The notes below the pieces were generated by a model. The model searched no databases, had not been told where the DNA came from, and worked only from the letters and a program-made list of their open reading frames with translations. Below, in pieces: positions 1 through 64,000 of a stretch of 64,000 nucleotides of DNA. This stretch comes from a bacterium (lineage in GTDB: Bacteria > Myxococcota_A > UBA9160 > UBA4427): assembly GCA_024742285.1 (NCBI GenBank), contig JANSYR010000002.1, forward strand, positions 372,001-436,000, given 5' to 3'. How positions within the stretch are numbered: position 1 is the first letter of the stretch; every line of letters begins with the position of its first letter. The position numbers and the translations under genes were made by a program.

Positions 1-1050
1 CCGATGGAGGAAGAGCAGCTCGAGCGCCTCAACCTCGCGATGATGGTGCCGGACTACGAGAACACCACGCCCTACGGCACGGCGTTCACCGTCTCGATCG
101 AGGCCCGAGAGGGCGTGACGACGGGCATCTCGGCGGCGGATCGAAGCGCGACCGTGCTCGCGGCGGTGAACCCCGACGCGAAGCCCACGGACATCGTCCG
201 GCCCGGGCACATCTTCCCGCTGCGCGCGCGACAGGGCGGCGTCCTCCGACGCGTCGGCCAGACCGAGGGGTCGGTCGACCTGGCCCGACTCGCCGGGTGC
301 CACCCGTCGGGCGTGATCTGCGAGATCATGAACGACGACGGCACGATGGCGCGGCTGCCCGACCTGGTCGAGTTCGCGAAGGAGCACGATCTCAAGATCG
401 TGACCATCAAGGACCTCGTCGCCTATCGCCTGCGCAACGAGCAGCTCGTCCACCGCTCCGCGGTCGCGAAGATGCCGACGAAGCACGGCGAGTTCGACGC
501 GATCGTCTTCGAGAACGAGATCGATCACGTCGATCACATGGCGCTGGTCATGGGCGAGATCGACCCCGAGAAGCCGGTCCTGATCCGCGTGCATTCCGAA
601 TGCCTGACCGGAGACGCATTCGGCTCGATGCGCTGCGACTGCGGCGAGCAGCTCGACGCGGCGATGCGCATGATCTCGGAAGAGGGCGGCGGGATCATCC
701 TCTACATGCGCCAGGAAGGCCGCGGGATCGGCCTCAAGAACAAGATCAAGGCCTACGAGCTCCAGGACAAGGAAGGGCTCGACACGGTCGAGGCCAACAA
801 CAAGCTCGGCTTCGGCGCCGACCTGCGCGACTACGGCGTGGGCGCCCAGATCCTCGCGGATCTCGGCGTGACGAAGATCCGGATCCTCACGAACAACCCC
901 GGCAAGCGCGCCGGGATCAGTGGCTACGGCGTCGAGATCGTCGAGCGGGTTCCGCTCGAGATCGAGCCCAACGCCAGCAACCTGAACTACCTGAAGACCA
1001 AGAAGGAAAAGCTCGGGCACGTCCTGAGCTTCCGGTCCCAGGGCGAGTAG
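1..1050 (+). CDS. ribBA: RibBA, riboflavin biosynthesis bifunctional protein (5' end outside window)
   Basis: Fuses 3,4-dihydroxy-2-butanone-4-phosphate synthase (N-terminal) and GTP cyclohydrolase II (C-terminal), the two entry reactions of riboflavin synthesis in the cytoplasm. The frame is open to the first base, and about 50-60 residues of a usual 400-residue RibBA are missing, so the visible ATG at 4 is internal. The synthase part shows [19 protein letters not shown] and [10 protein letters not shown]. The cyclohydrolase part shows the zinc-binding cysteines in [20 protein letters not shown] and the catalytic/GTP region [16 protein letters not shown]. The next gene starts 17 bases downstream. 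Assignment is secure. Whether both activities are retained cannot be judged without the N-terminus. Confidence 0.95.
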
Positions 1051-1067
1051 AGAGCAAGGAAGAGACG

Positions 1068-2048
1068 ATGTTCAGTTCCGTAGAAGACGTGATCCAGCAG
1101 CTCAGCGACCAGGAGTACATCTGCGACAAGCAGATCGCGACGGTCGTCTTCCTGGCGCAGCAGCTCGGCAAGCCGGTGCTCGTCGAGGGGCCCGCGGGCG
1201 TCGGCAAGACCGAGCTCGCGAAGGTCGTCTCGAAGGCGCTCGGACGCGACATGATCCGCCTGCAGTGCTACGAGGGGCTCGACGAGGCGAAGGCGCTCTA
1301 CGAGTGGGAGTACTCGAAGCAGCTCCTCTACACGCAGATCCTGAAGGACAAGGTCTCCGAGACGATCGCGGACGCCGGCAACCTGACGGAAGCCGCCGAG
1401 CGCGTCGGGGCCGAGGATTCGGTCTTCTTCTCGAACCGCTTCATCGTCCCGCGCCCGCTCATGCAGGCGATCACCTCGGACGACCCGGTGCTCCTGCTGA
1501 TCGACGAGGTCGACAAGTCGGATCCCGAGTTCGAGGCGTTCCTCCTCGAGGTCCTCTCGGACTTCCAGGTGACGATCCCGGAGATCGGCACGATCGAGTC
1601 GAAGACGACGCCGCTCGTCTTCCTGACCTCGAACGATGCGCGCGAAATGAGTGATGCGCTCAAGCGACGCTGTCTCCACCTCTGGATCGACTACCCGAGC
1701 GAGGAGCTCGAGGTCCAGATCCTCGACCGCAAGGTGCCGAACATCGACAAGCGCCTCGCCGAAGAGGTCGTCCAGCTGATGAACAAGATCCGGGATCTCG
1801 ACCTCAAGAAGACGCCGTCGATCTCGGAGACCCTCGACTGGGCCCGCGCGCTGCTCGCGCTGAATGCGGACGAGCTCGAGGACCAGATCGTCGGCGACAC
1901 GCTGAACGTGATCCTCAAGTACGAGGGTGACGTCCAGAAGGCCCAGAACGAGCTCGCGAAGCTGATCGAGAAGAAGACCGCACAGAAGGCCGCCGAAGCG
2001 CCCCAGCAGGCCCCGGCGGAGTCGACCAAGAAGGGCATTCTTCACTGA
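1068..2048 (+). CDS. MoxR-family AAA+ ATPase
   Basis: A 326-residue AAA+ ATPase. Walker A GPAGVGKT is at residues 41-48 and Walker B LLLIDEVD at about 142-149, followed by the sensor-1-like FLTSNDAREMSDALKRRC. MoxR ATPases act as chaperones that mature or remodel partner complexes, typically with a VWA-domain protein encoded next door, and that is the arrangement here. The C-terminal 25 residues are Ala/Gln/Lys rich and look disordered. ATG 1068 is chosen because AAGGAAGAG lies just upstream and because the earlier in-frame codons overlap ribBA. The specific client (oxidoreductase, cell-surface complex or other) is not shown by the sequence. Confidence 0.93.
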   Translation: MFSSVEDVIQQLSDQEYICDKQIATVVFLAQQLGKPVLVEGPAGVGKTELAKVVSKALGRDMIRLQCYEGLDEAKALYEWEYSKQLLYTQILKDKVSETIADAGNLTEAAERVGAEDSVFFSNRFIVPRPLMQAITSDDPVLLLIDEVDKSDPEFEAFLLEVLSDFQVTIPEIGTIESKTTPLVFLTSNDAREMSDALKRRCLHLWIDYPSEELEVQILDRKVPNIDKRLAEEVVQLMNKIRDLDLKKTPSISETLDWARALLALNADELEDQIVGDTLNVILKYEGDVQKAQNELAKLIEKKTAQKAAEAPQQAPAESTKKGILH

Positions 2049-2136
2049 TCGCGCGCGCTTCGCGCGCTGTAGGGCGGACAGGCCTATCGCTTCGGCTTGA
2101 TCTCGAACCGGACGAGCGAACGTCCAAGGCAGCTAG

Positions 2137-3555
2137 ATGCAGAAGAAGATCATCGAGTTCACGAATCTCCTTCGGAAGAGCGGGATTCGTGTGTCCGTCG
2201 CCGAGGGGATCGACGCGTTCAACGCGCTCGACGAGCTCTCGCTGGACGACCGTGAGGTCTTCCAGGACGCCCTGCGTTCGTCCATGGTCAAGCGCGGGGA
2301 CGAGATCCCGACCTTCGACGAGCTATTCAACCTCTTCTGGTCGGGCTTCTACGACAATCTGAAGGGCGCCTTCGGCGACATGGAGGGCGACCTCGCCAAC
2401 ATGGGCATCGATCTCGAGCAGCTGCTGAGCCAGCTCGCCGAGATGATGGAGAACATGGACGGCGACCTGGACATGGGCGAGCTGGCGCAGGCGCTGCTCA
2501 CCCAGAACCTGTCGGAGCTCGAGAACATGATCCGCGCCGCGGCCGAGGACGCGGGCACGGGCCGGATCGAGAACATGCTCCAGGTGGGCTTCTTCTCCCG
2601 CCGCACGACCGAGCAGCTCGGCCTCGAGGGCGCGCAGCAGGACCTCGAGAACCTCGTCGAACGCATGAAGGCGATGGGGATGGGCGACGAACAGATCCAG
2701 CAGATGCAGGAGATGATCCGCAAGCTGATGGAGACGGTGCGCCGCACGGTCCGCAACTTCACCGAGCGGGAGCTGCAGCAGCAGAACCACAACTACATGG
2801 AGAAGTTCCGTCGCGAGATGCTGACGGAGAAGAGCTTCTACCACCTGACCGAGGAAGAGATCCAGAAGATGCGCGAGGTCGTGACGCGGCTCGCGCAGCG
2901 GATCAAGAACATCCTCTCGATCCGGAAGAAGCGGCTGAAGCGCGGAAAGCTCGACCTGCACCAGACGCTTCGCCGGAACATGGCCCGGGGCGGGATCCCC
3001 TTCGAGGTCGTCTACAAGACCCGACGCAAGGACCGGCCGAAGCTGATCATCATGTGCGACGTCTCGTCGTCGGTGGCGAACGTCTCGCGCTTCATGCTGC
3101 AGTTCATGTACAGCCTGCAGGAGGCCTTCACGAAGATCCGCTGCTACGTCTTCGTCGCCGAGCTCGGCGAGGTGACGGAAGTCTTCCACGACAAGGACGT
3201 GAACAGCGCCGTCGAGAAAGCCCTCGACGGGGGCGACGTGATCAACGTCTATACCCGCAGCAACTTCGGCTTCGCCTTCCACGAGTTCTGGAAGAACCAC
3301 CTGGCCGCGGTCGACAACAAGACGACCGTGATCATCCTGGGCGACGCGCGCAACAACTACAACGACGCGAAGGCCTGGTGCATCCGGGACATCCAGAACA
3401 AGGCCAAGAACGTCGTCTGGCTGAACCCCGAGAGCCCCTCGGCCTGGGGATTCGGCGACTCCGTGATGGACCGGTACATGCCGTACTGCGACATCGTGGA
3501 GGAGTGCCGGAACCTTCGACAGCTGTCCAAGGTCGTCGATCAGATCGTGCTCTGA
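2137..3555 (+). CDS. VWA-domain protein, CoxE-like partner of MoxR
   Basis: A 472-residue cytoplasmic protein. The first two thirds are acidic, Met-rich and helical, and the C-terminal third is a von Willebrand factor A domain with the MIDAS motif in IIMCDVSSSVANVS at about residues 303-316. The domain also has TRSNFGFAF and VIILGDARNNYND, as in CoxE/YeiM-type VWA proteins. Family knowledge: MoxR and CoxE-like proteins work as a pair in metal insertion or complex assembly. It lies 88 bases after moxR, and the gap holds a short GC-rich hairpin at about 2051-2066. Two similar internal ORFs in other frames are compositional shadows. Confidence 0.88.
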   Translation: MQKKIIEFTNLLRKSGIRVSVAEGIDAFNALDELSLDDREVFQDALRSSMVKRGDEIPTFDELFNLFWSGFYDNLKGAFGDMEGDLANMGIDLEQLLSQLAEMMENMDGDLDMGELAQALLTQNLSELENMIRAAAEDAGTGRIENMLQVGFFSRRTTEQLGLEGAQQDLENLVERMKAMGMGDEQIQQMQEMIRKLMETVRRTVRNFTERELQQQNHNYMEKFRREMLTEKSFYHLTEEEIQKMREVVTRLAQRIKNILSIRKKRLKRGKLDLHQTLRRNMARGGIPFEVVYKTRRKDRPKLIIMCDVSSSVANVSRFMLQFMYSLQEAFTKIRCYVFVAELGEVTEVFHDKDVNSAVEKALDGGDVINVYTRSNFGFAFHEFWKNHLAAVDNKTTVIILGDARNNYNDAKAWCIRDIQNKAKNVVWLNPESPSAWGFGDSVMDRYMPYCDIVEECRNLRQLSKVVDQIVL

Positions 3556-3706
3556 CCTTGCCAGGGTGGGGAGGCCCTGCCGCTCTCCGCGGGACGGATG
3601 CTTGCTCGCTGCTTCGGGCGGCCTAGGTTCGGGGCATTGCTCGGTCGGGTATCTTGCCTGAGGGCCGCTCGTCGATCGTTCTTATCGGCGGTGTAGGAGG
3701 TTGGGG

Positions 3707-4372
3707 ATGAGTGCTTCTGAGGCGATGGATTCGGGGCCGGACGCGACGATCTCGGAGGAGCTCGAGCGGACGATGAAGCGGGGCGTGGCCGAGAAGGACG
3801 AGGCCTCGCTCCTCCTGGTCGCGATTCGGGACGTGGCCGTCGTGTCGGCGCTCCTGTCGCTCTTCGCCGCGGCGGAGGCGTGGGCCACGGTTTCTGGGCT
3901 GGCCTTCGCCTCGCTCCTCGCGACGGTCGACGGCTTCCTCGTCGGCGCTGCGACGACCGCGCTGGCCCATGAATGGGGGCACTTCGCGGGGGCGCGGCTC
4001 GGAGGAGGGCACGCGCCGCTCAAGCCGCTGGCCGGCTTCCTGCCGCTCTTCGACTTCGACTACGCCGCCGACGAGGCCAACAACGAAGGCCGCGGCTTCG
4101 AGTGGATGAGCCTCGGTGGGAACATCGCCCACGTCGCCGTCCCGCTCTTCTATTTCCTCGCGCTCCCGACCAACGGCCCGGGGACCGCTGCGCTCGTCGG
4201 CGGCGCCGCCGGCTTCGCCGTCTTCTCGAGCCTCGTCGAGTGGCCCGTGATCGCCCGGACGCGTCAGGGGATGCCCGGCCTGAAGGCCCTCGGCACGATC
4301 CCGAGAGATTTCGTCCCCCGCTACACCCCCTGGGCCGTCGGCGCTGCCTTCCTGCTCTTCCTCGTTCTCTGA
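3707..4372 (+). CDS. Small membrane protein with HEWGH metalloprotease-like motif
   Basis: A 221-residue protein with about four to five hydrophobic segments. Inside one of them is HEWGH (H88, E89, H92), the HExxH zinc motif that in site-2-protease (M50) families lies within a membrane helix. The second M50 signature (NxxPxxxxDG) is not obvious. The closest candidate is GGNIAHVAVP around residues 133-142, so the call is a putative M50-like peptidase, not a firm one. ATG 3707 is preferred over TTG 3701 because GTAGGAGG (3693-3700) is correctly spaced from it. Same strand as moxR/VWA but 151 bases away, so it may have its own promoter. Confidence 0.65.
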   Translation: MSASEAMDSGPDATISEELERTMKRGVAEKDEASLLLVAIRDVAVVSALLSLFAAAEAWATVSGLAFASLLATVDGFLVGAATTALAHEWGHFAGARLGGGHAPLKPLAGFLPLFDFDYAADEANNEGRGFEWMSLGGNIAHVAVPLFYFLALPTNGPGTAALVGGAAGFAVFSSLVEWPVIARTRQGMPGLKALGTIPRDFVPRYTPWAVGAAFLLFLVL

Positions 4373-4433
4373 AGCGCGCTTCGCGACGAGGCAGCGCGTA
4401 TCGCTCCCGGCGCAGGCTCGGCGTCCCAGGACG

Positions 4434-4852
4434 TCAGGGGCGTTCAGGGGGCGATCCGGTTTCTGCCGTACGCTCGTGGGTCGACCTGACGCGGTAGACG
4501 CGCAGGTCCGGATCGCCGTCGTAGCTGAGCTCGAAGAAGCGTGGATCGTGGCGACCGAGCAGGTACAGCTCGACCAGCAGGGAGCTCGCCACCTCGCCGC
4601 TCATCACGTAGGCCTTGAAGTTCGACGCTCGCGAGTCGAGGGCCATGACGAGAACGGAGTCGGCTTCGTGGGGGGCGCCGATTCCCGCTCGAAATGCCCG
4701 TCTCGAGTGACGATGAAGCGTGAGATCGCCAGCTGGCCGAATCGCCCCCGGCGAAGGTCGAGCGCCGCGGTCCCGTTGCGCGCGAAGCGTGGCGCGCGGT
4801 GCGCGAAACGCGGTGCCTGGTGCGCGCGAAGCAGAATCGCGAACTGGCCCAT
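4434..4852 (-). pseudogene. Frameshifted ORF, C-terminal fragment of an unknown protein
   Basis: Two overlapping minus-strand frames each look protein-like over complementary halves. One reads ALDLRRGRFGQLAISRFIV upstream of about 4676. The other reads SNFKAYVMSGEVASSLLVEL, then FELSYDGDPDLRVYRVR, to a stop at 4434. They join at a run of six G on the plus strand (4670-4675, C6 in the message). One extra C would restore a continuous frame of about 140 residues from ATG 4852. Either the gene is decayed or the homopolymer was miscounted in assembly. Family not recognised. The composition suggests the soluble C-terminal tail of a larger protein. Confidence 0.45.
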
Positions 4853-4989
4853 CGCGCGTCGACGACAGGCGTCTACGCGCGCACCGTTGCGAGCATTGAA
4901 GGGCCCTGTTTCGATGCGTTCGCTGAAGGGACAGATGCGTCCGCTCCTCAGCGTCCACGATCCACATCCACCTACAAACTCCCACCCAC

Positions 4990-5129
4990 CAAAGAAAAGC
5001 GCCCGCTTCGATTGCTCGAAGCGGGCGCTGGTCAGGGGGAGAGGCGGCGGACTCATTCAATGGGGGGTGAGAGGTTGGACATCTCAGAAGAAATGGCCAA
5101 TCCGCCGCCACTCCGAAACCCGATGACTT
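4990..5129 (-). ncRNA. Putative structured small RNA or attenuated leader
   Basis: A minus-strand transcript of about 140 nt is predicted between a strong sigma70-type promoter (5136-5163) and an intrinsic terminator (4991-5029). Inside it, GGAG-T-GGCGGCGGA near the 5' end can pair with TCCGCCGCC-T-CTCC (13 pairs, one T-T mismatch), closing a domain. That domain contains a TTGG-CAT / ATG-CCAA hairpin and a C-rich loop CUCACCCCCCAUUG that is complementary to GGGGGUGAG-like ribosome-binding sites. No convincing ORF lies inside. It could act in trans, or it could be the 5' leader of the frameshifted ORF downstream (4434-4852). It matches no 4.5S, tmRNA or RNase P signature that I can see. Confidence 0.55.
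4991..5029 (-). terminator. Intrinsic terminator (minus strand)
   Basis: A perfect 14-bp stem (4998-5011 with 5016-5029) closes a 4-base loop and is followed on the minus strand by TTTTCTTT. The plus strand has no T-run on its downstream side, so the element works in the minus direction. Confidence 0.8.
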
Positions 5130-5135
5130 ATGGGC

Positions 5136-5163
5136 ATTATGCCGGGCTTCGGAAGGTTGTCAA
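5136..5163 (-). promoter_or_regulatory. Sigma70-type promoter for the putative small RNA
   Basis: On the minus strand a perfect -35 TTGACA (5163-5158) is followed by 16 bases and CATAAT (5141-5136), five of six matches to the -10 consensus. It lies in a locally AT-richer stretch. Predicted start of transcription is near 5129. Confidence 0.65.
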
Positions 5164-5435
5164 TCAAGTTTCGGAACTCCTTTCAATGGAAGATGAAAAC
5201 GACGCAAATTCGAGGGTTTTTGTGATTTTTCGAGAGACGATCTGAGCAAAACGAGGGGGTTGCCCCGGTCGTGGATCCCCACCCCGGATCGATCGACGCT
5301 TCGGGGTCGCTCGGGTACGTTCGGCGCCGCCCGCAGCCGGCGATCGCGCCGCGGCGATCCCTCCCGACGAACCCTGCCGCCCCCTCCGAACGGCCCTGCC
5401 GAACACCCGCCAGAGGCGGGCGCGAGAACGATTCC

Positions 5436-6815
5436 GTGGACTCGAAACGCTTCGCCATCCGCACCTACGGCTGCCAGATGAACGTGCACGACTCCGAGAA
5501 GGTCGCGACGCTCCTCGAGGACTCCGGTCTCGCCACGGCGGAGGGCGAGGGGGACGCGGACGTGCTCGTGATCAACACCTGCTCGATCCGCGACAAGGCG
5601 GAGCACCAGCTCTACAGCGACCTCGGCAAGCTGCGCGCCTGGAAGGCGGCCAAGCCCGGTCGCGTCGTGGGCGTCGGTGGCTGCGTCGCCCAGCAGGTCG
5701 GGGACAAGCTGCTCGGTCGCTTCGACCACCTCGACTTCGTCTTCGGGACCCACAACCTGCGCAAGGTGCCGGCGATGCTCGACCAGGCCTCCGCGGGCCA
5801 GCGGGCCGCCTGGGTGGACGAAGAGAAGAGCCAGGCGCGCTTCGATCTGCCGATGCGCCGGCCGGAAGCGCCCGTCGGAAAGCGCCACAAGGCCTTCGTC
5901 ACGGTCATGGAAGGCTGCGACATGTTCTGCAGCTTCTGCATCGTCCCCTCGACCCGCGGCCGCGAGATCAGCCGCCTGGCGAGCGAGATCGAGGCGGAGG
6001 TGGCGTCGCTGGCGGAGCAGGGGATCCGCGAGGTCACGCTCCTCGGGCAGACGGTGAACGCCTACGGGCGGCACGACGTGCGGCGCGGGAAGGCGGCGGC
6101 AGCGGGGACGATGCCCTTCGCGGAGCTCCTCGCGCGGCTCGATGCGATCCCGGGCATCGAGCGCCTCCGCTATACGAGCCCGCATCCGCTCTTCTACGAC
6201 GACGCGTTGATCCGCGCGCACGGTGAGCTCGAGCACCTCTGCCCGCACGTCCATCTGCCGGTCCAGAGCGGTTCGAACACGATCCTCGAAGCGATGCGGC
6301 GTCGGTACACGCGCGAGCGCTACTTCGAGATCGTCGACGCCCTGCGCGCGGCGCGGCCGGACATCGCGATCACGTCCGACCTGATCGTCGGCTTCCCCGG
6401 CGAGACGGAGGCGGACTTCGACGACACCCTCGGCCTGGTCGAGCGCGCCGGACTCGTCGACAGCTTCAGCTTCAAGTACTCCCCGCGTCCCGGCACCACG
6501 GCCGCCGACCTCGCCGGCGAGGTCCCGCCGGACGTGGCCCAGGACCGCCTCGAGCGGCTCCAGTCCCAGCAGAAGGCCCAGACCCTCGCGTACCACCGGA
6601 CCCGGGTGGGGCAGGAGACCCTCGTCTTCGTGGACGGCGAGAGCCGGAAGGGCCACGGGCAGCTCTCCGGCCGAGACCCGCACCACCGCGTCGTGAACGT
6701 CGATCTGCCTTTCGAGGCGGGCGTCGGGCCCGGGGCGGCCCTGGCCGTCGAGATCGTCGAGGCGACGCCCCACAGCCTTCTGGGGCGCCCCCTCGATCCC
6801 GCGCTCCGCGCCTGA
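5436..6815 (+). CDS. miaB: MiaB, tRNA-2-methylthio-N6-isopentenyladenosine37 synthase
   Basis: Radical-SAM methylthiotransferase that adds 2-methylthio to i6A37 of tRNAs reading UNN codons. The N-terminal UPF0004 domain carries three cluster cysteines (C13 in YGCQMN, C49 in NTCSIRDKAEHQ, and one in VGGCVAQQ near 83). The radical-SAM motif CDMFCSFC is at about 160-167, followed by PSTRGREISR, and a C-terminal TRAM domain includes GHGQLSGRDPHHRVV. GTG 5436 is chosen because it gives the usual MiaB start four residues before FAIRTYGCQMN, for 459 residues in total. Upstream in-frame codons encode low-complexity sequence. Bases 5164-5435 upstream hold no gene. They include an AT-rich stretch (5164-5250) but no plus-strand promoter good enough to call. 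Confidence 0.95.
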   Translation: MDSKRFAIRTYGCQMNVHDSEKVATLLEDSGLATAEGEGDADVLVINTCSIRDKAEHQLYSDLGKLRAWKAAKPGRVVGVGGCVAQQVGDKLLGRFDHLDFVFGTHNLRKVPAMLDQASAGQRAAWVDEEKSQARFDLPMRRPEAPVGKRHKAFVTVMEGCDMFCSFCIVPSTRGREISRLASEIEAEVASLAEQGIREVTLLGQTVNAYGRHDVRRGKAAAAGTMPFAELLARLDAIPGIERLRYTSPHPLFYDDALIRAHGELEHLCPHVHLPVQSGSNTILEAMRRRYTRERYFEIVDALRAARPDIAITSDLIVGFPGETEADFDDTLGLVERAGLVDSFSFKYSPRPGTTAADLAGEVPPDVAQDRLERLQSQQKAQTLAYHRTRVGQETLVFVDGESRKGHGQLSGRDPHHRVVNVDLPFEAGVGPGAALAVEIVEATPHSLLGRPLDPALRA

Positions 6816-7022
6816 GCCGGCTCGGCCTCGACGGGGCCGGCGCCGGCCGTCCGAGCGCCGATTTCCCCCGATCCCGGGTGAAGTCACGCCCCGGATCTGC
6901 CGATGTGCAGAGGAGTGTCGATCGCGCCCGGGGCCCGGTCGGGGCCGCCCTGTGCGTCCTCGCCGTCGCCGGCGAGCCGATCGGCATGGGACGAACACCG
7001 TACGGTGGGCGCACGAGGGGTC

Positions 7023-8852
7023 ATGAGCAGAGCGCGCATACTCGCAGTCGATGATCAGCGTTATTTCCGCGAGCTGATCGAGGGGCTGCTCGACGACGAG
7101 GGCTACGCGGTCCAGACGTGCGCGTCCGGCGAGGAAGCGCTTCACATCCTGGAGCGTGAGGACTTCGACGTCATCCTGACCGACCTCGTGATGCCCGGGA
7201 TCGACGGTGCGGAGCTCGTCCAGCGCGTGAAGGAGCGGCGGCCGGAGCAGGCCGTCGTGATGGTCACCGGCGTCGTCGACGTCGAGACCGCCGTGCAGGC
7301 GATGAAGCTCGGGGCCACCGACTACATCCTGAAGCCTTTCGACGGTCCGACCCTCGTGGATGCCCTCGACAAGATTCTCGCCCAACAGCGCCTCGAGACC
7401 GAGCACGCGCGCCTGATGGAGGAGAACCTCGAGTTCATGGGCGTGCTCTCCCTGGTCGAGCGCGCGACCGGGCTCTTCTCGACGTTGGCCGTCGAGCCCC
7501 TCGCCGAGCGAATCGTCGAGGGGCTCTGCCTCGAGACCCGCGCCCAGTCGGGCGTCCTCTGGGCCGCCGAGGATCCGGGCCGGGAAGGGCTCGATCTGGT
7601 GGGCGCGCGAGGCCTCGTGCGCGTCGACGGCGAGCCCGAGCGGGTCGATCTCGGGGACCTCGAATCCGAGTGGTGCCCGGGGCTCTCCGAAGCGCGCTCG
7701 GTGTTGGCGGCCATGCCCGAGGACTTCGACGGCATCGAAGCGCTCTACGTGCCGCTGCGTGTCGGCGGGACGACCCTCGGTGTGGCGCGCCTGTCCGACA
7801 AGCTCGACGGCGAGCCCTTCGACGCGAACGATCGCGTGCGCGCCGAGAAGTTCTCCGACTACGGCGGGGCGGCGATGCAGAACGCGCTCCGCTTCCGCGC
7901 CCTCGAGCGTCGCTCCCTCCGCGATCCCGAGACCCGCGCCTACTCCCACGCCTATCTCGCCGACGCGGTCCGCAACGAGATCCAGAAGGCGAACCGCTTC
8001 GGTCACCGCTTCTCGCTCCTGCGCGTCGAGGTCGAGGGCCTGATGTCGCCGGACGCGAACGGTCAACCCGTGATCGTCGACCGCGAAGCCGTCGAAGCGG
8101 CCCGCCGGATCGAGGGCGCGCTCCGCGCCACCGACCTGATGGCCACCGCCGCCGACGGGGCCTTCGTCCTGCTGCTCTCCCAGACCGACGCGCTCGGTGC
8201 CGGCGTGCTCGCCCAGCGGATCCGCACCGCGTTCTCCGCGCTGTGGGAAGGCAGCGAGGCCCCGGCGACGCGCTTTGCCGCCGCGACCTTCCCGGTCGAC
8301 GCGACCCAGCTCGAGGGCCTCGAGCGCGTGCTCGGGGAACGGGTCACGCAGGCCCAGCAGAGTCTGCTCGCGACGCGGCCCGAGCTCGCACGGTCGCAGC
8401 CCCTCGACCCGCTCTTCGACCGCATGCTCGAGCTCGGCAGCGTCGAGTCGGCCGAGGTCGAGGGACAGATCCTGCGCTTCGTGCTCGAGGACGTCGTGCG
8501 GCGCCCGGCGGAGCGCGGAGTGCTCTTCCTGTCCCCGGGTGTGCGCTGGCTCCCGGAAGTCCTCGAGACCCTCGAGGAGATCGGGCGCGGCCCGATGAAG
8601 ACCGAGATCGTGCTCCTCGCGGAGGGCGAGCCGCGGGAGTCGCACCCGCAGCTCACCTGGGTGACGAAGGCGGGCCTCGATTCGCGCCGGCCCTTCCTGG
8701 TCTACTACGGCGACGGTCCCGCCTACGCGATGGTCGGGCAGGTGACCCTGGCCGCGGCCCGCGCGGCGGTGTTCCAGACCGCGGATCGCGCCCTCGTCGA
8801 ACATCTGGCCTTCGAGCTCCAGCGCGAGCTCGAAATCGTGCTGTCGGTGTAG
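7023..8852 (+). CDS. Response regulator with REC, GAF-like and degenerate GGDEF-like domains
   Basis: A 609-residue protein. Residues 1-120 are a canonical receiver with acidic pair D10/D11, phosphoacceptor D54 in ILTDLVMPG and the K of LKPF. A GAF-like region (about 150-310) follows. Then comes a diguanylate-cyclase-like fold (about 320-490) in which the GGDEF signature is replaced by AADGAFVLLL, so c-di-GMP synthesis is unlikely. The last 130 residues match nothing I recognise. ATG 7023 is chosen over upstream starts because the receiver begins at once and GAGGGG precedes it. It is the first gene of a tight operon with the next two. No cognate histidine kinase is encoded in the window. Confidence 0.85.
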   Translation: MSRARILAVDDQRYFRELIEGLLDDEGYAVQTCASGEEALHILEREDFDVILTDLVMPGIDGAELVQRVKERRPEQAVVMVTGVVDVETAVQAMKLGATDYILKPFDGPTLVDALDKILAQQRLETEHARLMEENLEFMGVLSLVERATGLFSTLAVEPLAERIVEGLCLETRAQSGVLWAAEDPGREGLDLVGARGLVRVDGEPERVDLGDLESEWCPGLSEARSVLAAMPEDFDGIEALYVPLRVGGTTLGVARLSDKLDGEPFDANDRVRAEKFSDYGGAAMQNALRFRALERRSLRDPETRAYSHAYLADAVRNEIQKANRFGHRFSLLRVEVEGLMSPDANGQPVIVDREAVEAARRIEGALRATDLMATAADGAFVLLLSQTDALGAGVLAQRIRTAFSALWEGSEAPATRFAAATFPVDATQLEGLERVLGERVTQAQQSLLATRPELARSQPLDPLFDRMLELGSVESAEVEGQILRFVLEDVVRRPAERGVLFLSPGVRWLPEVLETLEEIGRGPMKTEIVLLAEGEPRESHPQLTWVTKAGLDSRRPFLVYYGDGPAYAMVGQVTLAAARAAVFQTADRALVEHLAFELQRELEIVLSV

Positions 8853-8861
8853 GGGGAAGCG

Positions 8862-10421
8862 ATGTCGAGTGACCTCGTCCTGATCGCCGATGCCAACCTG
8901 GGTCGCGCACGCCGGGTGGCGACGGCCCTCGAGGCGGCGGGCCGGCCCTGCGCCGTCGCGCCCCATGGTGCCGGGGCCCTCGAGATCGCCCTGTCCGAAC
9001 AGCCGCGGGTCATCGTCACCCACGTCGATCTGCCGCTCGTCGAGCCCGGCAAGCTGGCCGAGATCCTGCGCGCGAATCCGCGCACGCGGGCCGCGCGATT
9101 CCTGTTCCTCGGCGCCGACGGCGGTCGCGACGCGACCCTGGGTGGTGTCGGGGACGAGTGCCTGCCCGCCGACGCGGAGACCAACGACATCCAGGACGCC
9201 ATCGAGGAGCTCCTGGATCGTCAGGCCCGCATCGAGGCGCTCGAGGAGCGTGCGAGCTACGAGCGGGAGTTCGAGGGCTCGCTCTCGGAGCTGCGCCCGG
9301 CAGAGCTGCTCCAGATGCTGAACGTGCGGCGCTCGACCGGTCGACTGACGCTGACGCCCGAGCTGGAGGACGGCTCCACCCCGGACGGCTGGATCCTCGT
9401 GAGCGAGGGCGAGATCCACGCGGCGGGCGCCGGTGCGGCGGAGGCCGAGAAGGCCCTGTTCCGGATGCTCGACTGGGGACTGGGCGACTTCCACTTCGAG
9501 CCGACCGAGATCGATCGTCCGGCCACCATCAAGGCACCGACGCGTTCCGTCCTCGCCGAGGGGCTTCGCCAGCTCGACGAATGGAACCGGCTCGCGCCGA
9601 AGCTCCCGCCCCTCGAATCGCCGGTCAAGCTCTGCGTGGAGCGCGGTGAGCTCCCGACGACGGTCCATCCGCTGACCCAGTCGGTGCTCGGCCAGCTCGA
9701 GGACGCCGACCGGGTGGGCGACGTCGTCGATCGCTGCCCCCATCCCGACTATCAGGTGCTGCGTACGCTCCATACGCTGGCCGAGCGCGGCATCGTCGAG
9801 TTCGGTCGCGCACGGATCGCGCCCCCCGAGCCCGTGTCGGGGCAGGCGATCTTCCACGAGGCCCAGGTCCGCCGACTCCGCAGCTTCGCGGGGCAGGGCG
9901 TTTCCCGAGAGGCCGTGCCGCCGAGCTGCAAGCTCCTTGTGGTCGGTGCCAGCCAGGGGGGCGTCGAGCTCTTCGCCTCGTTGATCGCCAAGGTGCCGGG
10001 CGCCGAGCTCGCCCCGCGCTTCGAGCGGGGGCAGGTCGGTCGGAGCGATCTCGAGCCGATCGCACGGATCGACGTCGACGGCGACTTCGGCATCGACCTG
10101 ATCCACGTGCCCACCGCCGAGTCCTGCGCACCGCTCTGGCGGTTCGCCGGCCACCGCGCCCTCGGTACGGTCTTTCTCCTCGATGCGGCCGTCGGGACTT
10201 CCGCCGCGGAGCTCGCGCCGGTCTCGGAGGCGCTCGGCAGCGCTCCGGATGCGCGGACCTTCCACGTGGTGATGCTGGGCGAGGGAGAACGTCTCTCCCC
10301 CGACGACCTGCGCGACAACCTGTCGCTGATCGACGAAGCGAGCCTCTTCCTGCTGCCGATCGAGCCGGACAAGGATCCGAGCTCGCTCCTGCGCAGTCTC
10401 TTCGCGAGGATCGTTCCGTGA
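8862..10421 (+). CDS. Pseudo-receiver / DUF4388 (PATAN) / GTPase-like fusion protein
   Basis: A 519-residue, three-part protein. The N-terminus resembles a receiver, but the phosphoacceptor position is His54 (VIVTHVDLP), so phosphorylation is not expected. A DUF4388/PATAN domain (about 140-330) starts at FEGSLSELRPAELLQMLNV, which is characteristic. The C-terminal 165 residues follow the layout of gliding-type small GTPases, but the P-loop is GASQGGVE without GK[ST], the DxxG region is HVPTAE, and no NKxD is present. This suggests a pseudo-GTPase. It starts 9 bases after the response regulator, with AGGGGGAAG upstream, and its stop overlaps the next start. Likely a scaffold in a regulatory complex. 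Confidence 0.75.
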   Translation: MSSDLVLIADANLGRARRVATALEAAGRPCAVAPHGAGALEIALSEQPRVIVTHVDLPLVEPGKLAEILRANPRTRAARFLFLGADGGRDATLGGVGDECLPADAETNDIQDAIEELLDRQARIEALEERASYEREFEGSLSELRPAELLQMLNVRRSTGRLTLTPELEDGSTPDGWILVSEGEIHAAGAGAAEAEKALFRMLDWGLGDFHFEPTEIDRPATIKAPTRSVLAEGLRQLDEWNRLAPKLPPLESPVKLCVERGELPTTVHPLTQSVLGQLEDADRVGDVVDRCPHPDYQVLRTLHTLAERGIVEFGRARIAPPEPVSGQAIFHEAQVRRLRSFAGQGVSREAVPPSCKLLVVGASQGGVELFASLIAKVPGAELAPRFERGQVGRSDLEPIARIDVDGDFGIDLIHVPTAESCAPLWRFAGHRALGTVFLLDAAVGTSAAELAPVSEALGSAPDARTFHVVMLGEGERLSPDDLRDNLSLIDEASLFLLPIEPDKDPSSLLRSLFARIVP

Positions 10422-10867
10422 GGGCGTCCCAGCTCAAGCACTTCGCGCTCCTCGCGGAGTTCAGCGAAGAGGAACGCGAGGCCCTCGCCGACCTGCTCGA
10501 GGAGCGTTCGCTTCCCGACGGCAAGAGCGCGTTCCGGGAGGGCGCCGAGGCCGAGGGCATGGTCCTCCTCTCCGAGGGACGTCTCAAGCTCAAGAGCAAG
10601 CGGACCGGCGCCGTCGTGGGCGTCCTCGAGGCGCCTGCGCACCTGGGCGCCGCGTCGCTCTTCGCCTTCGGCAAGCGGGAGGTGACGGCGCTCGCCGACG
10701 GCGGCGCGACCATCCACCTGCTCTCCCGAACCGGCCTGCCGCGCCTGGCCGACGACTCGCCCCGGGCCGCGTTCCGGTTGGCGGAGGCCGTCGCCGCCGA
10801 GCTCGCCGGCCTGGTCCGAGTCGGGCTCGATGCCCTGGCAGAACACGATCTCGGAGACACGAAGTAG
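10418..10867 (+). CDS. Cyclic-nucleotide-binding-like domain protein, pocket degenerate
   Basis: A 149-residue single-domain protein of the CAP_ED beta-barrel type: the FALLAEFSEEEREALADLLE helix, an FREGAEAEGMVLLSEGRLKL strand pair, then LGAASLFAFGKREVTALAD. The phosphate-binding cassette (normally FGE...RxA) reads LGAASLF...KREVTA, so binding of cAMP or cGMP is doubtful. No DNA-binding helix-turn-helix is present. GTG 10418 overlaps the previous TGA (GTGA), indicating translational coupling to the DUF4388 gene. With its two partners it forms an operon whose members all carry altered active sites. Confidence 0.7.
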   Translation: MRASQLKHFALLAEFSEEEREALADLLEERSLPDGKSAFREGAEAEGMVLLSEGRLKLKSKRTGAVVGVLEAPAHLGAASLFAFGKREVTALADGGATIHLLSRTGLPRLADDSPRAAFRLAEAVAAELAGLVRVGLDALAEHDLGDTK

Positions 10868-10897
10868 CCTCCGGCGTGCCGCGCCCCGGCGGGTTCC

Positions 10898-10926
10898 TTG
10901 AAACCGGACCGACCGCCGATTATGCT
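10898..10926 (+). promoter_or_regulatory. Probable sigma70-type promoter of guaB
   Basis: TTGAAA (10898-10903), a 17-base spacer, then TATGCT (10921-10926). Each hexamer has four or five matches to consensus. It sits 125 bases upstream of the guaB start in the only gap before it, which leaves a 5' leader of about 120 nt. Confidence 0.55.
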
Positions 10927-10949
10927 CCGGCATCGTCTCGCGGGGGTGA

Positions 10950-12524
<1,575 letters not shown>

Positions 12525-12532
12525 CGACTGCA

Positions 12533-12569
12533 CGGTGCTGCCACCCCCCCATCGTCATGGGCAGCACCG
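12533..12569 (+). other. Stem-loop between guaB and guaA
   Basis: CGGTGCTGCC (12533-12542) pairs perfectly with GGCAGCACCG (12560-12569) around a 17-base C-rich loop. It begins 8 bases after the guaB stop. No T-run follows, so it is not a normal terminator. It could protect the guaB message or tune read-through into guaA. Confidence 0.45.
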
Positions 12570-12658
12570 CCGGATCAGGCCGCCGGATCCACCCATCGCG
12601 TCGAACGGGATCCCCGCCCGCGCGACCCAGCCCGGAACACCCGGGGAGACCCCCTCCC

Positions 12659-14224
12659 ATGACCGACTCCCATTCCTCGCGGATCCTGATCCTCGACTTC
12701 GGCGCCCAGTATTCCCAGCTGATCGCGCGCCGGGTCCGCGAGAGCCAGGTCTACTGCGAGCTCGTCCCTGCCGACGTCTCGCTCGATCGCATCAAGGATT
12801 TCGCGCCGGACGGCGTGATCCTCTCCGGGGGCCCGTCCTCCGTCCTCGACCCGGATTCGCCGGACATGGACGAGGGCGTGCTCCAGCTCGGCGTCCCGGT
12901 GCTCGGGATCTGCTACGGGCTCCAGCTCCTGGTGCAGAAGCTCGGCGGCCAGGTCGAGTCCGCCGACGACCGGGAATACGGCCGCGCCGAGCTCGAGATC
13001 GTCGACGACGACCCGCTCTTCGACGGACTGGCCCGAGACGACGAGCAGGTCGTCTGGATGAGCCACGGCGACCGGGTGCTCGCGCTGCCCGACGACATGC
13101 ACGTGATCGCGAAGTCGGGAGGCTCGCCCTTCGCCGCGGTGCGCTCGACGCGCGGCCCCTACTGGGGCGTGCAGTTCCACCCGGAGGTGGTCCACACGAA
13201 GGGCGGCGTCCGGATGCTCGAGAACTTCGTCCACGGCATCTGCGGCTGTGACCCGTCGTGGACGATGTCGAGCTTCGTGGACGATACGGTCGAGTCGATC
13301 CGGAAGCAGGTCGGGGGCAAGCGCGCGGTCTGCGGCCTCTCCGGCGGCGTCGATTCCTCCGTCGCGGCGGCGCTGGTCCACCGCGCGATCGGCGACCAGC
13401 TGACCTGCATCTTCGTCGACCACGGCATGATGCGAAAGAACGAGCGCCAGGAGGTCGAGGCACTCTTCGCCGAGGCGCTCGGCGTCGAGCTGATCTCGGT
13501 CGACGCGAGCGACCGCTTCCTCAAGGCCCTCGAAGGCGTCTCCGAGCCCGAGAAGAAACGCAAGATCATCGGCAACATGTTCATCGAGGTCTTCGACGAG
13601 GTCGCCGCCCGGATCACCGAGGAGAGAGGGGACGTCGGCTTCCTGGTCCAGGGCACGCTCTATCCCGACGTCATCGAGAGCGTTTCCGTCAAGGGCAAGT
13701 CGGTCACGATCAAGACCCACCACAACGTGGGCGGGCTGCCCGACGACATGAAGCTCGATCTCGTCGAGCCGCTTCGGGAGCTCTTCAAGGACGAGGTCCG
13801 CGCCGTCGGCCGGGAGCTCGGCCTCCCGGCCCGGGCGCTCGGGCGCCATCCCTTCCCGGGCCCGGGACTCGGGATCCGGATCCTGGGCGAGGTCACGCCG
13901 GAGCGGCTCGCGCCGCTCCGCGAAGCCGACGCGATCATGGTCGAGGAGATTCGGCAGGCCGGTCTCTACGACGAGATCTGGCAGGCCCTGGTGGTCTTCC
14001 TCCCGGTCCAGAGCGTGGGGGTGATGGGCGACGATCGGACCTACGAGAACGTCGTGGCCGTGCGCTGCGTGACGTCGACGGACGCGATGACCGCGGACTT
14101 CGCGCACATCCCCTACGACGTGCTGGGCCGGATCTCCAACCGGATCATCAACGAGGTCCAGGGGATCAACCGCGTCGTCTACGACATCTCGAGCAAGCCG
14201 CCGGCCACGATCGAGTGGGAATAG
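12659..14224 (+). CDS. guaA: GuaA, GMP synthase (glutamine-hydrolysing)
   Basis: Converts XMP to GMP with ATP and glutamine. The class I amidotransferase domain (1-195) has nucleophile Cys85 in GICYGLQLL and the FHPEV pair (His174, Glu176). The ATP pyrophosphatase domain begins at about 205, with PP-loop LSGGVDSS near 227-234. The C-terminal dimerisation domain ends in [12 protein letters not shown], the near-invariant family terminus. Length 521. ATG 12659 gives the usual [14 protein letters not shown] at residue 9. Likely co-expressed with guaB. Confidence 0.97.
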
Positions 14225-14260
14225 GGGAGAGAGCCTTCAGCGCCTGAAGAAGACCAACGG

Positions 14261-17200
14261 ATGCCCAAGCCCTTCGTCCACCTCCACCTCCACACGCAGT
14301 ACTCGCTCCTCGACGGGGCGATCAAGCACAACCCTCTCTTCGAACGAGCGAAGTCTGCGAACATGCCGGCGGTCGCCCAGACCGACCACGGCAACCTCTT
14401 CGGGACGATCGAGTTCTACGAGAAGGCGCGCGCCAACGGCGTGAAGCCGATCATCGGGTGCGAGGCGTACTTCGCCGGCGGCTCCCGCTTCGACCGCGAA
14501 CGCAAGCAGCGCGAAGAGACCGGCTACGACTCGGTCAATCATCTGCTGCTGCTGGCGATGAACAACACCGGCTACGCCAACCTGATGAAGCTCATCTCGA
14601 AGGCGTACCTCGAGGGCTTCTACTACAAGCCGCGGATCGACTGGGAGCTGCTCGAGCAGCACCACGAAGGGTTGATCTGCACGTCGGGTTGTCTCTCGTC
14701 GCCGGTCTCGCGCGCGATCACGGCCGGGGAGCTCGACAAGGCGTGGACCCTCGCCGAGGACTTCCATCGTCTCTTCGGCGACCGCTACTACCTCGAGGTG
14801 ATGCGCCACGGCATCCAGGACCAGGAGATCGTCAACCAGGAACTCTTCAAGATGAAGCACGACCTGGGGATCCCCCTGGTCGCGACGAACGATGCCCACT
14901 ATCTCGAAGAGCACGATCACGACGACCACGACGTGCTCTTGTGTGTCGGAACGGCCGCCAACGTCAGCGACGAGAAGCGATTTCGTTTCGACGGCAAGGG
15001 GTTCTACGTCAAGGATGGCGACGCGATGCTGGAGGTCTTCCACGACCATCCGGACGCGGTCGAGAACACGCTCGAGATCGCGGAGCGGTGCGACGTCGAG
15101 ATCGACATGGACACGTATCACATGCCGGACTACCAGGTCCCGTCCGGCAAGAGCCTCGAGGAGGTCATGGAGGAGCAGGCCTTCTCGGGCCTGCGCGAGA
15201 AGCTCGGCATGGAGCCGGACGAGCCCTTCGAGGGCGACAAGGGCAAGGCCTACGTCGACCGCCTCCACCACGAGCTCGGCGTCATCAACAAGATGGGCTT
15301 CCCGGGCTACTTCCTGATCGTCGCCGACTTCATCAACTACGCGAAGCGCAACGGGATCCCCGTCGGCCCCGGGCGCGGCAGCTCCGCGGGCAGCCTCGTC
15401 GCGTACGGCATGAACATCACGAACGTCGACCCGATCGAGTACGACATCATCTTCGAGCGCTTCCTGAATCCCGAGCGCATCTCGATGCCGGATATCGACG
15501 TCGATTTCTGCATGCGGGGCCGCGAGCAGGTGATCCGCTGGGTCGCCGACAAGTACGACGGCAAGGTCCCGGAGCGCGACGAAGACGACCCGCGCCACGA
15601 GCTCGACGGCAAGTACGACGAGATGCGCGTGGCGCAGATCGCGACCTTCGGGACGCTTCAGGCGAAGGCGGCCATTCGCGACGTCGGCCGCGTGCTCGGG
15701 ATGAGCTTCGGCGACGTCGACCGGATCGCGAAGCTCGTGCCAGAGGTCCTCGGAATCAAGCTCGCGGACGCGATCGATCAGTCGCCGGAGCTCCGCGCGA
15801 TGATGGATTCGGATTCCCAGGTCAAGCGACTCGTCGACACGGCCCGCAGCCTCGAGGGGCTCACACGCCACGCCTCGAAGCACGCCGCCGGCGTGGTGAT
15901 CGGCACGAAGCCGCTGATCGACATGGTTCCGCTCTACAAGGATCCGAAGTCCGGCGACGTGATGACCCAGTACAACATGGTCAACGTCGAGCAGGTCGGC
16001 CTGATCAAGTTCGACTTCCTGGGGCTCAAGACACTCACGCTCATGGCGGACGCCGAGCGGATGATCCGCAAGAAGCCGGGCTTCGAGGAGTTCGACGTCA
16101 ACGCCATCCCGATGGACGACGAGCCGACGTACGACCTGTTGTGTGGGGGCGACACCGAAGGCGTGTTCCAGGTGGAGTCCTCGGGCATGACGGATCTCGT
16201 GCTCAAGCTGAAGCCGAGGACCTTCCGCGAGATCATCCCGCTCGTCGCGCTCTATCGTCCGGGGCCGCTCCAGTCGGGCATGGTCGACGACTACGTGGCC
16301 CGGAAGAACGGCGTCACGAAGATCGAGTACCTCCATTCGACGATCGTGGACCTGACCGAGGAGACGCTCGGCGTCATCGTCTACCAGGATCAGGTGCTGC
16401 AGATCGCGCAGAAGATGGCGGGCTACAGCCTAGGCGAGGCGGACCTGCTCCGCCGCGCCATGGGCAAGAAGAAGCCCGAGGTGATGCAGGAGCAGCGCAA
16501 GCGCTTCGTCGACGGCTCGGTCGCGAACGACATCGACAAGAACGAGGCCGGCCACGTCTTCGACATGATCGTCGAGTTCGCGGGCTACGGATTTCCGAAG
16601 GCGCACTCGACCGCCTACGCCTACATCACGTATCAGACGGCCTTCCTCAAGGCGAACCATCCGGCGGAGTACCTCGCTTCGGTCCTGACGATCGAATCCG
16701 TGAATCACGACCGGCTCTCGCGCTACATTGCGCACGTCCGCGAGAAGTCGATCGAGATCCTGCCGCCGGACGTGAACGAATCCGAGCAGGACTTCGGCGT
16801 GGTCGACGGCGCGATCCGCTTCGGTTTCGCCGGCATCAAGAATGTCGGCGCCGGCGCGATCGAGTCGGTCCTCGAGGCGCGGGCGGAGGGCGGTCCCTTC
16901 GAGAGCCTCTTCGACTTCGCCGACCGCGTGGACGGCAAGAAGGTGAACCGGCGGGTGGTGGAAGCGCTCGTGAAATGCGGCGCCTTCGATTCGCTCCACC
17001 CCGGGCGCGCCTCGGTCTGGGCCTCGATCGAGACGGCGCTCGAACGCGCGGCGCGGGCCCAGCGGGACCGCGCGGTCGGGCAGGAGAGTCTCTTCGGAGG
17101 AATGAGCGAGGCCGAAGGGCTCGACGCACCGAAGCTGCTCGAGGCGGCGGACTGGGGGGAGCGGGAGCGACTGAGTCACGAGAAGGAGCTGCTCGGCTTC

Positions 17201-17824
17201 TACGTGACCGGCCACCCCCTGGCCGAGGTGGCCGCGCTGCTCTCCCGCTTCACGGACACCACCGCCCTCGCGGCGGAAGGCAAGGCCGGGCGCGAGATCC
17301 GGGCCGGCGGCCTGCTCACGGGACTCCGGGAGACGCGGACGAAACGAGGCCAGCGGATGGGCTTCGGCCAGCTCGAGGATCTCGAGGGCAGCTTCGAGCT
17401 CGTCATCTTCTCCGAGCCCTTCGAGCAGCACGTCGAGTTGCTCCGCATGGCCAAGGACGGCGGTGGGGTCGAAGGCGAGGTCGGTCCGATTCCCCTCGTG
17501 ATCCACGGCACGCTCGAGGAGGGAGATCCGCCGAAGATCCTGGTGCGGGACGTGACGCGCCTCGACCACGCCGAGGAGAAGCTCTCCGCGAGCCTGCGCG
17601 TTCGCGTGCAGTCGCCGGACGTCACCCGGGATCGATTGATCGCCCTGCGCAAACTGCTGGGATCCCATGCGGGGGATTGCGGTGTCTATCTCCACATCAC
17701 GATTCCCGGCGAGAGCGAGACCGTCCTGGGCGTCGGCGGCATCCGCGGCGTCGCCGCCTCCGAGGGGCTCTGCCGCGAGGTCGATCGGCTCTTCGGAAAG
17801 CCGGTGACCGAGCGGGCGATGTAG
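14261..17824 (+). CDS. dnaE: DnaE, DNA polymerase III alpha subunit
   Basis: Replicative polymerase, 1187 residues, full length. The PHP domain opens with FVHLHLHTQYSLLDGAIK. The catalytic aspartates lie in PDIDVDF at about 410-416. GRGSSAGSLVAYG, the fingers helix YQDQVLQIAQKMAGYSLGEA, and a C-terminal helix-hairpin-helix plus OB-fold (RAGGLLTGLRETRTKRGQRM) complete the DnaE1 type. A small perfect hairpin CTTCAG-CGC-CTGAAG (14235-14249) sits 11 bases before the ATG, about where a ribosome-binding site would be, and may modulate initiation. It starts 36 bases after guaA on the same strand. Confidence 0.97.
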   Translation: MPKPFVHLHLHTQYSLLDGAIKHNPLFERAKSANMPAVAQTDHGNLFGTIEFYEKARANGVKPIIGCEAYFAGGSRFDRERKQREETGYDSVNHLLLLAMNNTGYANLMKLISKAYLEGFYYKPRIDWELLEQHHEGLICTSGCLSSPVSRAITAGELDKAWTLAEDFHRLFGDRYYLEVMRHGIQDQEIVNQELFKMKHDLGIPLVATNDAHYLEEHDHDDHDVLLCVGTAANVSDEKRFRFDGKGFYVKDGDAMLEVFHDHPDAVENTLEIAERCDVEIDMDTYHMPDYQVPSGKSLEEVMEEQAFSGLREKLGMEPDEPFEGDKGKAYVDRLHHELGVINKMGFPGYFLIVADFINYAKRNGIPVGPGRGSSAGSLVAYGMNITNVDPIEYDIIFERFLNPERISMPDIDVDFCMRGREQVIRWVADKYDGKVPERDEDDPRHELDGKYDEMRVAQIATFGTLQAKAAIRDVGRVLGMSFGDVDRIAKLVPEVLGIKLADAIDQSPELRAMMDSDSQVKRLVDTARSLEGLTRHASKHAAGVVIGTKPLIDMVPLYKDPKSGDVMTQYNMVNVEQVGLIKFDFLGLKTLTLMADAERMIRKKPGFEEFDVNAIPMDDEPTYDLLCGGDTEGVFQVESSGMTDLVLKLKPRTFREIIPLVALYRPGPLQSGMVDDYVARKNGVTKIEYLHSTIVDLTEETLGVIVYQDQVLQIAQKMAGYSLGEADLLRRAMGKKKPEVMQEQRKRFVDGSVANDIDKNEAGHVFDMIVEFAGYGFPKAHSTAYAYITYQTAFLKANHPAEYLASVLTIESVNHDRLSRYIAHVREKSIEILPPDVNESEQDFGVVDGAIRFGFAGIKNVGAGAIESVLEARAEGGPFESLFDFADRVDGKKVNRRVVEALVKCGAFDSLHPGRASVWASIETALERAARAQRDRAVGQESLFGGMSEAEGLDAPKLLEAADWGERERLSHEKELLGFYVTGHPLAEVAALLSRFTDTTALAAEGKAGREIRAGGLLTGLRETRTKRGQRMGFGQLEDLEGSFELVIFSEPFEQHVELLRMAKDGGGVEGEVGPIPLVIHGTLEEGDPPKILVRDVTRLDHAEEKLSASLRVRVQSPDVTRDRLIALRKLLGSHAGDCGVYLHITIPGESETVLGVGGIRGVAASEGLCREVDRLFGKPVTERAM

Positions 17825-17871
17825 GGCCGGCGCAGGCTCTGTAGAATCCGGTCGTGAGGGGGCTACGCGGG

Positions 17872-18831
17872 ATGGGTTTCGAGGGAAGAGGTCTGGCCGG
17901 TCGCTTCGGACAGATGGTCCGGGTGCTGGGAGGGGTCGCGCTCGCGATCTCGTTCTGCGCGGGCGTGGACGGGGACGCGGCGGCCGATACGGCGGCGGGC
18001 GTGCAGCGCGTCGAAGCCGTCGGCATCTACGGAATTCGAGACGCGATGCGCAGGAAGGTGATTCCGCGGGACGAGGCGATCGCCGACGCGCGCTGGGAGG
18101 GCGTCTCCCGCGTGGCGCTCGAGCTGATCGGCGAGTCGGGGGCGATCGGCCCGGGAGACGACCTCGACGCCTTCGGCGAGATCGTCGACGCGCTGCCGAA
18201 GGACGATTCCGACGTCGAGGGGCCCCTCGAATCGCGCGGCTTCGGAGCACGCGCCGTGGATCCCGACGACGTGCGACTGGGGCGGGATGGTCCGAGCGAC
18301 GACGAAGCCGAGCTGCTGCGGACGGCGCTCGGCAAGGACATGCTGCCGTATACGCGGAGCTATCGGATCCTCGAGGACCAGGGGGAGCTGCCGGTCCTCT
18401 TCGCGGACGAGCCCGGGGTCGAGACCGAGTACGTGATCGTGATCGAGGTGATCGTCGACGTCGATCGTGTCGGCCGTGCCCTCGAGGAGGCGGGGCTCGT
18501 GGTGGCGGCGGAGGCGCAGGACGAGCAGGTCGACGTGACGATCGAGCTGGTCGGGCTCTCCCGGTACGAAGCCCTCGAGCACGTGCTGGCCGCGCTGCGG
18601 GGGCCGCTCGGGGCGACGTCGGTCTCGACGGTCGAATTCGAGCGCGAGCGGCAGCTGATCGCCGTCGAGGGGCCCTTCGATGCGGAGGGGCTCGCGGCGC
18701 GGATCGCCGACCTCGGCGACGCGCGACTCGTCCTCGAGCCCGTCGCCCTCGACCCGGTCTTCCGCCGGATTCGGGTGCTGGCACGCTGGTTTCCGCCGAT
18801 CGAGGCGGATTCGCAGGCGTCGGGTCGCTGA
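17872..18831 (+). CDS. Secreted or periplasmic protein of unknown function
   Basis: A 319-residue protein with a probable signal peptide: a basic start, then MVRVLGGVALAISFCAG, cleavage near DAAAD. The region after it, GIYGIRDAMRRKVI followed by DEAIADARWEGVSRVALEL, resembles in pattern the FlgT_N/LPP20-type domains of periplasmic lipoproteins. The match is weak and I do not name a family. The rest is acidic and Leu/Val/Glu rich, with alternating strand-helix pattern. ATG 17872 is preferred over GTG 17854 because GAGGGGG (17856-17862) lies 9 bases before it. It follows dnaE by 47 bases and precedes the tRNA-Val promoter. Confidence 0.6.
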   Translation: MGFEGRGLAGRFGQMVRVLGGVALAISFCAGVDGDAAADTAAGVQRVEAVGIYGIRDAMRRKVIPRDEAIADARWEGVSRVALELIGESGAIGPGDDLDAFGEIVDALPKDDSDVEGPLESRGFGARAVDPDDVRLGRDGPSDDEAELLRTALGKDMLPYTRSYRILEDQGELPVLFADEPGVETEYVIVIEVIVDVDRVGRALEEAGLVVAAEAQDEQVDVTIELVGLSRYEALEHVLAALRGPLGATSVSTVEFERERQLIAVEGPFDAEGLAARIADLGDARLVLEPVALDPVFRRIRVLARWFPPIEADSQASGR

Positions 18832-18909
18832 AACCGGCCTCAGGTCGGCGGGAGCGGGCTGCGGACGGCCGGGGCACACCCCGGGACGGCTTTTCCCCGC
18901 TGGAACCTG

Positions 18910-18938
18910 TTGACGCTTCCCGATCAAAAGGCTAATTA
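18910..18938 (+). promoter_or_regulatory. Promoter of tRNA-Val
   Basis: TTGACG (18910-18915), 17 bases, TAATTA (18933-18938), in a locally AT-rich stretch 24 bases upstream of the tRNA. Spacing and position fit a sigma70-type tRNA promoter. Confidence 0.6.
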
Positions 18939-18961
18939 AACCGCCGCTTTAGCTGGATCAT

Positions 18962-19038
18962 AGACACGTAGCTCAGGGGTCTAGAGCACCGCCTTGACAT
19001 GGCGGGGGTCGGCGGTTCAAATCCGCCCGTGTCTACCA
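18962..19038 (+). tRNA. tRNA-Val(GAC)
   Basis: A complete cloverleaf can be folded. Acceptor AGACACG pairs with CGTGTCT. The D stem is GCTC/GAGC. The anticodon stem CCGCC/GGCGG has loop TTGACAT (anticodon GAC). The T arm is GGCGG-TTCAAAT-CCGCC. Discriminator A and an encoded CCA end the gene at 19038. The 254 bases between it and thrS hold no gene that I can support. Confidence 0.95.
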
Positions 19039-19292
19039 GCCTCTTTTCCACGGCCGGATTCCGGTGGCGCTGGGGGGCGTCTTCGCTGGAAACCCTCGAC
19101 GCGGTCGCCGCGCCGTGGCCGTCTCGTGGTTTCGGAGCGCGCGCTCGATCTCGAACGTGCGCTCGCGAGTCTAGAGGTCTGCGGTGGATCGTCGCGAACC
19201 CAAAACGGAAGGCCCTCGGCTGCGCCCGCTCTCGGGACGCACGGCTCGCTGTGCCTTTCGCGCGCGCCCGCTGACTCCCATGGCCCACGACC

Positions 19293-21236
19293 ATGCGTGA
19301 CGCCATCACCGTCACGCTCCCCGACGGCAAGCAGCTCGAGCTCGCCGCCGGCGCGACCGTCCTCGACGTCGCCGCCGAGATCGGTCCGGGTCTCGCCAAG
19401 GCTGCGCTCGCCGGGCGGATCGACGGTCAGATCGTGGATCTCCGCGCGCCGCTCCGCGAGGACGTCGCGCTCTCGATCGTGACCACGAAGGACGAGACGG
19501 GCGGCGAGGTGATCCGCCACTCCGCCGAGCACGTCATGGCCGATGCGGTCAAGCGGCTCTTCCCGAATGCCCAGGTCGACGCCGGGCGAACCGATCACAG
19601 CGAGAAGTTCCAGTACGACTTCCTCGTCGACGAGCCCTTCACGCCGGAAGACCTCGAGGCGATCGAGAAGGAGATGAACTCGATCCTCTCCGAGGGCGCC
19701 GAATTCTCGCGCGAGGTCCTGTCCCGGGAAGCGGCGGCGGACCTGTTCCGGTCGATGGGCGAGGAGCTGAAGCTCTCGCGCCTGGCGGACATCCCCGAGG
19801 ACGCCGAGATCACCGTCTTCCGCCACGGCGCCTTCGCCGACCTCTGCCGCGGGCCCCACGTCCAGTCGACGAAGCAGATCGGCGCCGTGAAGCTCCTCGA
19901 GTCGAGCGGGACCTACTTCCGCGGCGACGAGTCGGGGCCGAAGCTCCAGCGGATCTACGGCACGGCCTTCGAGAGCAAGAAGGCGCTGAAGAGCCACCTG
20001 GCGCGTCTCGAAGAGGCGAAGAAGCGCGATCACCGGCGTGTGGGCGCCGATCTCGGTCTCTTCCACCTCGACCCGCTCGCTCCGGGCTCGCCGTTCTACC
20101 TGCCGAAGGGCATGGCGCTCTACAACGAGCTCGTCCGCTTCGTCCAGGACCTCTATCCCAAGTACGGATACAAGGAGGTCATGACGCCGCAGCTCTTCCG
20201 ATCGGACCTGTTCAAGACGTCGGGACACTACGACAAGTTCCACGACGACATGTACTGGTTCGAAGGCAGCGACGAGGGCGAGGAGCTCGGCGTCAAGGCG
20301 ATGAACTGCCCGGGCCACTGCCATCTCTTCTCGACCGGCAAGCGCAGCTACCGCGAGCTGCCGATCCGCTGGGCCGAGTTCTCGCGTCTCCACCGCAACG
20401 AGCGAAGCGGCACCCTCAACGGGATCACCCGCGTCCGCACCTTCGCGCAGGACGATGCGCACATCTACTGCGAGCCCGAGCAGGTTCCGCAGGAAATCGA
20501 CAGCTTCTTCCAGATGACGGCCGAGATCTACGACAAGCTCGGCGTCGACGGGGTCGAGATGGCGGTCTCGACGCGGCCCGACGAGTTCCTCGGCGATCCC
20601 GCGGACTGGGACGTGGCCGAGAAGGCGCTGATCGAGGCCGTCGAGCGGGCCGGCTTCCATTGCCACATCAAGGAAAAGGACGCGGCCTTCTACGCGCCCA
20701 AGGTCGAGGCGGACTTCAAGGACGTCCTCGGTCGCGCCTGGACGCTGGCGACGATCCAGATCGACATGGCGATGCCGGGGCGCTTCGGGCTCAAGTACGT
20801 CGGACGCGACGGCGAGCTCCACCAGCCCGCGATGCTCCACCGGGCGATCCTGGGCTCCCTCGAGCGCTTCATCGGGATCTACATCGAGCACACCGGCGGC
20901 GATTTCCCCTTCTGGCTGAGCCCCGTCCAGGTCGTCATCCTGCCGATCGCGGATCGCCACGCGCCCCGGGCCCACGAATTGAAGTCCGCACTCGCCGCGA
21001 AGGGGGTGCGTGCGGAAGTCGACGATCGGAGCGAGACTCTCGGGTTCCGGATCCGCGAGGGTCAGACCCAGAAGATTCCGCTCACCCTGGTGATCGGAGA
21101 CGACGAAGTCGAGCGGGGAACGGTTTCCCCGCGTTTGAGAAAATCCAAGCAGGCCAACGACGCGATGTCGGCGGAGGCGCTCGTCGAAGCGCTCGCCCAG
21201 GCGAACGCCGAACGTCGCAAAGCTCCGTTGGACTGA
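19293..21236 (+). CDS. thrS: ThrS, threonyl-tRNA synthetase
   Basis: Charges tRNA-Thr. 647 residues with all family domains: TGS (1-60, VTLPDGKQLELAAGATVLDV), the editing tRNA-SAD domain with HSAEHVMADAVK, the class II core with motif 1 (about 240-310), the zinc-site cysteine in MNCPGHCHLF and motif 2 RLHRNERSGTLNGITRVR, then motif 3 and the anticodon-binding domain from about 545 (PVQVVILPIADRH). ATG 19293 matches the usual N-terminus. The gene leads the translation operon. Its stop is followed 13 bases later by the AUU start of infC. The upstream leader may carry regulation, but no operator can be assigned by eye. Confidence 0.97.
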   Translation: MRDAITVTLPDGKQLELAAGATVLDVAAEIGPGLAKAALAGRIDGQIVDLRAPLREDVALSIVTTKDETGGEVIRHSAEHVMADAVKRLFPNAQVDAGRTDHSEKFQYDFLVDEPFTPEDLEAIEKEMNSILSEGAEFSREVLSREAAADLFRSMGEELKLSRLADIPEDAEITVFRHGAFADLCRGPHVQSTKQIGAVKLLESSGTYFRGDESGPKLQRIYGTAFESKKALKSHLARLEEAKKRDHRRVGADLGLFHLDPLAPGSPFYLPKGMALYNELVRFVQDLYPKYGYKEVMTPQLFRSDLFKTSGHYDKFHDDMYWFEGSDEGEELGVKAMNCPGHCHLFSTGKRSYRELPIRWAEFSRLHRNERSGTLNGITRVRTFAQDDAHIYCEPEQVPQEIDSFFQMTAEIYDKLGVDGVEMAVSTRPDEFLGDPADWDVAEKALIEAVERAGFHCHIKEKDAAFYAPKVEADFKDVLGRAWTLATIQIDMAMPGRFGLKYVGRDGELHQPAMLHRAILGSLERFIGIYIEHTGGDFPFWLSPVQVVILPIADRHAPRAHELKSALAAKGVRAEVDDRSETLGFRIREGQTQKIPLTLVIGDDEVERGTVSPRLRKSKQANDAMSAEALVEALAQANAERRKAPLD

Positions 21237-21249
21237 GGAGGAGAGCCAC

Positions 21250-21924
<675 letters not shown>

Positions 21925-22017
21925 TCGCCTGCGGGCACTCGGCGACGAGTGAACCGAGCGACGTATCGGCGGTGGGCACGAAGCCCGCTGCCTCAACCAG
22001 GCGAAGGAAAGGTTCCG

Positions 22018-22215
22018 ATGCCCAAGATGAAGACCCACCGCGGGTCGGCGAAGCGGTTCAGCAAGACCGGAACGGGCAAGCTGAAGCGCAACAAGAGCAA
22101 TCGTCAGCACATCCTGACGAAGAAGACGACGAAGCGGAAGCGTCAGCTGCGCCAGCACGATCTGGTGTCGGCGCACGACGAGCCGCGCGTACGTCGGCTT
22201 TTGCCTTATCTCTGA
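22018..22215 (+). CDS. rpmI: RpmI, ribosomal protein bL35
   Basis: A 65-residue, strongly basic protein of the large subunit: [20 protein letters not shown] and a terminal RVRRLLPY, typical of L35. ATG 22018 follows GGAAAGG. The longer in-frame extension to 21949 is not conserved in character and overlaps no signal. Between infC and rplT in the standard order. Confidence 0.96.
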
Positions 22216-22294
22216 TTTTTCGAGCGCTGCGAGCGCCGGCGTGATCTCGGATCTGCCCGGCGCGCGCTCGATGACAGGATGAGGCTTGGAGCCA

Positions 22295-22321
22295 GCAGGG
22301 GCCGCACGGAGCGGAGCCTGC
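22295..22321 (+). other. Stem-loop in the rpmI-rplT gap
   Basis: The rpmI-rplT gap is 196 bases, long for this operon. Within it GCAGG/CCTGC and CCGC/GCGG can pair with a 2x2 internal loop and an ACGGA apex. L20 controls this operon in several bacteria by binding RNA that mimics its rRNA site, and this element is a candidate. No direct evidence. Confidence 0.3.
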
Positions 22322-22411
22322 GTTGAACCGTCCGAGGAGGCCGAGGCACGCCTGCCGGACTGGCAAGACCCCGGAAACGATTCCTGGCGGTCGAAGAAAA
22401 GCGAGAGGAAG

Positions 22412-22771
22412 ATGCCGAGAGTGAAGCGGGGCGTCCCCGGCGCCAAGCGACGAAAACGAGTACTGAAGCGCGCGAAGGGCTATTTCGGCGCGCGCAGCAA
22501 GCTCCACGGCGTGGCGACCGAGGCCGTCGACAAGGCGGAGAAGTACGCCTATCGCGACCGTCGCCAGCGCAAGCGAGAATTCCGCGGTCTCTGGATCGCG
22601 CGCATCAACGCGGCGGCACGCCAAAACGGTGTTTCATACAGCCGCCTGATGGCCGGCCTGAAGGCGGCCGATATCGAAGTCGACCGGAAGGTCCTGGCTC
22701 AGCTGGCCCTCGAGGACCCGCAGGGCTTCGCGGCCCTGGCCGAGAAGGCCAAGGGCAGCCTCCAGTCGTGA
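22412..22771 (+). CDS. rplT: RplT, ribosomal protein bL20
   Basis: 119 residues, basic, with the family start [20 protein letters not shown], then [11 protein letters not shown] and [19 protein letters not shown]. Large-subunit assembly protein and, in other bacteria, translational repressor of its own operon. ATG 22412 follows GAGAGGAAG with normal spacing. pheS and pheT, which often follow, are absent here. The next gene is ihfA after 163 bases. Confidence 0.97.
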
Positions 22772-22934
22772 CCCAACGGGCGGGCGGCGCGACGCGATTT
22801 GGGCGTCGCGCCGACCTGCGCGAGGTTCGAGACCAGCCAGGGCTACCTTTCTTCGAGCGCGCCAACCAGGCGTAGTCATTGAGGGAATCAGAGGTCCAGG
22901 GCCCTTCGAGGGGCCGGAAGCGGGAGAGCGGACG

Positions 22935-23264
22935 ATGACCAAAGCCGAGATCGTCGAACAGATCTACGAGCGGGTGGGCTTCTCCAAGAAGGAGGCCGCG
23001 GAGCTCGTCGAGAAGGTGTTCGAGATCATGAAGGAGACCCTCGCCGAGGGCGAGAAGGTCAAGATCTCCGGCTTCGGCAACTTCGTCGTGCGCGAGAAGA
23101 ACGCGCGCAAGGGGCGGAATCCCCAGACCGGGCAGGAGATCCTGCTCGACGCCCGTCGCGTCCTCACCTTCAAGCCCAGCCTCGTTCTGAAGAACGTCCT
23201 GAACGAGACCGAGGTGACCGACGAGGATCGCGCCGCGGAAGCGCGCCAGAACGACGAGGCCTAG
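22935..23264 (+). CDS. ihfA: IhfA, integration host factor alpha-type subunit
   Basis: A 109-residue HU/IHF family DNA-bending protein: TKAEIVEQIYERVGFSKKEA, the beta-arm KISGFGNFVVREKNARKGRN followed by PQTGQEI, and LTFKPSLVLKNVLN. The sequence is closer to IHF-alpha than to HU, and the position downstream of the thrS-rplT block is the classical one for ihfA. It has an acidic C-terminal tail of about 15 residues. ATG 22935 follows GGGAGAGCGG. An intrinsic terminator lies 20 bases after the stop. Confidence 0.92.
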   Translation: MTKAEIVEQIYERVGFSKKEAAELVEKVFEIMKETLAEGEKVKISGFGNFVVREKNARKGRNPQTGQEILLDARRVLTFKPSLVLKNVLNETEVTDEDRAAEARQNDEA

Positions 23265-23284
23265 CCGGGGTCGTCGTTCTCGTG

Positions 23285-23310
23285 ACTCGCGCCGTCGATG
23301 CGCGAGTTTT
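23285..23310 (+). terminator. Intrinsic terminator after ihfA
   Basis: ACTCGCG (23285-23291) pairs perfectly with CGCGAGT (23301-23307) around a 9-base loop, followed by TTT. It ends the thrS-infC-rpmI-rplT-ihfA unit before the MerR gene. Confidence 0.65.
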
Positions 23311-23374
23311 CCCGTGCACGCGTCGTCCTCGCGTGGCATCGTGAGTCCGCCACTTTCAGGGTTCGGGGGAACGC

Positions 23375-23944
23375 ATGCCGCGAGGGACGGGGAAGTCGGG
23401 CGCAAAGCGCGGGACCAAGGCTGGTGCGAAGGGCAGCGCAAAGAGCGGGACGAAGAGTTCCTCCGCCCAGGACGTCGACGGGATCGAGCCCGTCGACCAC
23501 GAGGGCGACGCCGCCGCGCGTACGAAGCTCCTCGCCTCCGACAAGCTCTACTACCGGATCGGCGAAGTCAGCAAGCTGACCGGCGTGAAGGCGCACGTCC
23601 TTCGGTACTGGGAGACCGAGTTCCGATGGATGGCGCCGCCGAAGAGCCGCTCCAAGCAGCGCCTCTATCGCAAGCGCGACATCGAGTTCGTCTGGCTCCT
23701 CAAGCGGCTGCTCTGGGACGAGCGCTACACGATCGCCGGTGCCCGTCGGCGCATCCAGGAGCTCGGCGTCGAGGATGCACTCGCGCTCCTCGACCAGCCG
23801 CCCGGCACGAGCGCGACGAAGTCCGAAGTCGAAGCCGCCGTGCAGGCCGCGAGCAGCGAGCAGTGGGTCTCGTTCCGCGCGGCCCTCGACGAGATGCAGT
23901 CGGAGCTCGTCGCGATCCGGGGAGTGCTGCAGGAAGGATCATGA
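23375..23944 (+). CDS. MerR-family transcriptional regulator
   Basis: A 189-residue protein. A lysine/alanine-rich, probably disordered N-tail of about 55 residues precedes a MerR winged-helix domain: YYRIGEVSKLTGVKAHVLRY, WETEF, RLYRKRDIEFVWLLKRLLWD. A dimerisation helix and a short C-terminal region follow, with no cysteine cluster typical of metal sensors. This is the MerR type commonly found next to ihfA in deltaproteobacteria. Its TGA overlaps the ATG of a 21-codon ORF (ATGA), which in turn overlaps the next gene. Confidence 0.88.
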   Translation: MPRGTGKSGAKRGTKAGAKGSAKSGTKSSSAQDVDGIEPVDHEGDAAARTKLLASDKLYYRIGEVSKLTGVKAHVLRYWETEFRWMAPPKSRSKQRLYRKRDIEFVWLLKRLLWDERYTIAGARRRIQELGVEDALALLDQPPGTSATKSEVEAAVQAASSEQWVSFRAALDEMQSELVAIRGVLQEGS

Positions 23945-24006
23945 GCGCGACCGCGCTCGATTCTCCGACCGGGGCGATCGCACTCGCGCCAAAGGCGGAC
24001 GCATGA
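23941..24006 (+). CDS. 21-residue micro-ORF bridging merR and the ATPase gene
   Basis: ATG 23941 overlaps the merR stop (ATGA) and is preceded by AGGAAGG. The ORF's own TGA (24004-24006) overlaps the ATPase start (ATGA at 24003). The peptide MSATALDSPTGAIALAPKADA matches nothing known to me. The two overlaps plus a good ribosome-binding site suggest it is translated, either as a coupling ORF carrying ribosomes into the ATPase gene or as a small protein. Existence as a functional product is inference. Confidence 0.4.
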   Translation: MSATALDSPTGAIALAPKADA

Positions 24007-24875
24007 GTCCGAGTGCGCCGTCCGATCATGGGGCTGGAATCGACGGACTCTCCGAGGTGAGCCGGAAAGCGTTCTCCGAGACGTCCGACCCGGCCGCCTA
24101 CGTAGGACGGCCGGCCAGCGATGCGACGCTCGACGCGGTCGATCGCTGGCTCGAGGGGGGCTCGACGGTCTGCGCCCTCGTCGCCACGCCCGGGCTCGGC
24201 AAGACGATGCTCCTGCGCGTCGTCGAGGCGCGGCTGGGCGAGCGCGGGATGGCGTCCCGGACCGGCGCAGGGCGTCCGAACGCGCTCTATCTCCCCTATG
24301 CGGGCCTGGGCCCGATCGACCTCGCGATCTGGGTGCACGGGCTCCTGGGTCGGCCGGCGCCCGCGATCGCGGAGGCGGGCGAAGCCGTGGCAGCACTCGC
24401 CCGACTGGGGGAGGGCCCGGATGCGCCCTTCACGCTCCTGCTGGACGACGCCGACTCGATCCCCCCGGAGACCCTCGAGGCCATCACGTCGACGCTTCCG
24501 ACGGAGCGCTCGTCGCTGCGTCTGCTGCTCGCGCTCAACCCCGACTCGAAGGGCAGCCGACTGATCGCGGCGCTGCATGCGCTCGCGCCGCAGGAGATCC
24601 GCTACCGGGAACGGCTGAGTCCCGTCGAGACGAGGGCGTACGTGCGCGCTCGGATGCGCTGGGCCGGCTTCGCCGCCGCCGAGATCGATCGCGTCGACGA
24701 CGAGGAGTCGCGCCGGATCCACGCACTCTCGAACGGCATCCCGCGCGCGATCCACGCGGTCGCCGCGGACCGTCTCCACACCGCCTCGACGATCCGCGGG
24801 GCCGAGGGCCTGGGGGCCAAGCGACGTCGCGAGGACTGGATGGGCCGCCCGATCGAGGACGACCTCGAGTTCTGA
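24003..24875 (+). CDS. ExeA/GspA-like AAA ATPase
   Basis: A 290-residue P-loop ATPase with Walker A TPGLGKTM (about 64-71) and Walker B FTLLLDDAD. The layout, including LSNGIPRAIHAVAADRL near the end, matches AAA_22/ExeA-type ATPases. In ExeA such a domain is membrane-linked and helps secretin assembly, but here there is no peptidoglycan-binding domain or transmembrane segment, so the role is open. The start overlaps the upstream micro-ORF. The gene is followed 17 bases later by a terminator hairpin. Confidence 0.75.
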   Translation: MSPSAPSDHGAGIDGLSEVSRKAFSETSDPAAYVGRPASDATLDAVDRWLEGGSTVCALVATPGLGKTMLLRVVEARLGERGMASRTGAGRPNALYLPYAGLGPIDLAIWVHGLLGRPAPAIAEAGEAVAALARLGEGPDAPFTLLLDDADSIPPETLEAITSTLPTERSSLRLLLALNPDSKGSRLIAALHALAPQEIRYRERLSPVETRAYVRARMRWAGFAAAEIDRVDDEESRRIHALSNGIPRAIHAVAADRLHTASTIRGAEGLGAKRRREDWMGRPIEDDLEF

Positions 24876-24892
24876 TCCGGCGGCGTCCCGAG

Positions 24893-24913
24893 TCCGACCC
24901 GCAGGTCGGATTT
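24893..24913 (+). terminator. Intrinsic terminator-like hairpin
   Basis: TCCGACC (24893-24899) pairs perfectly with GGTCGGA (24904-24910) around CGCA, followed by TTTCCCT. It lies between the ATPase gene and tRNA-Pro. Confidence 0.55.
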
Positions 24914-24979
24914 CCCTGTCGTTTCCGGGGCTTCCGGCATCGACTCCCCCGGTCCCGTGAGCTAAACCTACGCGCTCGT

Positions 24980-25056
24980 CGGGCCGTGGCGCAGTCTGGT
25001 AGCGCGCTTGACTGGGGGTCAAGAGGTCGCGGGTTCAAGTCCCGCCGGCCCGACCA
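24980..25056 (+). tRNA. tRNA-Pro(GGG)
   Basis: Acceptor CGGGCCG pairs with CGGCCCG. The D stem is GCGC/GCGC. The anticodon stem CTTGA/TCAAG has loop CTGGGGG (anticodon GGG). The T arm is GCGGG-TTCAAGT-CCCGC. Discriminator A and CCA are encoded. No clear promoter is visible immediately upstream apart from a weak TAAACC box. Confidence 0.95.
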
Positions 25057-25061
25057 TTTTC

Positions 25062-25095
25062 CTTGCGGGCGGAGTTGCACGGACTCCCTCGCAAG
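25062..25095 (+). other. Hairpin downstream of tRNA-Pro
   Basis: CTTGCG (25062-25067) pairs with CGCAAG (25090-25095), and inside it GGAGT pairs with ACTCC. A TTTT precedes it (25057-25060), and another TTTT lies about ten bases beyond it. Probably part of the tRNA 3' trailer or a weak terminator. Confidence 0.4.
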
Positions 25096-25227
25096 CTTCC
25101 CGACTTTTCGGCGCAGCATCGGATCGGCGTTGCTGTCGGGCCGATCGTGGGAGCAGGGATCCCTCGCCGGTCGAGGCAGGCGCCCTGGGGCGCCGTTCAG
25201 GCGGGTTCGATGCGATAGGCTCCCCCC

Positions 25228-26013
25228 ATGCCCCGCCTATCGAAGCTCTCTCGCTCGGTCGCCGACCGGGTCGTGCTGATCACCGGTGCCGCCAGCGGCA
25301 TGGGCCGTGCGACCGCCCACCTCTTCGCCGACGAAGGCGCGAAGGTCGCGGTGACCGATCTCGGTCGGGATCGCGTCGATCTCGTCGTCAAGGAGATCAC
25401 CGAAGCCGGCGGGACCGCCGCGGGTTGGGCGCTCGACGTGGCCGACCTCGACCGCATCCATGCGGTCGTCGACGAGATCGGGGCGACCCTCGGCGACATC
25501 GGGATCGTGGTCAACAACGCCGGGATCGCCGTCGGCGGGACCCTCGACATGAGCGACGACGAGTACGAGCCGGGATGGACGCGGGCGCTCGACGTGTTGC
25601 TCACGTCGCACCAGCGGATCGTTCGCGCCGCGCTGCCCCAGATGCGTCGGGCCGGCGACGGGCGGATCGTCAACATCGCCTCGACGGAGGGACTCGGGGC
25701 GACGAAGAACGCCGGTCCCTATACCGCGGCCAAGCACGGGGTCGTCGGGCTCACGCGGTCGATGGCGCTCGATCTCGGACCCGAGGGCATCACCGCGAAC
25801 TGCATCTGCCCGGGGCCGATCCTCACGGGTCTGACGGAGGCGATTCCGGAGGCGCACCGCGAGAAGTTCGCCCGCCGCCGCGTCCCGGCCCGACGCTACG
25901 CCGACCCCGAAGAGGTGGCGCACATGACGCTCTCGCTCGCGTTGCCCGCCGCTTCCTACCTCAATGGCGTGGCGATTCCGGTCGATGGGGGATTGTCGAT
26001 CCAGAACACGTAG
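25228..26013 (+). CDS. Short-chain dehydrogenase/reductase (SDR)
   Basis: A 261-residue classical SDR. The NAD(P) motif is TGAASGMG, followed by NNAGIA, the catalytic serine in NIASTEG and YTAAK. The C-terminal substrate loop ends PVDGGLSIQNT. These are oxidoreductases acting on alcohols, ketones or acyl carriers, and the substrate is not readable. The residue after beta-2 is Asp (VTDLG), suggesting NAD(H) over NADP(H). It lies 36 bases upstream of galE on the same strand and may share its transcript. ATG 25228 is followed by a short basic N-tail. Confidence 0.85.
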   Translation: MPRLSKLSRSVADRVVLITGAASGMGRATAHLFADEGAKVAVTDLGRDRVDLVVKEITEAGGTAAGWALDVADLDRIHAVVDEIGATLGDIGIVVNNAGIAVGGTLDMSDDEYEPGWTRALDVLLTSHQRIVRAALPQMRRAGDGRIVNIASTEGLGATKNAGPYTAAKHGVVGLTRSMALDLGPEGITANCICPGPILTGLTEAIPEAHREKFARRRVPARRYADPEEVAHMTLSLALPAASYLNGVAIPVDGGLSIQNT

Positions 26014-26049
26014 GCCGCCGGGGCCCGTGGATCGAAGCTGGGGGGAGCG

Positions 26050-27099
26050 TTGAGCGAAGGCGCGGGAACGCAGAGCAGGGGCCGGATCCTCGTGACGGGA
26101 GGCGCCGGCTTCATCGGCTCGCATACGATCGTCGACCTGGTCGAGAACGGCTTCGAGCCGGTGATCGTCGACGACTTCTCGAACTCCGATCGTGGGGTCG
26201 TCGAGGGGCTGGCGGGGATCTGCGGCCGGCCGATCTCCTGCTACGAGATCGACTGCGGCGACAAGGAGCGGCTCTCGCAGGTCTTCGAGGCGGCGGGGCC
26301 GATCGAGGGCGTGATCCATTTCGCGGCGTCGAAGGCCGTCGGCGAGTCTCAGGAGAAGCCGCTCCTCTACTACCGGAACAATGTGGGCGGGCTCCTGAAC
26401 CTGCTCGAGGTGATGGGCGAGTTCGGCACCCGCGACCTCGTCTTCTCGTCGTCCTGCACGGTCTATGGGCAGCCGGAGGCGCTCCCCGTCACGGAGGAGA
26501 CGCCGCGGGCGGAGCCGGCGAGCGTCTACGGCGCGACCAAGCGGATCTGCGAGGACATCCTGGCGGACGTCGTCGCTTCCGGCGCGCCGCATCGCGTGAC
26601 CCTGCTTCGCTACTTCAATCCGATCGGGGCCCACCCGTCGGCACGGATCGGCGAGCTGCCCCTGGGCGATCCGCAGAACCTCGTCCCCATCATCTTGCAG
26701 AGCGCGGCGGGCCTGCGCGGGCCGGTGCAGATCTTCGGCGACGACTGGGATACGCCCGACGGGACGTGTGTGCGCGACTACATCCACGTGCTCGATCTCG
26801 CGGCGGCGCACGTCCGCTCCCTCGATTGGATGGCGGAGCAGGGCGATGGGCCGCTCGTCGAGGTCTTCAACGTGGGGACGGGGCGGGGGACGTCCGTTCA
26901 GGAAGCCGTCGACGCCTTCGAACGCGCCACCGGACAGTCGATCGCCCGGGAGGTCGGCCCGCGCCGATCCGGCGACATCGAGCAGATCTTCGCGTCCTGC
27001 GACAAGGTCGAGGAGGTGCTCGGCTGGAAGGCGAGGCGGACGATCGACGATGCGATGCGAGACGCCTGGCGTTGGCAGGAGCGCCTGGGGTCGCGCTAG
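26050..27099 (+). CDS. galE: GalE-type UDP-glucose 4-epimerase
   Basis: A 349-residue extended SDR that interconverts UDP-glucose and UDP-galactose (or the N-acetyl forms). It has Rossmann motif [12 protein letters not shown], the FAASKAVGES loop, SSSCTVYG, the YGATK catalytic pair, and LRYFNPIGAHPS with the typical substrate-loop continuation. TTG 26050 is the only sensible start: it begins about 13 residues before the fold, with GGGGGGAG just upstream. It heads the nucleotide-sugar part of the polysaccharide region and converges on rmlA. Confidence 0.92.
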   Translation: MSEGAGTQSRGRILVTGGAGFIGSHTIVDLVENGFEPVIVDDFSNSDRGVVEGLAGICGRPISCYEIDCGDKERLSQVFEAAGPIEGVIHFAASKAVGESQEKPLLYYRNNVGGLLNLLEVMGEFGTRDLVFSSSCTVYGQPEALPVTEETPRAEPASVYGATKRICEDILADVVASGAPHRVTLLRYFNPIGAHPSARIGELPLGDPQNLVPIILQSAAGLRGPVQIFGDDWDTPDGTCVRDYIHVLDLAAAHVRSLDWMAEQGDGPLVEVFNVGTGRGTSVQEAVDAFERATGQSIAREVGPRRSGDIEQIFASCDKVEEVLGWKARRTIDDAMRDAWRWQERLGSR

Positions 27100-27165
27100 G
27101 CCCAGCCCCCGCCACAGCCCCCGTCACCCCGACGCGCGCGGCCGTCCCGGTCGCGAAGCGCGGGG

Positions 27166-28035
27166 CTAGCTCTCGTCGAGGAGGCGAAGCAGGTACTCGC
27201 CGTACTCGTTCTTCGAGAGCGCGCTCGCCTGGCTGCGGAGCTGATCGTTCTCGATCCAGCCGTTGCGCCACCCGATCTCCTCGGGACAGGAGATGAGCAG
27301 GCCCTGACGCTGCTGGACGGCTTCGATGAAGTTCGCCGCCTGGAGGAGCGCTTCGTGGGTTCCGGTGTCGAGCCAGGCGACGCCGCGGCCGAGCAGCTCG
27401 ACCTTGAGCGAGCCGCGTTCGAGGTAGGCCAGGTTGACGTCGGTGATCTCGAGCTCGCCGCGGGGGGACGGGGTCAGGCCGCGGGCGATGTCGACGACCT
27501 GTTCGTCGTAGAAGTAGAGGCCGGCGACCGCGTAGTTCGAGCGGGGGGTCTCGGGCTTCTCCTCGATCGAGAGCACGCTGCCGTCGTCGCCGAACTCGAT
27601 CACGCCGTAGCGCTCGGGGTCGTGGACCCGGTAGCCGATGACGGTCGCGCCGGCGTCCTGGGTCGCGGCGCGGCGGATCGAATCGGGGAAACCGTGGCCG
27701 TAGAAGATGTTGTCGCCGAGGGCGAGGGCGACCGGATCGCCGTCGATCCAGTCCGCCGCGATCAGGAAGGCCTGGGCGATGCCCTCCGGCTTGTCCTGGA
27801 CCCGGTACTGGATCCGGACGCCGAACTGGCTGCCGTCGCCGAGCATGCGCTCGAAGATCGGCGTGTCCCAGGGCGTCGAGATCAGGAGGATGTCCCGGAT
27901 GCCCGCCAGCATCAGCGAGGACAGCGGGTAGTAGACCATCGGCTTGTCGTAGACCGGGAGGAGCTGCTTGGAGACGCCGTTGGTCGCGGGGGCCAGGCGC
28001 GTTCCCGAACCGCCGGCGAGGAGGATGCCCTTCAT
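27166..28035 (-). CDS. rmlA: RmlA, glucose-1-phosphate thymidylyltransferase
   Basis: Makes dTDP-glucose, the first step toward dTDP-rhamnose and related deoxysugars. 289 residues. It has the nucleotidyl-transferase signature [20 protein letters not shown], then [28 protein letters not shown] and [14 protein letters not shown]. Length and motifs match the short RmlA group. ATG 28035 overlaps the rmlB stop (ATGA), so the two are translationally coupled in the order rmlB-rmlA. rmlC and rmlD are not in the window, so the final sugar is not defined. Confidence 0.96.
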
Positions 28036-29156
28036 GCCTGGTCTCCTTCCGCGGCGCCCTTCGTTTCGGCGGAAAGGCCCTGTCGTGCGCGCGCGTCGCC
28101 TTCCTCCTGGATCGCGAGCCGCCAGGCCTCGTTGTCGAGGTACCAGGCGACGGTCTCGGCGATCGCCTCCTCGAAGGTGTGGCCGGGGCGCCAGCCGAGC
28201 TCGCGGAGCGACTTGCTCGCATCGATCGCATAGCGCCGGTCGTGGCCGGGGCGGTCTTCCACGAAGCTCTTGAGCTCGCGGTAGTCGTCGAGACCCTGCC
28301 GCTTCATCGCTTCGTTGGCCGCCGCGGGTCGCAGGTGCTCGATCGCGTCGCACAGCGCGTCGACGACCTGCAGGTTCGAGCGCTCGCTGTTCCCACCGAA
28401 GGCGTACTGCTCTCCGGGCGTGCCGTCCTCGAGCGCGCGCACGATCCCTTCGCAGTGGTCGGTCACGAAGATCCAGTCGCGCACGTTGCCGCCGTCGCCG
28501 TAGATCGGGAGCGGCTTCCCCTCGAGCGTGTTCAACACCATGAGGGGAATCAGCTTCTCGGGGAACTGGTAGGGCCCGTAGTTGTTCGAGCAGTTCGTCG
28601 TGAGCGTCGGGAGGCCGTAGGTCTTGTGATAGGCGCGCACCAGCAGATCGGCGCCGGCCTTGGAGGCCGAGTAGGGCGAGTTGGGTGCGTAGGGCGTCTC
28701 CTCGGTGAAGTAGCCCTCGGCGCCGAGGGTCCCGTAGACCTCGTCGGTGGAGACGTGCAGGAAGCGGAAGTGCTCCCGGTCTTCGGGCGGGAGCTCGGCG
28801 AAGCGGGCGCGCGCGGCCTCGAGGAGCTCGAAGGTCCCGCCGATGTTCGTGTCGACGAACGCGCGCGGGCCATCGATCGAGCGATCGACGTGGCTCTCCG
28901 CGGCGAAGTTGAGGATCGCCGTCGGGGCGTGGTCGGCGAAGGCGGCGACGACGTCGTCGGTCCGCGCAATGTCGCCGTGCAGGAAGACGTATCGATCCGG
29001 GTCGGGCAGGTCGCGGAGGTTCTCGAGGCTGCCCGCGTAGGTCAGCTTGTCGAGCACGACGATCCGGACGTCGGGACGGTGCTCGAGGGCCCAACGGACG
29101 AAATTGGAGCCGATGAAGCCCGCTCCACCCGTCACGAGCCAGGTCTGCGAAATCAT
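28032..29156 (-). CDS. rmlB: RmlB, dTDP-glucose 4,6-dehydratase
   Basis: Converts dTDP-glucose to dTDP-4-keto-6-deoxyglucose. 374 residues. It has [13 protein letters not shown], the VSTDEVYG signature, YSASKAG catalytic Tyr/Lys and [18 protein letters not shown], all RmlB hallmarks. The C-terminal tail of about 40 residues is longer than usual. ATG 29156 is chosen over GTG 29165 because AGGAG lies 8 bases upstream of the ATG. First gene of the rmlBA unit, divergent from the sugar-transferase gene across 570 bases. Confidence 0.96.
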
Positions 29157-29503
29157 GTGGGGCACTCCTGCCGGCCTCGCGGCCTCACGCTAGCACCGGT
29201 CCCGCGCGCCCCCGCGCGACGGTCCGGTGCAAGTCTTCCCTCGGCCGGTAGGCATCGATCTTGAGCGTTCCGAGGTGCTTGGGGGGCGGAGTTGCCGGTG
29301 GCCTGCGCTCCCGTCCCCGCGCCCCCTCTTGAGTGCCCGCAGCGGCAGGCCGAGGGGTGGGGCGCGGGCGCGGTGTTTTGCCCGAATCCGAATGGCTGCG
29401 TTTCGGCCTCGAAATCCCCGTCCCCGATCGGCAGATCGCCGGCAAGATCCGGCCGAACCGGGGTGGGTAGGATTCCACTCTCCTGAACATTTCGTCACAA
29501 AGG

Positions 29504-29566
29504 TCTGGAAACGTTCTGGAAATTACATCGGCTCACGAGCAGTTCACGGTAGCTTCCGCTTATAAT
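29504..29566 (+). promoter_or_regulatory. Regulatory region upstream of the sugar transferase gene
   Basis: The 570-base gap 29157-29726 holds no gene. Its right half is AT-richer. A direct repeat TCTGGAAA (29504-29511 and 29515-29522) is spaced 11 bases start to start. An exact TATAAT lies at 29561-29566 without a good -35. If that is the -10, the repeat is centred near -60, the usual place for an activator. The left half (29280-29400) has GC-rich inverted repeats of unclear role. Confidence 0.45.
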
Positions 29567-29726
29567 CACGTGGCTCGCGCATACCCTTTTCGGTGAGCGC
29601 GGGCACATCTTCTGTGGGCCGTTGGGGCCTCTGACGTTCAGAAAATGGGCGATCTGACGTCAGGATTTCTCCCCATGACGATTTCGGAGCGGGAATCGTC
29701 CCCACCTCGAGGATCAGGACTTCGCC

Positions 29727-31136
29727 ATGCTGAGGAACAACGGCAAGATCACTTCGTCGCTGCTGATGTCGATGGACGTCGTGGTCAGTACGGTGATCTG
29801 CCTCGGCTTGCTCTACTGGACCGATCTCTCTGGCATGAGCGATCCGCTCGCAGAGGCGGGAGGCTCGACGCTTCTCCTCGCGGTCACGGCCTGTCTCGTC
29901 TGGCCGTTCACGTTCCAGCAGCTCGATGTCTACGCCTCGGTTCGGACGCTCGGGCCCTGGGACGTCGCCCGTCGGCTGCTGGTTTCCGGCTGCGTCGTCG
30001 CGACGATCCTCGGAGCCGTCGCCTTCGCGAGTGACGTGCCGATCTCGCGCGAGTTCCCGTTCGTCTGCGCTGCGGCGCAGGGGGCGGCGCTCTCGTTCAT
30101 GCGCTTCGCCGTCTACACGACGCTGCGGACGGCGCGTCGCGTCGGACGCAACACGCGAAACGTGCTGATCGTGGGGACGGGCGCGCGCGCGGCGCAGATC
30201 AAGCGAAGCATCGAATCCCACCCCCAATGGGGATTGTGCGTTCTGGGCTTCGTCGACGACGTCGACTCCGCGATCGATCGAAGTCTCTTCGATGCGAAGA
30301 TCTTCCGGGTCTCGGAGATGGACACGGTGCTGACGGAGATGGTCGTCGATCGCGTCCTGATCGCCGTTCCGCGCTCGATGCTCGGCTCGATCGCCCCGGT
30401 CCTGTCCGCCTGCAGCAGCACCGGCGTGCCGATCACCTTGATGACGGATCTCTTCGGCGACTACCTGCCGACGCCCTACGTCGGCAACTTCGGGTCCCGG
30501 CCGTCCCTCGAGTTCGCCATGGCCCACCACAACTCGTTCCTGCTGAGCGTCAAGCGCGCGGTGGACGTCCTGGGCGCCGCGGCCGCCGTCGTGGTCAGCG
30601 CGCCGCTGATCGGGCTCGCTGCCCTCGCGATCAAGCTGGAAGACGGTGGCCCCATCTTCTTCCGTCAGACGCGCTGCGGCCTCTACGGACGCCGCTTCTC
30701 GATGATCAAGCTTCGCACGATGTGCGTGGACGCCGAGGCGCGGAAGGCGGACCTCGTCGAGATGAACGAGATGGACGGTCCTGTCTTCAAGGTCAAGCTC
30801 GACCCCCGCATCACCAAGGTCGGTGCGTTCCTGCGCCGCTACAGCCTCGACGAGCTTCCGCAGTTCTGGAACGTCCTCTCCGGCGACATGAGTCTGGTCG
30901 GGCCGCGTCCCCCGGTTCCGGAGGAAGTGGTCCACTACGAGATCTCCGAGCGACGCCGTCTTTCGATGCGTCCGGGGATCACCTGCATCTGGCAGGTCGG
31001 TGGGCGGAACGAGATCGGCTTCGAGGAGTGGGTGAAGCTCGATCTGGAATACATCGATCACTGGTCACTGGGCCTGGACGCGAAGATCCTCTTTCAGACG
31101 ATCCCCGCCGTCCTCCTGGCTCGCGGCGCTTCCTGA
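29727..31136 (+). CDS. Polyprenyl-phosphate sugar phosphotransferase (phosphoglycosyl transferase)
   Basis: A 469-residue WcaJ/WbaP-type initiating enzyme, which transfers a sugar-1-phosphate to undecaprenyl phosphate on the inner membrane face. Four N-terminal membrane helices (about 10-135) are followed by a Rossmann-like domain starting [11 protein letters not shown]. Another membrane segment (about 275-300) leads into the catalytic bacterial sugar transferase domain: [21 protein letters not shown], the [20 protein letters not shown] block, SLVGPRPP, then [16 protein letters not shown]. It commits the repeat unit of the surface polysaccharide encoded in this region. Confidence 0.92.
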
Positions 31137-31153
31137 TCGACGGGGCGCGTTCG

Positions 31154-31175
31154 GAGGTGCGACCGACGGCACCTC
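31154..31175. other. Hairpin between convergent genes
   Basis: GAGGTGC (31154-31160) pairs perfectly with GCACCTC (31169-31175) around 8 bases, 18 bases after the sugar transferase stop and 31 bases beyond the stop of the converging GNAT gene. There is no T-run on either side, so it is at best a weak bidirectional terminator. Confidence 0.35.
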
Positions 31176-31205
31176 GCGCTCGTCGTCTCGCCGTCGCAGG
31201 AGCGC

Positions 31206-32336
31206 CTAGCCCGCCCCGAATCCGTGTGGCCCGTGGCCGTCCATGTTGGTGAGATGGAGACCGCCACGCGCTTCCTCGAAGGGTTCGAGCGCAGCCTGGA
31301 GCTCGGGCGAGACGGCCAGCGTTCTCCGGTTCTCGAGTACGAGATAGCCGTTCCGCGCGAAGGCCTGGACCCAATCCGGATGCGATTGATTGGAGCCGAT
31401 CAGGTCGACGCCGCGGTCCTCGAGGACGCGGGAAGCCGCCGCGATCACGACGGGCGCGTCGGCGGGCTTCGCCAGCACGTCGGCGATGCAGCCCACGCGG
31501 AGATCGCCGAAGCGTGGATCCTCGGGGTCGCGGTTGTCCATCGCGACCGCCCAGCCGATGTCCTGCCCGCCGCGGCGTACGCGGAGGCGGATGCCGAAGG
31601 GCCAGCCCGAAGCCGGCACGAGCGCGTTCATCGTGCCCGCGTCGCGCAGTCCGAGCGCGAGGTAATCACCGTGGCAGGCCGCCCAGAGATCGTCTGCCCA
31701 GGCCCCGAACTCGTCGACCTCCTCGCAGGACACGTCGCGCAGGCTCGGGCGCCGGAGTCCGCGGAGCGCCTGAAGGCCACGGAATCCGACGCTGCCCGCG
31801 CCCGTGAAGGCGAGGGCGTCGAGCGCCAGGCGATTCCGGGTCGTCCCGCGCAGGTATCGATTGCGGCGCAGGAAAGCGAACGGGCGGCAGACGCGGAGGC
31901 AGAAGGGCGTGTCATGGATCAGCCAGCCGAGCGATCTCAGCAGCTGCAACATCGTCGCGTCGTCTCCGCCGTGGCCCCAGCTGTAGAGAAGCGGCGAGCG
32001 CTTCAGCATGTCCCGGATCAGGCGCAGGCCGAGGGCGGCGTGGCGCGGCGAGATCGCGCCCTCGGAGACGGGACCCTGCCAGTCGGAGACCGAGTGGCGT
32101 TCGCCCCGGATGATCCACGGCTGGGGCTTGAGGGCGTAGGCGCCACGCACTCGCCCCTCGTCATCGGTCGCGACGAAGTGATCTCGCCAGACTTCGACGC
32201 CCTCGCGCGGCGGGATCCAGTCGTCGACGGCGGCCTCGTACCAGCCCCACGGCGACTGCCCCTCGGCCATGCGTCGGTTGAAGTCGGCGACTTCGGGGAC
32301 GTGCTCGTCGCGGTAGGGGACGATTCGGATGCCCAT
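31206..32336 (-). CDS. GNAT-like N-acyltransferase (putative)
   Basis: A 376-residue cytoplasmic protein starting IRIVPYRDEHVPEVADFNRR, the typical first strand-helix of GNAT folds. DDEGRVRGAYALKPQPW looks like the strand 2-4 hairpin. A second, weaker acyltransferase-like half (about 230-330, with ADAPVVIAAASRVLEDRGVD) suggests a two-domain GNAT, related in layout to FemAB/GNAT proteins seen in exopolysaccharide loci. No clear acetyl-CoA QxxGxG/A motif is visible. ATG 32336 has AGGAG 11 bases upstream. Divergent from the FAD monooxygenase gene, 188 bases apart. Confidence 0.6.
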   Translation of the reverse strand: MGIRIVPYRDEHVPEVADFNRRMAEGQSPWGWYEAAVDDWIPPREGVEVWRDHFVATDDEGRVRGAYALKPQPWIIRGERHSVSDWQGPVSEGAISPRHAALGLRLIRDMLKRSPLLYSWGHGGDDATMLQLLRSLGWLIHDTPFCLRVCRPFAFLRRNRYLRGTTRNRLALDALAFTGAGSVGFRGLQALRGLRRPSLRDVSCEEVDEFGAWADDLWAACHGDYLALGLRDAGTMNALVPASGWPFGIRLRVRRGGQDIGWAVAMDNRDPEDPRFGDLRVGCIADVLAKPADAPVVIAAASRVLEDRGVDLIGSNQSHPDWVQAFARNGYLVLENRRTLAVSPELQAALEPFEEARGGLHLTNMDGHGPHGFGAG

Positions 32337-32524
32337 GCCCGTCGAGACTCCTGTGCTGCCTGGGTCGGCGTGTGGAAAACGACGGCCGGCGTCCGGGGGA
32401 GGGGCCGCGAGAGTATACGACATCGGCCGTGCGACTCCCTCGCTGTACGGCTTCCCGACCCGCGCGAGGTCGCCTGCACGATCGACGTTCGGCGGTGGGC
32501 GACGCGGGGCTATGCTGGCGCGCG

Positions 32525-33706
32525 ATGAAGAGCGAGCTTCGGGTTCTCGTCGTCGGCGCCGGTCTGGCGGGATTGGCGCTCTGCCATGCGCTGTCACGCC
32601 GCGGGATCGCCGTCGATCTCGTCGAGCGCGATCCGGTTCCGCGGCCGGGGACGGGCATCCTCCTGGCCGGAAACGCGATGCGGGCCCTCGACGAGATGGG
32701 CATCGGGCGCGAGGTCCGACGGGCGGGGCGGGTCGTCTCCGAATTCCGCTTCGCCACGGCCGAAGGCGATGCCCTCTTCGAGGTCGCCGTCCCGGGCGCC
32801 TGGCCGGATTTCGTGTCGATCGAGCGGAAGGTGCTGCGCGCGCTCCTCGTCGAGGCCATCGCTCCGATCGTTCCGCGGAACGGATGTGTGATCGAGCGCT
32901 TCGTTCCGCACGCCGACGGCGTGCGCATCGTCGACGGCGAAGGCAGGAGCGCGGACTACGGATTGGTGGTGGGGGCCGACGGCGTGCACTCGCAGGTCGC
33001 TGTCGACCTCCTGGGCGACGCGCCGACGAAGCCGATCCCGGGACGGATCGGATGGCGATTCGTGGCCGACTGTCCCGCCGGCCTCGAACATCCCCTCTAT
33101 CAGGTCGGCAACGCCCGAACCTTCCTGCTCCATCCCTTGCCGAACGGGCGGGTCTACTGCGGCGCCGGCCCGGTTCCGAGTCATTGCGTCCCCGAGGGCG
33201 CCGATCCCCGAATCGCACTTCGGACCGCGTTCCAGGACTTCGGGGGGCCCGTCTCGCGCGTGATCCACGGGCTCGATTCGATCTCGAACCCCGAGCAGTC
33301 GATCATCCCCACCCACTACTGGCAGATCGATCGCGCGCGATGGTCGAAGGCGCGTGTCGTCCTCGTCGGGGATGCCGCCCACGCCTGCGTGCCGACGCTC
33401 GCCCAGGGAGCCGCCATGGCCTTCGAAGACGCGCAGGTGCTGAGCGCCGCTCTGGCGCGCGGGGACAGCGTCGAGCACGCGCTCGCGGAGTTCGAAGAGG
33501 GTCGGCGTGCTCGCGTTCGAGAGGCCCAGTCGGCTTCGCTCCAGCGCCTTCAGAGGACCGTGGAGCTGGACGATAGACAGTTGATGATTCGGGACCGGGT
33601 GCTCGCTCGCGTCGGCAAGGAACAGCTCGAGCGTGCCTGGGCCAACCTCGCGACGAGCGGCCCCTGGGATGCGGGTGACCCAGCCGTGCACCCAACGTCC
33701 GGATGA
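32525..33706 (+). CDS. FAD-dependent monooxygenase (PF01494-type)
   Basis: A 393-residue class A flavoprotein hydroxylase. GxGxxG is in VVGAGLAGLALCHAL with ERDP at the end of beta-2, the DG motif in VGADGVHSQV, and the FAD ribityl motif in LVGDAAHACVPTLAQGAAMA. Single-component NAD(P)H-dependent hydroxylases of this type oxidise aromatic or small substrates. The substrate is not readable. It ends 16 bases before the adenylation-domain gene, with which it likely forms an operon. ATG 32525 starts directly at the Rossmann fold. Upstream in-frame codons are not protein-like. Confidence 0.88.
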   Translation: MKSELRVLVVGAGLAGLALCHALSRRGIAVDLVERDPVPRPGTGILLAGNAMRALDEMGIGREVRRAGRVVSEFRFATAEGDALFEVAVPGAWPDFVSIERKVLRALLVEAIAPIVPRNGCVIERFVPHADGVRIVDGEGRSADYGLVVGADGVHSQVAVDLLGDAPTKPIPGRIGWRFVADCPAGLEHPLYQVGNARTFLLHPLPNGRVYCGAGPVPSHCVPEGADPRIALRTAFQDFGGPVSRVIHGLDSISNPEQSIIPTHYWQIDRARWSKARVVLVGDAAHACVPTLAQGAAMAFEDAQVLSAALARGDSVEHALAEFEEGRRARVREAQSASLQRLQRTVELDDRQLMIRDRVLARVGKEQLERAWANLATSGPWDAGDPAVHPTSG

Positions 33707-33722
33707 GGAACAGGAGAGGGCG

Positions 33723-35255
33723 ATGATCAAGCTCGTGCAGGAGTATTTCTCGGGCTCGGCCCGGCGCTCGCCGGACCATCCTGCGGTCGTCTGTCGCGAC
33801 GAGAGCGTGACCTACGGCGAGCTCGATCGACAGACGAACGCCTGGGCGCGCGATCTCCAGGCCCGTGGTCTCCGGCGCGGCGAGTTCGTCGTCTTCTTCA
33901 TGAAGAAGGGGATCCCGTCGATCCGGTCGATCCTCACGATCCTGAAGACGGACTGTGCCTATGTCCCGGTCGACGTGACGAGCCCGCCGGGACGGCTCGC
34001 GGACATCCTCGAGACGACCGGCGCGCGCTTCGTCCTCGTGGACACGAAGAGCGAAGGCATCCTCCGCGACGCGCTGGGAGACGACGCCGCGATCGAGATC
34101 GTGAACGTGGAGGGCGAGCCGTCGGGGGCGCCGGAGCCGCTCACGTATCGCAATCTCTCGATCGACATCGCCTACGTGCTCTTCACCAGCGGCTCCACGG
34201 GCAAGCCCAAGGGCGTGATGATCAGTCACCAGATGATTCTCGACTACATCGACTGGTGCGTCGAAACCTACGACATCCGGCCGACGGACCGGGTCGCGAA
34301 TCACGCCCCCCTCTACTTCGACAACTCGACGTTCGATCTCTACACGTCGTTCAAGTCGGGCGCGACCCTCTATCTGGTTCACGACGCGCTGAACACGATC
34401 ATGGTCAAGCTGATCCCCTGGCTCGACAAGAACGAGATCAGCGTGTTCTTCTGCGTTCCGAGCGTGCTGAACATCCTGCTGAAGTCGGGGAAGCTCGCGC
34501 CCGGACAGTTCTCGAAGATGCGCCACGTGCTGGCCGCCGGCGAGGCCCTGCCGCCCGCCGTGCTGGGCCAGTGGATGGATCTCTATCCGCACGTGCAGTA
34601 CACGAACATGTACGGCCCGACCGAGATCACCGTCGACTGCACCTTCCACGTCGTGCCAGAGCGTCCGGCACCCGACGCGACCCACGTTCCGATCGGGAAG
34701 CCCCGCGAGAACATGGAGATCTTCGTGGCGCGCGAAGACGGGACGCACAGCCTCGAGCCCGGCACCGAGGGAGAGTTGCTCGTGCGGGGGAAGTCCGTCT
34801 CGTACGGATATCTGGGAGACGCCGAGAAGACGAAGGCCGCGTTCGTGCAGAATCCGATGCACGACCGGTTCCACGATCCGGTCTATCGGACGGGTGACCT
34901 CGTGCGGGTCGCCGACGACGGAGGGTTGCTCTTCCTGGGCCGTCTCGACCATCAGATCAAGTACATGGGCAATCGGATCGAGCTCGGCGAGATCGAGTCC
35001 GCCCTCGTCGCGCTCGACGGCGTTCGCGACGGCGTCGTCGTGTTCAACGACAGCCCCGTCGTCGAAGAAAAGTGCATCGGCGCGCTCGTCTGCCTCGGCG
35101 ACGGAGCCGACAAGGAAGCCGTCGTCGCAGAGCTGCGGAAGCGCGTGCCGAGCTACATGGTTCCGCGCAAGGTCGTCGTCGCGGACGCGATTCCGCTGAC
35201 GCCCAATGGCAAGGCGGATCGCAAGGCGACCTTCGGGCTCGTCTTCGAGGACTGA
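33723..35255 (+). CDS. Stand-alone amino-acid adenylation domain (NRPS-like A domain)
   Basis: A 510-residue AMP-forming enzyme. It has P-loop FTSGSTGKPKGVMISH (about 154-169), A4-type YFDNSTFDLYTS, in which the Asp after Phe (about 200) is the residue that binds the alpha-amino group in NRPS A domains, YGPTEITVDCTF, YRTGDLV, GRLDHQIKYMGNRIELGEIE, and the C-terminal PNGKADRK lysine. There is no fused carrier or condensation domain. It resembles DltA-like and free-standing A domains that load an amino acid on a separate carrier. The carrier gene lies convergently 50 bases away. ATG 33723 follows AGGAGAGGG. Confidence 0.9.
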   Translation: MIKLVQEYFSGSARRSPDHPAVVCRDESVTYGELDRQTNAWARDLQARGLRRGEFVVFFMKKGIPSIRSILTILKTDCAYVPVDVTSPPGRLADILETTGARFVLVDTKSEGILRDALGDDAAIEIVNVEGEPSGAPEPLTYRNLSIDIAYVLFTSGSTGKPKGVMISHQMILDYIDWCVETYDIRPTDRVANHAPLYFDNSTFDLYTSFKSGATLYLVHDALNTIMVKLIPWLDKNEISVFFCVPSVLNILLKSGKLAPGQFSKMRHVLAAGEALPPAVLGQWMDLYPHVQYTNMYGPTEITVDCTFHVVPERPAPDATHVPIGKPRENMEIFVAREDGTHSLEPGTEGELLVRGKSVSYGYLGDAEKTKAAFVQNPMHDRFHDPVYRTGDLVRVADDGGLLFLGRLDHQIKYMGNRIELGEIESALVALDGVRDGVVVFNDSPVVEEKCIGALVCLGDGADKEAVVAELRKRVPSYMVPRKVVVADAIPLTPNGKADRKATFGLVFED

Positions 35256-35305
35256 GTCGGGGGCTCGTCCGGTCGGCTGGGTCCGAAGAGGCCGGCCTCC
35301 GGGCG

Positions 35306-35560
35306 TCAGGCGTCGACGGTGAAGAACGTCTCGTAGATCGCGTTCACGTCGCGAATCGAATCCGCGTCGAGGTCGTCGGTGTCGACCTCGTCACCGAGGA
35401 GATGCTCGACGAAGAGGATCAGCTCGACGACCTCGAGGGACGACAGGATGCCGTGCTCGAGGATCGGGGTGTCGTCGAGGAGCTCGGCGGGCCGGTCCTT
35501 GGCGTGCTCGAGGATCCAGTCGCGAAGCTTCGTCTTGATTTCGGGCTCGGTCATGTCCAT
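35306..35560 (-). CDS. Acyl/peptidyl carrier protein
   Basis: An 84-residue acidic carrier protein. The 4'-phosphopantetheine attachment Ser41 is in GILSSLEVVELILFVE, where the usual Asp before Ser is replaced by Ser40. Helix II continues into VEHLLGDEVDTDDLD. Predicted partner of the free-standing adenylation domain and substrate platform for the diiron oxygenase, whose gene lies 16 bases upstream in the same minus-strand unit. ATG 35560 has AGGA just upstream, and a second ATG two codons later is possible. Confidence 0.88.
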   Translation of the reverse strand: MDMTEPEIKTKLRDWILEHAKDRPAELLDDTPILEHGILSSLEVVELILFVEHLLGDEVDTDDLDADSIRDVNAIYETFFTVDA

Positions 35561-35576
35561 TCGATTCCTGGCGAGG

Positions 35577-36443
35577 TCAGTCGAGGACCGGCATCGCGGT
35601 CAGGATGCCGGAGTCGACGAGATTGGTGAGGAACTTCTCGGAGGCGCGCTGTCGGTGTTCTCGGCAGACCTCGGACTTGAGCGCCGCCTCGCGCGCGGCG
35701 TAGGTGTCCTTGATTCCGGCGTCGCGGTAGACGGAGGGGTTGAGGAAGTCACGCCAGCTGGCGTTGATGTAGTCCAGGAGCCAGGACCGGAAGTCCTCGA
35801 GCTCTTCCTCGTTCCATTCCGCCGTGATCTCGTCCCACTTCGACTTCAGGTAGGCGCGCCCGAATCGGATGTGGCGGGCCTCGTCGACGTGGTGCACGCG
35901 ATTGATGTCCCGGCAGATCTGGTCGAGTCGCTCGTCGGCGCCCATCACGACGTTGTAGTAGTCCGAGAGCTCCTCGACGACGAGCACCTTGAGGAGGAAC
36001 GAGAGATCTTCGCCCCCCTTCGGCATCTCGCGCGCGAACGAGATCTTCTTCTCCGGGTAGACGCGGCCCAGATAGCGCCGCAGGAATCCCGAGAACATCA
36101 TCATGTGCTTGTTCTCTTCGTCCATGAAGTGATGCATGTACTCGGTAACCGCGAGATCCTTCTCGTTCACGTACATGCGATGGCTCATGCCCTCGAGCAG
36201 GGGGCGCTCCCCGTTCAGGATCAGGCTGAAGAATCCACAGCACTCGTAGAAGGCGAGGCGCTTCTGCTCTTCCTCGGTCATCTCGTGCCAGATCGGCGTG
36301 TCGTAGAGCGAGACGAGCTCGGGACTCATCGCCCACCCGTCGGGATCGAGCGCCTCCGGAAAATCGAGAACGGTGGAGGGGTCGTAGAAGAATTTCTGAG
36401 AGGCCCGCGTCATCTGCTGCGCGACGGTCTGTACCTTGGACAT
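35577..36443 (-). CDS. AurF/CmlI-type diiron N-oxygenase
   Basis: A 288-residue ferritin-like helical protein of the p-aminobenzoate N-oxygenase (PF11583-like) group. The ligand pattern of AurF is present: E110-x2-H113 in EENKH, a Glu in VVEELSDYY (157/158), and H184-x3-E188-x2-H191 in HHVDEARH. The first Glu is probably within YECCGFF or LNGERPLLEG. These enzymes oxidise amines to hydroxylamine or nitro groups, some on carrier-bound substrates. ATG 36443 has CCAGGAG 6 bases upstream. The carrier protein gene follows after 16 bases, which supports carrier-bound chemistry. Confidence 0.82.
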   Translation of the reverse strand: MSKVQTVAQQMTRASQKFFYDPSTVLDFPEALDPDGWAMSPELVSLYDTPIWHEMTEEEQKRLAFYECCGFFSLILNGERPLLEGMSHRMYVNEKDLAVTEYMHHFMDEENKHMMMFSGFLRRYLGRVYPEKKISFAREMPKGGEDLSFLLKVLVVEELSDYYNVVMGADERLDQICRDINRVHHVDEARHIRFGRAYLKSKWDEITAEWNEEELEDFRSWLLDYINASWRDFLNPSVYRDAGIKDTYAAREAALKSEVCREHRQRASEKFLTNLVDSGILTAMPVLD

Positions 36444-37021
36444 TGGCTTCTCCTGGTCCTGAACTGGGCCTCGGCGGGGCCGTGGGTGAGGGCGCGCCGG
36501 CCGCGCGGAGGCTATGGGGGAGTGGCCTCTAGGGCACACGAGGGGACGAAATTTCTGCCAGCGAGACGAGTCTCGGCCCCCCGGAGGAAGGCCGAGGAGG
36601 CTGCCACCTTCGATCGTATCGGAGTGCGAGAAACGCGGGTCAAGCGCTTTCGGCTTGCGCTTCCGGCTGGCCGTTCGACCCGTGGCCTCGCACCCCCACG
36701 AGTATAGATCCTGTGAGAGCGATGGTCTCGCGAGGAGCCCCTTCGAGTCGCCTTTCTCCTCGTTCGTGATGGCCGGCTCACGGATCACACGGATGGGCGC
36801 CGTCCGGCCCGACCCCGCGCGGCGGTGCCGCAGAAACCGCTCAGGGCGTCGGTGGCGAGGGCCGATGCGCGTTTCTGCGGTCTCGTTGGCCGGCGCCCCG
36901 GGCACCCACTGAAACTGCGAGCGGCGGCGTGCAGGCCCCGCGTCGATACCGTCCTCGACGGGACAGCGATAACGTTCGGCGGTCATCGGTACCGCAAGTG
37001 CGCGGGGAACCAGCAGCCAGC
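36444..37021. promoter_or_regulatory. Divergent intergenic region with a 10-bp inverted repeat
   Basis: 578 bases without a supported gene, between the N-oxygenase (minus) and the deacetylase (plus). It must carry promoters for both directions. On the minus strand TTGACC lies 17 bases before GATACG near 36612-36640, a possible promoter. CCGCAGAAAC (36828-36837) is repeated inverted as GTTTCTGCGG (36871-36880), 33 bases apart, a candidate operator or long hairpin. Confidence 0.4.
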
Positions 37022-37825
37022 ATGCAATCGACCACGGTCTTCTTCAGGGATGACGATGTCGGCGAGCTGACCGATCCACTCCGGAGTGTCCTCGAGATCC
37101 TCCTCGAGGCGGAGGTGCCGTGTCACTACCAGGTCGTGCCCAGCTACCTGGACGCGGCAGCCGCCGACGCGCTTCGCAAGCTCCAGTCGGAGCGCGCCGA
37201 TCTCCTCTTCCTGGACCAGCACGGTTGCACGCACTCGCAGATCGTCGACGGCCAGCCGCGTGCCAGCGAATTCGATGGCGACCGGCCCTACGACGATCAG
37301 TTCGATGCAATCTCGACAGGGCGTGACCGGCTGAAGGAGATGCTGGGCGAAAGCTTCTCCGGGCGCGTCTTCACGCCCCCTTGCCACAAATACGACGCGC
37401 AGACCCTGCGCGCGCTGGGCGACGCAGGCTTCGACACGCTCTCCGCGGGTCTTCGGGCCGACGGGCCCTCGCGTCTCTACTACGCCGTGGGCCGGCGCCT
37501 GGGGCGCGTGAAGCTGCTGGGAAAGCGCGTGTCCTACCACGGTCGTCGGATGCCGGACGCGCGCCTCGTCGAGGTCTCGGTCTCGCTCGACGTCCACGAG
37601 GACGTCGACGCCTCGGGGCGTCGGATCGACAAGGATTCCGAGCAGCTCTGGCAGGAGTTCGAATGGCTCCGACGCCGCCTTCCCGCGGTGGGCATCATGC
37701 TCCACCACCAGGCTTGCGACACGCCCGCGAAGGTCGGAGCCCTTCGGGCATTCGTGGCGCGACTCCGCGCCGACGCAGGGGTCCGATTCGGACGGCTCGG
37801 CGCGCTGGCGGCGGGGGCCGCATGA
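37022..37825 (+). CDS. Polysaccharide deacetylase-like (NodB-type) protein
   Basis: A 267-residue protein with the metal Asp cluster FFRDDDVG (residues 7-14), the HxxxH metal motif HGCTH (His67, His71), and FTPPCHKYDAQTLRAL, where NodB enzymes have RPPxG(x)Y. These are the conserved positions of CE4 deacetylases, but Cys-His replaces the usual residues after PP. No signal peptide, so it may act on lipid-linked or cytoplasmic substrate. Similar proteins sit in exopolysaccharide loci of the exosortase-A type. Its stop overlaps the next start (ATGA). Confidence 0.75.
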   Translation: MQSTTVFFRDDDVGELTDPLRSVLEILLEAEVPCHYQVVPSYLDAAAADALRKLQSERADLLFLDQHGCTHSQIVDGQPRASEFDGDRPYDDQFDAISTGRDRLKEMLGESFSGRVFTPPCHKYDAQTLRALGDAGFDTLSAGLRADGPSRLYYAVGRRLGRVKLLGKRVSYHGRRMPDARLVEVSVSLDVHEDVDASGRRIDKDSEQLWQEFEWLRRRLPAVGIMLHHQACDTPAKVGALRAFVARLRADAGVRFGRLGALAAGAA

Positions 37826-39039
37826 AGATCGCGTACATGACCCCGCAGTATCCGAAGGTGAGCCACACCTTCATTCGTCGCGAGATCGTCGCGCTCGAGA
37901 CGAGGGGCCATACGGTCGTCCGACTCACGATCCGCAAGAGCGACCTCGACGTCGTCGTCGATCCGGCTGATCGCGCCGAGCTCGAACGCACGATCGTCGT
38001 GCTCGCGGGGTCGGCGAAGCTCCTCTCCGCCGTCCTGATGGTGCTCGCGACGAGACCGCTGCGCGCCGTCGCGGTCGCTGCGAACGCGCTCCGCGTCGGA
38101 CTGCGAAGCGGGAGCGGCCTGGTTCGCCCCGTCGCCTACTTCGTCGAAGCCTGTCGTCTGGTGCGGCTGTGCGCCGAGGAAGAGGTCCAGCACGTTCACG
38201 TCCATTTCGGGACGAACGCCGCGACGGTCGCCATGCTGGCCCATCGCCTCGGCGGCCCGACCTTCAGCGTCGCGATTCACGGGCCGGACGAATGGGACGC
38301 GCCCGAGCGTCATCTGATCGCCGACAAGATCCGGGAGGGCGCGTTCACGACCGTGATCTCGGCCTACGCGCGAGCGCAGGCGCAGCGCTGGTCGCGGCCC
38401 GAGGACTGGCCGCGCCTGCACGAGGTGCATTGCACGGTCGACGAGGCCTTCTTCGAGGCTGCATCGCCGATCGAGGACGATCCGGAGATTCGATTCGTCT
38501 GCGTCGGGCGACTCACGCCGCAGAAGGGGCCGCACCTGCTGGTGGATGCCTTTGCACGACTCATCGAGGAGGGCACCAACGCCCGACTCGTCCTGGCGGG
38601 CGACGGCGAGCTGCGTGACGAGGTCGAGGCGCGGATCGCGAGTCACTCACTGGGGGACCGCGTCCGGATCACCGGCTGGATCAGCGAGGCGGAGGTCCGG
38701 CGTGAGCTCGCGGCAGCCCATTGTCTGGTTCTGCCGAGCTCCGCCGAGGGGCTTCCCGTGGTCATCATGGAGGCGTTCGCGCTCGGGCGTCCCGTGCTCT
38801 CGACCTTCGTGGCGGGCATTCCCGAGTTGGTTCGCCCCGGCGAGAACGGCTGGCTCGTTCCGGCCGGCGATGTCGACGCGCTGGTGTCGACCATGCGTGA
38901 GATCGTGAAGACGCCCGTGGACGAGCTTCGCCGGCGAGGCGAGGAGGGAGCGCGGGCGGTTCGCGATCGGCACACCGCCGCCACCGAGGGGCCCAAGGTC
39001 GACGCGCTGATCCGCGCGGGTCGAGGCGAGGGCAGCTGA
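37822..39039 (+). CDS. Glycosyltransferase family 4
   Basis: 405 residues, GT-B fold, retaining type. The N-terminal acceptor domain opens MKIAYMTPQYPKVSHTFIRR, a start common in GT4 enzymes of exopolysaccharide loci. The C-terminal donor domain has FVCVGRLTPQKGPHLLVDAF, and the E(x7)E region is SSAEGLPVVIMEAFALGRP, followed by GIPELVRPGENGWLVP. Adds a sugar from a nucleotide donor to the growing lipid-linked repeat. Coupled to the deacetylase by ATGA overlap, and followed 1 base later by the amidotransferase gene. Confidence 0.92.
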   Translation: MKIAYMTPQYPKVSHTFIRREIVALETRGHTVVRLTIRKSDLDVVVDPADRAELERTIVVLAGSAKLLSAVLMVLATRPLRAVAVAANALRVGLRSGSGLVRPVAYFVEACRLVRLCAEEEVQHVHVHFGTNAATVAMLAHRLGGPTFSVAIHGPDEWDAPERHLIADKIREGAFTTVISAYARAQAQRWSRPEDWPRLHEVHCTVDEAFFEAASPIEDDPEIRFVCVGRLTPQKGPHLLVDAFARLIEEGTNARLVLAGDGELRDEVEARIASHSLGDRVRITGWISEAEVRRELAAAHCLVLPSSAEGLPVVIMEAFALGRPVLSTFVAGIPELVRPGENGWLVPAGDVDALVSTMREIVKTPVDELRRRGEEGARAVRDRHTAATEGPKVDALIRAGRGEGS

Positions 39040-39040
39040 C

Positions 39041-41005
39041 GTGTGTGGCATTGCCGGTGCAATGGGGCCCGCCGCGGCGCCGCTTCGCGAGCGCGTCACG
39101 CGCATGACGCGAGCCCAGGCCCACCGCGGGCCGGACGACGAGGCGATCTGGGAGAGCGCTCCGGTCTCCGGTGGGGCCGACGGCCCGGTCCAATGCGTGT
39201 TTGGCCACCGTCGACTCTCGGTCGTCGATCTCTCCCCGCTCAGTCGGCAGCCGATGGTCGACGAGGCGACCGGGGTCGTCCTCTGCTTCAACGGCGAGAT
39301 CTACGACTTTCGCCACTTGCGAAAGGAGCTCGAGGGCGCGGGACATCGATTCAAGTCCCAGGGCGATGGCGAAGTCCTGCTCAAGGCCTGGATCGAGTGG
39401 CGGGAGGATTGCCTCGAGCGGCTCGTCGGGATGTTCGCCTTCGCGATCTGGGATCCGCGCGACGTGACGCTCACCCTGGGTCGCGACCGGATGGGGATCA
39501 AGCCGCTCTACTACACGCAGAGAGAAGACGGTACGCCCGACGCAGGGGCGATCTACTTCGCTTCCGAGCTCCGTGCCCTCGTGGCCGCCGACGTCACGGA
39601 GCGTCGCCTCGACCCCGTGTCCCTCGAGACGTTCGTGCACAACGGCTTCGTGCCGGGTCCGGCGACGATGATTCGCGGGGTTCGGTCTCTGCCGGCGGGA
39701 TGTCTGCTCCAGATTCCCGTTGCCGGAGGGCGACGAGCCGAGCAGCGGTATTGGCAGCTGCCGACGGCGGATCGGTCGCTCCCGGAGGCCGATGCGGTGG
39801 AGGCCGTCGATGCCGCCCTTCGCAGCGCCGTGTCCCGCCGCCTCGTCGCGGACGTGCCGCTGGGCATCTTCCTCTCGGGCGGCGTCGACTCGAGCGCGGT
39901 CGCCGCCCTGGCTCAGGCGGCTTCGGATCGAAGCGTGACGACGCTGAACGTGAGCTTCGAGGAAGCCGAGTACGACGAGTCGCCTCAGGCCGAGGCGGTC
40001 GCCAAGGCGCTCGGGACCCACCATCGTCGGCTCGCCCTGTCCGAGGACACCTTCGTCGCCGGTCTGGACGACGCGTTGGGGAGCCTCGATCAGCCGACCT
40101 TCGACGCGATCAATACGTTCTTCGTCAGCCGTGCGGTCCGCGAGGAAGGTCTGACCGTGGCGCTCGCCGGGACGGGCGGTGACGAGCTCTTCGGCGGCTA
40201 TTCGAGCTTCGCGGACCTGCCCAGAGCGCGACGACTCCTCGGCGGCGTGGGCTGGCTCCCGGCCTCGCTACGGCGGGGTGTGGGTCAGCTGATCGGGCTC
40301 GGCCTCGGTCATGCGGGGACGCGCAGCGTGCCGCCGCAGACGCGGTGGGGAAAGCTCGCGGATCTGCTCGCGTCGCCGCCCGCGCTCTCCGACCTCTATC
40401 AGGTGTCCTCCGCGCTCTTCACGGAGCGCTTCAAGGAACGTCTCCTGGCCGAGCGGGCCGGGACCGGTCAGGTCGTCGCGGGCCTCCCGGCCGAGCTGGA
40501 GGCGCTTCTCTCCGAGGCGACGCGAGAGCAGCCCGATCTGCACGCGACCTCGATGATGGAGCTCTCGCTCTTCCTGGGAGAGCGGCTGCTCAGGGACACG
40601 GACGCGGCCAGCATGGCCGTCGCGCTCGAAGTGCGTGTGCCCTTCGTGGATCACGAATTGATCGAAGCGGTGGCCCGTCTCCCCGAGGCGAGGCGCTTCG
40701 CTCCCCTCCGACGCAAGCAACTCCTTCGCGATCTGGGGACCGCCGGCCTCGATCCGGCGATCTTCGACCGCCCGAAGGCCGGCTTCGAGCTTCCGCTCGA
40801 CGTCTGGTGTCGACGTCGCCTCAAGGGACGCGTGTCCGAGGCGCTGCTCGACGCCGAGGCCTGCCGGCGAGTGGGGCTCCGGCCCGAAGCGGTTCGACAA
40901 CTCTGGCAGGCCTTCGAGGCGGAGCAGCCCGGGATCTACTGGTCCCGCGTGTGGTCTCTCTTCGTCCTGCTCACCTGGAGCCAGCAACATGATGTCCGAA
41001 TCTAG
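39041..41005 (+). CDS. Asparagine synthetase B-like amidotransferase
   Basis: A 654-residue glutamine-dependent asparagine-synthase family protein. The N-terminal Ntn glutaminase has Cys2 (MCGIAGAMG), HRGPDDEAIW, RLSVVDLS and FNGEIYDFRHL. The C-terminal synthase domain has PP-loop [12 protein letters not shown] and ALAGTGGDELFGGYSSF. Members in polysaccharide clusters (amidotransferases associated with exosortase-A loci) probably amidate sugars or other acids and do not make free asparagine. Which applies here is inference from context. GTG 39041 puts Cys at position 2, which is mandatory for the nucleophile. It overlaps the next gene by 17 bases. Confidence 0.9.
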   Translation: MCGIAGAMGPAAAPLRERVTRMTRAQAHRGPDDEAIWESAPVSGGADGPVQCVFGHRRLSVVDLSPLSRQPMVDEATGVVLCFNGEIYDFRHLRKELEGAGHRFKSQGDGEVLLKAWIEWREDCLERLVGMFAFAIWDPRDVTLTLGRDRMGIKPLYYTQREDGTPDAGAIYFASELRALVAADVTERRLDPVSLETFVHNGFVPGPATMIRGVRSLPAGCLLQIPVAGGRRAEQRYWQLPTADRSLPEADAVEAVDAALRSAVSRRLVADVPLGIFLSGGVDSSAVAALAQAASDRSVTTLNVSFEEAEYDESPQAEAVAKALGTHHRRLALSEDTFVAGLDDALGSLDQPTFDAINTFFVSRAVREEGLTVALAGTGGDELFGGYSSFADLPRARRLLGGVGWLPASLRRGVGQLIGLGLGHAGTRSVPPQTRWGKLADLLASPPALSDLYQVSSALFTERFKERLLAERAGTGQVVAGLPAELEALLSEATREQPDLHATSMMELSLFLGERLLRDTDAASMAVALEVRVPFVDHELIEAVARLPEARRFAPLRRKQLLRDLGTAGLDPAIFDRPKAGFELPLDVWCRRRLKGRVSEALLDAEACRRVGLRPEAVRQLWQAFEAEQPGIYWSRVWSLFVLLTWSQQHDVRI

Positions 41006-41996
41006 CCCGAACGTTCCCTCGAACGAAGCGGCTCCGGTGCCGCCCATCCGGCAGGAGCACGGTGATGTACGGCCGGCGCCGTCGCGGCGGTACTGCCTGA
41101 TCACGCCGTGTCGAAACGAGGCGGAGTACATCCGCTCCACGCTCGAAACCACTACTCAGCAGAGCGTGCCGCCGACGCTCTGGGTCATCGTCGACGACGG
41201 ATCGACCGACGAGACGCCGGAGATCCTCGCGGAGTACGCCGCGCGCTTCGACTACATCCAGATCGTCTCGCGCGCGGATCGGGGCGCGCGCGCGGTCGGG
41301 CCCGGCGTGGTCGAGGCCTTCTACGACGGTCTCTCGCACGTCGATCTCGCCGACTTCGACTACGTCTGCAAGTTCGATGGGGATCTCGAGATTCCGCCGC
41401 GCTACTTCGAGCGCTTGATGGAGATCATGGAAGAGGACCCCTACATGGGGAACTGCTCCGGAAAGCTCCATCTGCGCCACGACGACGGTACGCTCGAGCA
41501 GGAGCGGACCGGAGACGAGAACGCCGTCGGCCCGACCAAGTTCTATCGCGTCGAGTGCTTCGAGGACATCGGCGGCTTCGTTCGCGAGGTCAGCTGGGAC
41601 GGGATCGACGGACACATCTGTCGGATGAAGGGGTGGATCGCCCAGTCGCGGGACGAAGAGCTCTTGCGCGTGATCCACCTCCGGCAGATGGGCAGCAGCC
41701 AACACAGCCTCTGGGTCGGCCGCGTGCGCTGGGGACGCGGCAAGTATTTCATGGGCTCCGCGTGGTACTACGTGGCCGCCGTCGCGCTCTATCGGATGTT
41801 CGAGCGGCCCTGGGTCCTGGGCGGCCTGGGCATCGCCTGGGGCTATCTGAAGGCGTCGATCCAGCGGCACCCGCGATACGAGAATCCCGCCTACCGTCGC
41901 TATCTGCGTCGCTACGAAGCGTCGTCCCTCTTCCGGGGCAAGGCCGGAACGATGGCGCGGGACAATGCGCGCGTGCGTCGGGAGTTCGATCGCTAG
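40989..41996 (+). CDS. Glycosyltransferase family 2
   Basis: 335 residues, GT-A fold. It has LITPCRNEAEYIRSTLETT, nucleotide-binding VDDGSTDETPEIL, the DxD metal site in CKFDGDLEIP, and acceptor region VSWDGIDGHICRMKGW. The C-terminus has hydrophobic stretches (around 250-280) that may associate with the membrane. Preceded by GGAG inside the end of the amidotransferase gene and overlapping it by 17 bases, so clearly the same operon as deacetylase-GT4-amidotransferase. Confidence 0.92.
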   Translation: MMSESSPNVPSNEAAPVPPIRQEHGDVRPAPSRRYCLITPCRNEAEYIRSTLETTTQQSVPPTLWVIVDDGSTDETPEILAEYAARFDYIQIVSRADRGARAVGPGVVEAFYDGLSHVDLADFDYVCKFDGDLEIPPRYFERLMEIMEEDPYMGNCSGKLHLRHDDGTLEQERTGDENAVGPTKFYRVECFEDIGGFVREVSWDGIDGHICRMKGWIAQSRDEELLRVIHLRQMGSSQHSLWVGRVRWGRGKYFMGSAWYYVAAVALYRMFERPWVLGGLGIAWGYLKASIQRHPRYENPAYRRYLRRYEASSLFRGKAGTMARDNARVRREFDR

Positions 41997-42105
41997 TCGG
42001 CTCTTCCGCGGCCCGGTCCGGCAGGTGCCGACCCGGAGGGCGCGGAGGCGCGACGCCGCTCGGTTCCCTCGGCGCGTCGCTCCACGCGGGAGACGCACCT
42101 CCCGC

Positions 42106-43881
42106 TCAGCCGTCGGCGCGATCCGGGGCCGGTCGGGCGCGTCGAAGTCGCTGGATCCCGACCATCGTCAGGATTCCCGGGAGAACGACGTAGAGCAGCG
42201 CACCGTCCATCGACGGGACATTCGGTGCCGGGCCGCCGCCGGTGGTGGTGATCGTCACCGTGTCCGGCGCACTCGAGGCGATCCCATCACTCACGACCAG
42301 CGAGACGACGTAGGCGCCCTCGACGTCGGGCGTGAGCGCGGGCGTCATGCTGAAAGCGTTCTCGAGCGTCGCGGTCGAGCCGGCGGGCTGCGTCTCGATC
42401 GTCCAGATCCAGAGCGCGATCGGGTCGTCGTCCGGGTCGGTCGCCATTCCCTGGAGAAGGGTCGTCACGCCCACGTCGACCGTCTGGTCGGGGCCGGCAT
42501 CCGCGGTGGGCGGGGAGTTCGTCGCAGCGCTGATCGTGACGCTGTCGGGCAGACTGGAGTCGAGTCCGTCGGAGACGACGACGGAGATCTCGTAGTCCCC
42601 GGCGAGATCGGGCGTGATCGCCGGCGTGGGGCTGAATCGCTGCTCGATCACCGCCGTCGACCCCGCCGGTGCCGCGTCCAGCGTCCATGTCCAGAGCACG
42701 ATGGGATCGTCGTCGGGGTCGCTCGCGGAGGCCGTGATGGGCGTTCGCTGGCCCACGATCGTCGCGAGATCCGGGCCGGCATCCACGACGGGCGGCTGGT
42801 TCGCGACGCCCGTCACGGTGAGCGTATCGGGGTCGCTTTCCAGCAGACCATCCGAAACGAAGACCGAGATCACGTAGTCGCCGGCGAGATCCGGCGTGAG
42901 CGAGGGCGTCGGGCTGAACGGCTGATCGAGGACGGCCACGGAGCCCGGGGGCGCCGATTCGATGGACCAGTTCCAGAGGGTGACCTGGCCTTCGTTGGCA
43001 TCGCTGGCCGAAGCCGACAAGGCCTGGGGGACGCCCAGGGTGGTCGTCACGTCCGGCCCGGCGACGACGACCGGCGCGAAGTTGGTCTCGGCCGTGAGCG
43101 TCGCCGTGTCCGGGTCGCTGCTGAGGAGCCCGTCGGAGACGACGACGGAGATCACGTAGTCGCCGGCCAGGTCCGGAGCCAGCGACGGGGTCGGACTGAA
43201 CTGATTCTGCAGCGTGGCGACCGATCCGGGCGGCGCGGAGTCGATCGACCAGTTCCACTGGGCGATCGGATCCCCGTCCGGGTCGTCCGCCGTGCCGACG
43301 AGCGCGAAGGTCTGGCCGATGAAGACGGTCCCGTCCGGGCCGGCATCGACCGTCGGTGGCGAGTTGGGGAGGGCCGTGACGGTGACGGTATCGGGTGCGC
43401 TCGTGAGGAAGCCATCCGACACGACGAGCGACACGATGTAGTCGCCGGGCACGTCGGGCGTAATCGTCGGCGTCGGGCTGAACGCGTTCTCCAGGGTCGC
43501 CGTCGAGCCCGGCGGGGCCGATTCGATCGTCCAGAGCCAGGTCGCGATCGGATCCTCGTCGGGATCCGTCGCCATCCCGAGCAGCCCCGTCGCAACCCCG
43601 AGCTTGATCGTCACGTCCATGCCCGCGTCGGCGACGGGGGGCTGGTTCTGTGCGGAAGCCAGCATCGGCAGAGTGAGCAGCAGCGCGGTCCAGAGGATCA
43701 CGCGAGCGAGCGGGTGCCGGCGGCGAGGTCGCAGAGCCGCGCCCGCTCCCCTCGGCGAGGCGCTTCGCCCCAGCCAGCCTGTCGTCGCGTCGTCGATCAA
43801 TTCCGAACCTCTCGGCCTGCCAGTCCTTCGCCCTGCCTGCGACGACGCTTCGATTCGATCGTTTCGCTCGTCTTCCGGCAA
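42106..43881 (-). CDS. Exported protein of five PKD-like repeats with C-terminal sorting signal
   Basis: 591 residues. After a long basic N-tail a signal segment (ARVILWTALLLTLPMLASAQ) leads into five tandem 94-residue Ig/PKD-like units. Each starts PPxVDAGPD-like and contains DPDxDPIxxWxW, SAPPGSxAxL, F-S-P-T-P and GDYVISVVVSDG. The C-terminus is a tripartite signal: VPSMDG, a hydrophobic helix (ALLYVVLPGILTMVG), then RLRRAR, like PEP-CTERM or IPTL-CTERM proteins. Probably a cell-surface or matrix protein processed by an exosortase-type enzyme, which is not in the window. ATG 43881 gives an unusually long n-region, so a later start is possible. Confidence 0.78.
   Translation of the reverse strand: MPEDERNDRIEASSQAGRRTGRPRGSELIDDATTGWLGRSASPRGAGAALRPRRRHPLARVILWTALLLTLPMLASAQNQPPVADAGMDVTIKLGVATGLLGMATDPDEDPIATWLWTIESAPPGSTATLENAFSPTPTITPDVPGDYIVSLVVSDGFLTSAPDTVTVTALPNSPPTVDAGPDGTVFIGQTFALVGTADDPDGDPIAQWNWSIDSAPPGSVATLQNQFSPTPSLAPDLAGDYVISVVVSDGLLSSDPDTATLTAETNFAPVVVAGPDVTTTLGVPQALSASASDANEGQVTLWNWSIESAPPGSVAVLDQPFSPTPSLTPDLAGDYVISVFVSDGLLESDPDTLTVTGVANQPPVVDAGPDLATIVGQRTPITASASDPDDDPIVLWTWTLDAAPAGSTAVIEQRFSPTPAITPDLAGDYEISVVVSDGLDSSLPDSVTISAATNSPPTADAGPDQTVDVGVTTLLQGMATDPDDDPIALWIWTIETQPAGSTATLENAFSMTPALTPDVEGAYVVSLVVSDGIASSAPDTVTITTTGGGPAPNVPSMDGALLYVVLPGILTMVGIQRLRRARPAPDRADG
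42237..43646 (-). repeat. Five tandem 282-bp repeats
   Basis: The DNA encoding the PKD units repeats with an exact 282-base period. The same GAY-codon landmark recurs at 42311, 42593, 42875, 43157 and 43439. No indels between units; differences are substitutions only. This indicates recent duplication or ongoing homogenisation. Confidence 0.85.
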
Positions 43882-44094
43882 GGCCGTCGAGCCCCGCCCC
43901 GGACGAGGTCACGGACCGACCGCGATCCATGGGCACAGCGATCACGGAACGAGTGCGTTCGGGGCCGCGACCCGTTTCGTGCAAGTCAGCTGCGGTCTAG
44001 GTTTGTGCCCGATCGAGCGAAGGCGTGACCTACATTCTAGTCGGATTCATTTTTCTTGTGGCTCCTATCGGTAGGACGGCCAGGGGCGAGGAGA

Positions 44095-44124
44095 CAGTTG
44101 CCGGCGAGCTGCCACCGGCAACTG
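44095..44124. promoter_or_regulatory. Perfect 10-bp inverted repeat in the gap 43882-44317
   Basis: The 436-base divergent gap between the PKD-repeat gene and the glycosyltransferase has no supported gene. It holds an AT-rich patch (44025-44075) and CAGTTGCCGG (44095-44104) / CCGGCAACTG (44115-44124) with a 10-base loop, but no T-run. Candidate operator or 5'-UTR hairpin about 195 bases before the glycosyltransferase start. Confidence 0.4.
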
Positions 44125-44317
44125 CGATCGTGAATGGGGCGAGTCGCCTCAAGCAGGTCTGCACGCGGGCCGATCCGAGACGATCTGCCGCGTTCTGCGC
44201 ACTCGATCCCGTGGTCACCGAATCTTTCGGATCGGCAACCCACAGCCGGTACGGCGCTTCGTCGGCAGGAGAGAGAAACCGGTGGCTCCCACGGGCAGCT
44301 GGCCGATAGGAAACTAC

Positions 44318-45358
44318 ATGACCGAGGCCACCCAGCACAGCCGGACCGGACTCGTCGCGATCGGGCGCAACGAAGGCGAGCGGCTGCGGGTCTGCCTGGA
44401 ATCGTCCCTGCCCCGGGCGCGTCACGTGGTCTACGTCGATTCGGGATCGACGGACGGGAGCGTGGCGCTCGCCCGATCGCTGGGCGCGACGGTCGTCGAG
44501 CTCGATACGACCGTGCCCTTCACCGCCGCTCGGGCTCGCAATGCGGGGTTCGAGCGTCTCGACGCCCTGGCGCAGGACCTCGAGTTCGTGCAGTTCGTCG
44601 ATGGCGACTGCGAGCTGGAGCCCGGCTGGCTCGATCGCGCCCACGCGGTCATGCGCGAAGAGGCGGACGCCGTGGTCGTCTGCGGTCGGCGCCGCGAACG
44701 CTTCCCCGAAGCCTCGATCTACAACCTCCTCTGCGACATGGAATGGGACACGCCGATCGGCCCGGCTGCGGAGTGCGGTGGCGATGCCTTGATGCGGGTC
44801 GATGCCTTCCGGCGTGTCGGCGGCTACCGCCCGGACCTGATCGCCGGAGAGGAGCCCGAGCTCTGCTCGCGGCTCATCGCGGAGGGCGGACGGGTGCTTC
44901 GCATCGACGAGCCGATGACGCTTCACGATGCGCGGATGACTTCGTTCCGGCAGTGGTGGACGCGCAATGTCCGTTCGGGGCACGCGAATGCCGAAGGGGG
45001 ATCGCACCAGGTCGCGCACGCCTCGGTCCGCGCCAGTCGCGAGACACGAAGCACCTGGTTCTGGGGCGGCGTGCTGCCGCTCGTGATGGTCATCGCCCTC
45101 GTCGTCGGCGCTCCGGCGATCACCCTGGTCCTGGCTGCGCTCTACGCTGTTCAGGTGCTGCGGATCGCGCGTCGCGCCCCCCGGCCGCGCTTCGCCACCG
45201 CCCACCAGTACGTCTACGCAGCTTCGTGTGTTCTCGGCAAGCTGCCCAACGTGCAAGGGCAGCTGCGCTACGCGATCGGGCGGCTCACCGGGCGTCGCAG
45301 CGCGCTGATCGAGTACAAGGGCCCGGAATCGGCCCCGCGCGACCCGACGGCGACCTGA
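44318..45358 (+). CDS. Membrane-associated glycosyltransferase family 2
   Basis: A 346-residue GT2 enzyme. It has GLVAIGRNEGERLRVCLES, VDSGSTDGSVALARSLGA, the DxD in FVDGDCELEPGWL, and the acceptor region GGYRPDLIAGEEPELCSRL with a catalytic ED-like motif. Two C-terminal hydrophobic segments (about 250-290) follow, as in glycosyltransferases acting on lipid-linked sugars. ATG 44318 follows TAGGAAA. It is convergent with the acyltransferase gene, 14 bases apart. Confidence 0.9.
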   Translation: MTEATQHSRTGLVAIGRNEGERLRVCLESSLPRARHVVYVDSGSTDGSVALARSLGATVVELDTTVPFTAARARNAGFERLDALAQDLEFVQFVDGDCELEPGWLDRAHAVMREEADAVVVCGRRRERFPEASIYNLLCDMEWDTPIGPAAECGGDALMRVDAFRRVGGYRPDLIAGEEPELCSRLIAEGGRVLRIDEPMTLHDARMTSFRQWWTRNVRSGHANAEGGSHQVAHASVRASRETRSTWFWGGVLPLVMVIALVVGAPAITLVLAALYAVQVLRIARRAPRPRFATAHQYVYAASCVLGKLPNVQGQLRYAIGRLTGRRSALIEYKGPESAPRDPTAT

Positions 45359-45372
45359 TCCTCTCGCGGGTC

Positions 45373-46392
45373 TCAGTTGAAGCTTCGACGCGTGAACGGG
45401 TGGCGCGAGAGGATCGCACGGTAGGCGATCACGGGCGCCGCGAGGCCGACGGCCGTCAGTACGGCGAAGAAGAGGACGAAGTTCACTCCGTCCCAGGGGA
45501 GCAGCCGGAGCATGATCCCCTTCGTCGCGCCGATCGCGATCGTGTTCATCAGGTAGATCGCGAAGCTGTAGGCGCCGAGGAACGAGAAGACCCGCGCAGG
45601 CAGACCGCGCAGCGGCCCGATGATCGCCAGCGCTGCGGGGATCGAGGCCAGGCCGACGATCGTCTTGGAGTAGGGCCAGGGCGCGATCGTCTCGCTCGCG
45701 AAGCTGATCGCGAAGAGGAGCGCGAAAATCGGTGCTCGGGCCCGTACGAAGCTCATCACTGCGTCGTAGTGTCCCGCGATCATCGCGCCGACCTGGAAGT
45801 AGAGCGCGTACTCGAAGACCAGGTGGATCGCGGCGAGCCGCGTCAAGCCTGGAAAGACGAGGAGGTGCGTCGCGTGCATCGCGACGACGACGCAGAGCAC
45901 GAGTCGCTCGCGCTGCCGGCAGGCCGCGAGCAGCAGCGGGAAGAGCAGGTAGAGCTCGAGCAGCACGTAGATGTACCAGAGCGTGGCTGCTGCGCTCTGG
46001 GTGGGCCGAACGAAGAGCTGGATCAGGTTCGTGACCAGCCCGCCCCCCGCGTTGTCCACGTGGATGAAGCTCGCCGCGAGCGACTTGCCGACCAGAATGG
46101 CGGCCCCGATCAAGAGGAATCCCGGGGCCAACCTCAGGAGCTTGCTTCGAGCCCAGTCGCCGAACTCTGCCGGCGATCCGACGGCGGTGTAGGTATATCG
46201 AAACACCAGCCCCGACATCGTCATGAACAGCGGCATGTGGAACTGGTAGATCCCGAACTTGAGATGCTCGTACCAGAGATTCCCGGACGGCGGCTCGCGG
46301 GCGACCACGTGCCCGATCACCACCAGCAGGATGGCGAAGCCGCTGATGTGGTCGACTTCGACCAGGCGTCGCCTTTTGCCTTCAGATCCCAC
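45373..46392 (-). CDS. Acyltransferase family 3 (O-acetylation) membrane protein
   Basis: About 339 residues with roughly ten membrane helices. The first contains DHISGFAILLVVIGHVV with the catalytic His of the acyltransferase-3 (OafA-like) family, and FQVGAMIAGHY follows further on. Such proteins move acyl groups to sugars of surface polysaccharides. The start is uncertain: GTG 46392 is used because it gives the usual short N-tail, and TTG 46410 is an alternative. No clean ribosome-binding site is seen. Divergent from the polymerase/ligase-like gene across 159 bases. Confidence 0.82.
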   Translation of the reverse strand: MGSEGKRRRLVEVDHISGFAILLVVIGHVVAREPPSGNLWYEHLKFGIYQFHMPLFMTMSGLVFRYTYTAVGSPAEFGDWARSKLLRLAPGFLLIGAAILVGKSLAASFIHVDNAGGGLVTNLIQLFVRPTQSAAATLWYIYVLLELYLLFPLLLAACRQRERLVLCVVVAMHATHLLVFPGLTRLAAIHLVFEYALYFQVGAMIAGHYDAVMSFVRARAPIFALLFAISFASETIAPWPYSKTIVGLASIPAALAIIGPLRGLPARVFSFLGAYSFAIYLMNTIAIGATKGIMLRLLPWDGVNFVLFFAVLTAVGLAAPVIAYRAILSRHPFTRRSFN

Positions 46393-46551
46393 TGCGTTGG
46401 TCCGCTCCAAGACGAGTCGGGCAAGCCGACCCGACGGGCGCCGATCGGGTGCCGGGTTCGACGCAGTGTGACGTTTCGGCCCGAATCGGACAAGACTTTC
46501 GGGATTTGCGAGAATCCGCCACCGCGACGGCCAGACCGACCCTGAGCATCC

Positions 46552-48090
46552 ATGAAGATCGCATTCGCCTACTTCACATTCGTGATGTTCATCCCGTTCG
46601 CCTACCTCGTCATGCGTCGCATGGAGAGAGCGCAGGCCGCGGCGACCGTCGTCATCGTCGGCTCGATCCTGTTGCCCGAGGTGATCGCGGTCGACCTGCC
46701 GGTCGTGCCGCCGATCGACAAGGAGTACCTGACCTACACCTGTACCCTCGTCTTCGCGTTCCTCTGCCATCGTCGAGCGTTGCTCGAAGCCAGGCCGGGG
46801 ACCGGCCTCGAGATGATCGTGATCCTGATCTTCCTGGCGAACATCGGCACCGCCACGATGAATTCCGTTCCGATGATGGACGAGGGGCGTCTCGAGGACG
46901 GTCTCGGTCCCTACTGGATCGCCGCGAAGACGGTGGACGACGTGCTGACCGTCTTCGTCCCGTTCCTGGTCGGTCGCGCGATGTTCCGGTCGATCGAAGA
47001 CCTGTACGTGTTCCTGAAGACGCTGGTCATCGCGGCGACCGGCTATACGGCACTGATCGTCCTCGAGACGGTCATGTCCGTTCCCTTCCGCGTCTGGCAG
47101 CTCGCCCAGGTGATCTACGGACTCCCGGCGCGGGTCAACATGCGCTGGGGGCTCGCGCAGCCGGTCGTGTTCTTCGACAACGGCCTCGCGCTCGCGACGT
47201 TCATGGCCGTGTCGACGATCGCCGCCGCGGCGATCGCGCGGACGGGACTGCCGCTTCCGTGGGTCGGACGGGGATTCGGCCTTCCGAAGATTCCCACGCC
47301 TCTCGCGAGGAACATCGTGACGGTCGGGCTCCTGCTCGCGCGGAACGTCGCGGGCATGGTCTACGGAGTGAGCTTCTTTGCCGCCTATGCCCTCGCGCGG
47401 AAGCAGCTGGCCGCGATGCTCGGTCTCGGCCTCGTGCTGCTCGCGTGCATCTACCCCACGCTTCGAATGGTCGATCTCTTCCCCTACGAGGAGATCGTGG
47501 AGTTCGCCCGACAGTACCTGCCCGAGCGGGCGCACTCGCTCGAAGGGCGCTTCCTCGAGGAGGAGCACGTCCTCGGGCAGATCGGCGATCGGCTGTGGCT
47601 GGGATGGGGGACGTACAGCCGGATCCCGGGTGCGGAGGGGTTCGGGCAGGGCGAGGTCGGCCTCGACGGGTGGGTCACGATCAAGATCGGGACGAGCGGC
47701 GTCCTCGGGGTCGCGCTCTACTACTTCGTGTTCGCGGCGCCTGCGATCCGGGCCTGGTTCGGGATGAGACGCACGAATCGCACGGGACAGATCCTGCTCG
47801 GCGCGATGATCGGGATGGTCGCAATCCGGATGATCGACATGATCATCAACGGCTGGTGGAACTGCTTTCCCATCTTCCTGGCGGGGGTGACCGCCGGGGT
47901 GACGGGGGGTCTGGGGCGTTCGAGCGGGAAGCCCCCGATCGGCTCCTCGCAGCGCAGTCGGTCGACGGCGACCGCAAACGAGCCTCCCGTCGCCGGGGGG
48001 ACGTCAAAGGAGCGAGACGAAGTCCGGCGGACGGTCTCGACGGCAGAGCTCCTCCAGGCGGGAAGGCGCCCGGACGATGAAGATCGATAG
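46552..48090 (+). CDS. Polysaccharide polymerase/O-antigen ligase-like membrane protein
   Basis: A 512-residue integral membrane protein with about ten or more helices and a large periplasmic loop around 300-370 (LPERAHSLEGRFLEEEHVLG, WLGWGTYSRIPG), the layout of Wzy/WaaL-type proteins. The loop motif LEGR...GWGTYSR matches the pattern seen in exopolysaccharide polymerases. The C-terminal 60 residues are hydrophilic and probably cytoplasmic. Likely polymerises the repeat units made by the neighbouring glycosyltransferases. Assignment as polymerase versus ligase cannot be made by eye. Confidence 0.72.
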   Translation: MKIAFAYFTFVMFIPFAYLVMRRMERAQAAATVVIVGSILLPEVIAVDLPVVPPIDKEYLTYTCTLVFAFLCHRRALLEARPGTGLEMIVILIFLANIGTATMNSVPMMDEGRLEDGLGPYWIAAKTVDDVLTVFVPFLVGRAMFRSIEDLYVFLKTLVIAATGYTALIVLETVMSVPFRVWQLAQVIYGLPARVNMRWGLAQPVVFFDNGLALATFMAVSTIAAAAIARTGLPLPWVGRGFGLPKIPTPLARNIVTVGLLLARNVAGMVYGVSFFAAYALARKQLAAMLGLGLVLLACIYPTLRMVDLFPYEEIVEFARQYLPERAHSLEGRFLEEEHVLGQIGDRLWLGWGTYSRIPGAEGFGQGEVGLDGWVTIKIGTSGVLGVALYYFVFAAPAIRAWFGMRRTNRTGQILLGAMIGMVAIRMIDMIINGWWNCFPIFLAGVTAGVTGGLGRSSGKPPIGSSQRSRSTATANEPPVAGGTSKERDEVRRTVSTAELLQAGRRPDDEDR

Positions 48091-48216
48091 ACCCGCGCGC
48101 GATACGCTCCGTTCCGCGACGCGGTCCGCCTGCAATGGAATCTCCTCCGGGTCGACGAATCGGTCGGGGTGGATCGTCGTGCTCGCCGCGGTGCAGGGCG
48201 GGGCGCGGTGCACGTC

Positions 48217-48252
48217 CATCGGAGGCATCGGAGGCATCGGAGGCATTGGAGG
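48217..48252 (+). repeat. Short 9-bp tandem repeat of GGAGGCATC ending in a ribosome-binding site
   Basis: GGAGGCATC (48221-48229), GGAGGCATC (48230-48238), GGAGGCATT (48239-48247), then GGAGGG (48248-48253), which serves as the ribosome-binding site of the next gene (ATG 48258). Four SD-like GGAGG elements thus precede one start codon. Confidence 0.7.
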
Positions 48253-48257
48253 GTGAA

Positions 48258-49331
48258 ATGCGGGTTGGGTTCTTCCTCGTCGCGGCGTTGACGATCTCGC
48301 TCACGGCGACGCTCGTCGTCAGCGAGCTGTTCGTCCGTCTGGTGGCTCCGCAACCCGCTTCCTGGCTGGCGATCTATCGCTCCCACCCGGAGCTCCCCTT
48401 CTTCGCGATGCAGCCGGATCGGTCGCTTCACGTCGATACGGGTGAGACGGAGTGGACCGTCCTGACGGACGATCGCGGATTCCGTCGTCCGTCGGAGCCG
48501 CCGACATCACCGACGCCACCGCCTCCCGGGCAGTGCACTGCGATCTGGCTCGGGGATTCGTTCACCTTCGGGCACGGGGTCGAGTACGAGGAGTCCTTCG
48601 TCGGTCGAGTGGCGCAGCGGACGCCGCGAGTGACGCATCTCAACACGGCCGTCGCGGGCTATGGCCCCGTCCAGTATCGGCACACGTTGGCGCATCTCGG
48701 TGAGGGCGGAACGCGCTTCGATTGGGTCTTCGCCGTCAGCTACGTGGGCAACGACTTCCACGATACGCAGTGGGACAAGAATCCTCGGGTGAGCGAGGGG
48801 ATCCTCGGGAACGAGGGGGGCCTGAAGAGCTTCCTCAAGCGGAGGCTGCACCTCTATCGGCTGCTCTCTGCGACCTATCACCGTTTCGATGGCGGCAATC
48901 AGAACGCCTACGCGGCCATCGACGAGCAGCTCGCGAGCGCCGAGGCCTGGCAGGGAGCGTTCCTCACGGCCGCCCGAGACCGTTGGGGCGCCGAGATGCG
49001 CGCGATCAAGGATCTCGTGGAAGCGCGGGGCGGGAAGGTCGCGTTCCTCGTCCTGCCGACGCGCGCGGCCGCGGCCGCCCATCACGCGGCCGCGGCGGGC
49101 AGTCTGGAGCCAGCGTCCGGATCCGACGTGGACCCCGCACGTCCCGTCGAGGAGGCCGTGGGGATGCTCGAAGAGATGGGCGCGCGCTACCTCGATCTCA
49201 CGCCCGTGGTGGGCGAGCGCCCGCCGGCGGAGGTCTTCTTTCCGCGCGACGGCCACCTGAATCCGGAGGCGAATCAACGCGTCGCCGACGAGATCCTTCG
49301 CGAATTCGATCTGCGCTGCCAGGCGACCTAG
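48258..49331 (+). CDS. Membrane-anchored SGNH/GDSL-hydrolase-like protein
   Basis: 357 residues: an N-terminal membrane anchor (FFLVAALTISLTATLVVSEL), then an SGNH fold with block I WLGDSFTFGHGV (Ser nucleophile), block II around AVAGYGPVQY, block III GNDF and block V FPRDGHLN (Asp/His). Such proteins near acyltransferases act in O-acetylation of exopolysaccharide (AlgJ/AlgX-like role) or as esterases. It follows the polymerase-like gene by 167 bases. A paralogue with the same order of blocks starts at 63016. Confidence 0.8.
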   Translation: MRVGFFLVAALTISLTATLVVSELFVRLVAPQPASWLAIYRSHPELPFFAMQPDRSLHVDTGETEWTVLTDDRGFRRPSEPPTSPTPPPPGQCTAIWLGDSFTFGHGVEYEESFVGRVAQRTPRVTHLNTAVAGYGPVQYRHTLAHLGEGGTRFDWVFAVSYVGNDFHDTQWDKNPRVSEGILGNEGGLKSFLKRRLHLYRLLSATYHRFDGGNQNAYAAIDEQLASAEAWQGAFLTAARDRWGAEMRAIKDLVEARGGKVAFLVLPTRAAAAAHHAAAAGSLEPASGSDVDPARPVEEAVGMLEEMGARYLDLTPVVGERPPAEVFFPRDGHLNPEANQRVADEILREFDLRCQAT

Positions 49332-49379
49332 ATCGAAGCGTAGGGCGTGGGGCGGGTCCCGTGCGCGGGAAGCCGGTCG

Positions 49380-50630
49380 CTAGGCTTCCGATGCGTCGGA
49401 CGCGTGCCTGCGGCGCAGCTGGGTCGCTCCCGCGCCGGCGGCGAGCAGCGAGAGCACGAGCAGCATCGAAGGCGACATCGACGGGACCGCCGGCGACGGC
49501 GCGAGCTGGGCGAACTCGTAGAAGTCGACGGGCCGATTCCACGACTGCGCAGGCGTGCTGCTGAAGTAGAGATACTTCTGGTAGAGGCTCCCGATCTCCT
49601 TCAGCACGTCCTCTTCGTATTCGAACGTGTGGGCGAATCCGTCGGTGAAGACCACGGTGAAGCGGAAGTTCTCGAGGTAGGTCGCTCCGTTGTCCGTGTC
49701 GAAGCTGATCGAACGCGGCTGCTCGGCCTGGAGTCCCGGTTCGAGCCCGACGCCGACGGGCGCTTCCGTCGAGCCGTCGACCGACCAGACGTGCCGCGAG
49801 AAGGGGATCAAGGTCGGGTGGTTGTCGGGGATGCAGTTCTCGACGCAGATGAACTGGCCGTCCTCGCCGTCGATCGTCCAGCCCGTCTGCTGCAGGGCGG
49901 CCGTCGAGGCCGTGCGGTCCATGATCCACTCGCGAATCGCGACGCCGCCGGGCTGGCTCGTGTTCTTGATCCGGATCGTGAAGCGGCGAGCGATCTCCTC
50001 GCGGACACGCGAAATGCGTACCTCGAAGGCGCGGTCCGAGGCGACGGTGGGGTAGAGCCCTTCGACGGCATCCAGTCGAAGCCCCTCGCTCGTTCCGCCG
50101 AGATTCGTCAGCCGGATGTGGGTCACGCCGTCGAGGGCACCGAAGTCGATCGAGAAATGCTTGACGGCCTCGAAGTCGTTCTCCCACTGATCCGGCGGCG
50201 GGACGCTGCGGGCGTCCTGGGTGTCGAACGTATCGATGATGGTGAAGCCCACTCCGTCCGTGCTCGCCTCGACCTGCACGGTGGCGTTGTCGGTCGCCCC
50301 GAGGCCGCCGACGAACGCAGAGACGAGCAGATCGTCCTGGAGCGCGTTGTTTCGGAGCGGAGTCGGAAAGGCGAGCTCGACGGTCTCGCCCGGGTCGAAC
50401 ACGTCGGTGCTGGTCCCGCCGAAGCCCAGACCGGAATCGTTCACGAAGCGATAGTCCGGGACGCCGAGGGCGACCGCGGGGGCGCCCGTCGAACCGGCGA
50501 TGTCCGTCGCGCTGGTCGCATAGGAAGTGAGCTGCGCATTGGCTGCGCCCGCCACTGCGAGCGAAAGGGCACAGGCGAGCCAGAAGGGGATGGCTCGGCA
50601 GGAGGCGTGCGGTCGGAAGTCGGCTCTCAA
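49380..50630 (-). CDS. Exported protein with PEP-CTERM-like C-terminal signal, function unknown
   Basis: 416 residues. The signal peptide (FWLACALSLAVAGAANAQ) is followed by a beta-rich extracellular region with a galactose-binding-like first half (LTSYATSATDIAGSTGAPAV, FDPGETVELAFP, then VEASTDGVGFTIIDTF, typical of discoidin/DUF-type modules). The C-terminus has VPSMSPS, a helix (MLLVLSLLAAGAGA) and QLRRRH. The VPSM motif is shared with the PKD-repeat protein at 42106. The only practical start is TTG 50630, without a strong ribosome-binding site. Convergent with the SGNH gene. Confidence 0.7.
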   Translation of the reverse strand: MRADFRPHASCRAIPFWLACALSLAVAGAANAQLTSYATSATDIAGSTGAPAVALGVPDYRFVNDSGLGFGGTSTDVFDPGETVELAFPTPLRNNALQDDLLVSAFVGGLGATDNATVQVEASTDGVGFTIIDTFDTQDARSVPPPDQWENDFEAVKHFSIDFGALDGVTHIRLTNLGGTSEGLRLDAVEGLYPTVASDRAFEVRISRVREEIARRFTIRIKNTSQPGGVAIREWIMDRTASTAALQQTGWTIDGEDGQFICVENCIPDNHPTLIPFSRHVWSVDGSTEAPVGVGLEPGLQAEQPRSISFDTDNGATYLENFRFTVVFTDGFAHTFEYEEDVLKEIGSLYQKYLYFSSTPAQSWNRPVDFYEFAQLAPSPAVPSMSPSMLLVLSLLAAGAGATQLRRRHASDASEA

Positions 50631-50785
50631 GGATCTGTCTCTCGCCGTAGTGGTTCAGGGGCGTTCGTAGGGATGTACCCGCCAGGGGGGGCAGGGTGTC
50701 ACCGATCCCGCGGACGTCGGCCTCGCGGCATCGATTTGCGCACGCGAGATCGGCCCTCCGGGGAGCGGTCGCCGGCCCGGAGCGA

Positions 50786-51478
50786 TCAGCCCGATGCGAT
50801 CAGGGCGCAGGCGATGGCGTACTTCGAGCTGCGACTGACTCGAAGGGGAATGCCCTGGACCATCTTCATCGCCGCCGCGCGATCCTCGGGCGCGAACTTG
50901 AACTCGACCACCAGAATCGCGGGCATGTCGATCGAGCGTTCGAGACGCGGAGTGCGACCGAAGCGCTGGTCGAAGGCCTTGAGGTCGGTGTCGACGGTGA
51001 GTCGGACCCGCCCGTCTCCCGAGACGAAGTAGTGCCGGTAGTACTGGTTCACGAGCGCGACCGCCGGATTCAGATCGAAGCGAACGCGTGCATCGTCGGG
51101 GAGCTGTCGTCGGAGGTCGGCCCGGAGGGTCTGCCAGGGCACGTCGTGGCGTGGTACGCCGACGACGGGATAGGAGAGCTTCCAACCGAGCTTGTTGCGT
51201 CGCAGCTTGACTTCGAGCGTGGAGCGATCCGACTCGGGCTCGCGCCCGTACCAGCGCAGTCGCACCTTCTCTCGCGCGCTGGCGCCGACCAGGTTCTCTT
51301 CGAAGGCGCCGAGGTCGTACGTGTCGAAGTAGGTGCTGTTCACGAAGCGCGGCGGGTAGGGGCGGACGAAGCCGGCCGCGTGCTCCCGGATCCAGGTCTC
51401 GATCACGTCCTGTGCGCTGGCCTGGCCCAGGAACTTGACCTCGAAACGCTCGGTGCCTGCGAGGAGCTGGTCGTCCAT
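50786..51478 (-). CDS. VTC-domain protein (polyphosphate polymerase family)
   Basis: 230 residues matching the tunnel-forming VTC/CYTH-related domain: FEVKFLGQA at the start (the EVKF/ERKF strand), RPYPPRFVNSTYFDT, RLRWYGRE, STLEVKLRR, RLTVDTDL and ILVVEFKF, which supply the alternating basic and acidic residues of the active tunnel. In eukaryotes VTC4 makes polyphosphate, while the bacterial members are less known. It starts 4 bases after the CotH-like gene and completes the DUF4956-CotH-VTC set, a recurrent neighbourhood in bacteria. Confidence 0.85.
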   Translation of the reverse strand: MDDQLLAGTERFEVKFLGQASAQDVIETWIREHAAGFVRPYPPRFVNSTYFDTYDLGAFEENLVGASAREKVRLRWYGREPESDRSTLEVKLRRNKLGWKLSYPVVGVPRHDVPWQTLRADLRRQLPDDARVRFDLNPAVALVNQYYRHYFVSGDGRVRLTVDTDLKAFDQRFGRTPRLERSIDMPAILVVEFKFAPEDRAAAMKMVQGIPLRVSRSSKYAIACALIASG

Positions 51479-51482
51479 GGCG

Positions 51483-54134
51483 CTAGTAGAGGATGTCCGT
51501 GTCGAAGGGGATCACCGCTGCCTCGACGCCGTCCAGCGTCGCTGCGCTGCCTTCCTGGACCAGGGCCTCGGTGGCGACGTTGCGCATCTCGACCCGCTCG
51601 AGGGTGGCCTGCGCGGGTCCGTACTCGGGCTTCTTCGTGTAGACCGAGACCCCGGCCGTCGCGGCGTCCTCGACCAGCGAGTCCTCGAACAGCAGCCGCG
51701 AAGCGTCCTTGCTCGCCGCGCCCGATCCGACCCTTCGCGCCTGGACGTTTCGTGCGATGAGGTCGCTGGCCTCGCCGACCGAGATCGCCTTGTCTTCGAT
51801 GTCCTCGAGCACGGCGCCGTCGACGGTGATCTTCGCACCGCTCACGTCGATCCCGTCGCCCCCGATCTTCGTGTACCGGCCCCCGCGGATCTCGCCGTCG
51901 GAGAAATCGGCATCGAGCGCGTCCGAAGGCGTGTCGTGGAAGTCGACCGAGTCGAGGACGAACTGCGAGCGGATCAGATTGAGCGCGTCCTCTCCGCGGT
52001 GCCCTTCGAAGCGCGACCTTGCCATGTCGACCTGGCCCGTACGGATGGTGACGCCGCCGGTCAGACGCCAGCCCGCTCGCTGGATGCCGGACGTCCGCTC
52101 CACGATGACATGACGCCAGTAGTGCGGTCGATCCGAGCGAAGACTGACGAGTCCGCCCCAGGCGTCGACGCCGTCTACGGGTCCGAGGCGAACCGGCGCG
52201 TCGGGGGTGCCCTCGAATCGCAGCGGTCCGGACGTCACCGCGATCGCGTCGGTCCCGAATCGAAGCTCGGTCCCGGCGGTCAGGTGGAGACCGAGGCCCT
52301 CGGGCAGTACGAGGGAGCCGTCGACCTCGAAGCGTCCGGGCTTCGAAACGAGCGACGTGCCGTCGGCCGACGGAGAGAGGAAGGGGTGCTTCTCGAGGGT
52401 CTCTTCGAGGGTCGAGATCGGGATCGGGGAGCGGCTCGCGGCGGACCACGAGCGCATCACGGGAATCTCGTGTCGCTGGGACTGGCCTCGGACGCGTACC
52501 TCGAGCGTCGCTGCGAAGGCGACCCGATCGGTGTCTGCCGGCAGGGCGATCGAGACGAGGGTCGGTTCGCCGAAGGCGGGGGTCGCGGGCACCTCGATCG
52601 GCCAGTCGAGCGAATCGGCAACCGCCTCGTCGGCCTGAGAGGCTCCGTCGGCGTCGTCGGCTTCTTCGACCGACAGGCCGAGCACGTCCACCCCGACCGG
52701 GAGCACGTTGGTGAGCTCGATCCGGGGCGTGTCGCAGTCCATGCAGAGACTCGCCTGGAGCGGAACCGGATACTGCATGAGCGGATCGCCGAGCGGCGGC
52801 AGGAAGTGGTCGAAGCGCTCGAGATCGATCGAGGCGAGACGCTCGGCGCGGCGGGCGAGGGCGTCGAGGTGGAGAGGCTCGATGAAGCTCAGCCCCTCCT
52901 GGAGGCGCGGCACAATCTCGGCTTCGCGGGCGCGTGCCCGAGCGGGGAGGTCTCCGGAGGCCATGTCGCCCGCGATCCGACGGAGCTCGCGTACGTAGAC
53001 CGCGCGGAATTCGTCGTCCGCGAGGAGCAGCGGCGTGAAGCCGCCACGACTGGAGACCAGCCCGGGCTCGCCCGGGGCGCCCTGCACGTTGCCGTCGAAG
53101 CCGATCGGCTCGATCCGGGCGGTCAGCGGGTTGTAGTAGTACCGCATGTTGTGCCAGGCGAGAGGATGATAGGTGCGCCACACCTCGCAGACCGCCATGA
53201 AGCGGGCCATCGCTTCGACGTTGAAGACTTCGTCGGGCCGGAGCGCGCCGGCCAGGAATCCACGCATGAGCCCCACGGCGGCTGCGTAGTCGGCGCTGAG
53301 CCCCGGGGACTTCGCGACCTTTCCGCTCCGGAACGGCTTGAGCCGTGACACGTGCGGATTGCCGTAGGGGCCGAAGCTCCCGTTCAGCTGGAGATTGCGC
53401 CAGAAGTCACTCTCGTCGAACCGGAAGATCACGCCTTCGCGCCGACGCTGGGACTCGAGCAGCTCCTTCGAGAAGTGCTCCTCGACGGCCATCACGCCGA
53501 TGTCCTTGCCGTTGACGGAGAGGTTCACGAAGCGGTAGCGCGGGGTGAGGATGCCCTCGCTTCGGAGGTGTTCGAGGAAGACGGGCTCCGCCTGATAGTC
53601 GCGCACGCTCGGCGACTGGAGCGAGAAGCGGCGCATGCCGAAGAGCTGGTCGCTTCCGCGGACCGCGACCCGGAACGACCATTTGTCGCCGTGGAGATGA
53701 TCGAGGGCGTCGCCCTTGAGCCGAATCCGGGTGCGGATCGTGCGGTCGCCGTGGCGGATCTCGGCCGGGACCAGGTCGTCGTCGGCGGCCATGAGAACCC
53801 CGGTGGCCATCGCCTCGGCGCGCTTGGCGCGGAGCTTCTCGAGGTGCTTGAACTTGATGTCGAGGTGGAGTCGTTCGAACGTCTCGCCGTCGAGGCTCGC
53901 CCGGAGATGGTTGCGTCCGATCGACAGCATGCGCGCCGGGAGCTCGCGCACGGCCACGGTCTGGAGATCCGGGGCGTTGCGCGGCTGGAACGCACGGAAC
54001 ACGAACATCCCGAACAGGATGAGCGCGGCGGAGTAGGCCGCCAACAGAGCGGCCGCGACCATCAGGCGCAGCGCGAGGGAGGCGCGTGAGCGCCGGGCTC
54101 GGCGTCGTCGGGGTTCGATCTTCGAGACTCTCAT
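51483..54134 (-). CDS. CotH-kinase-like protein with C-terminal beta-helix
   Basis: 883 residues. A basic N-tail and one membrane segment (LALRLMVAAALLAAYSAALI) anchor it, with the rest outside. Residues 100-500 have the CotH pattern: TRIRLKGDALDHLHGDKWSF, GMRRFSLQSP, VFLEHLRSEGI, DIGVMAVEEHFSKELLESQ, and VEAMARFMAVCEVWRTYHP with the substrate/metal region DGNVQGAPGEPG. The last third is a right-handed parallel beta-helix (HYWRHVIVERTSGIQRAGW, FEDSLVEDAATAGVSVYTKK). CotH proteins are atypical protein kinases in spores. Bacterial homologues beside VTC and DUF4956 are uncharacterised. Confidence 0.8.
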   Translation of the reverse strand: MRVSKIEPRRRRARRSRASLALRLMVAAALLAAYSAALILFGMFVFRAFQPRNAPDLQTVAVRELPARMLSIGRNHLRASLDGETFERLHLDIKFKHLEKLRAKRAEAMATGVLMAADDDLVPAEIRHGDRTIRTRIRLKGDALDHLHGDKWSFRVAVRGSDQLFGMRRFSLQSPSVRDYQAEPVFLEHLRSEGILTPRYRFVNLSVNGKDIGVMAVEEHFSKELLESQRRREGVIFRFDESDFWRNLQLNGSFGPYGNPHVSRLKPFRSGKVAKSPGLSADYAAAVGLMRGFLAGALRPDEVFNVEAMARFMAVCEVWRTYHPLAWHNMRYYYNPLTARIEPIGFDGNVQGAPGEPGLVSSRGGFTPLLLADDEFRAVYVRELRRIAGDMASGDLPARARAREAEIVPRLQEGLSFIEPLHLDALARRAERLASIDLERFDHFLPPLGDPLMQYPVPLQASLCMDCDTPRIELTNVLPVGVDVLGLSVEEADDADGASQADEAVADSLDWPIEVPATPAFGEPTLVSIALPADTDRVAFAATLEVRVRGQSQRHEIPVMRSWSAASRSPIPISTLEETLEKHPFLSPSADGTSLVSKPGRFEVDGSLVLPEGLGLHLTAGTELRFGTDAIAVTSGPLRFEGTPDAPVRLGPVDGVDAWGGLVSLRSDRPHYWRHVIVERTSGIQRAGWRLTGGVTIRTGQVDMARSRFEGHRGEDALNLIRSQFVLDSVDFHDTPSDALDADFSDGEIRGGRYTKIGGDGIDVSGAKITVDGAVLEDIEDKAISVGEASDLIARNVQARRVGSGAASKDASRLLFEDSLVEDAATAGVSVYTKKPEYGPAQATLERVEMRNVATEALVQEGSAATLDGVEAAVIPFDTDILY

Positions 54135-54237
54135 GGCAGCGGAGGCCTCTAGGCGGAGAGGGGCGGGCGGATCGCGGAGGTTCCGCGATCGGGGTGAGCC
54201 ATGCGCCGGCGGGCGCGGGGCTCGTGATCCCGCGGGT

Positions 54238-54921
54238 TCATACGGCCGGGACGCGCTGCTGGTCGATGAACGTCACGCCGATGCCCGGGTAGGCGGTCTC
54301 GAGCGCATCGATCATCTCTGCGAGGCGCGTCGAGTCCTGCATGTCGACCCAATAGGTCGCCTCGAGACTGCCGTGTCGTTGGTCGATGCGGCGGAGGTCG
54401 CCGGAGGAGACGAAGGGACGGAAGGTCTCTTCGATCCCGTTCAAGGGGTTCTGCTGTCCCTCGCCGACGGGGCAATCGATCGACAGGTAGAGGTTCTTGG
54501 GCTCCATTCCCTCGCGTCGCCAGCGGAGCACGGCTACGGCGGTCAGGATGATCACGGCGGAGACCACCGTGGGCACGAGCTGGTCGGCCCCGAGGCCCAG
54601 TCCGATCGCGATCGCCATGAAGAGGTAGGCGAGCTCTTCGGGCTCCTTGATCGGGGTTCGGAATCGGACGATCGAGAGCGCGCCGACGAGACCGAGCGAG
54701 AGAGCGAGGGACGACTTCACGACCGTGATGATCAGGATCGTGGTCATCGTGATGAAGGGGAAGACCTGGGCGAACTCCGTTCGGTTGGACAGCGTCGACC
54801 CGAAGCGCTCGAAATGCCAGCGCAACGCCACCGCCAGGATCAGGCCGAGGGCCAACGCGATCACGAGTGACGGCATCGAGAGCGGAGCGCCGGAACTCAG
54901 CTCCGCGGTTAGACCTTGCAT
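54238..54921 (-). CDS. DUF4956 membrane protein
   Basis: 227 residues. Four membrane helices (about 18-35, 55-75, 80-90, 110-135) with the family core SLALSLGLVGALSIVRFRTP and IKEPEELAYLFMAIAIGLGL. A cytoplasmic ferredoxin-like C-domain (RIDQRHGSLEATYWVDM, LETAYPGIGVTFI) follows. First gene of a minus-strand trio with CotH and VTC proteins. Function is unknown in the literature I know. The start at 54921 has no good ribosome-binding site, and ATG 54876 (MPSLV) is an alternative. The 410-base region upstream (54922-55331) has no supported gene. Confidence 0.82.
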   Translation of the reverse strand: MQGLTAELSSGAPLSMPSLVIALALGLILAVALRWHFERFGSTLSNRTEFAQVFPFITMTTILIITVVKSSLALSLGLVGALSIVRFRTPIKEPEELAYLFMAIAIGLGLGADQLVPTVVSAVIILTAVAVLRWRREGMEPKNLYLSIDCPVGEGQQNPLNGIEETFRPFVSSGDLRRIDQRHGSLEATYWVDMQDSTRLAEMIDALETAYPGIGVTFIDQQRVPAV

Positions 54922-55286
54922 TCCTTGACCCGTCCCTTCTCACGTTCGTTCGCGAAGATGTCACAGCTTTTCATCGAAAGGGAGCGCGTGGGCGGACGAA
55001 GGAGACTCGTCGTGTGCGCTCCGATCTCGACTGAGTGACCGCTCGCAGCGAGAAGGGGACGGGGTGGGATTGCACCAATCGATCGAGGGTGGCCACTGCC
55101 CACACTCGAGAGCAAGTGCGTGGCAGTCGACCCGCATCGAACCGATCCGTTCCGACTCGCCAGCGACGTTCCGACGGGTGTCGGAATCGTACGCCTGAGC
55201 CCTAGACGGATCGGATGGCGCCGCAGGCACCTTTAGGGTGGAGTCGGCGAAAGGGCGCGCGCGAGAGGCGGCCGGAGCGGGCGAGA

Positions 55287-55315
55287 GACCGCGGCGAATT
55301 CATGTCGCCGCGGTC
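55287..55315 (-). terminator. Strong hairpin just after the beta-helix protein gene
   Basis: A perfect 11-bp stem, GACCGCGGCGA (55287-55297) with TCGCCGCGGTC (55305-55315), and a 7-base loop, 16 bases downstream of the minus-strand stop at 55332. No T-run follows, so termination efficiency is uncertain. Confidence 0.45.
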
Positions 55316-55331
55316 CCTCGGGAGGCTCCGA

Positions 55332-57869
<2,538 letters not shown>

Positions 57870-58297
57870 GTCACGTTCTCCTGGTGCATCCGCGACGGTC
57901 CGTCGGGGATGTTGCGGTGTCGATCGGGGCCGCTCGGCGGCAGGTGGCCGCGACTCCCGGGCAGCGTCGAGTTCGTCTTCGATCGGGTCGGCCAGCCCCT
58001 TGCCGGCGTTCCCCTGCGATTGTGGGTCACCTGAGGCGGGCAGCGTCCGATAGGAAGGGGCGGTGCCAGCCCGATTCATCGGGAGTGATATCGACGCGCG
58101 CGCGGCTTTTCGCGGTGACGAGAGTCACCGCGGTCGAACTCGCGAGATCGCCGTACGAGATCGATTCGTGGGGTTTGGGCATCATTTCGAGAGTCGGGGC
58201 GAGGTTCGCACGCCCGGGATATGGTTTCGGCGGTTCGCCGCCAGGGGGCAGCGCGTCCCGGGGCGACGGGACACGCGCAGGGCAGGAGAGGGAGCAC

Positions 58298-59569
58298 TTG
58301 CGACTCGAGCGACTCGCCTGCTTTGGGAGCGAGCCGGCCTGGATTCTCGTCTCGGTCGCGCTGGCCGCCGGAGCGGTCTGGATGACGATGCAGCGTCACC
58401 AGGGCTTCTTCGTGCGATGCCTGCCCGGGAGTGACTTCTACGTCCTCGCCGAGACGCCGCGCGTCGCCGGGGTCACCTTCGAGTCCGACGGCCGGCTGAC
58501 GATCGAGCTCGCCGGCGTGGCGGAGGCGGGTTGGCGCGTGCACGCCGCGGCGGGCGCTGCCCGCGTGCTGAACGGCGCCTCGCCGACGATCCAGCTTCGC
58601 CCGGGCGTCGAAGGCAGCCGTCTGTCGGGGGTGTCGACCGGCCGCGTGCTCGACGTCCGAACGCAGTGGGCCCCTGGGCAACCCGCTCCGCTCGTGACGT
58701 TCCCGTCGATGCCGGTCGCCGCCGCGCCGCGCTTCTCCCGCTCGGATTTCGTTCTCTCGTCCGAGCGCCACGCGCCGGCCGACGTGTCCGAAGCCCGCGC
58801 CCTCCTGGCTCCGCTCTCGCTCGACTCGCTCGCGAGCGATCGGGCGCGCGTCGAGCGCCTCGCCGCTTTCCTCCACCAGCAGCTCGAGCCCCATCGCGGC
58901 GCGCCGACCCCCCGGATGGCGCGGTTGAACGGCCTCGAGCAGTACCGCGAGGCGCTCGCTGGCCGCTCCGAGGTCTACTGTGCGAATCACGCCGAGATCT
59001 TCGCGTTCATGGCGAACGTCGCCGGCTTGCCGACCCGTCTGGTCGACGTTACCGGTGAGCTGGGGGACGTGGCCGTCGGCGCGCACTCGTTCGTGGAGAC
59101 CTTCGTGGCCGAGGAGGAGCGATGGATCTACGTCGACCTCCAACTCGGGGTCGCGGGGGTGCGGGCGGCCGACGAGCACATGCTCGCGGCCGACGAGCTG
59201 CTCGACCGGATCCGGCGGCGCGCGACCGCGGATCTCACCCTTCGGCGCATTGCCGCGGGAGAGGTCGAGGACGTGCCCTGGGCGCGTCGCGCGGGCGCGA
59301 TGGAGACGTTTCTCAACCCCGCCGCGTCGCTGGTCTACTTGAGGGCTTCGCTCGATCGCTTCGCGCCGCTCGAGCGTCTCTGGCGGCTGGTCGTCCGGCC
59401 GCAGCCGGCGATCTGCGAAGGGGCGGTACCCGATCGGACCGCGCTTCGACTCTGGGTGACCTGGCTGTCGGTGGCCGGCTTTGCGCTCTGGGGCGGAGCC
59501 CGCCTGCGACACGCGATCCGCGGCACGCGATCGGATGCTGGCGAAGGAGAGGGGAGGCCTGCCTCGTGA
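58298..59569 (+). CDS. Transglutaminase-like protein with membrane anchors
   Basis: 423 residues. An N-terminal helix (AWILVSVALAAGAVWM) and a second near the C-terminus (WVTWLSVAGFALWGGA) flank a soluble part. The transglutaminase-core triad is Cys228 (EVYCANHAEIFAFMANVAG), His263 (GAHSFVETF) and Asp280 (WIYVDLQ). Bacterial homologues act as proteases or cross-linkers outside the membrane. TTG 58298 is chosen because GGCAGGAGAGGGAG lies just upstream. All other upstream frame sequence looks non-coding. Its TGA overlaps the next GTG (GTGA), so it is co-translated with the Alg14-like gene. Confidence 0.75.
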   Translation: MRLERLACFGSEPAWILVSVALAAGAVWMTMQRHQGFFVRCLPGSDFYVLAETPRVAGVTFESDGRLTIELAGVAEAGWRVHAAAGAARVLNGASPTIQLRPGVEGSRLSGVSTGRVLDVRTQWAPGQPAPLVTFPSMPVAAAPRFSRSDFVLSSERHAPADVSEARALLAPLSLDSLASDRARVERLAAFLHQQLEPHRGAPTPRMARLNGLEQYREALAGRSEVYCANHAEIFAFMANVAGLPTRLVDVTGELGDVAVGAHSFVETFVAEEERWIYVDLQLGVAGVRAADEHMLAADELLDRIRRRATADLTLRRIAAGEVEDVPWARRAGAMETFLNPAASLVYLRASLDRFAPLERLWRLVVRPQPAICEGAVPDRTALRLWVTWLSVAGFALWGGARLRHAIRGTRSDAGEGEGRPAS

Positions 59570-60009
59570 AGATTCTCGCGGTCGCGAGCGGCGGCGGTCA
59601 CTGGATCGAGCTGCTGCGCCTTCGGCCCGCCTTCGGCGACCACAGCGTCCACTACGTGACGGTGCAGGAAGAGTATCGCGAAGACGTGCGCGGCTCGGGC
59701 TTCAGCGTGGTGCGCGACGCGACGCAGTGGCAGCGCGTGGCCCTCGTGATCCAGGCGCTCCAGATCGTGTGGGTCGTCCTGCGCGTTCGTCCCGACGTCG
59801 TGATCTCCACCGGCGCCGCGCCGGGATTCTTCGCCCTGCGACTCGGTCGTCTCCTGGGCGCGCGCACGATCTGGCTCGATAGTCTGGCGAACGTCGACGT
59901 GCTCTCCCGCTCGGGCCAGATGGCCGGGGCGCACGCGGACCTCTGGCTGACGCAATGGCCCGAACTGGCCGCCGAGTCGGGACCGGTCTACCACGGAAAG
60001 GTCATATGA
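59566..60009 (+). CDS. Alg14/PssD-like glycosyltransferase subunit
   Basis: 147 residues forming the acceptor-binding half of a split GT-B enzyme: KILAVASGGGHWIELLRLRP at the start (GGGH loop), VQEEYREDVRG, RPDVVISTGAAPGFFALRLG, then a membrane-proximal helix. In yeast Alg14 anchors Alg13. Bacterial PssD/EpsE pairs work in exopolysaccharide synthesis. The partner is the next gene, overlapped by ATGA. Coupling at both ends to neighbours implies fixed stoichiometry. Confidence 0.85.
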   Translation: MKILAVASGGGHWIELLRLRPAFGDHSVHYVTVQEEYREDVRGSGFSVVRDATQWQRVALVIQALQIVWVVLRVRPDVVISTGAAPGFFALRLGRLLGARTIWLDSLANVDVLSRSGQMAGAHADLWLTQWPELAAESGPVYHGKVI

Positions 60010-60500
60010 TCTTCGTCACCGTCGGCCACCAGATGCCGTTCGATCGGATGCTGCAACTGATCGATCGCTGGAGCATCGATCACGGGCGGGACGATCTCTT
60101 CGCGCAGGTGGGCGAGTCCACGTTTCGCTCGGCCCAGTTCGAGTGTCGACCCTGGCTGTCCCCCGACGAGTACCGGGAGCGACTCGAGGGCGCGAGTGCG
60201 ATCATCTCCCATGCCGGCACCGGCACGATCATCCAGGGACTGTTGCTCGGTAAACCCATGCTCGTGCTGCCCCGACTCGCGAAGAACGACGAGACGCGAA
60301 ACGACCACCAGGTCGGCACGGCGCGCTACTTCGAGTCGCGAGGGCTGCTGATGGCGGCGTACGACGACGTTGGTTTCGCCGCGGCGCTCGAGGACTTCGA
60401 GTCGTTCCGTCCTCGGGAGGAGCTCGGCGACTACGCGTCGGACAGTCTGATCGAGAAGATCTCCAGCTTCATCTCGGCCGAGCCGCGTCCGAAAGACTAG
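60006..60500 (+). CDS. Alg13/PssE-like glycosyltransferase catalytic subunit
   Basis: 164 residues, the C-terminal GT28 half: MIFVTVGHQMPFDRMLQLID at the start (VTVG[HT] motif), SHAGTGTIIQGLLLGKPMLV for donor binding, and RNDHQVGTARYFESRGL. Together with the Alg14-like gene it forms a split retaining/inverting GT-B enzyme that adds a hexose or HexNAc to a lipid-linked sugar. The start ATG 60006 overlaps the previous TGA. A strong hairpin follows directly after the stop. Confidence 0.88.
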   Translation: MIFVTVGHQMPFDRMLQLIDRWSIDHGRDDLFAQVGESTFRSAQFECRPWLSPDEYRERLEGASAIISHAGTGTIIQGLLLGKPMLVLPRLAKNDETRNDHQVGTARYFESRGLLMAAYDDVGFAAALEDFESFRPREELGDYASDSLIEKISSFISAEPRPKD

Positions 60501-60524
60501 AGCGCGCCGCGACTGCGGCGCGCT
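60501..60524 (+). other. Perfect stem-loop between the Alg13-like and methyltransferase genes
   Basis: AGCGCGCCGC (60501-60510) pairs with GCGGCGCGCT (60515-60524) around GACT. It begins at the base after the stop codon and lies 15 bases before the next start. No T-run. It may attenuate or stabilise the message. Confidence 0.5.
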
Positions 60525-60539
60525 GTTGAGGGAGTGAGT

Positions 60540-61478
60540 ATGTCGGAAGAAGGGGACGCGCCGGAGGCGGGTGCGCTCGAGATCGAGGACATTCTGGATC
60601 GGCTTCGATGCCCGAAGACCGGAACGGCGCTCCGACGAGACGGCGACTTCCTTCGCAGCGCCGGAGGGGCCTCCGGAGACGCGGCGTCCTATCCGATCGT
60701 CGATGGGGTGCCGGATCTCCGTACGCCACCGGAGCGATTGACCGTCGATCTGCCCTGGTACGAGCCGTGGGCCGACCTCGAGACGCTGAGCCTCGAGCCG
60801 CCGCCCGCGCACTCGGCGCCGGATCTTCCTTATCACCTGGACGCGCAGCTGGCTTCGGTGCCGGGAGACGAAGGCGATGGCCGCTGGATCCTCGAGGTCG
60901 GCTGTGGGCAGCGTCAATGCGAGGCCTACTTCGCGCGGCGGGGCTTCAACTACGTCGGAACCGACGTCGACCATCGCGGTCGCGGGCCGCATCTCCTGTC
61001 GGACGCACACAATCTGCCCTTCGATTCCGGCTCCTTCGATCTCTACACGTCGATGGCGGTCTACGAACACCTCGTCTCGCCGCTCCAGGCGGCGCTCGAA
61101 GCCCATCGCATCCTTCGACCGGGTGGTGTCTTCTTCGGCACGGCGGCGTTCGTCTACGGGTTTCACGACCTCGCGAGCTTCCACCACATGACCCATGGCG
61201 GCTTGCTCTGGACGTTCCACATGGCGGGCTTCGAGGTCGAGCGGATCTGGCCCGACTGGCTCTACACCGAGTCGATCCCCGAGATGGCCTTCGGAGAGGG
61301 GCCGGGGACGCCGTGGCGGATGACCGCAAGTGCGCTGCTCCGGGTCCTCGACTGGACCTTCGTGACCGCTTCGCGCGCGATGCGGCCGCTGGCGGGGAAG
61401 CCGCCGCTGGACCTCGCCGCGCGTCGTGCGGAGCGGGCGGGCTCGCTGTCGTTCATCGCACGCAAGCGAGTCGACTGA
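60540..61478 (+). CDS. SAM-dependent methyltransferase with Trm112-like N-terminus
   Basis: 312 residues. The first 65 residues look like a Trm112-type zinc-ribbon remnant (DRLRCPKTGTALRRDGD, YPIVDGVPDL), though only one Cys is kept. The class I methyltransferase fold follows: motif I ILEVGCGQRQCEAYF, VGTDVDHRG, and FDLYTSMAVYEHLVSP. Proteins of this kind sit in polysaccharide clusters, where they may methylate sugars or lipids. ATG 60540 is preferred over GTG 60534 for its spacing from GAGGGAG. Confidence 0.85.
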   Translation: MSEEGDAPEAGALEIEDILDRLRCPKTGTALRRDGDFLRSAGGASGDAASYPIVDGVPDLRTPPERLTVDLPWYEPWADLETLSLEPPPAHSAPDLPYHLDAQLASVPGDEGDGRWILEVGCGQRQCEAYFARRGFNYVGTDVDHRGRGPHLLSDAHNLPFDSGSFDLYTSMAVYEHLVSPLQAALEAHRILRPGGVFFGTAAFVYGFHDLASFHHMTHGGLLWTFHMAGFEVERIWPDWLYTESIPEMAFGEGPGTPWRMTASALLRVLDWTFVTASRAMRPLAGKPPLDLAARRAERAGSLSFIARKRVD

Positions 61479-61520
61479 GCCGCGCGCGGTCGCCGACGCC
61501 CCCCGCTTGCGAGGCGCCGA

Positions 61521-62753
61521 CTAGTCTTCGCGCGTGAGGCGCCGCCGCCAGCGCTCGAACCAGACCATCGCGCCGACGCCGAAGGCCTGGAGCGACCAGG
61601 CCGAGGGCTCGGGGACCGGGAACTCCTGGCGCACGATCGTCTTGTCCGCGTCGGGGACGACGACGTCGAGCACCGGCGAGTAGGTGAAGGCTTCGATCTC
61701 GTCGGGCTGCCCCGGCTCGAAGTAGAAGCGGATCAGCGTGAGGTAGGCGCCGCCCGGAGACGGCGTGCGCGACCAGTCGCTCACCGTCCGCAGGATCTTC
61801 TGTCCCTCGAACTCGTCGATGAACTTCATGTCCTGGACGATGTGGCCCTGTGCGCCGAGGAAGAGCTGGGGGGCGACGGTGGGCGCCTCGCGCACGATCT
61901 CGTGGTAGACCTGCGAGTACTGCATCATGTCGTGGATCAGCAGGATGCCCGGCACGTTCGGGTACTGCCCGAAGACGTCGATCGCCCAGTCGATCTGCTG
62001 CTGGCTCGTGCCGAAGCCGCCCTCGTAGGACGGCCCCACGACGAGCACCGGCCGATCGCCGATGCGGAAGCGCCAGGCGTGGCCATCCTGGTTCTCGTGC
62101 GGGTAGGTCTCGAGGTGCTCGTAGTAGCGGTCGGAACCGGCGAACGCCGTCTCGAGCGCCTCCATGTTCGCTTCGCTGTAGTAGTAGTTGAAGCCCCGGA
62201 CATCGAGCTCGGTAGAGGGGTCGACCCCCACGTTGTCGTGGTTGCCGCGCACGATCGCCGTCGGGATGCCCAACCAACCGACCGCCGGGTCGGGGTCGAA
62301 GCGGGACCACTGGTCGACGAAGCGCTCCCATTCGGGCGGCGTGTATGTCGTCGGGAACGAACACGAGATGCAGTCGGTCCCGCCGCCGCCGGCCGGTGCG
62401 GCGTAGCAGCCGGCCGGAGCCGGGGAGCAGATGGGCTGGCTCAGGCAGTAGCCCATGCTGACGGCGGGCTGACCGCTGCAGCTCGGCGGGACGGGAAGGA
62501 AGCTGCCGAGGTTGACGATGTCGCCCACGTGCATGACGAGATCGATGTTCTCGGTGTGCTTGTTCGCGATCACCCAGTTGACCATCGCCGAGAAATCGGA
62601 GTACTGGTCGGGGTCGCCGTTGATGGCGGTCTGGGTGTCGCCGAAGATCACGACCGTGCGGTAGTCCGCCTGGGCTCGGGCGCTCTCGGGCGCGAGTCCC
62701 ATGACGACGAGCGACGCTGCCAGGGCGCACCACGCGATGGCCCTTCGATCCAT
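61521..62753 (-). CDS. Exported metallophosphoesterase with PEP-CTERM signal
   Basis: 410 residues. The signal peptide is AWCALAASLVVMGLAPESARAQ. Calcineurin-like motifs appear in order: GDTQ, VGDIVNLG, RGNHDN and QGHI (metal and phosphate ligands, all present). The family hydrolyses phosphomonoesters or diesters, and the exported form may release phosphate from surface polymers. The end is VPEPSAWSLQAFGVGAMVWF then ERWRRR, a classic PEP-CTERM sorting signal. ATG 62753 is chosen over 62759 and 62792 because AGGGA lies 6 bases upstream. Confidence 0.88.
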   Translation of the reverse strand: MDRRAIAWCALAASLVVMGLAPESARAQADYRTVVIFGDTQTAINGDPDQYSDFSAMVNWVIANKHTENIDLVMHVGDIVNLGSFLPVPPSCSGQPAVSMGYCLSQPICSPAPAGCYAAPAGGGGTDCISCSFPTTYTPPEWERFVDQWSRFDPDPAVGWLGIPTAIVRGNHDNVGVDPSTELDVRGFNYYYSEANMEALETAFAGSDRYYEHLETYPHENQDGHAWRFRIGDRPVLVVGPSYEGGFGTSQQQIDWAIDVFGQYPNVPGILLIHDMMQYSQVYHEIVREAPTVAPQLFLGAQGHIVQDMKFIDEFEGQKILRTVSDWSRTPSPGGAYLTLIRFYFEPGQPDEIEAFTYSPVLDVVVPDADKTIVRQEFPVPEPSAWSLQAFGVGAMVWFERWRRRLTRED

Positions 62754-63015
62754 GATCATTCCCTCATCCCCCCGAATCCGAGTGCCCCACATGATTCGGT
62801 GACCCCAGGATTTCGCCCGTGATCGGCCTCACGAATTTGCATCTTGAGTCGATCCCGACCGGAGGCGCGGGAGATAATCCGCAGGCCGCGCAGCGCGACG
62901 ACCGAAGAGAAGACCGGTCTCGGCGGCGGCACGGGCCGAGTGGGGTATTCACGCCACACGGGGTTCTCGGGAGTGATACGTTCCGAGCGCCAATGGGACC
63001 TTGGAGGGGGAGAGA

Positions 63016-64000
63016 TTGAGCGGCGAAGGCGATTCCCGACTCGGCGACGTGGCGCGCTGGCTCTCGCGCGTTCTCGGCGCCGCGCTCGTGTTGTGGGCGA
63101 TCTCGGACGACCCGCTCATCGGTGGAAGGCCGGGCTTCGGTCTGGCCCAGGGCGTCGTCGCCGCCATCGGCGTCTTCGTCGTCGCCTCGAGCTTCGCGTC
63201 CGCCGGATGGAATGCGCGGATCCTCGCGCTGGTGCTCTCGAGTGCGTTCGTGCTGAGCTTCGGCGAGATCGCGGTCCGCGTGCTCTACTCGGCACGCTAC
63301 CAGCGGCCCTATCATCTCGACGAGGCGCTGCTCTACCGGCTCACCCCGGGTGCGGTGCACGACTTCCAGCACGAGGCGACCAACGGCGGCGAGCGGATCC
63401 GGTATCGCGTCAACAGCGATGGGTTCCGTGGGGAGGAGCTGGAAGCCGACCCCCGGCTTCGTGTGGCCGTCTTCGGCGATTCCTTCGTCCAGGGGGCGTT
63501 CTCTGCGCTGGAAGACACCTTCGCCGAGCGGCTGGAGGACGAGCTCTCGGCGCGACTGGGCGACGGTGTGGAAGTCGTGAACGCGGGCGTTGCGGGCTAC
63601 GGCCCGGGTCAGACGCTGCGGAAGATGGAAGGCGACGTGGCCCTGCTCGATCCGGATCTGATCCTGATCGCGATCTTCGCGGGCAACGATTTCGGCGACA
63701 CGATCCGCAACAAGCTCTATCGCCTCGACGACGCGGGGCGTCTGCTCGAGACGGACTTCACGATCGGGCCGGAGCAGCGACGTGGTTTCACGCTTCGCCG
63801 TCGCGAACTGATCCTGAAGCGCGTCGTGCGAGACGCCGTGCGCGCACTCCTTCCCAGGCTCGGAGTGGGAGGAGATGAAACCGATGCGATGGTGGCGATG
63901 ACGCCGCGGGAGCGGATGGATCGCTTCCTGGAAGATCGCGCGCGTGAGTTCGACGAGTACATCGTCCGCGGCGACCACGTGGTGCACGCGCTCGCCGAAG
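63016..64000 (+). CDS. SGNH/GDSL-hydrolase-like membrane protein (3' end outside window)
   Basis: An open frame runs from TTG 63016 to the window end (328 codons visible). Two hydrophobic segments (about 15-70) are followed by an SGNH fold: VAVFGDSFVQGAF (block I Ser), NAGVAGYGPGQT (block II) and FAGNDFGD (block III). The Asp/His block V should lie beyond the window. The order of blocks and spacing match the protein at 48258. TTG 63016 is supported by GGAGGGGGAG immediately before. Divergent from the metallophosphoesterase gene across 262 bases, which contain GATAAT at 62872 but no good -35. Confidence 0.82.
   Translation, partial: MSGEGDSRLGDVARWLSRVLGAALVLWAISDDPLIGGRPGFGLAQGVVAAIGVFVVASSFASAGWNARILALVLSSAFVLSFGEIAVRVLYSARYQRPYHLDEALLYRLTPGAVHDFQHEATNGGERIRYRVNSDGFRGEELEADPRLRVAVFGDSFVQGAFSALEDTFAERLEDELSARLGDGVEVVNAGVAGYGPGQTLRKMEGDVALLDPDLILIAIFAGNDFGDTIRNKLYRLDDAGRLLETDFTIGPEQRRGFTLRRRELILKRVVRDAVRALLPRLGVGGDETDAMVAMTPRERMDRFLEDRAREFDEYIVRGDHVVHALAE

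Follow-up and report, generated by a model that had tools for sequence, protein, structure and literature searches.

The window, that is, the whole stretch of 64,000 nucleotides that was analysed and to which all coordinates refer, contains five adjacent genes between positions 31206 and 36443, and all five ORFs of the original prediction were confirmed there. They encode a GNAT-like protein of an unnamed family (31206..32336, minus strand, 376 amino acids), a FAD monooxygenase (FMO; 32525..33706, plus strand, 393 amino acids), a free-standing adenylation (A) domain (33723..35255, plus strand, 510 amino acids), a stand-alone carrier (35306..35560, minus strand, 84 amino acids) and an AurF-type ferritin-like diiron oxygenase (35577..36443, minus strand, 288 amino acids). 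Comparison loci are designated by L-numbers (for example, L040).

The set had been placed inside a polysaccharide locus, and exopolysaccharide (EPS) genes indeed flank it in the window and, almost always, in its relatives. On one side lie rmlA-/rmlB-like sugar-nucleotide genes (27166..29156, minus strand; PF00483 at 27166-28035 and PF16363 at 28032-29156), which are also found next to the cassette in L069-L072, followed by the gene for an EPS polyprenyl glycosylphosphotransferase, the initiating sugar transferase (29727..31136, plus strand; TIGR03025 over cut-off), which is 79% identical in L040, in the same locus. On the other side, all on the plus strand, are a NodB-like polysaccharide deacetylase relative of the DUF2334 type (37022..37825; PF10096, 4.3e-8), which keeps the metal-binding D/HxxxH pattern, a GT4 glycosyltransferase, EpsE-like but below cut-off in the Pfam/NCBIfam searches (37822..39039), with homologs in several cassette loci, and an AsnB-like amidotransferase (39041..41005, the start of which may be 39062; PF00733, and TIGR01536 over cut-off). 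The DUF2334 protein is conserved in L040, L041, L042 and L083, and is replaced by PF01522 deacetylases, HxxxH being kept, in L037, L069, L071-L073 and L081. A NodB-type deacetylase is a neighbour in 11 GNAT loci; none lies near the GNAT gene in L038, L070, L074, L079, L080 and L082. We also noted 2OG-Fe oxygenases in several cassette or GNAT loci. Two other assignments were discarded: an XrtA/PEP-CTERM EPS locus, the scores all being below cut-off (TIGR03098 ligase, 243.7 versus 592.35 bits; TIGR03108 amidotransferase, 429.1 versus 816.9 bits), and a DltB-like MBOAT at 46552-48090, a gene product with no Pfam match whose homolog in L070 (13189-14616) is weakly Wzy_C-like.

The loading pair and the oxygenases

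Homology of the A domain to CoA ligases of fatty acids had been named as a result that would refute the proposed pathway. The A domain instead matches TIGR01733 (NCBIfam) at 6.7e-110, with 367.7 bits for a cut-off of 317.4, and therefore belongs to amino-acid adenylation enzymes, not to fatty-acyl ligases. Its pocket code, the reading of which had been proposed as a check, is D-N-F-F-L-A-M-V-D-K in a motif-anchored alignment, with Asp and Lys conserved, and suggests a small L-amino acid as substrate. The carrier has no match in Pfam, and its matches in NCBIfam are weak (OlsHI-ACP, 1.6e-6; DltC, 7.9e-4). Within its 'LSSL' motif, however weak these matches, the SSL residues, including both Ser, are invariant in 14 homologs; a Ser of this motif is the probable phosphopantetheine site, in agreement with the predicted carrier protein and its Ser.

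The AurF-type protein matches PF11583 (1.2e-37, 130.1 bits versus a curated cut-off of 29.6). It contains both parts of the predicted AurF ligand pattern, EENKH and HHxDE(A/S)RH (the window has HHVDEARH), and the charged residues of these motifs are invariant in 13 homologs. The predicted ligands are E110, H113, E157, E188 and H191, together with E67 or E79, and they too are invariant in the 13 homologs, except for one Asp at E67; the window clade keeps both E67 (save for this Asp) and E79. Alignments with RNR proposed E79 as the ligand from helix 1. We rejected this choice and give E67 or E79, because plasmid relatives, which keep the other ligand residues including E67, have Ile at position 79. 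A seventh His in the motif HxxxExxH is a mark of AurF-type N-oxygenases (PMC12154687). The corresponding residue, H184, is invariant in 28 members of the subfamily, whereas the more distant, six-ligand diiron paralogs have V or T there; judged by this residue, the window protein is a member of the subfamily with the N-oxygenase His. An AF2 model, built from three sequences, reached a pLDDT of 54, and its best Foldseek matches were RNR R2 proteins at an E value of about 0.8; it was dropped as a proof of the diiron site.

The FMO was correctly identified as a flavin monooxygenase (PF01494, 1.8e-23 in a Pfam profile search). L036 and L037 are the only other loci with a homolog (42-46%) beside the cassette. 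Judging from these neighbourhoods, it is an accessory of one lineage, comprising the window and two relatives, and lies outside the conserved core; it may be an unrelated neighbour of the cassette.

Distribution of the cassette and its probable transferase

The GNAT-like protein has no match in Pfam or NCBIfam. Homologs that are 45-65% identical adjoin AurF, carrier and A-domain genes in other loci, and none was found among the plasmids searched (E<=1e-5). A low-confidence model (pLDDT 40) has two GNAT-like repeats in the tandem-GNAT, FemX-like layout, and its best Foldseek matches are FemX and AAC(6') GNATs, at E values of about 6e-4; the GNAT topology is visible only in this model, which suggests the acyltransferase-like protein of the original prediction. 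Weak matches to PRMT in a PDB profile search of the family (E value 0.01 and worse) were taken as chance. Paralogs of the GNAT-like protein that have no adjacent AurF are found beside other carrier-loading sets. The L081 paralog lies next to a carrier and an A domain, and that of L082 next to FkbH and a carrier. In L080 and L084 (near L083), the neighbours are an A domain with a proline-type pocket, an acyl-CoA dehydrogenase and a carrier, and L044 holds both the AurF-type set and an A domain/acyl-CoA dehydrogenase/carrier set. This is as expected for an acyl-carrier-dependent transferase, and the protein is probably a tandem-GNAT acyl or aminoacyl transferase using a carrier-bound donor.

Across Myxococcota, the conserved unit consists of the GNAT-like protein, the AurF-type oxygenase, the carrier and the free A domain. 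GNAT and AurF genes are adjacent or nearly so at 13 loci in 13 genomes, almost always in polysaccharide loci, and the full quartet is contiguous or nearly so at 12 loci in 12 genomes from several Myxococcota families; L070 has GNAT and AurF without an adjacent A domain or carrier. One scan of genome contigs returned the two nearest loci only. Among 379 genomes, 19 contain the AurF family and 16 the GNAT family, and the two co-occur in 14, a result opposite to that which had been named as refuting the prediction, namely genes that never occur together (naive p of 1.2e-19, which ignores shared ancestry). The recurrence of the quartet in unrelated Myxococcota families is far beyond chance. Of the five genes proposed to form one pathway, the conserved core comprises the four of the quartet, to which the FMO is an accessory. 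The convergent arrangement without condensation domains, by which the set had been distinguished from known clusters, is not a defining trait; the convergent layout is specific to the window lineage, most relatives being co-directional. The trees of the two families conflict: that of the GNAT follows the host locus and that of AurF does not. They show an exchange of the AurF/carrier/A module, with the GNAT remaining in its locus.

Proposed function and alternatives

On balance, we favour a module that makes an acyl donor and transfers it, decorating the EPS produced by the flanking genes, a reading that we hold with some reserve. Its chemistry, acceptor and product we infer as follows. The free A domain would activate a small alpha-amino acid and attach it to the stand-alone carrier by a thioester bond, a step supported by homology. 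As the family and the seven-ligand site suggest, the AurF-type enzyme would then oxidise the carrier-bound amine, giving a hydroxylamine, an oxime or a nitro group, which the FAD monooxygenase might oxidise further in the window lineage. Finally, the tandem-GNAT, FemX-like protein would take the oxidised acyl group off the carrier and pass it to an amine, either of the polysaccharide or of its sugar precursor; the NodB-type deacetylase encoded nearby could make this amine available. The GNAT would be the constant part, on the acceptor side, and the A domain, carrier and oxidase the exchangeable part, on the donor side.

The same decoration module could operate with different chemistry, if the AurF-type enzyme hydroxylated or desaturated carbon of the carrier-bound aminoacyl group, or formed an imine; the amino acid on the EPS would then be a hydroxylated or dehydro one. 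The chemistry of the ferritin-like family varies, with Dob3 forming a diazo group (PMC12154687), the tailoring enzyme in the loci of GNAT paralogs is an acyl-CoA dehydrogenase, that is, a carbon-oxidising enzyme, and 2OG-Fe oxygenases accompany several loci. However, the N-oxygenase mark H184 is invariant across the subfamily and absent from the six-ligand paralogs, and the carrier-linked relatives so far characterised act on nitrogen (PMC11659414), HamC for instance oxidising tethered L-Val (PMC11659414). We therefore consider carbon oxidation unlikely.

AurF-type proteins also occur away from EPS. Plasmid relatives have carriers and aaRS-like loaders as their partners, in natural-product-like clusters with a nitronate monooxygenase and a PPTase; viral contigs were also searched for AurF relatives and none was found. 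Some members of the window clade lack the GNAT and reside in NRPS or unclear contexts (L045, L046, L047 and L075), and L039, L045 and L075 adjoin NRPS/PKS-like giant genes. The pathways in which AurF-type enzymes are known lead to antibiotics and signals. Relatives in pvf and ham make valdiazen and fragin (PMC11659414), and the carrier-bound, N-oxidised amino acid might likewise end up, by condensation or release, as a small free metabolite (a signal, metallophore or toxin), the EPS setting being incidental. The conserved unit, however, comes without condensation, reductase, thioesterase or exporter genes, and the association of the GNAT with EPS genes is found again in different families. The original prediction had left release of a signal or toxin and transfer to EPS as equal options. 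Transfer is now favoured, because the donor module has been exchanged around a GNAT that remained in the EPS locus, and because the GNAT paralogs keep other carrier-loading partners; a free metabolite seems more doubtful still than carbon oxidation. As for a fortuitous adjacency, or one due to the general clustering of genes in a surface locus rich in them, which the variable FMO and layout and the diverse genes collected by polysaccharide loci might suggest, it is most improbable, and chance adjacency of the quartet is refuted by its recurrence across families and by the joint presence of both gene families in so many genomes.

More broadly, and tentatively, some Myxococcota EPS may bear N-oxidised aminoacyl groups (hydroxylamino, oxime or nitro), formed on a carrier by an AurF-type oxygenase and attached by a new carrier-dependent GNAT family, with exchangeable donor chemistry allowing combinatorial decoration. 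We found no published AurF/EPS system, nor this surface decoration, in the open-access literature searched. If the proposal is true, a single transferase lineage would use N-oxidised amino acid, pyrrole-type and glyceryl-type donors, and would constitute a new family of transferases alongside the Dlt and Alm systems. If AurF had a conserved role in making a structural polysaccharide, N-O chemistry, possibly as metal-binding or redox-active groups, would enter bacterial matrices, and the cassette would offer a tractable test of how the exchange of donor modules gives surface glycans new chemical groups.

Comparison with known systems

The window oxygenase shares with AurF, CmlI and PvfB-HamC the PF11583 profile, the EExxH, E and HxxxExxH pattern and the seventh His, and would share with HamC a carrier-linked substrate. 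It differs in forming its own subfamily, accompanied by a free A domain and a free carrier in EPS loci, with no NRPS module and no polyketide; the multidomain NRPS of pvf and ham (HamD/PvfC) is not beside it. PltE/PltF/PltL pyrrolyl-carboxyl sets resemble those beside the GNAT paralogs of L080, L083/L084 and L044 (acyl-CoA dehydrogenase, carrier and an A domain of the proline type). In these relatives, such sets take the place of the AurF module or occur alongside it, and the window has none.

In DltABCD, a free A domain and a carrier also feed a surface glycan, and DltA is among the better relatives of the A domain. The scores, however, are far below cut-offs (DltA, 303.6 versus 559.85 bits; DltC, 19.5 versus 52.35 bits), the window transferase is GNAT-like and an oxygenase is added. 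No DltB-type MBOAT was present among the genes scanned around the cassette (25228-62759), although one does lie nearby in L074 and L081. AlmEFG, which glycylates lipid A in Vibrio cholerae, likewise combines an A domain, a carrier and a transferase to a surface glycolipid. The Gly pocket of AlmE includes Leu at D+1 and Cys (PMC11253843). Most A domains of the relatives share this Leu and Cys with their spacing (D+1, D+69), whereas these positions are Asn and Ala in the window; the window also differs by its oxygenase and by a setting in EPS rather than lipid A.

Nod factor synthesis follows the logic of a NodB-type N-deacetylase, a carrier and an N-acyltransferase, and a NodB-type deacetylase partner is present here as well, of the DUF2334 type for the window and of the PF01522 type for its relatives. 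The NodA profile is absent from the Pfam matches (E<=1) of 12 GNAT-like members, and, unlike in NodA/NodB/NodF, an A domain would load the donor, which would then be oxidised, in a polymer locus rather than for a signal oligosaccharide. FemX, the top Foldseek match of the GNAT-like model, whose confidence is very low (pLDDT 40), would be similar in its tandem GNAT and in aminoacyl transfer to amines, but uses aminoacyl-tRNA, and there is no sequence match. By analogy, then, the logic of the cassette resembles that of Dlt, Alm or NodA/B/F, yet it is none of these.

Gene content and distribution of the cassette

The five genes that the original prediction had read in 31206-36443 are present as open reading frames. 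A GNAT-like protein (31206-32336, 376 aa), matched by no Pfam or NCBIfam model, a carrier (35306-35560), weakly recognized by such profiles, and an AurF-type diiron oxygenase (35577-36443), matched by the AurF profile, lie on the minus strand; a FAD monooxygenase (FMO, 32525-33706; Pfam FAD_binding_3) and a free adenylation (A) domain (33723-35255; AMP-binding) lie on the plus strand. The A domain is indeed of the amino acid adenylation type, TIGR01733 scoring above cut-off. The genome measures 6.5 Mb, and its nearest named relative locus lies in a Myxococcota MAG. The cassette is preceded by rmlA/rmlB-like genes and an EPS glycosylphosphotransferase gene (29727-31136), and followed by genes for a deacetylase relative (DUF2334), for GT4, AsnB-like and GT2 proteins and, farther right, an acyltransferase and an AlgX-like protein.

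The polysaccharide genes are flanked by two PKD/Ig-like repeat proteins (42106-43701 and 55332-57797). A 512 aa protein without Pfam match (46552-48090), with homologs in L040 and L070 (weak Wzy_C), is possibly a polysaccharide polymerase or ligase, and VTC-domain, CotH-like/beta-helix and DUF4956 genes form a row on the minus strand (50786-54876). An Alg14-like gene paired with a glycosyltransferase-28 C-terminal (Alg13-like) gene (59566-60500) may be part of the cassette-linked polysaccharide pathway, because L069, L071, L072 and L083 also show the start of a similar GT28-like protein (L numbers denote stretches of other genomes or plasmids holding cassette homologs).

Whole-genome searches covered Myxococcota. 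Within the window's order (80 genomes), a sharp break delimits the AurF subfamily: hits of 36 to 68% identity are followed by others mostly below 30%. Among the 379 genomes of the phylum set, the AurF subfamily occurs in 19, the GNAT family in 16 and both in 14 (naive hypergeometric p 1.2e-19, inflated by relatedness; the 14 genomes come from about nine genera). When all loci were scanned with profiles, the full quartet (GNAT, AurF, carrier and A domain) appeared in the window, L037, L038, L040, L041, L042, L044, L069 and L071 to L074, and GNAT with AurF alone in L070; no GNAT is present on L036 and L043, both short contigs. The convergent layout with an FMO stands for the window, L036 and L037 but is confined to those three: AurF, carrier and A genes all point the same way in L038, L040 to L042, L044, L069 and L071 to L073, and L074, where the A gene is oppositely oriented, lacks the FMO. 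This is a real and conserved gene set, and its reading as a pathway is plausible.

Several other genomes have a 2OG-Fe(II) oxygenase (PF13640) close to the cassette (L038:6677-7468, L040:17715-18491, L069:11813-12640, L070:9789-10607, L073:7385-8215); no homolog of it was found in the window.

Oxygenase and predicted adenylation specificity

E110/H113, E157 and H184/E188/H191 are invariant in 28 AurF members from Myxococcota and plasmids, and either E67 or E79 is the ligand on helix 1, E67 alone being common to the plasmid relatives; a structure prediction did not separate the two candidates. H184 occupies the position of the seventh histidine, characteristic of N-oxygenases (PMC12154687); Val or Thr takes its place in six-ligand diiron paralogs from the window's order. 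The plasmid relatives (Tistrella mobilis pTM2, two Streptomyces and Agrobacterium vitis; L085:11929-15214, L086:9974-12711, L088:7702-11623, L089:9932-14578) each have a free carrier as partner; a nitronate monooxygenase and a PPTase are frequent companions, and in three of these four clusters, the Tistrella and Streptomyces ones, a class-II aaRS-like protein (PF00587) replaces the A domain. They look like small pathways for N-oxidised aminoacyl natural products. This pairing with a free carrier and an aaRS-like loader supports a carrier-tethered amino acid as the probable AurF substrate; HamC is reported to act on tethered L-valine (PMC11659414).

With pocket positions mapped by motif anchors rather than by structure, most relatives' A domains read DLFFLC(L/I)IAK. 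Their Leu (Asp+1) and Cys (Asp+69) agree in residue and spacing with AlmE (D247, L248, C316; Gly) and come near to DltA (D197, L198, C269; D-Ala) (PMC11253843), which suggests Gly or D-Ala. Among single-domain PDB entries, AlmE (4oxi) and IdnL7 (6akd) rank with the best relatives of the L072 A domain. The pocket in the window, DNFFLAMVDK, has Ala at the Cys position, as does IdnL7 (A285; Gly, L-Ala, L-Ser), suggesting activation of a small L-amino acid.

A probable transferase and its changing donors

Five GNAT members lack an adjoining AurF, and in four of them carrier and loader are still close. GNAT neighbors an A domain, carrier and acyl-CoA dehydrogenase in L080 (9791-14054), a carrier and the start of an A domain in L081, and a PP-binding carrier and FkbH-like protein in L082 (9473-12768). 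At L083 (17020-18545) a carrier adjoins GNAT, an A domain/carrier/acyl-CoA dehydrogenase set lies about 20 kb off (L084:1129-4129), and AurF (L039) is about 27 kb distant on the same contig. L079 has neither carrier nor loader nearby. In L044, one GNAT has both sets, a carrier, proline-type A domain and acyl-CoA dehydrogenase (with GNAT, 3324-7563), then AurF, carrier and A domain. The A-domain pockets of L080, L084 and L044 read DL(L/F)YLALV-K, and the best stand-alone PDB relative of the L084 domain is the L-prolyl-carrier ligase 6o6e. These proline-type sets suggest that the accompanying GNAT paralogs transfer a pyrrole-2-carboxyl-like group, and the FkbH-like protein with its carrier suggests a glyceryl-type donor at L082. 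Loading partners vary, so what these loci have in common is GNAT with a carrier. We infer that the GNAT-like protein is an acyl- or aminoacyl-carrier-dependent transferase. Its poor model (pLDDT 40) shows two GNAT-like repeats in secondary structure, and FemX aminoacyl transferases head the Foldseek list obtained with that model (E 5.8e-4).

L040, from the same genus, has the same chromosomal setting as the window, with EPS glycosylphosphotransferase and rmlB each 79% identical; identity is 62% for GNAT but 47% for AurF, 40% for the carrier and 33% for the A domain. L037, from another family, gives 66% for AurF, 68% for the carrier and 64% for the A domain but 50% for GNAT. The window groups with L040/L042 in the GNAT tree (support 95/96) and with L036/L037 in the AurF tree (100/100); AU tests reject the swapped clades (p ~1e-105 and ~1e-102), the groups having been named after the trees were seen. 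Identity contrasts and conflicting trees together argue that the A domain travels with AurF and the carrier as one donor unit, GNAT apparently remaining with its acceptor.

Proposed acceptor and comparison with known systems

A NodB-type deacetylase with the metal-binding HxxxH retained is close to GNAT in 11 loci, of the DUF2334 type in the window, L040 to L042 and L083, and of the PF01522 type in L037, L069, L071 to L073 and L081. In a simple scheme, a HexNAc residue would be N-deacetylated, then N-acylated with the carrier-bound group; NodB/NodA/NodF follow the same logic. No published description of the cassette was found in the open-access literature, and by their membership tests it falls outside Dlt, Alm, pvf/ham and Nod. 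By its logic, it would nevertheless belong to a known kind of system, the carrier-dependent acylation of surface glycans.
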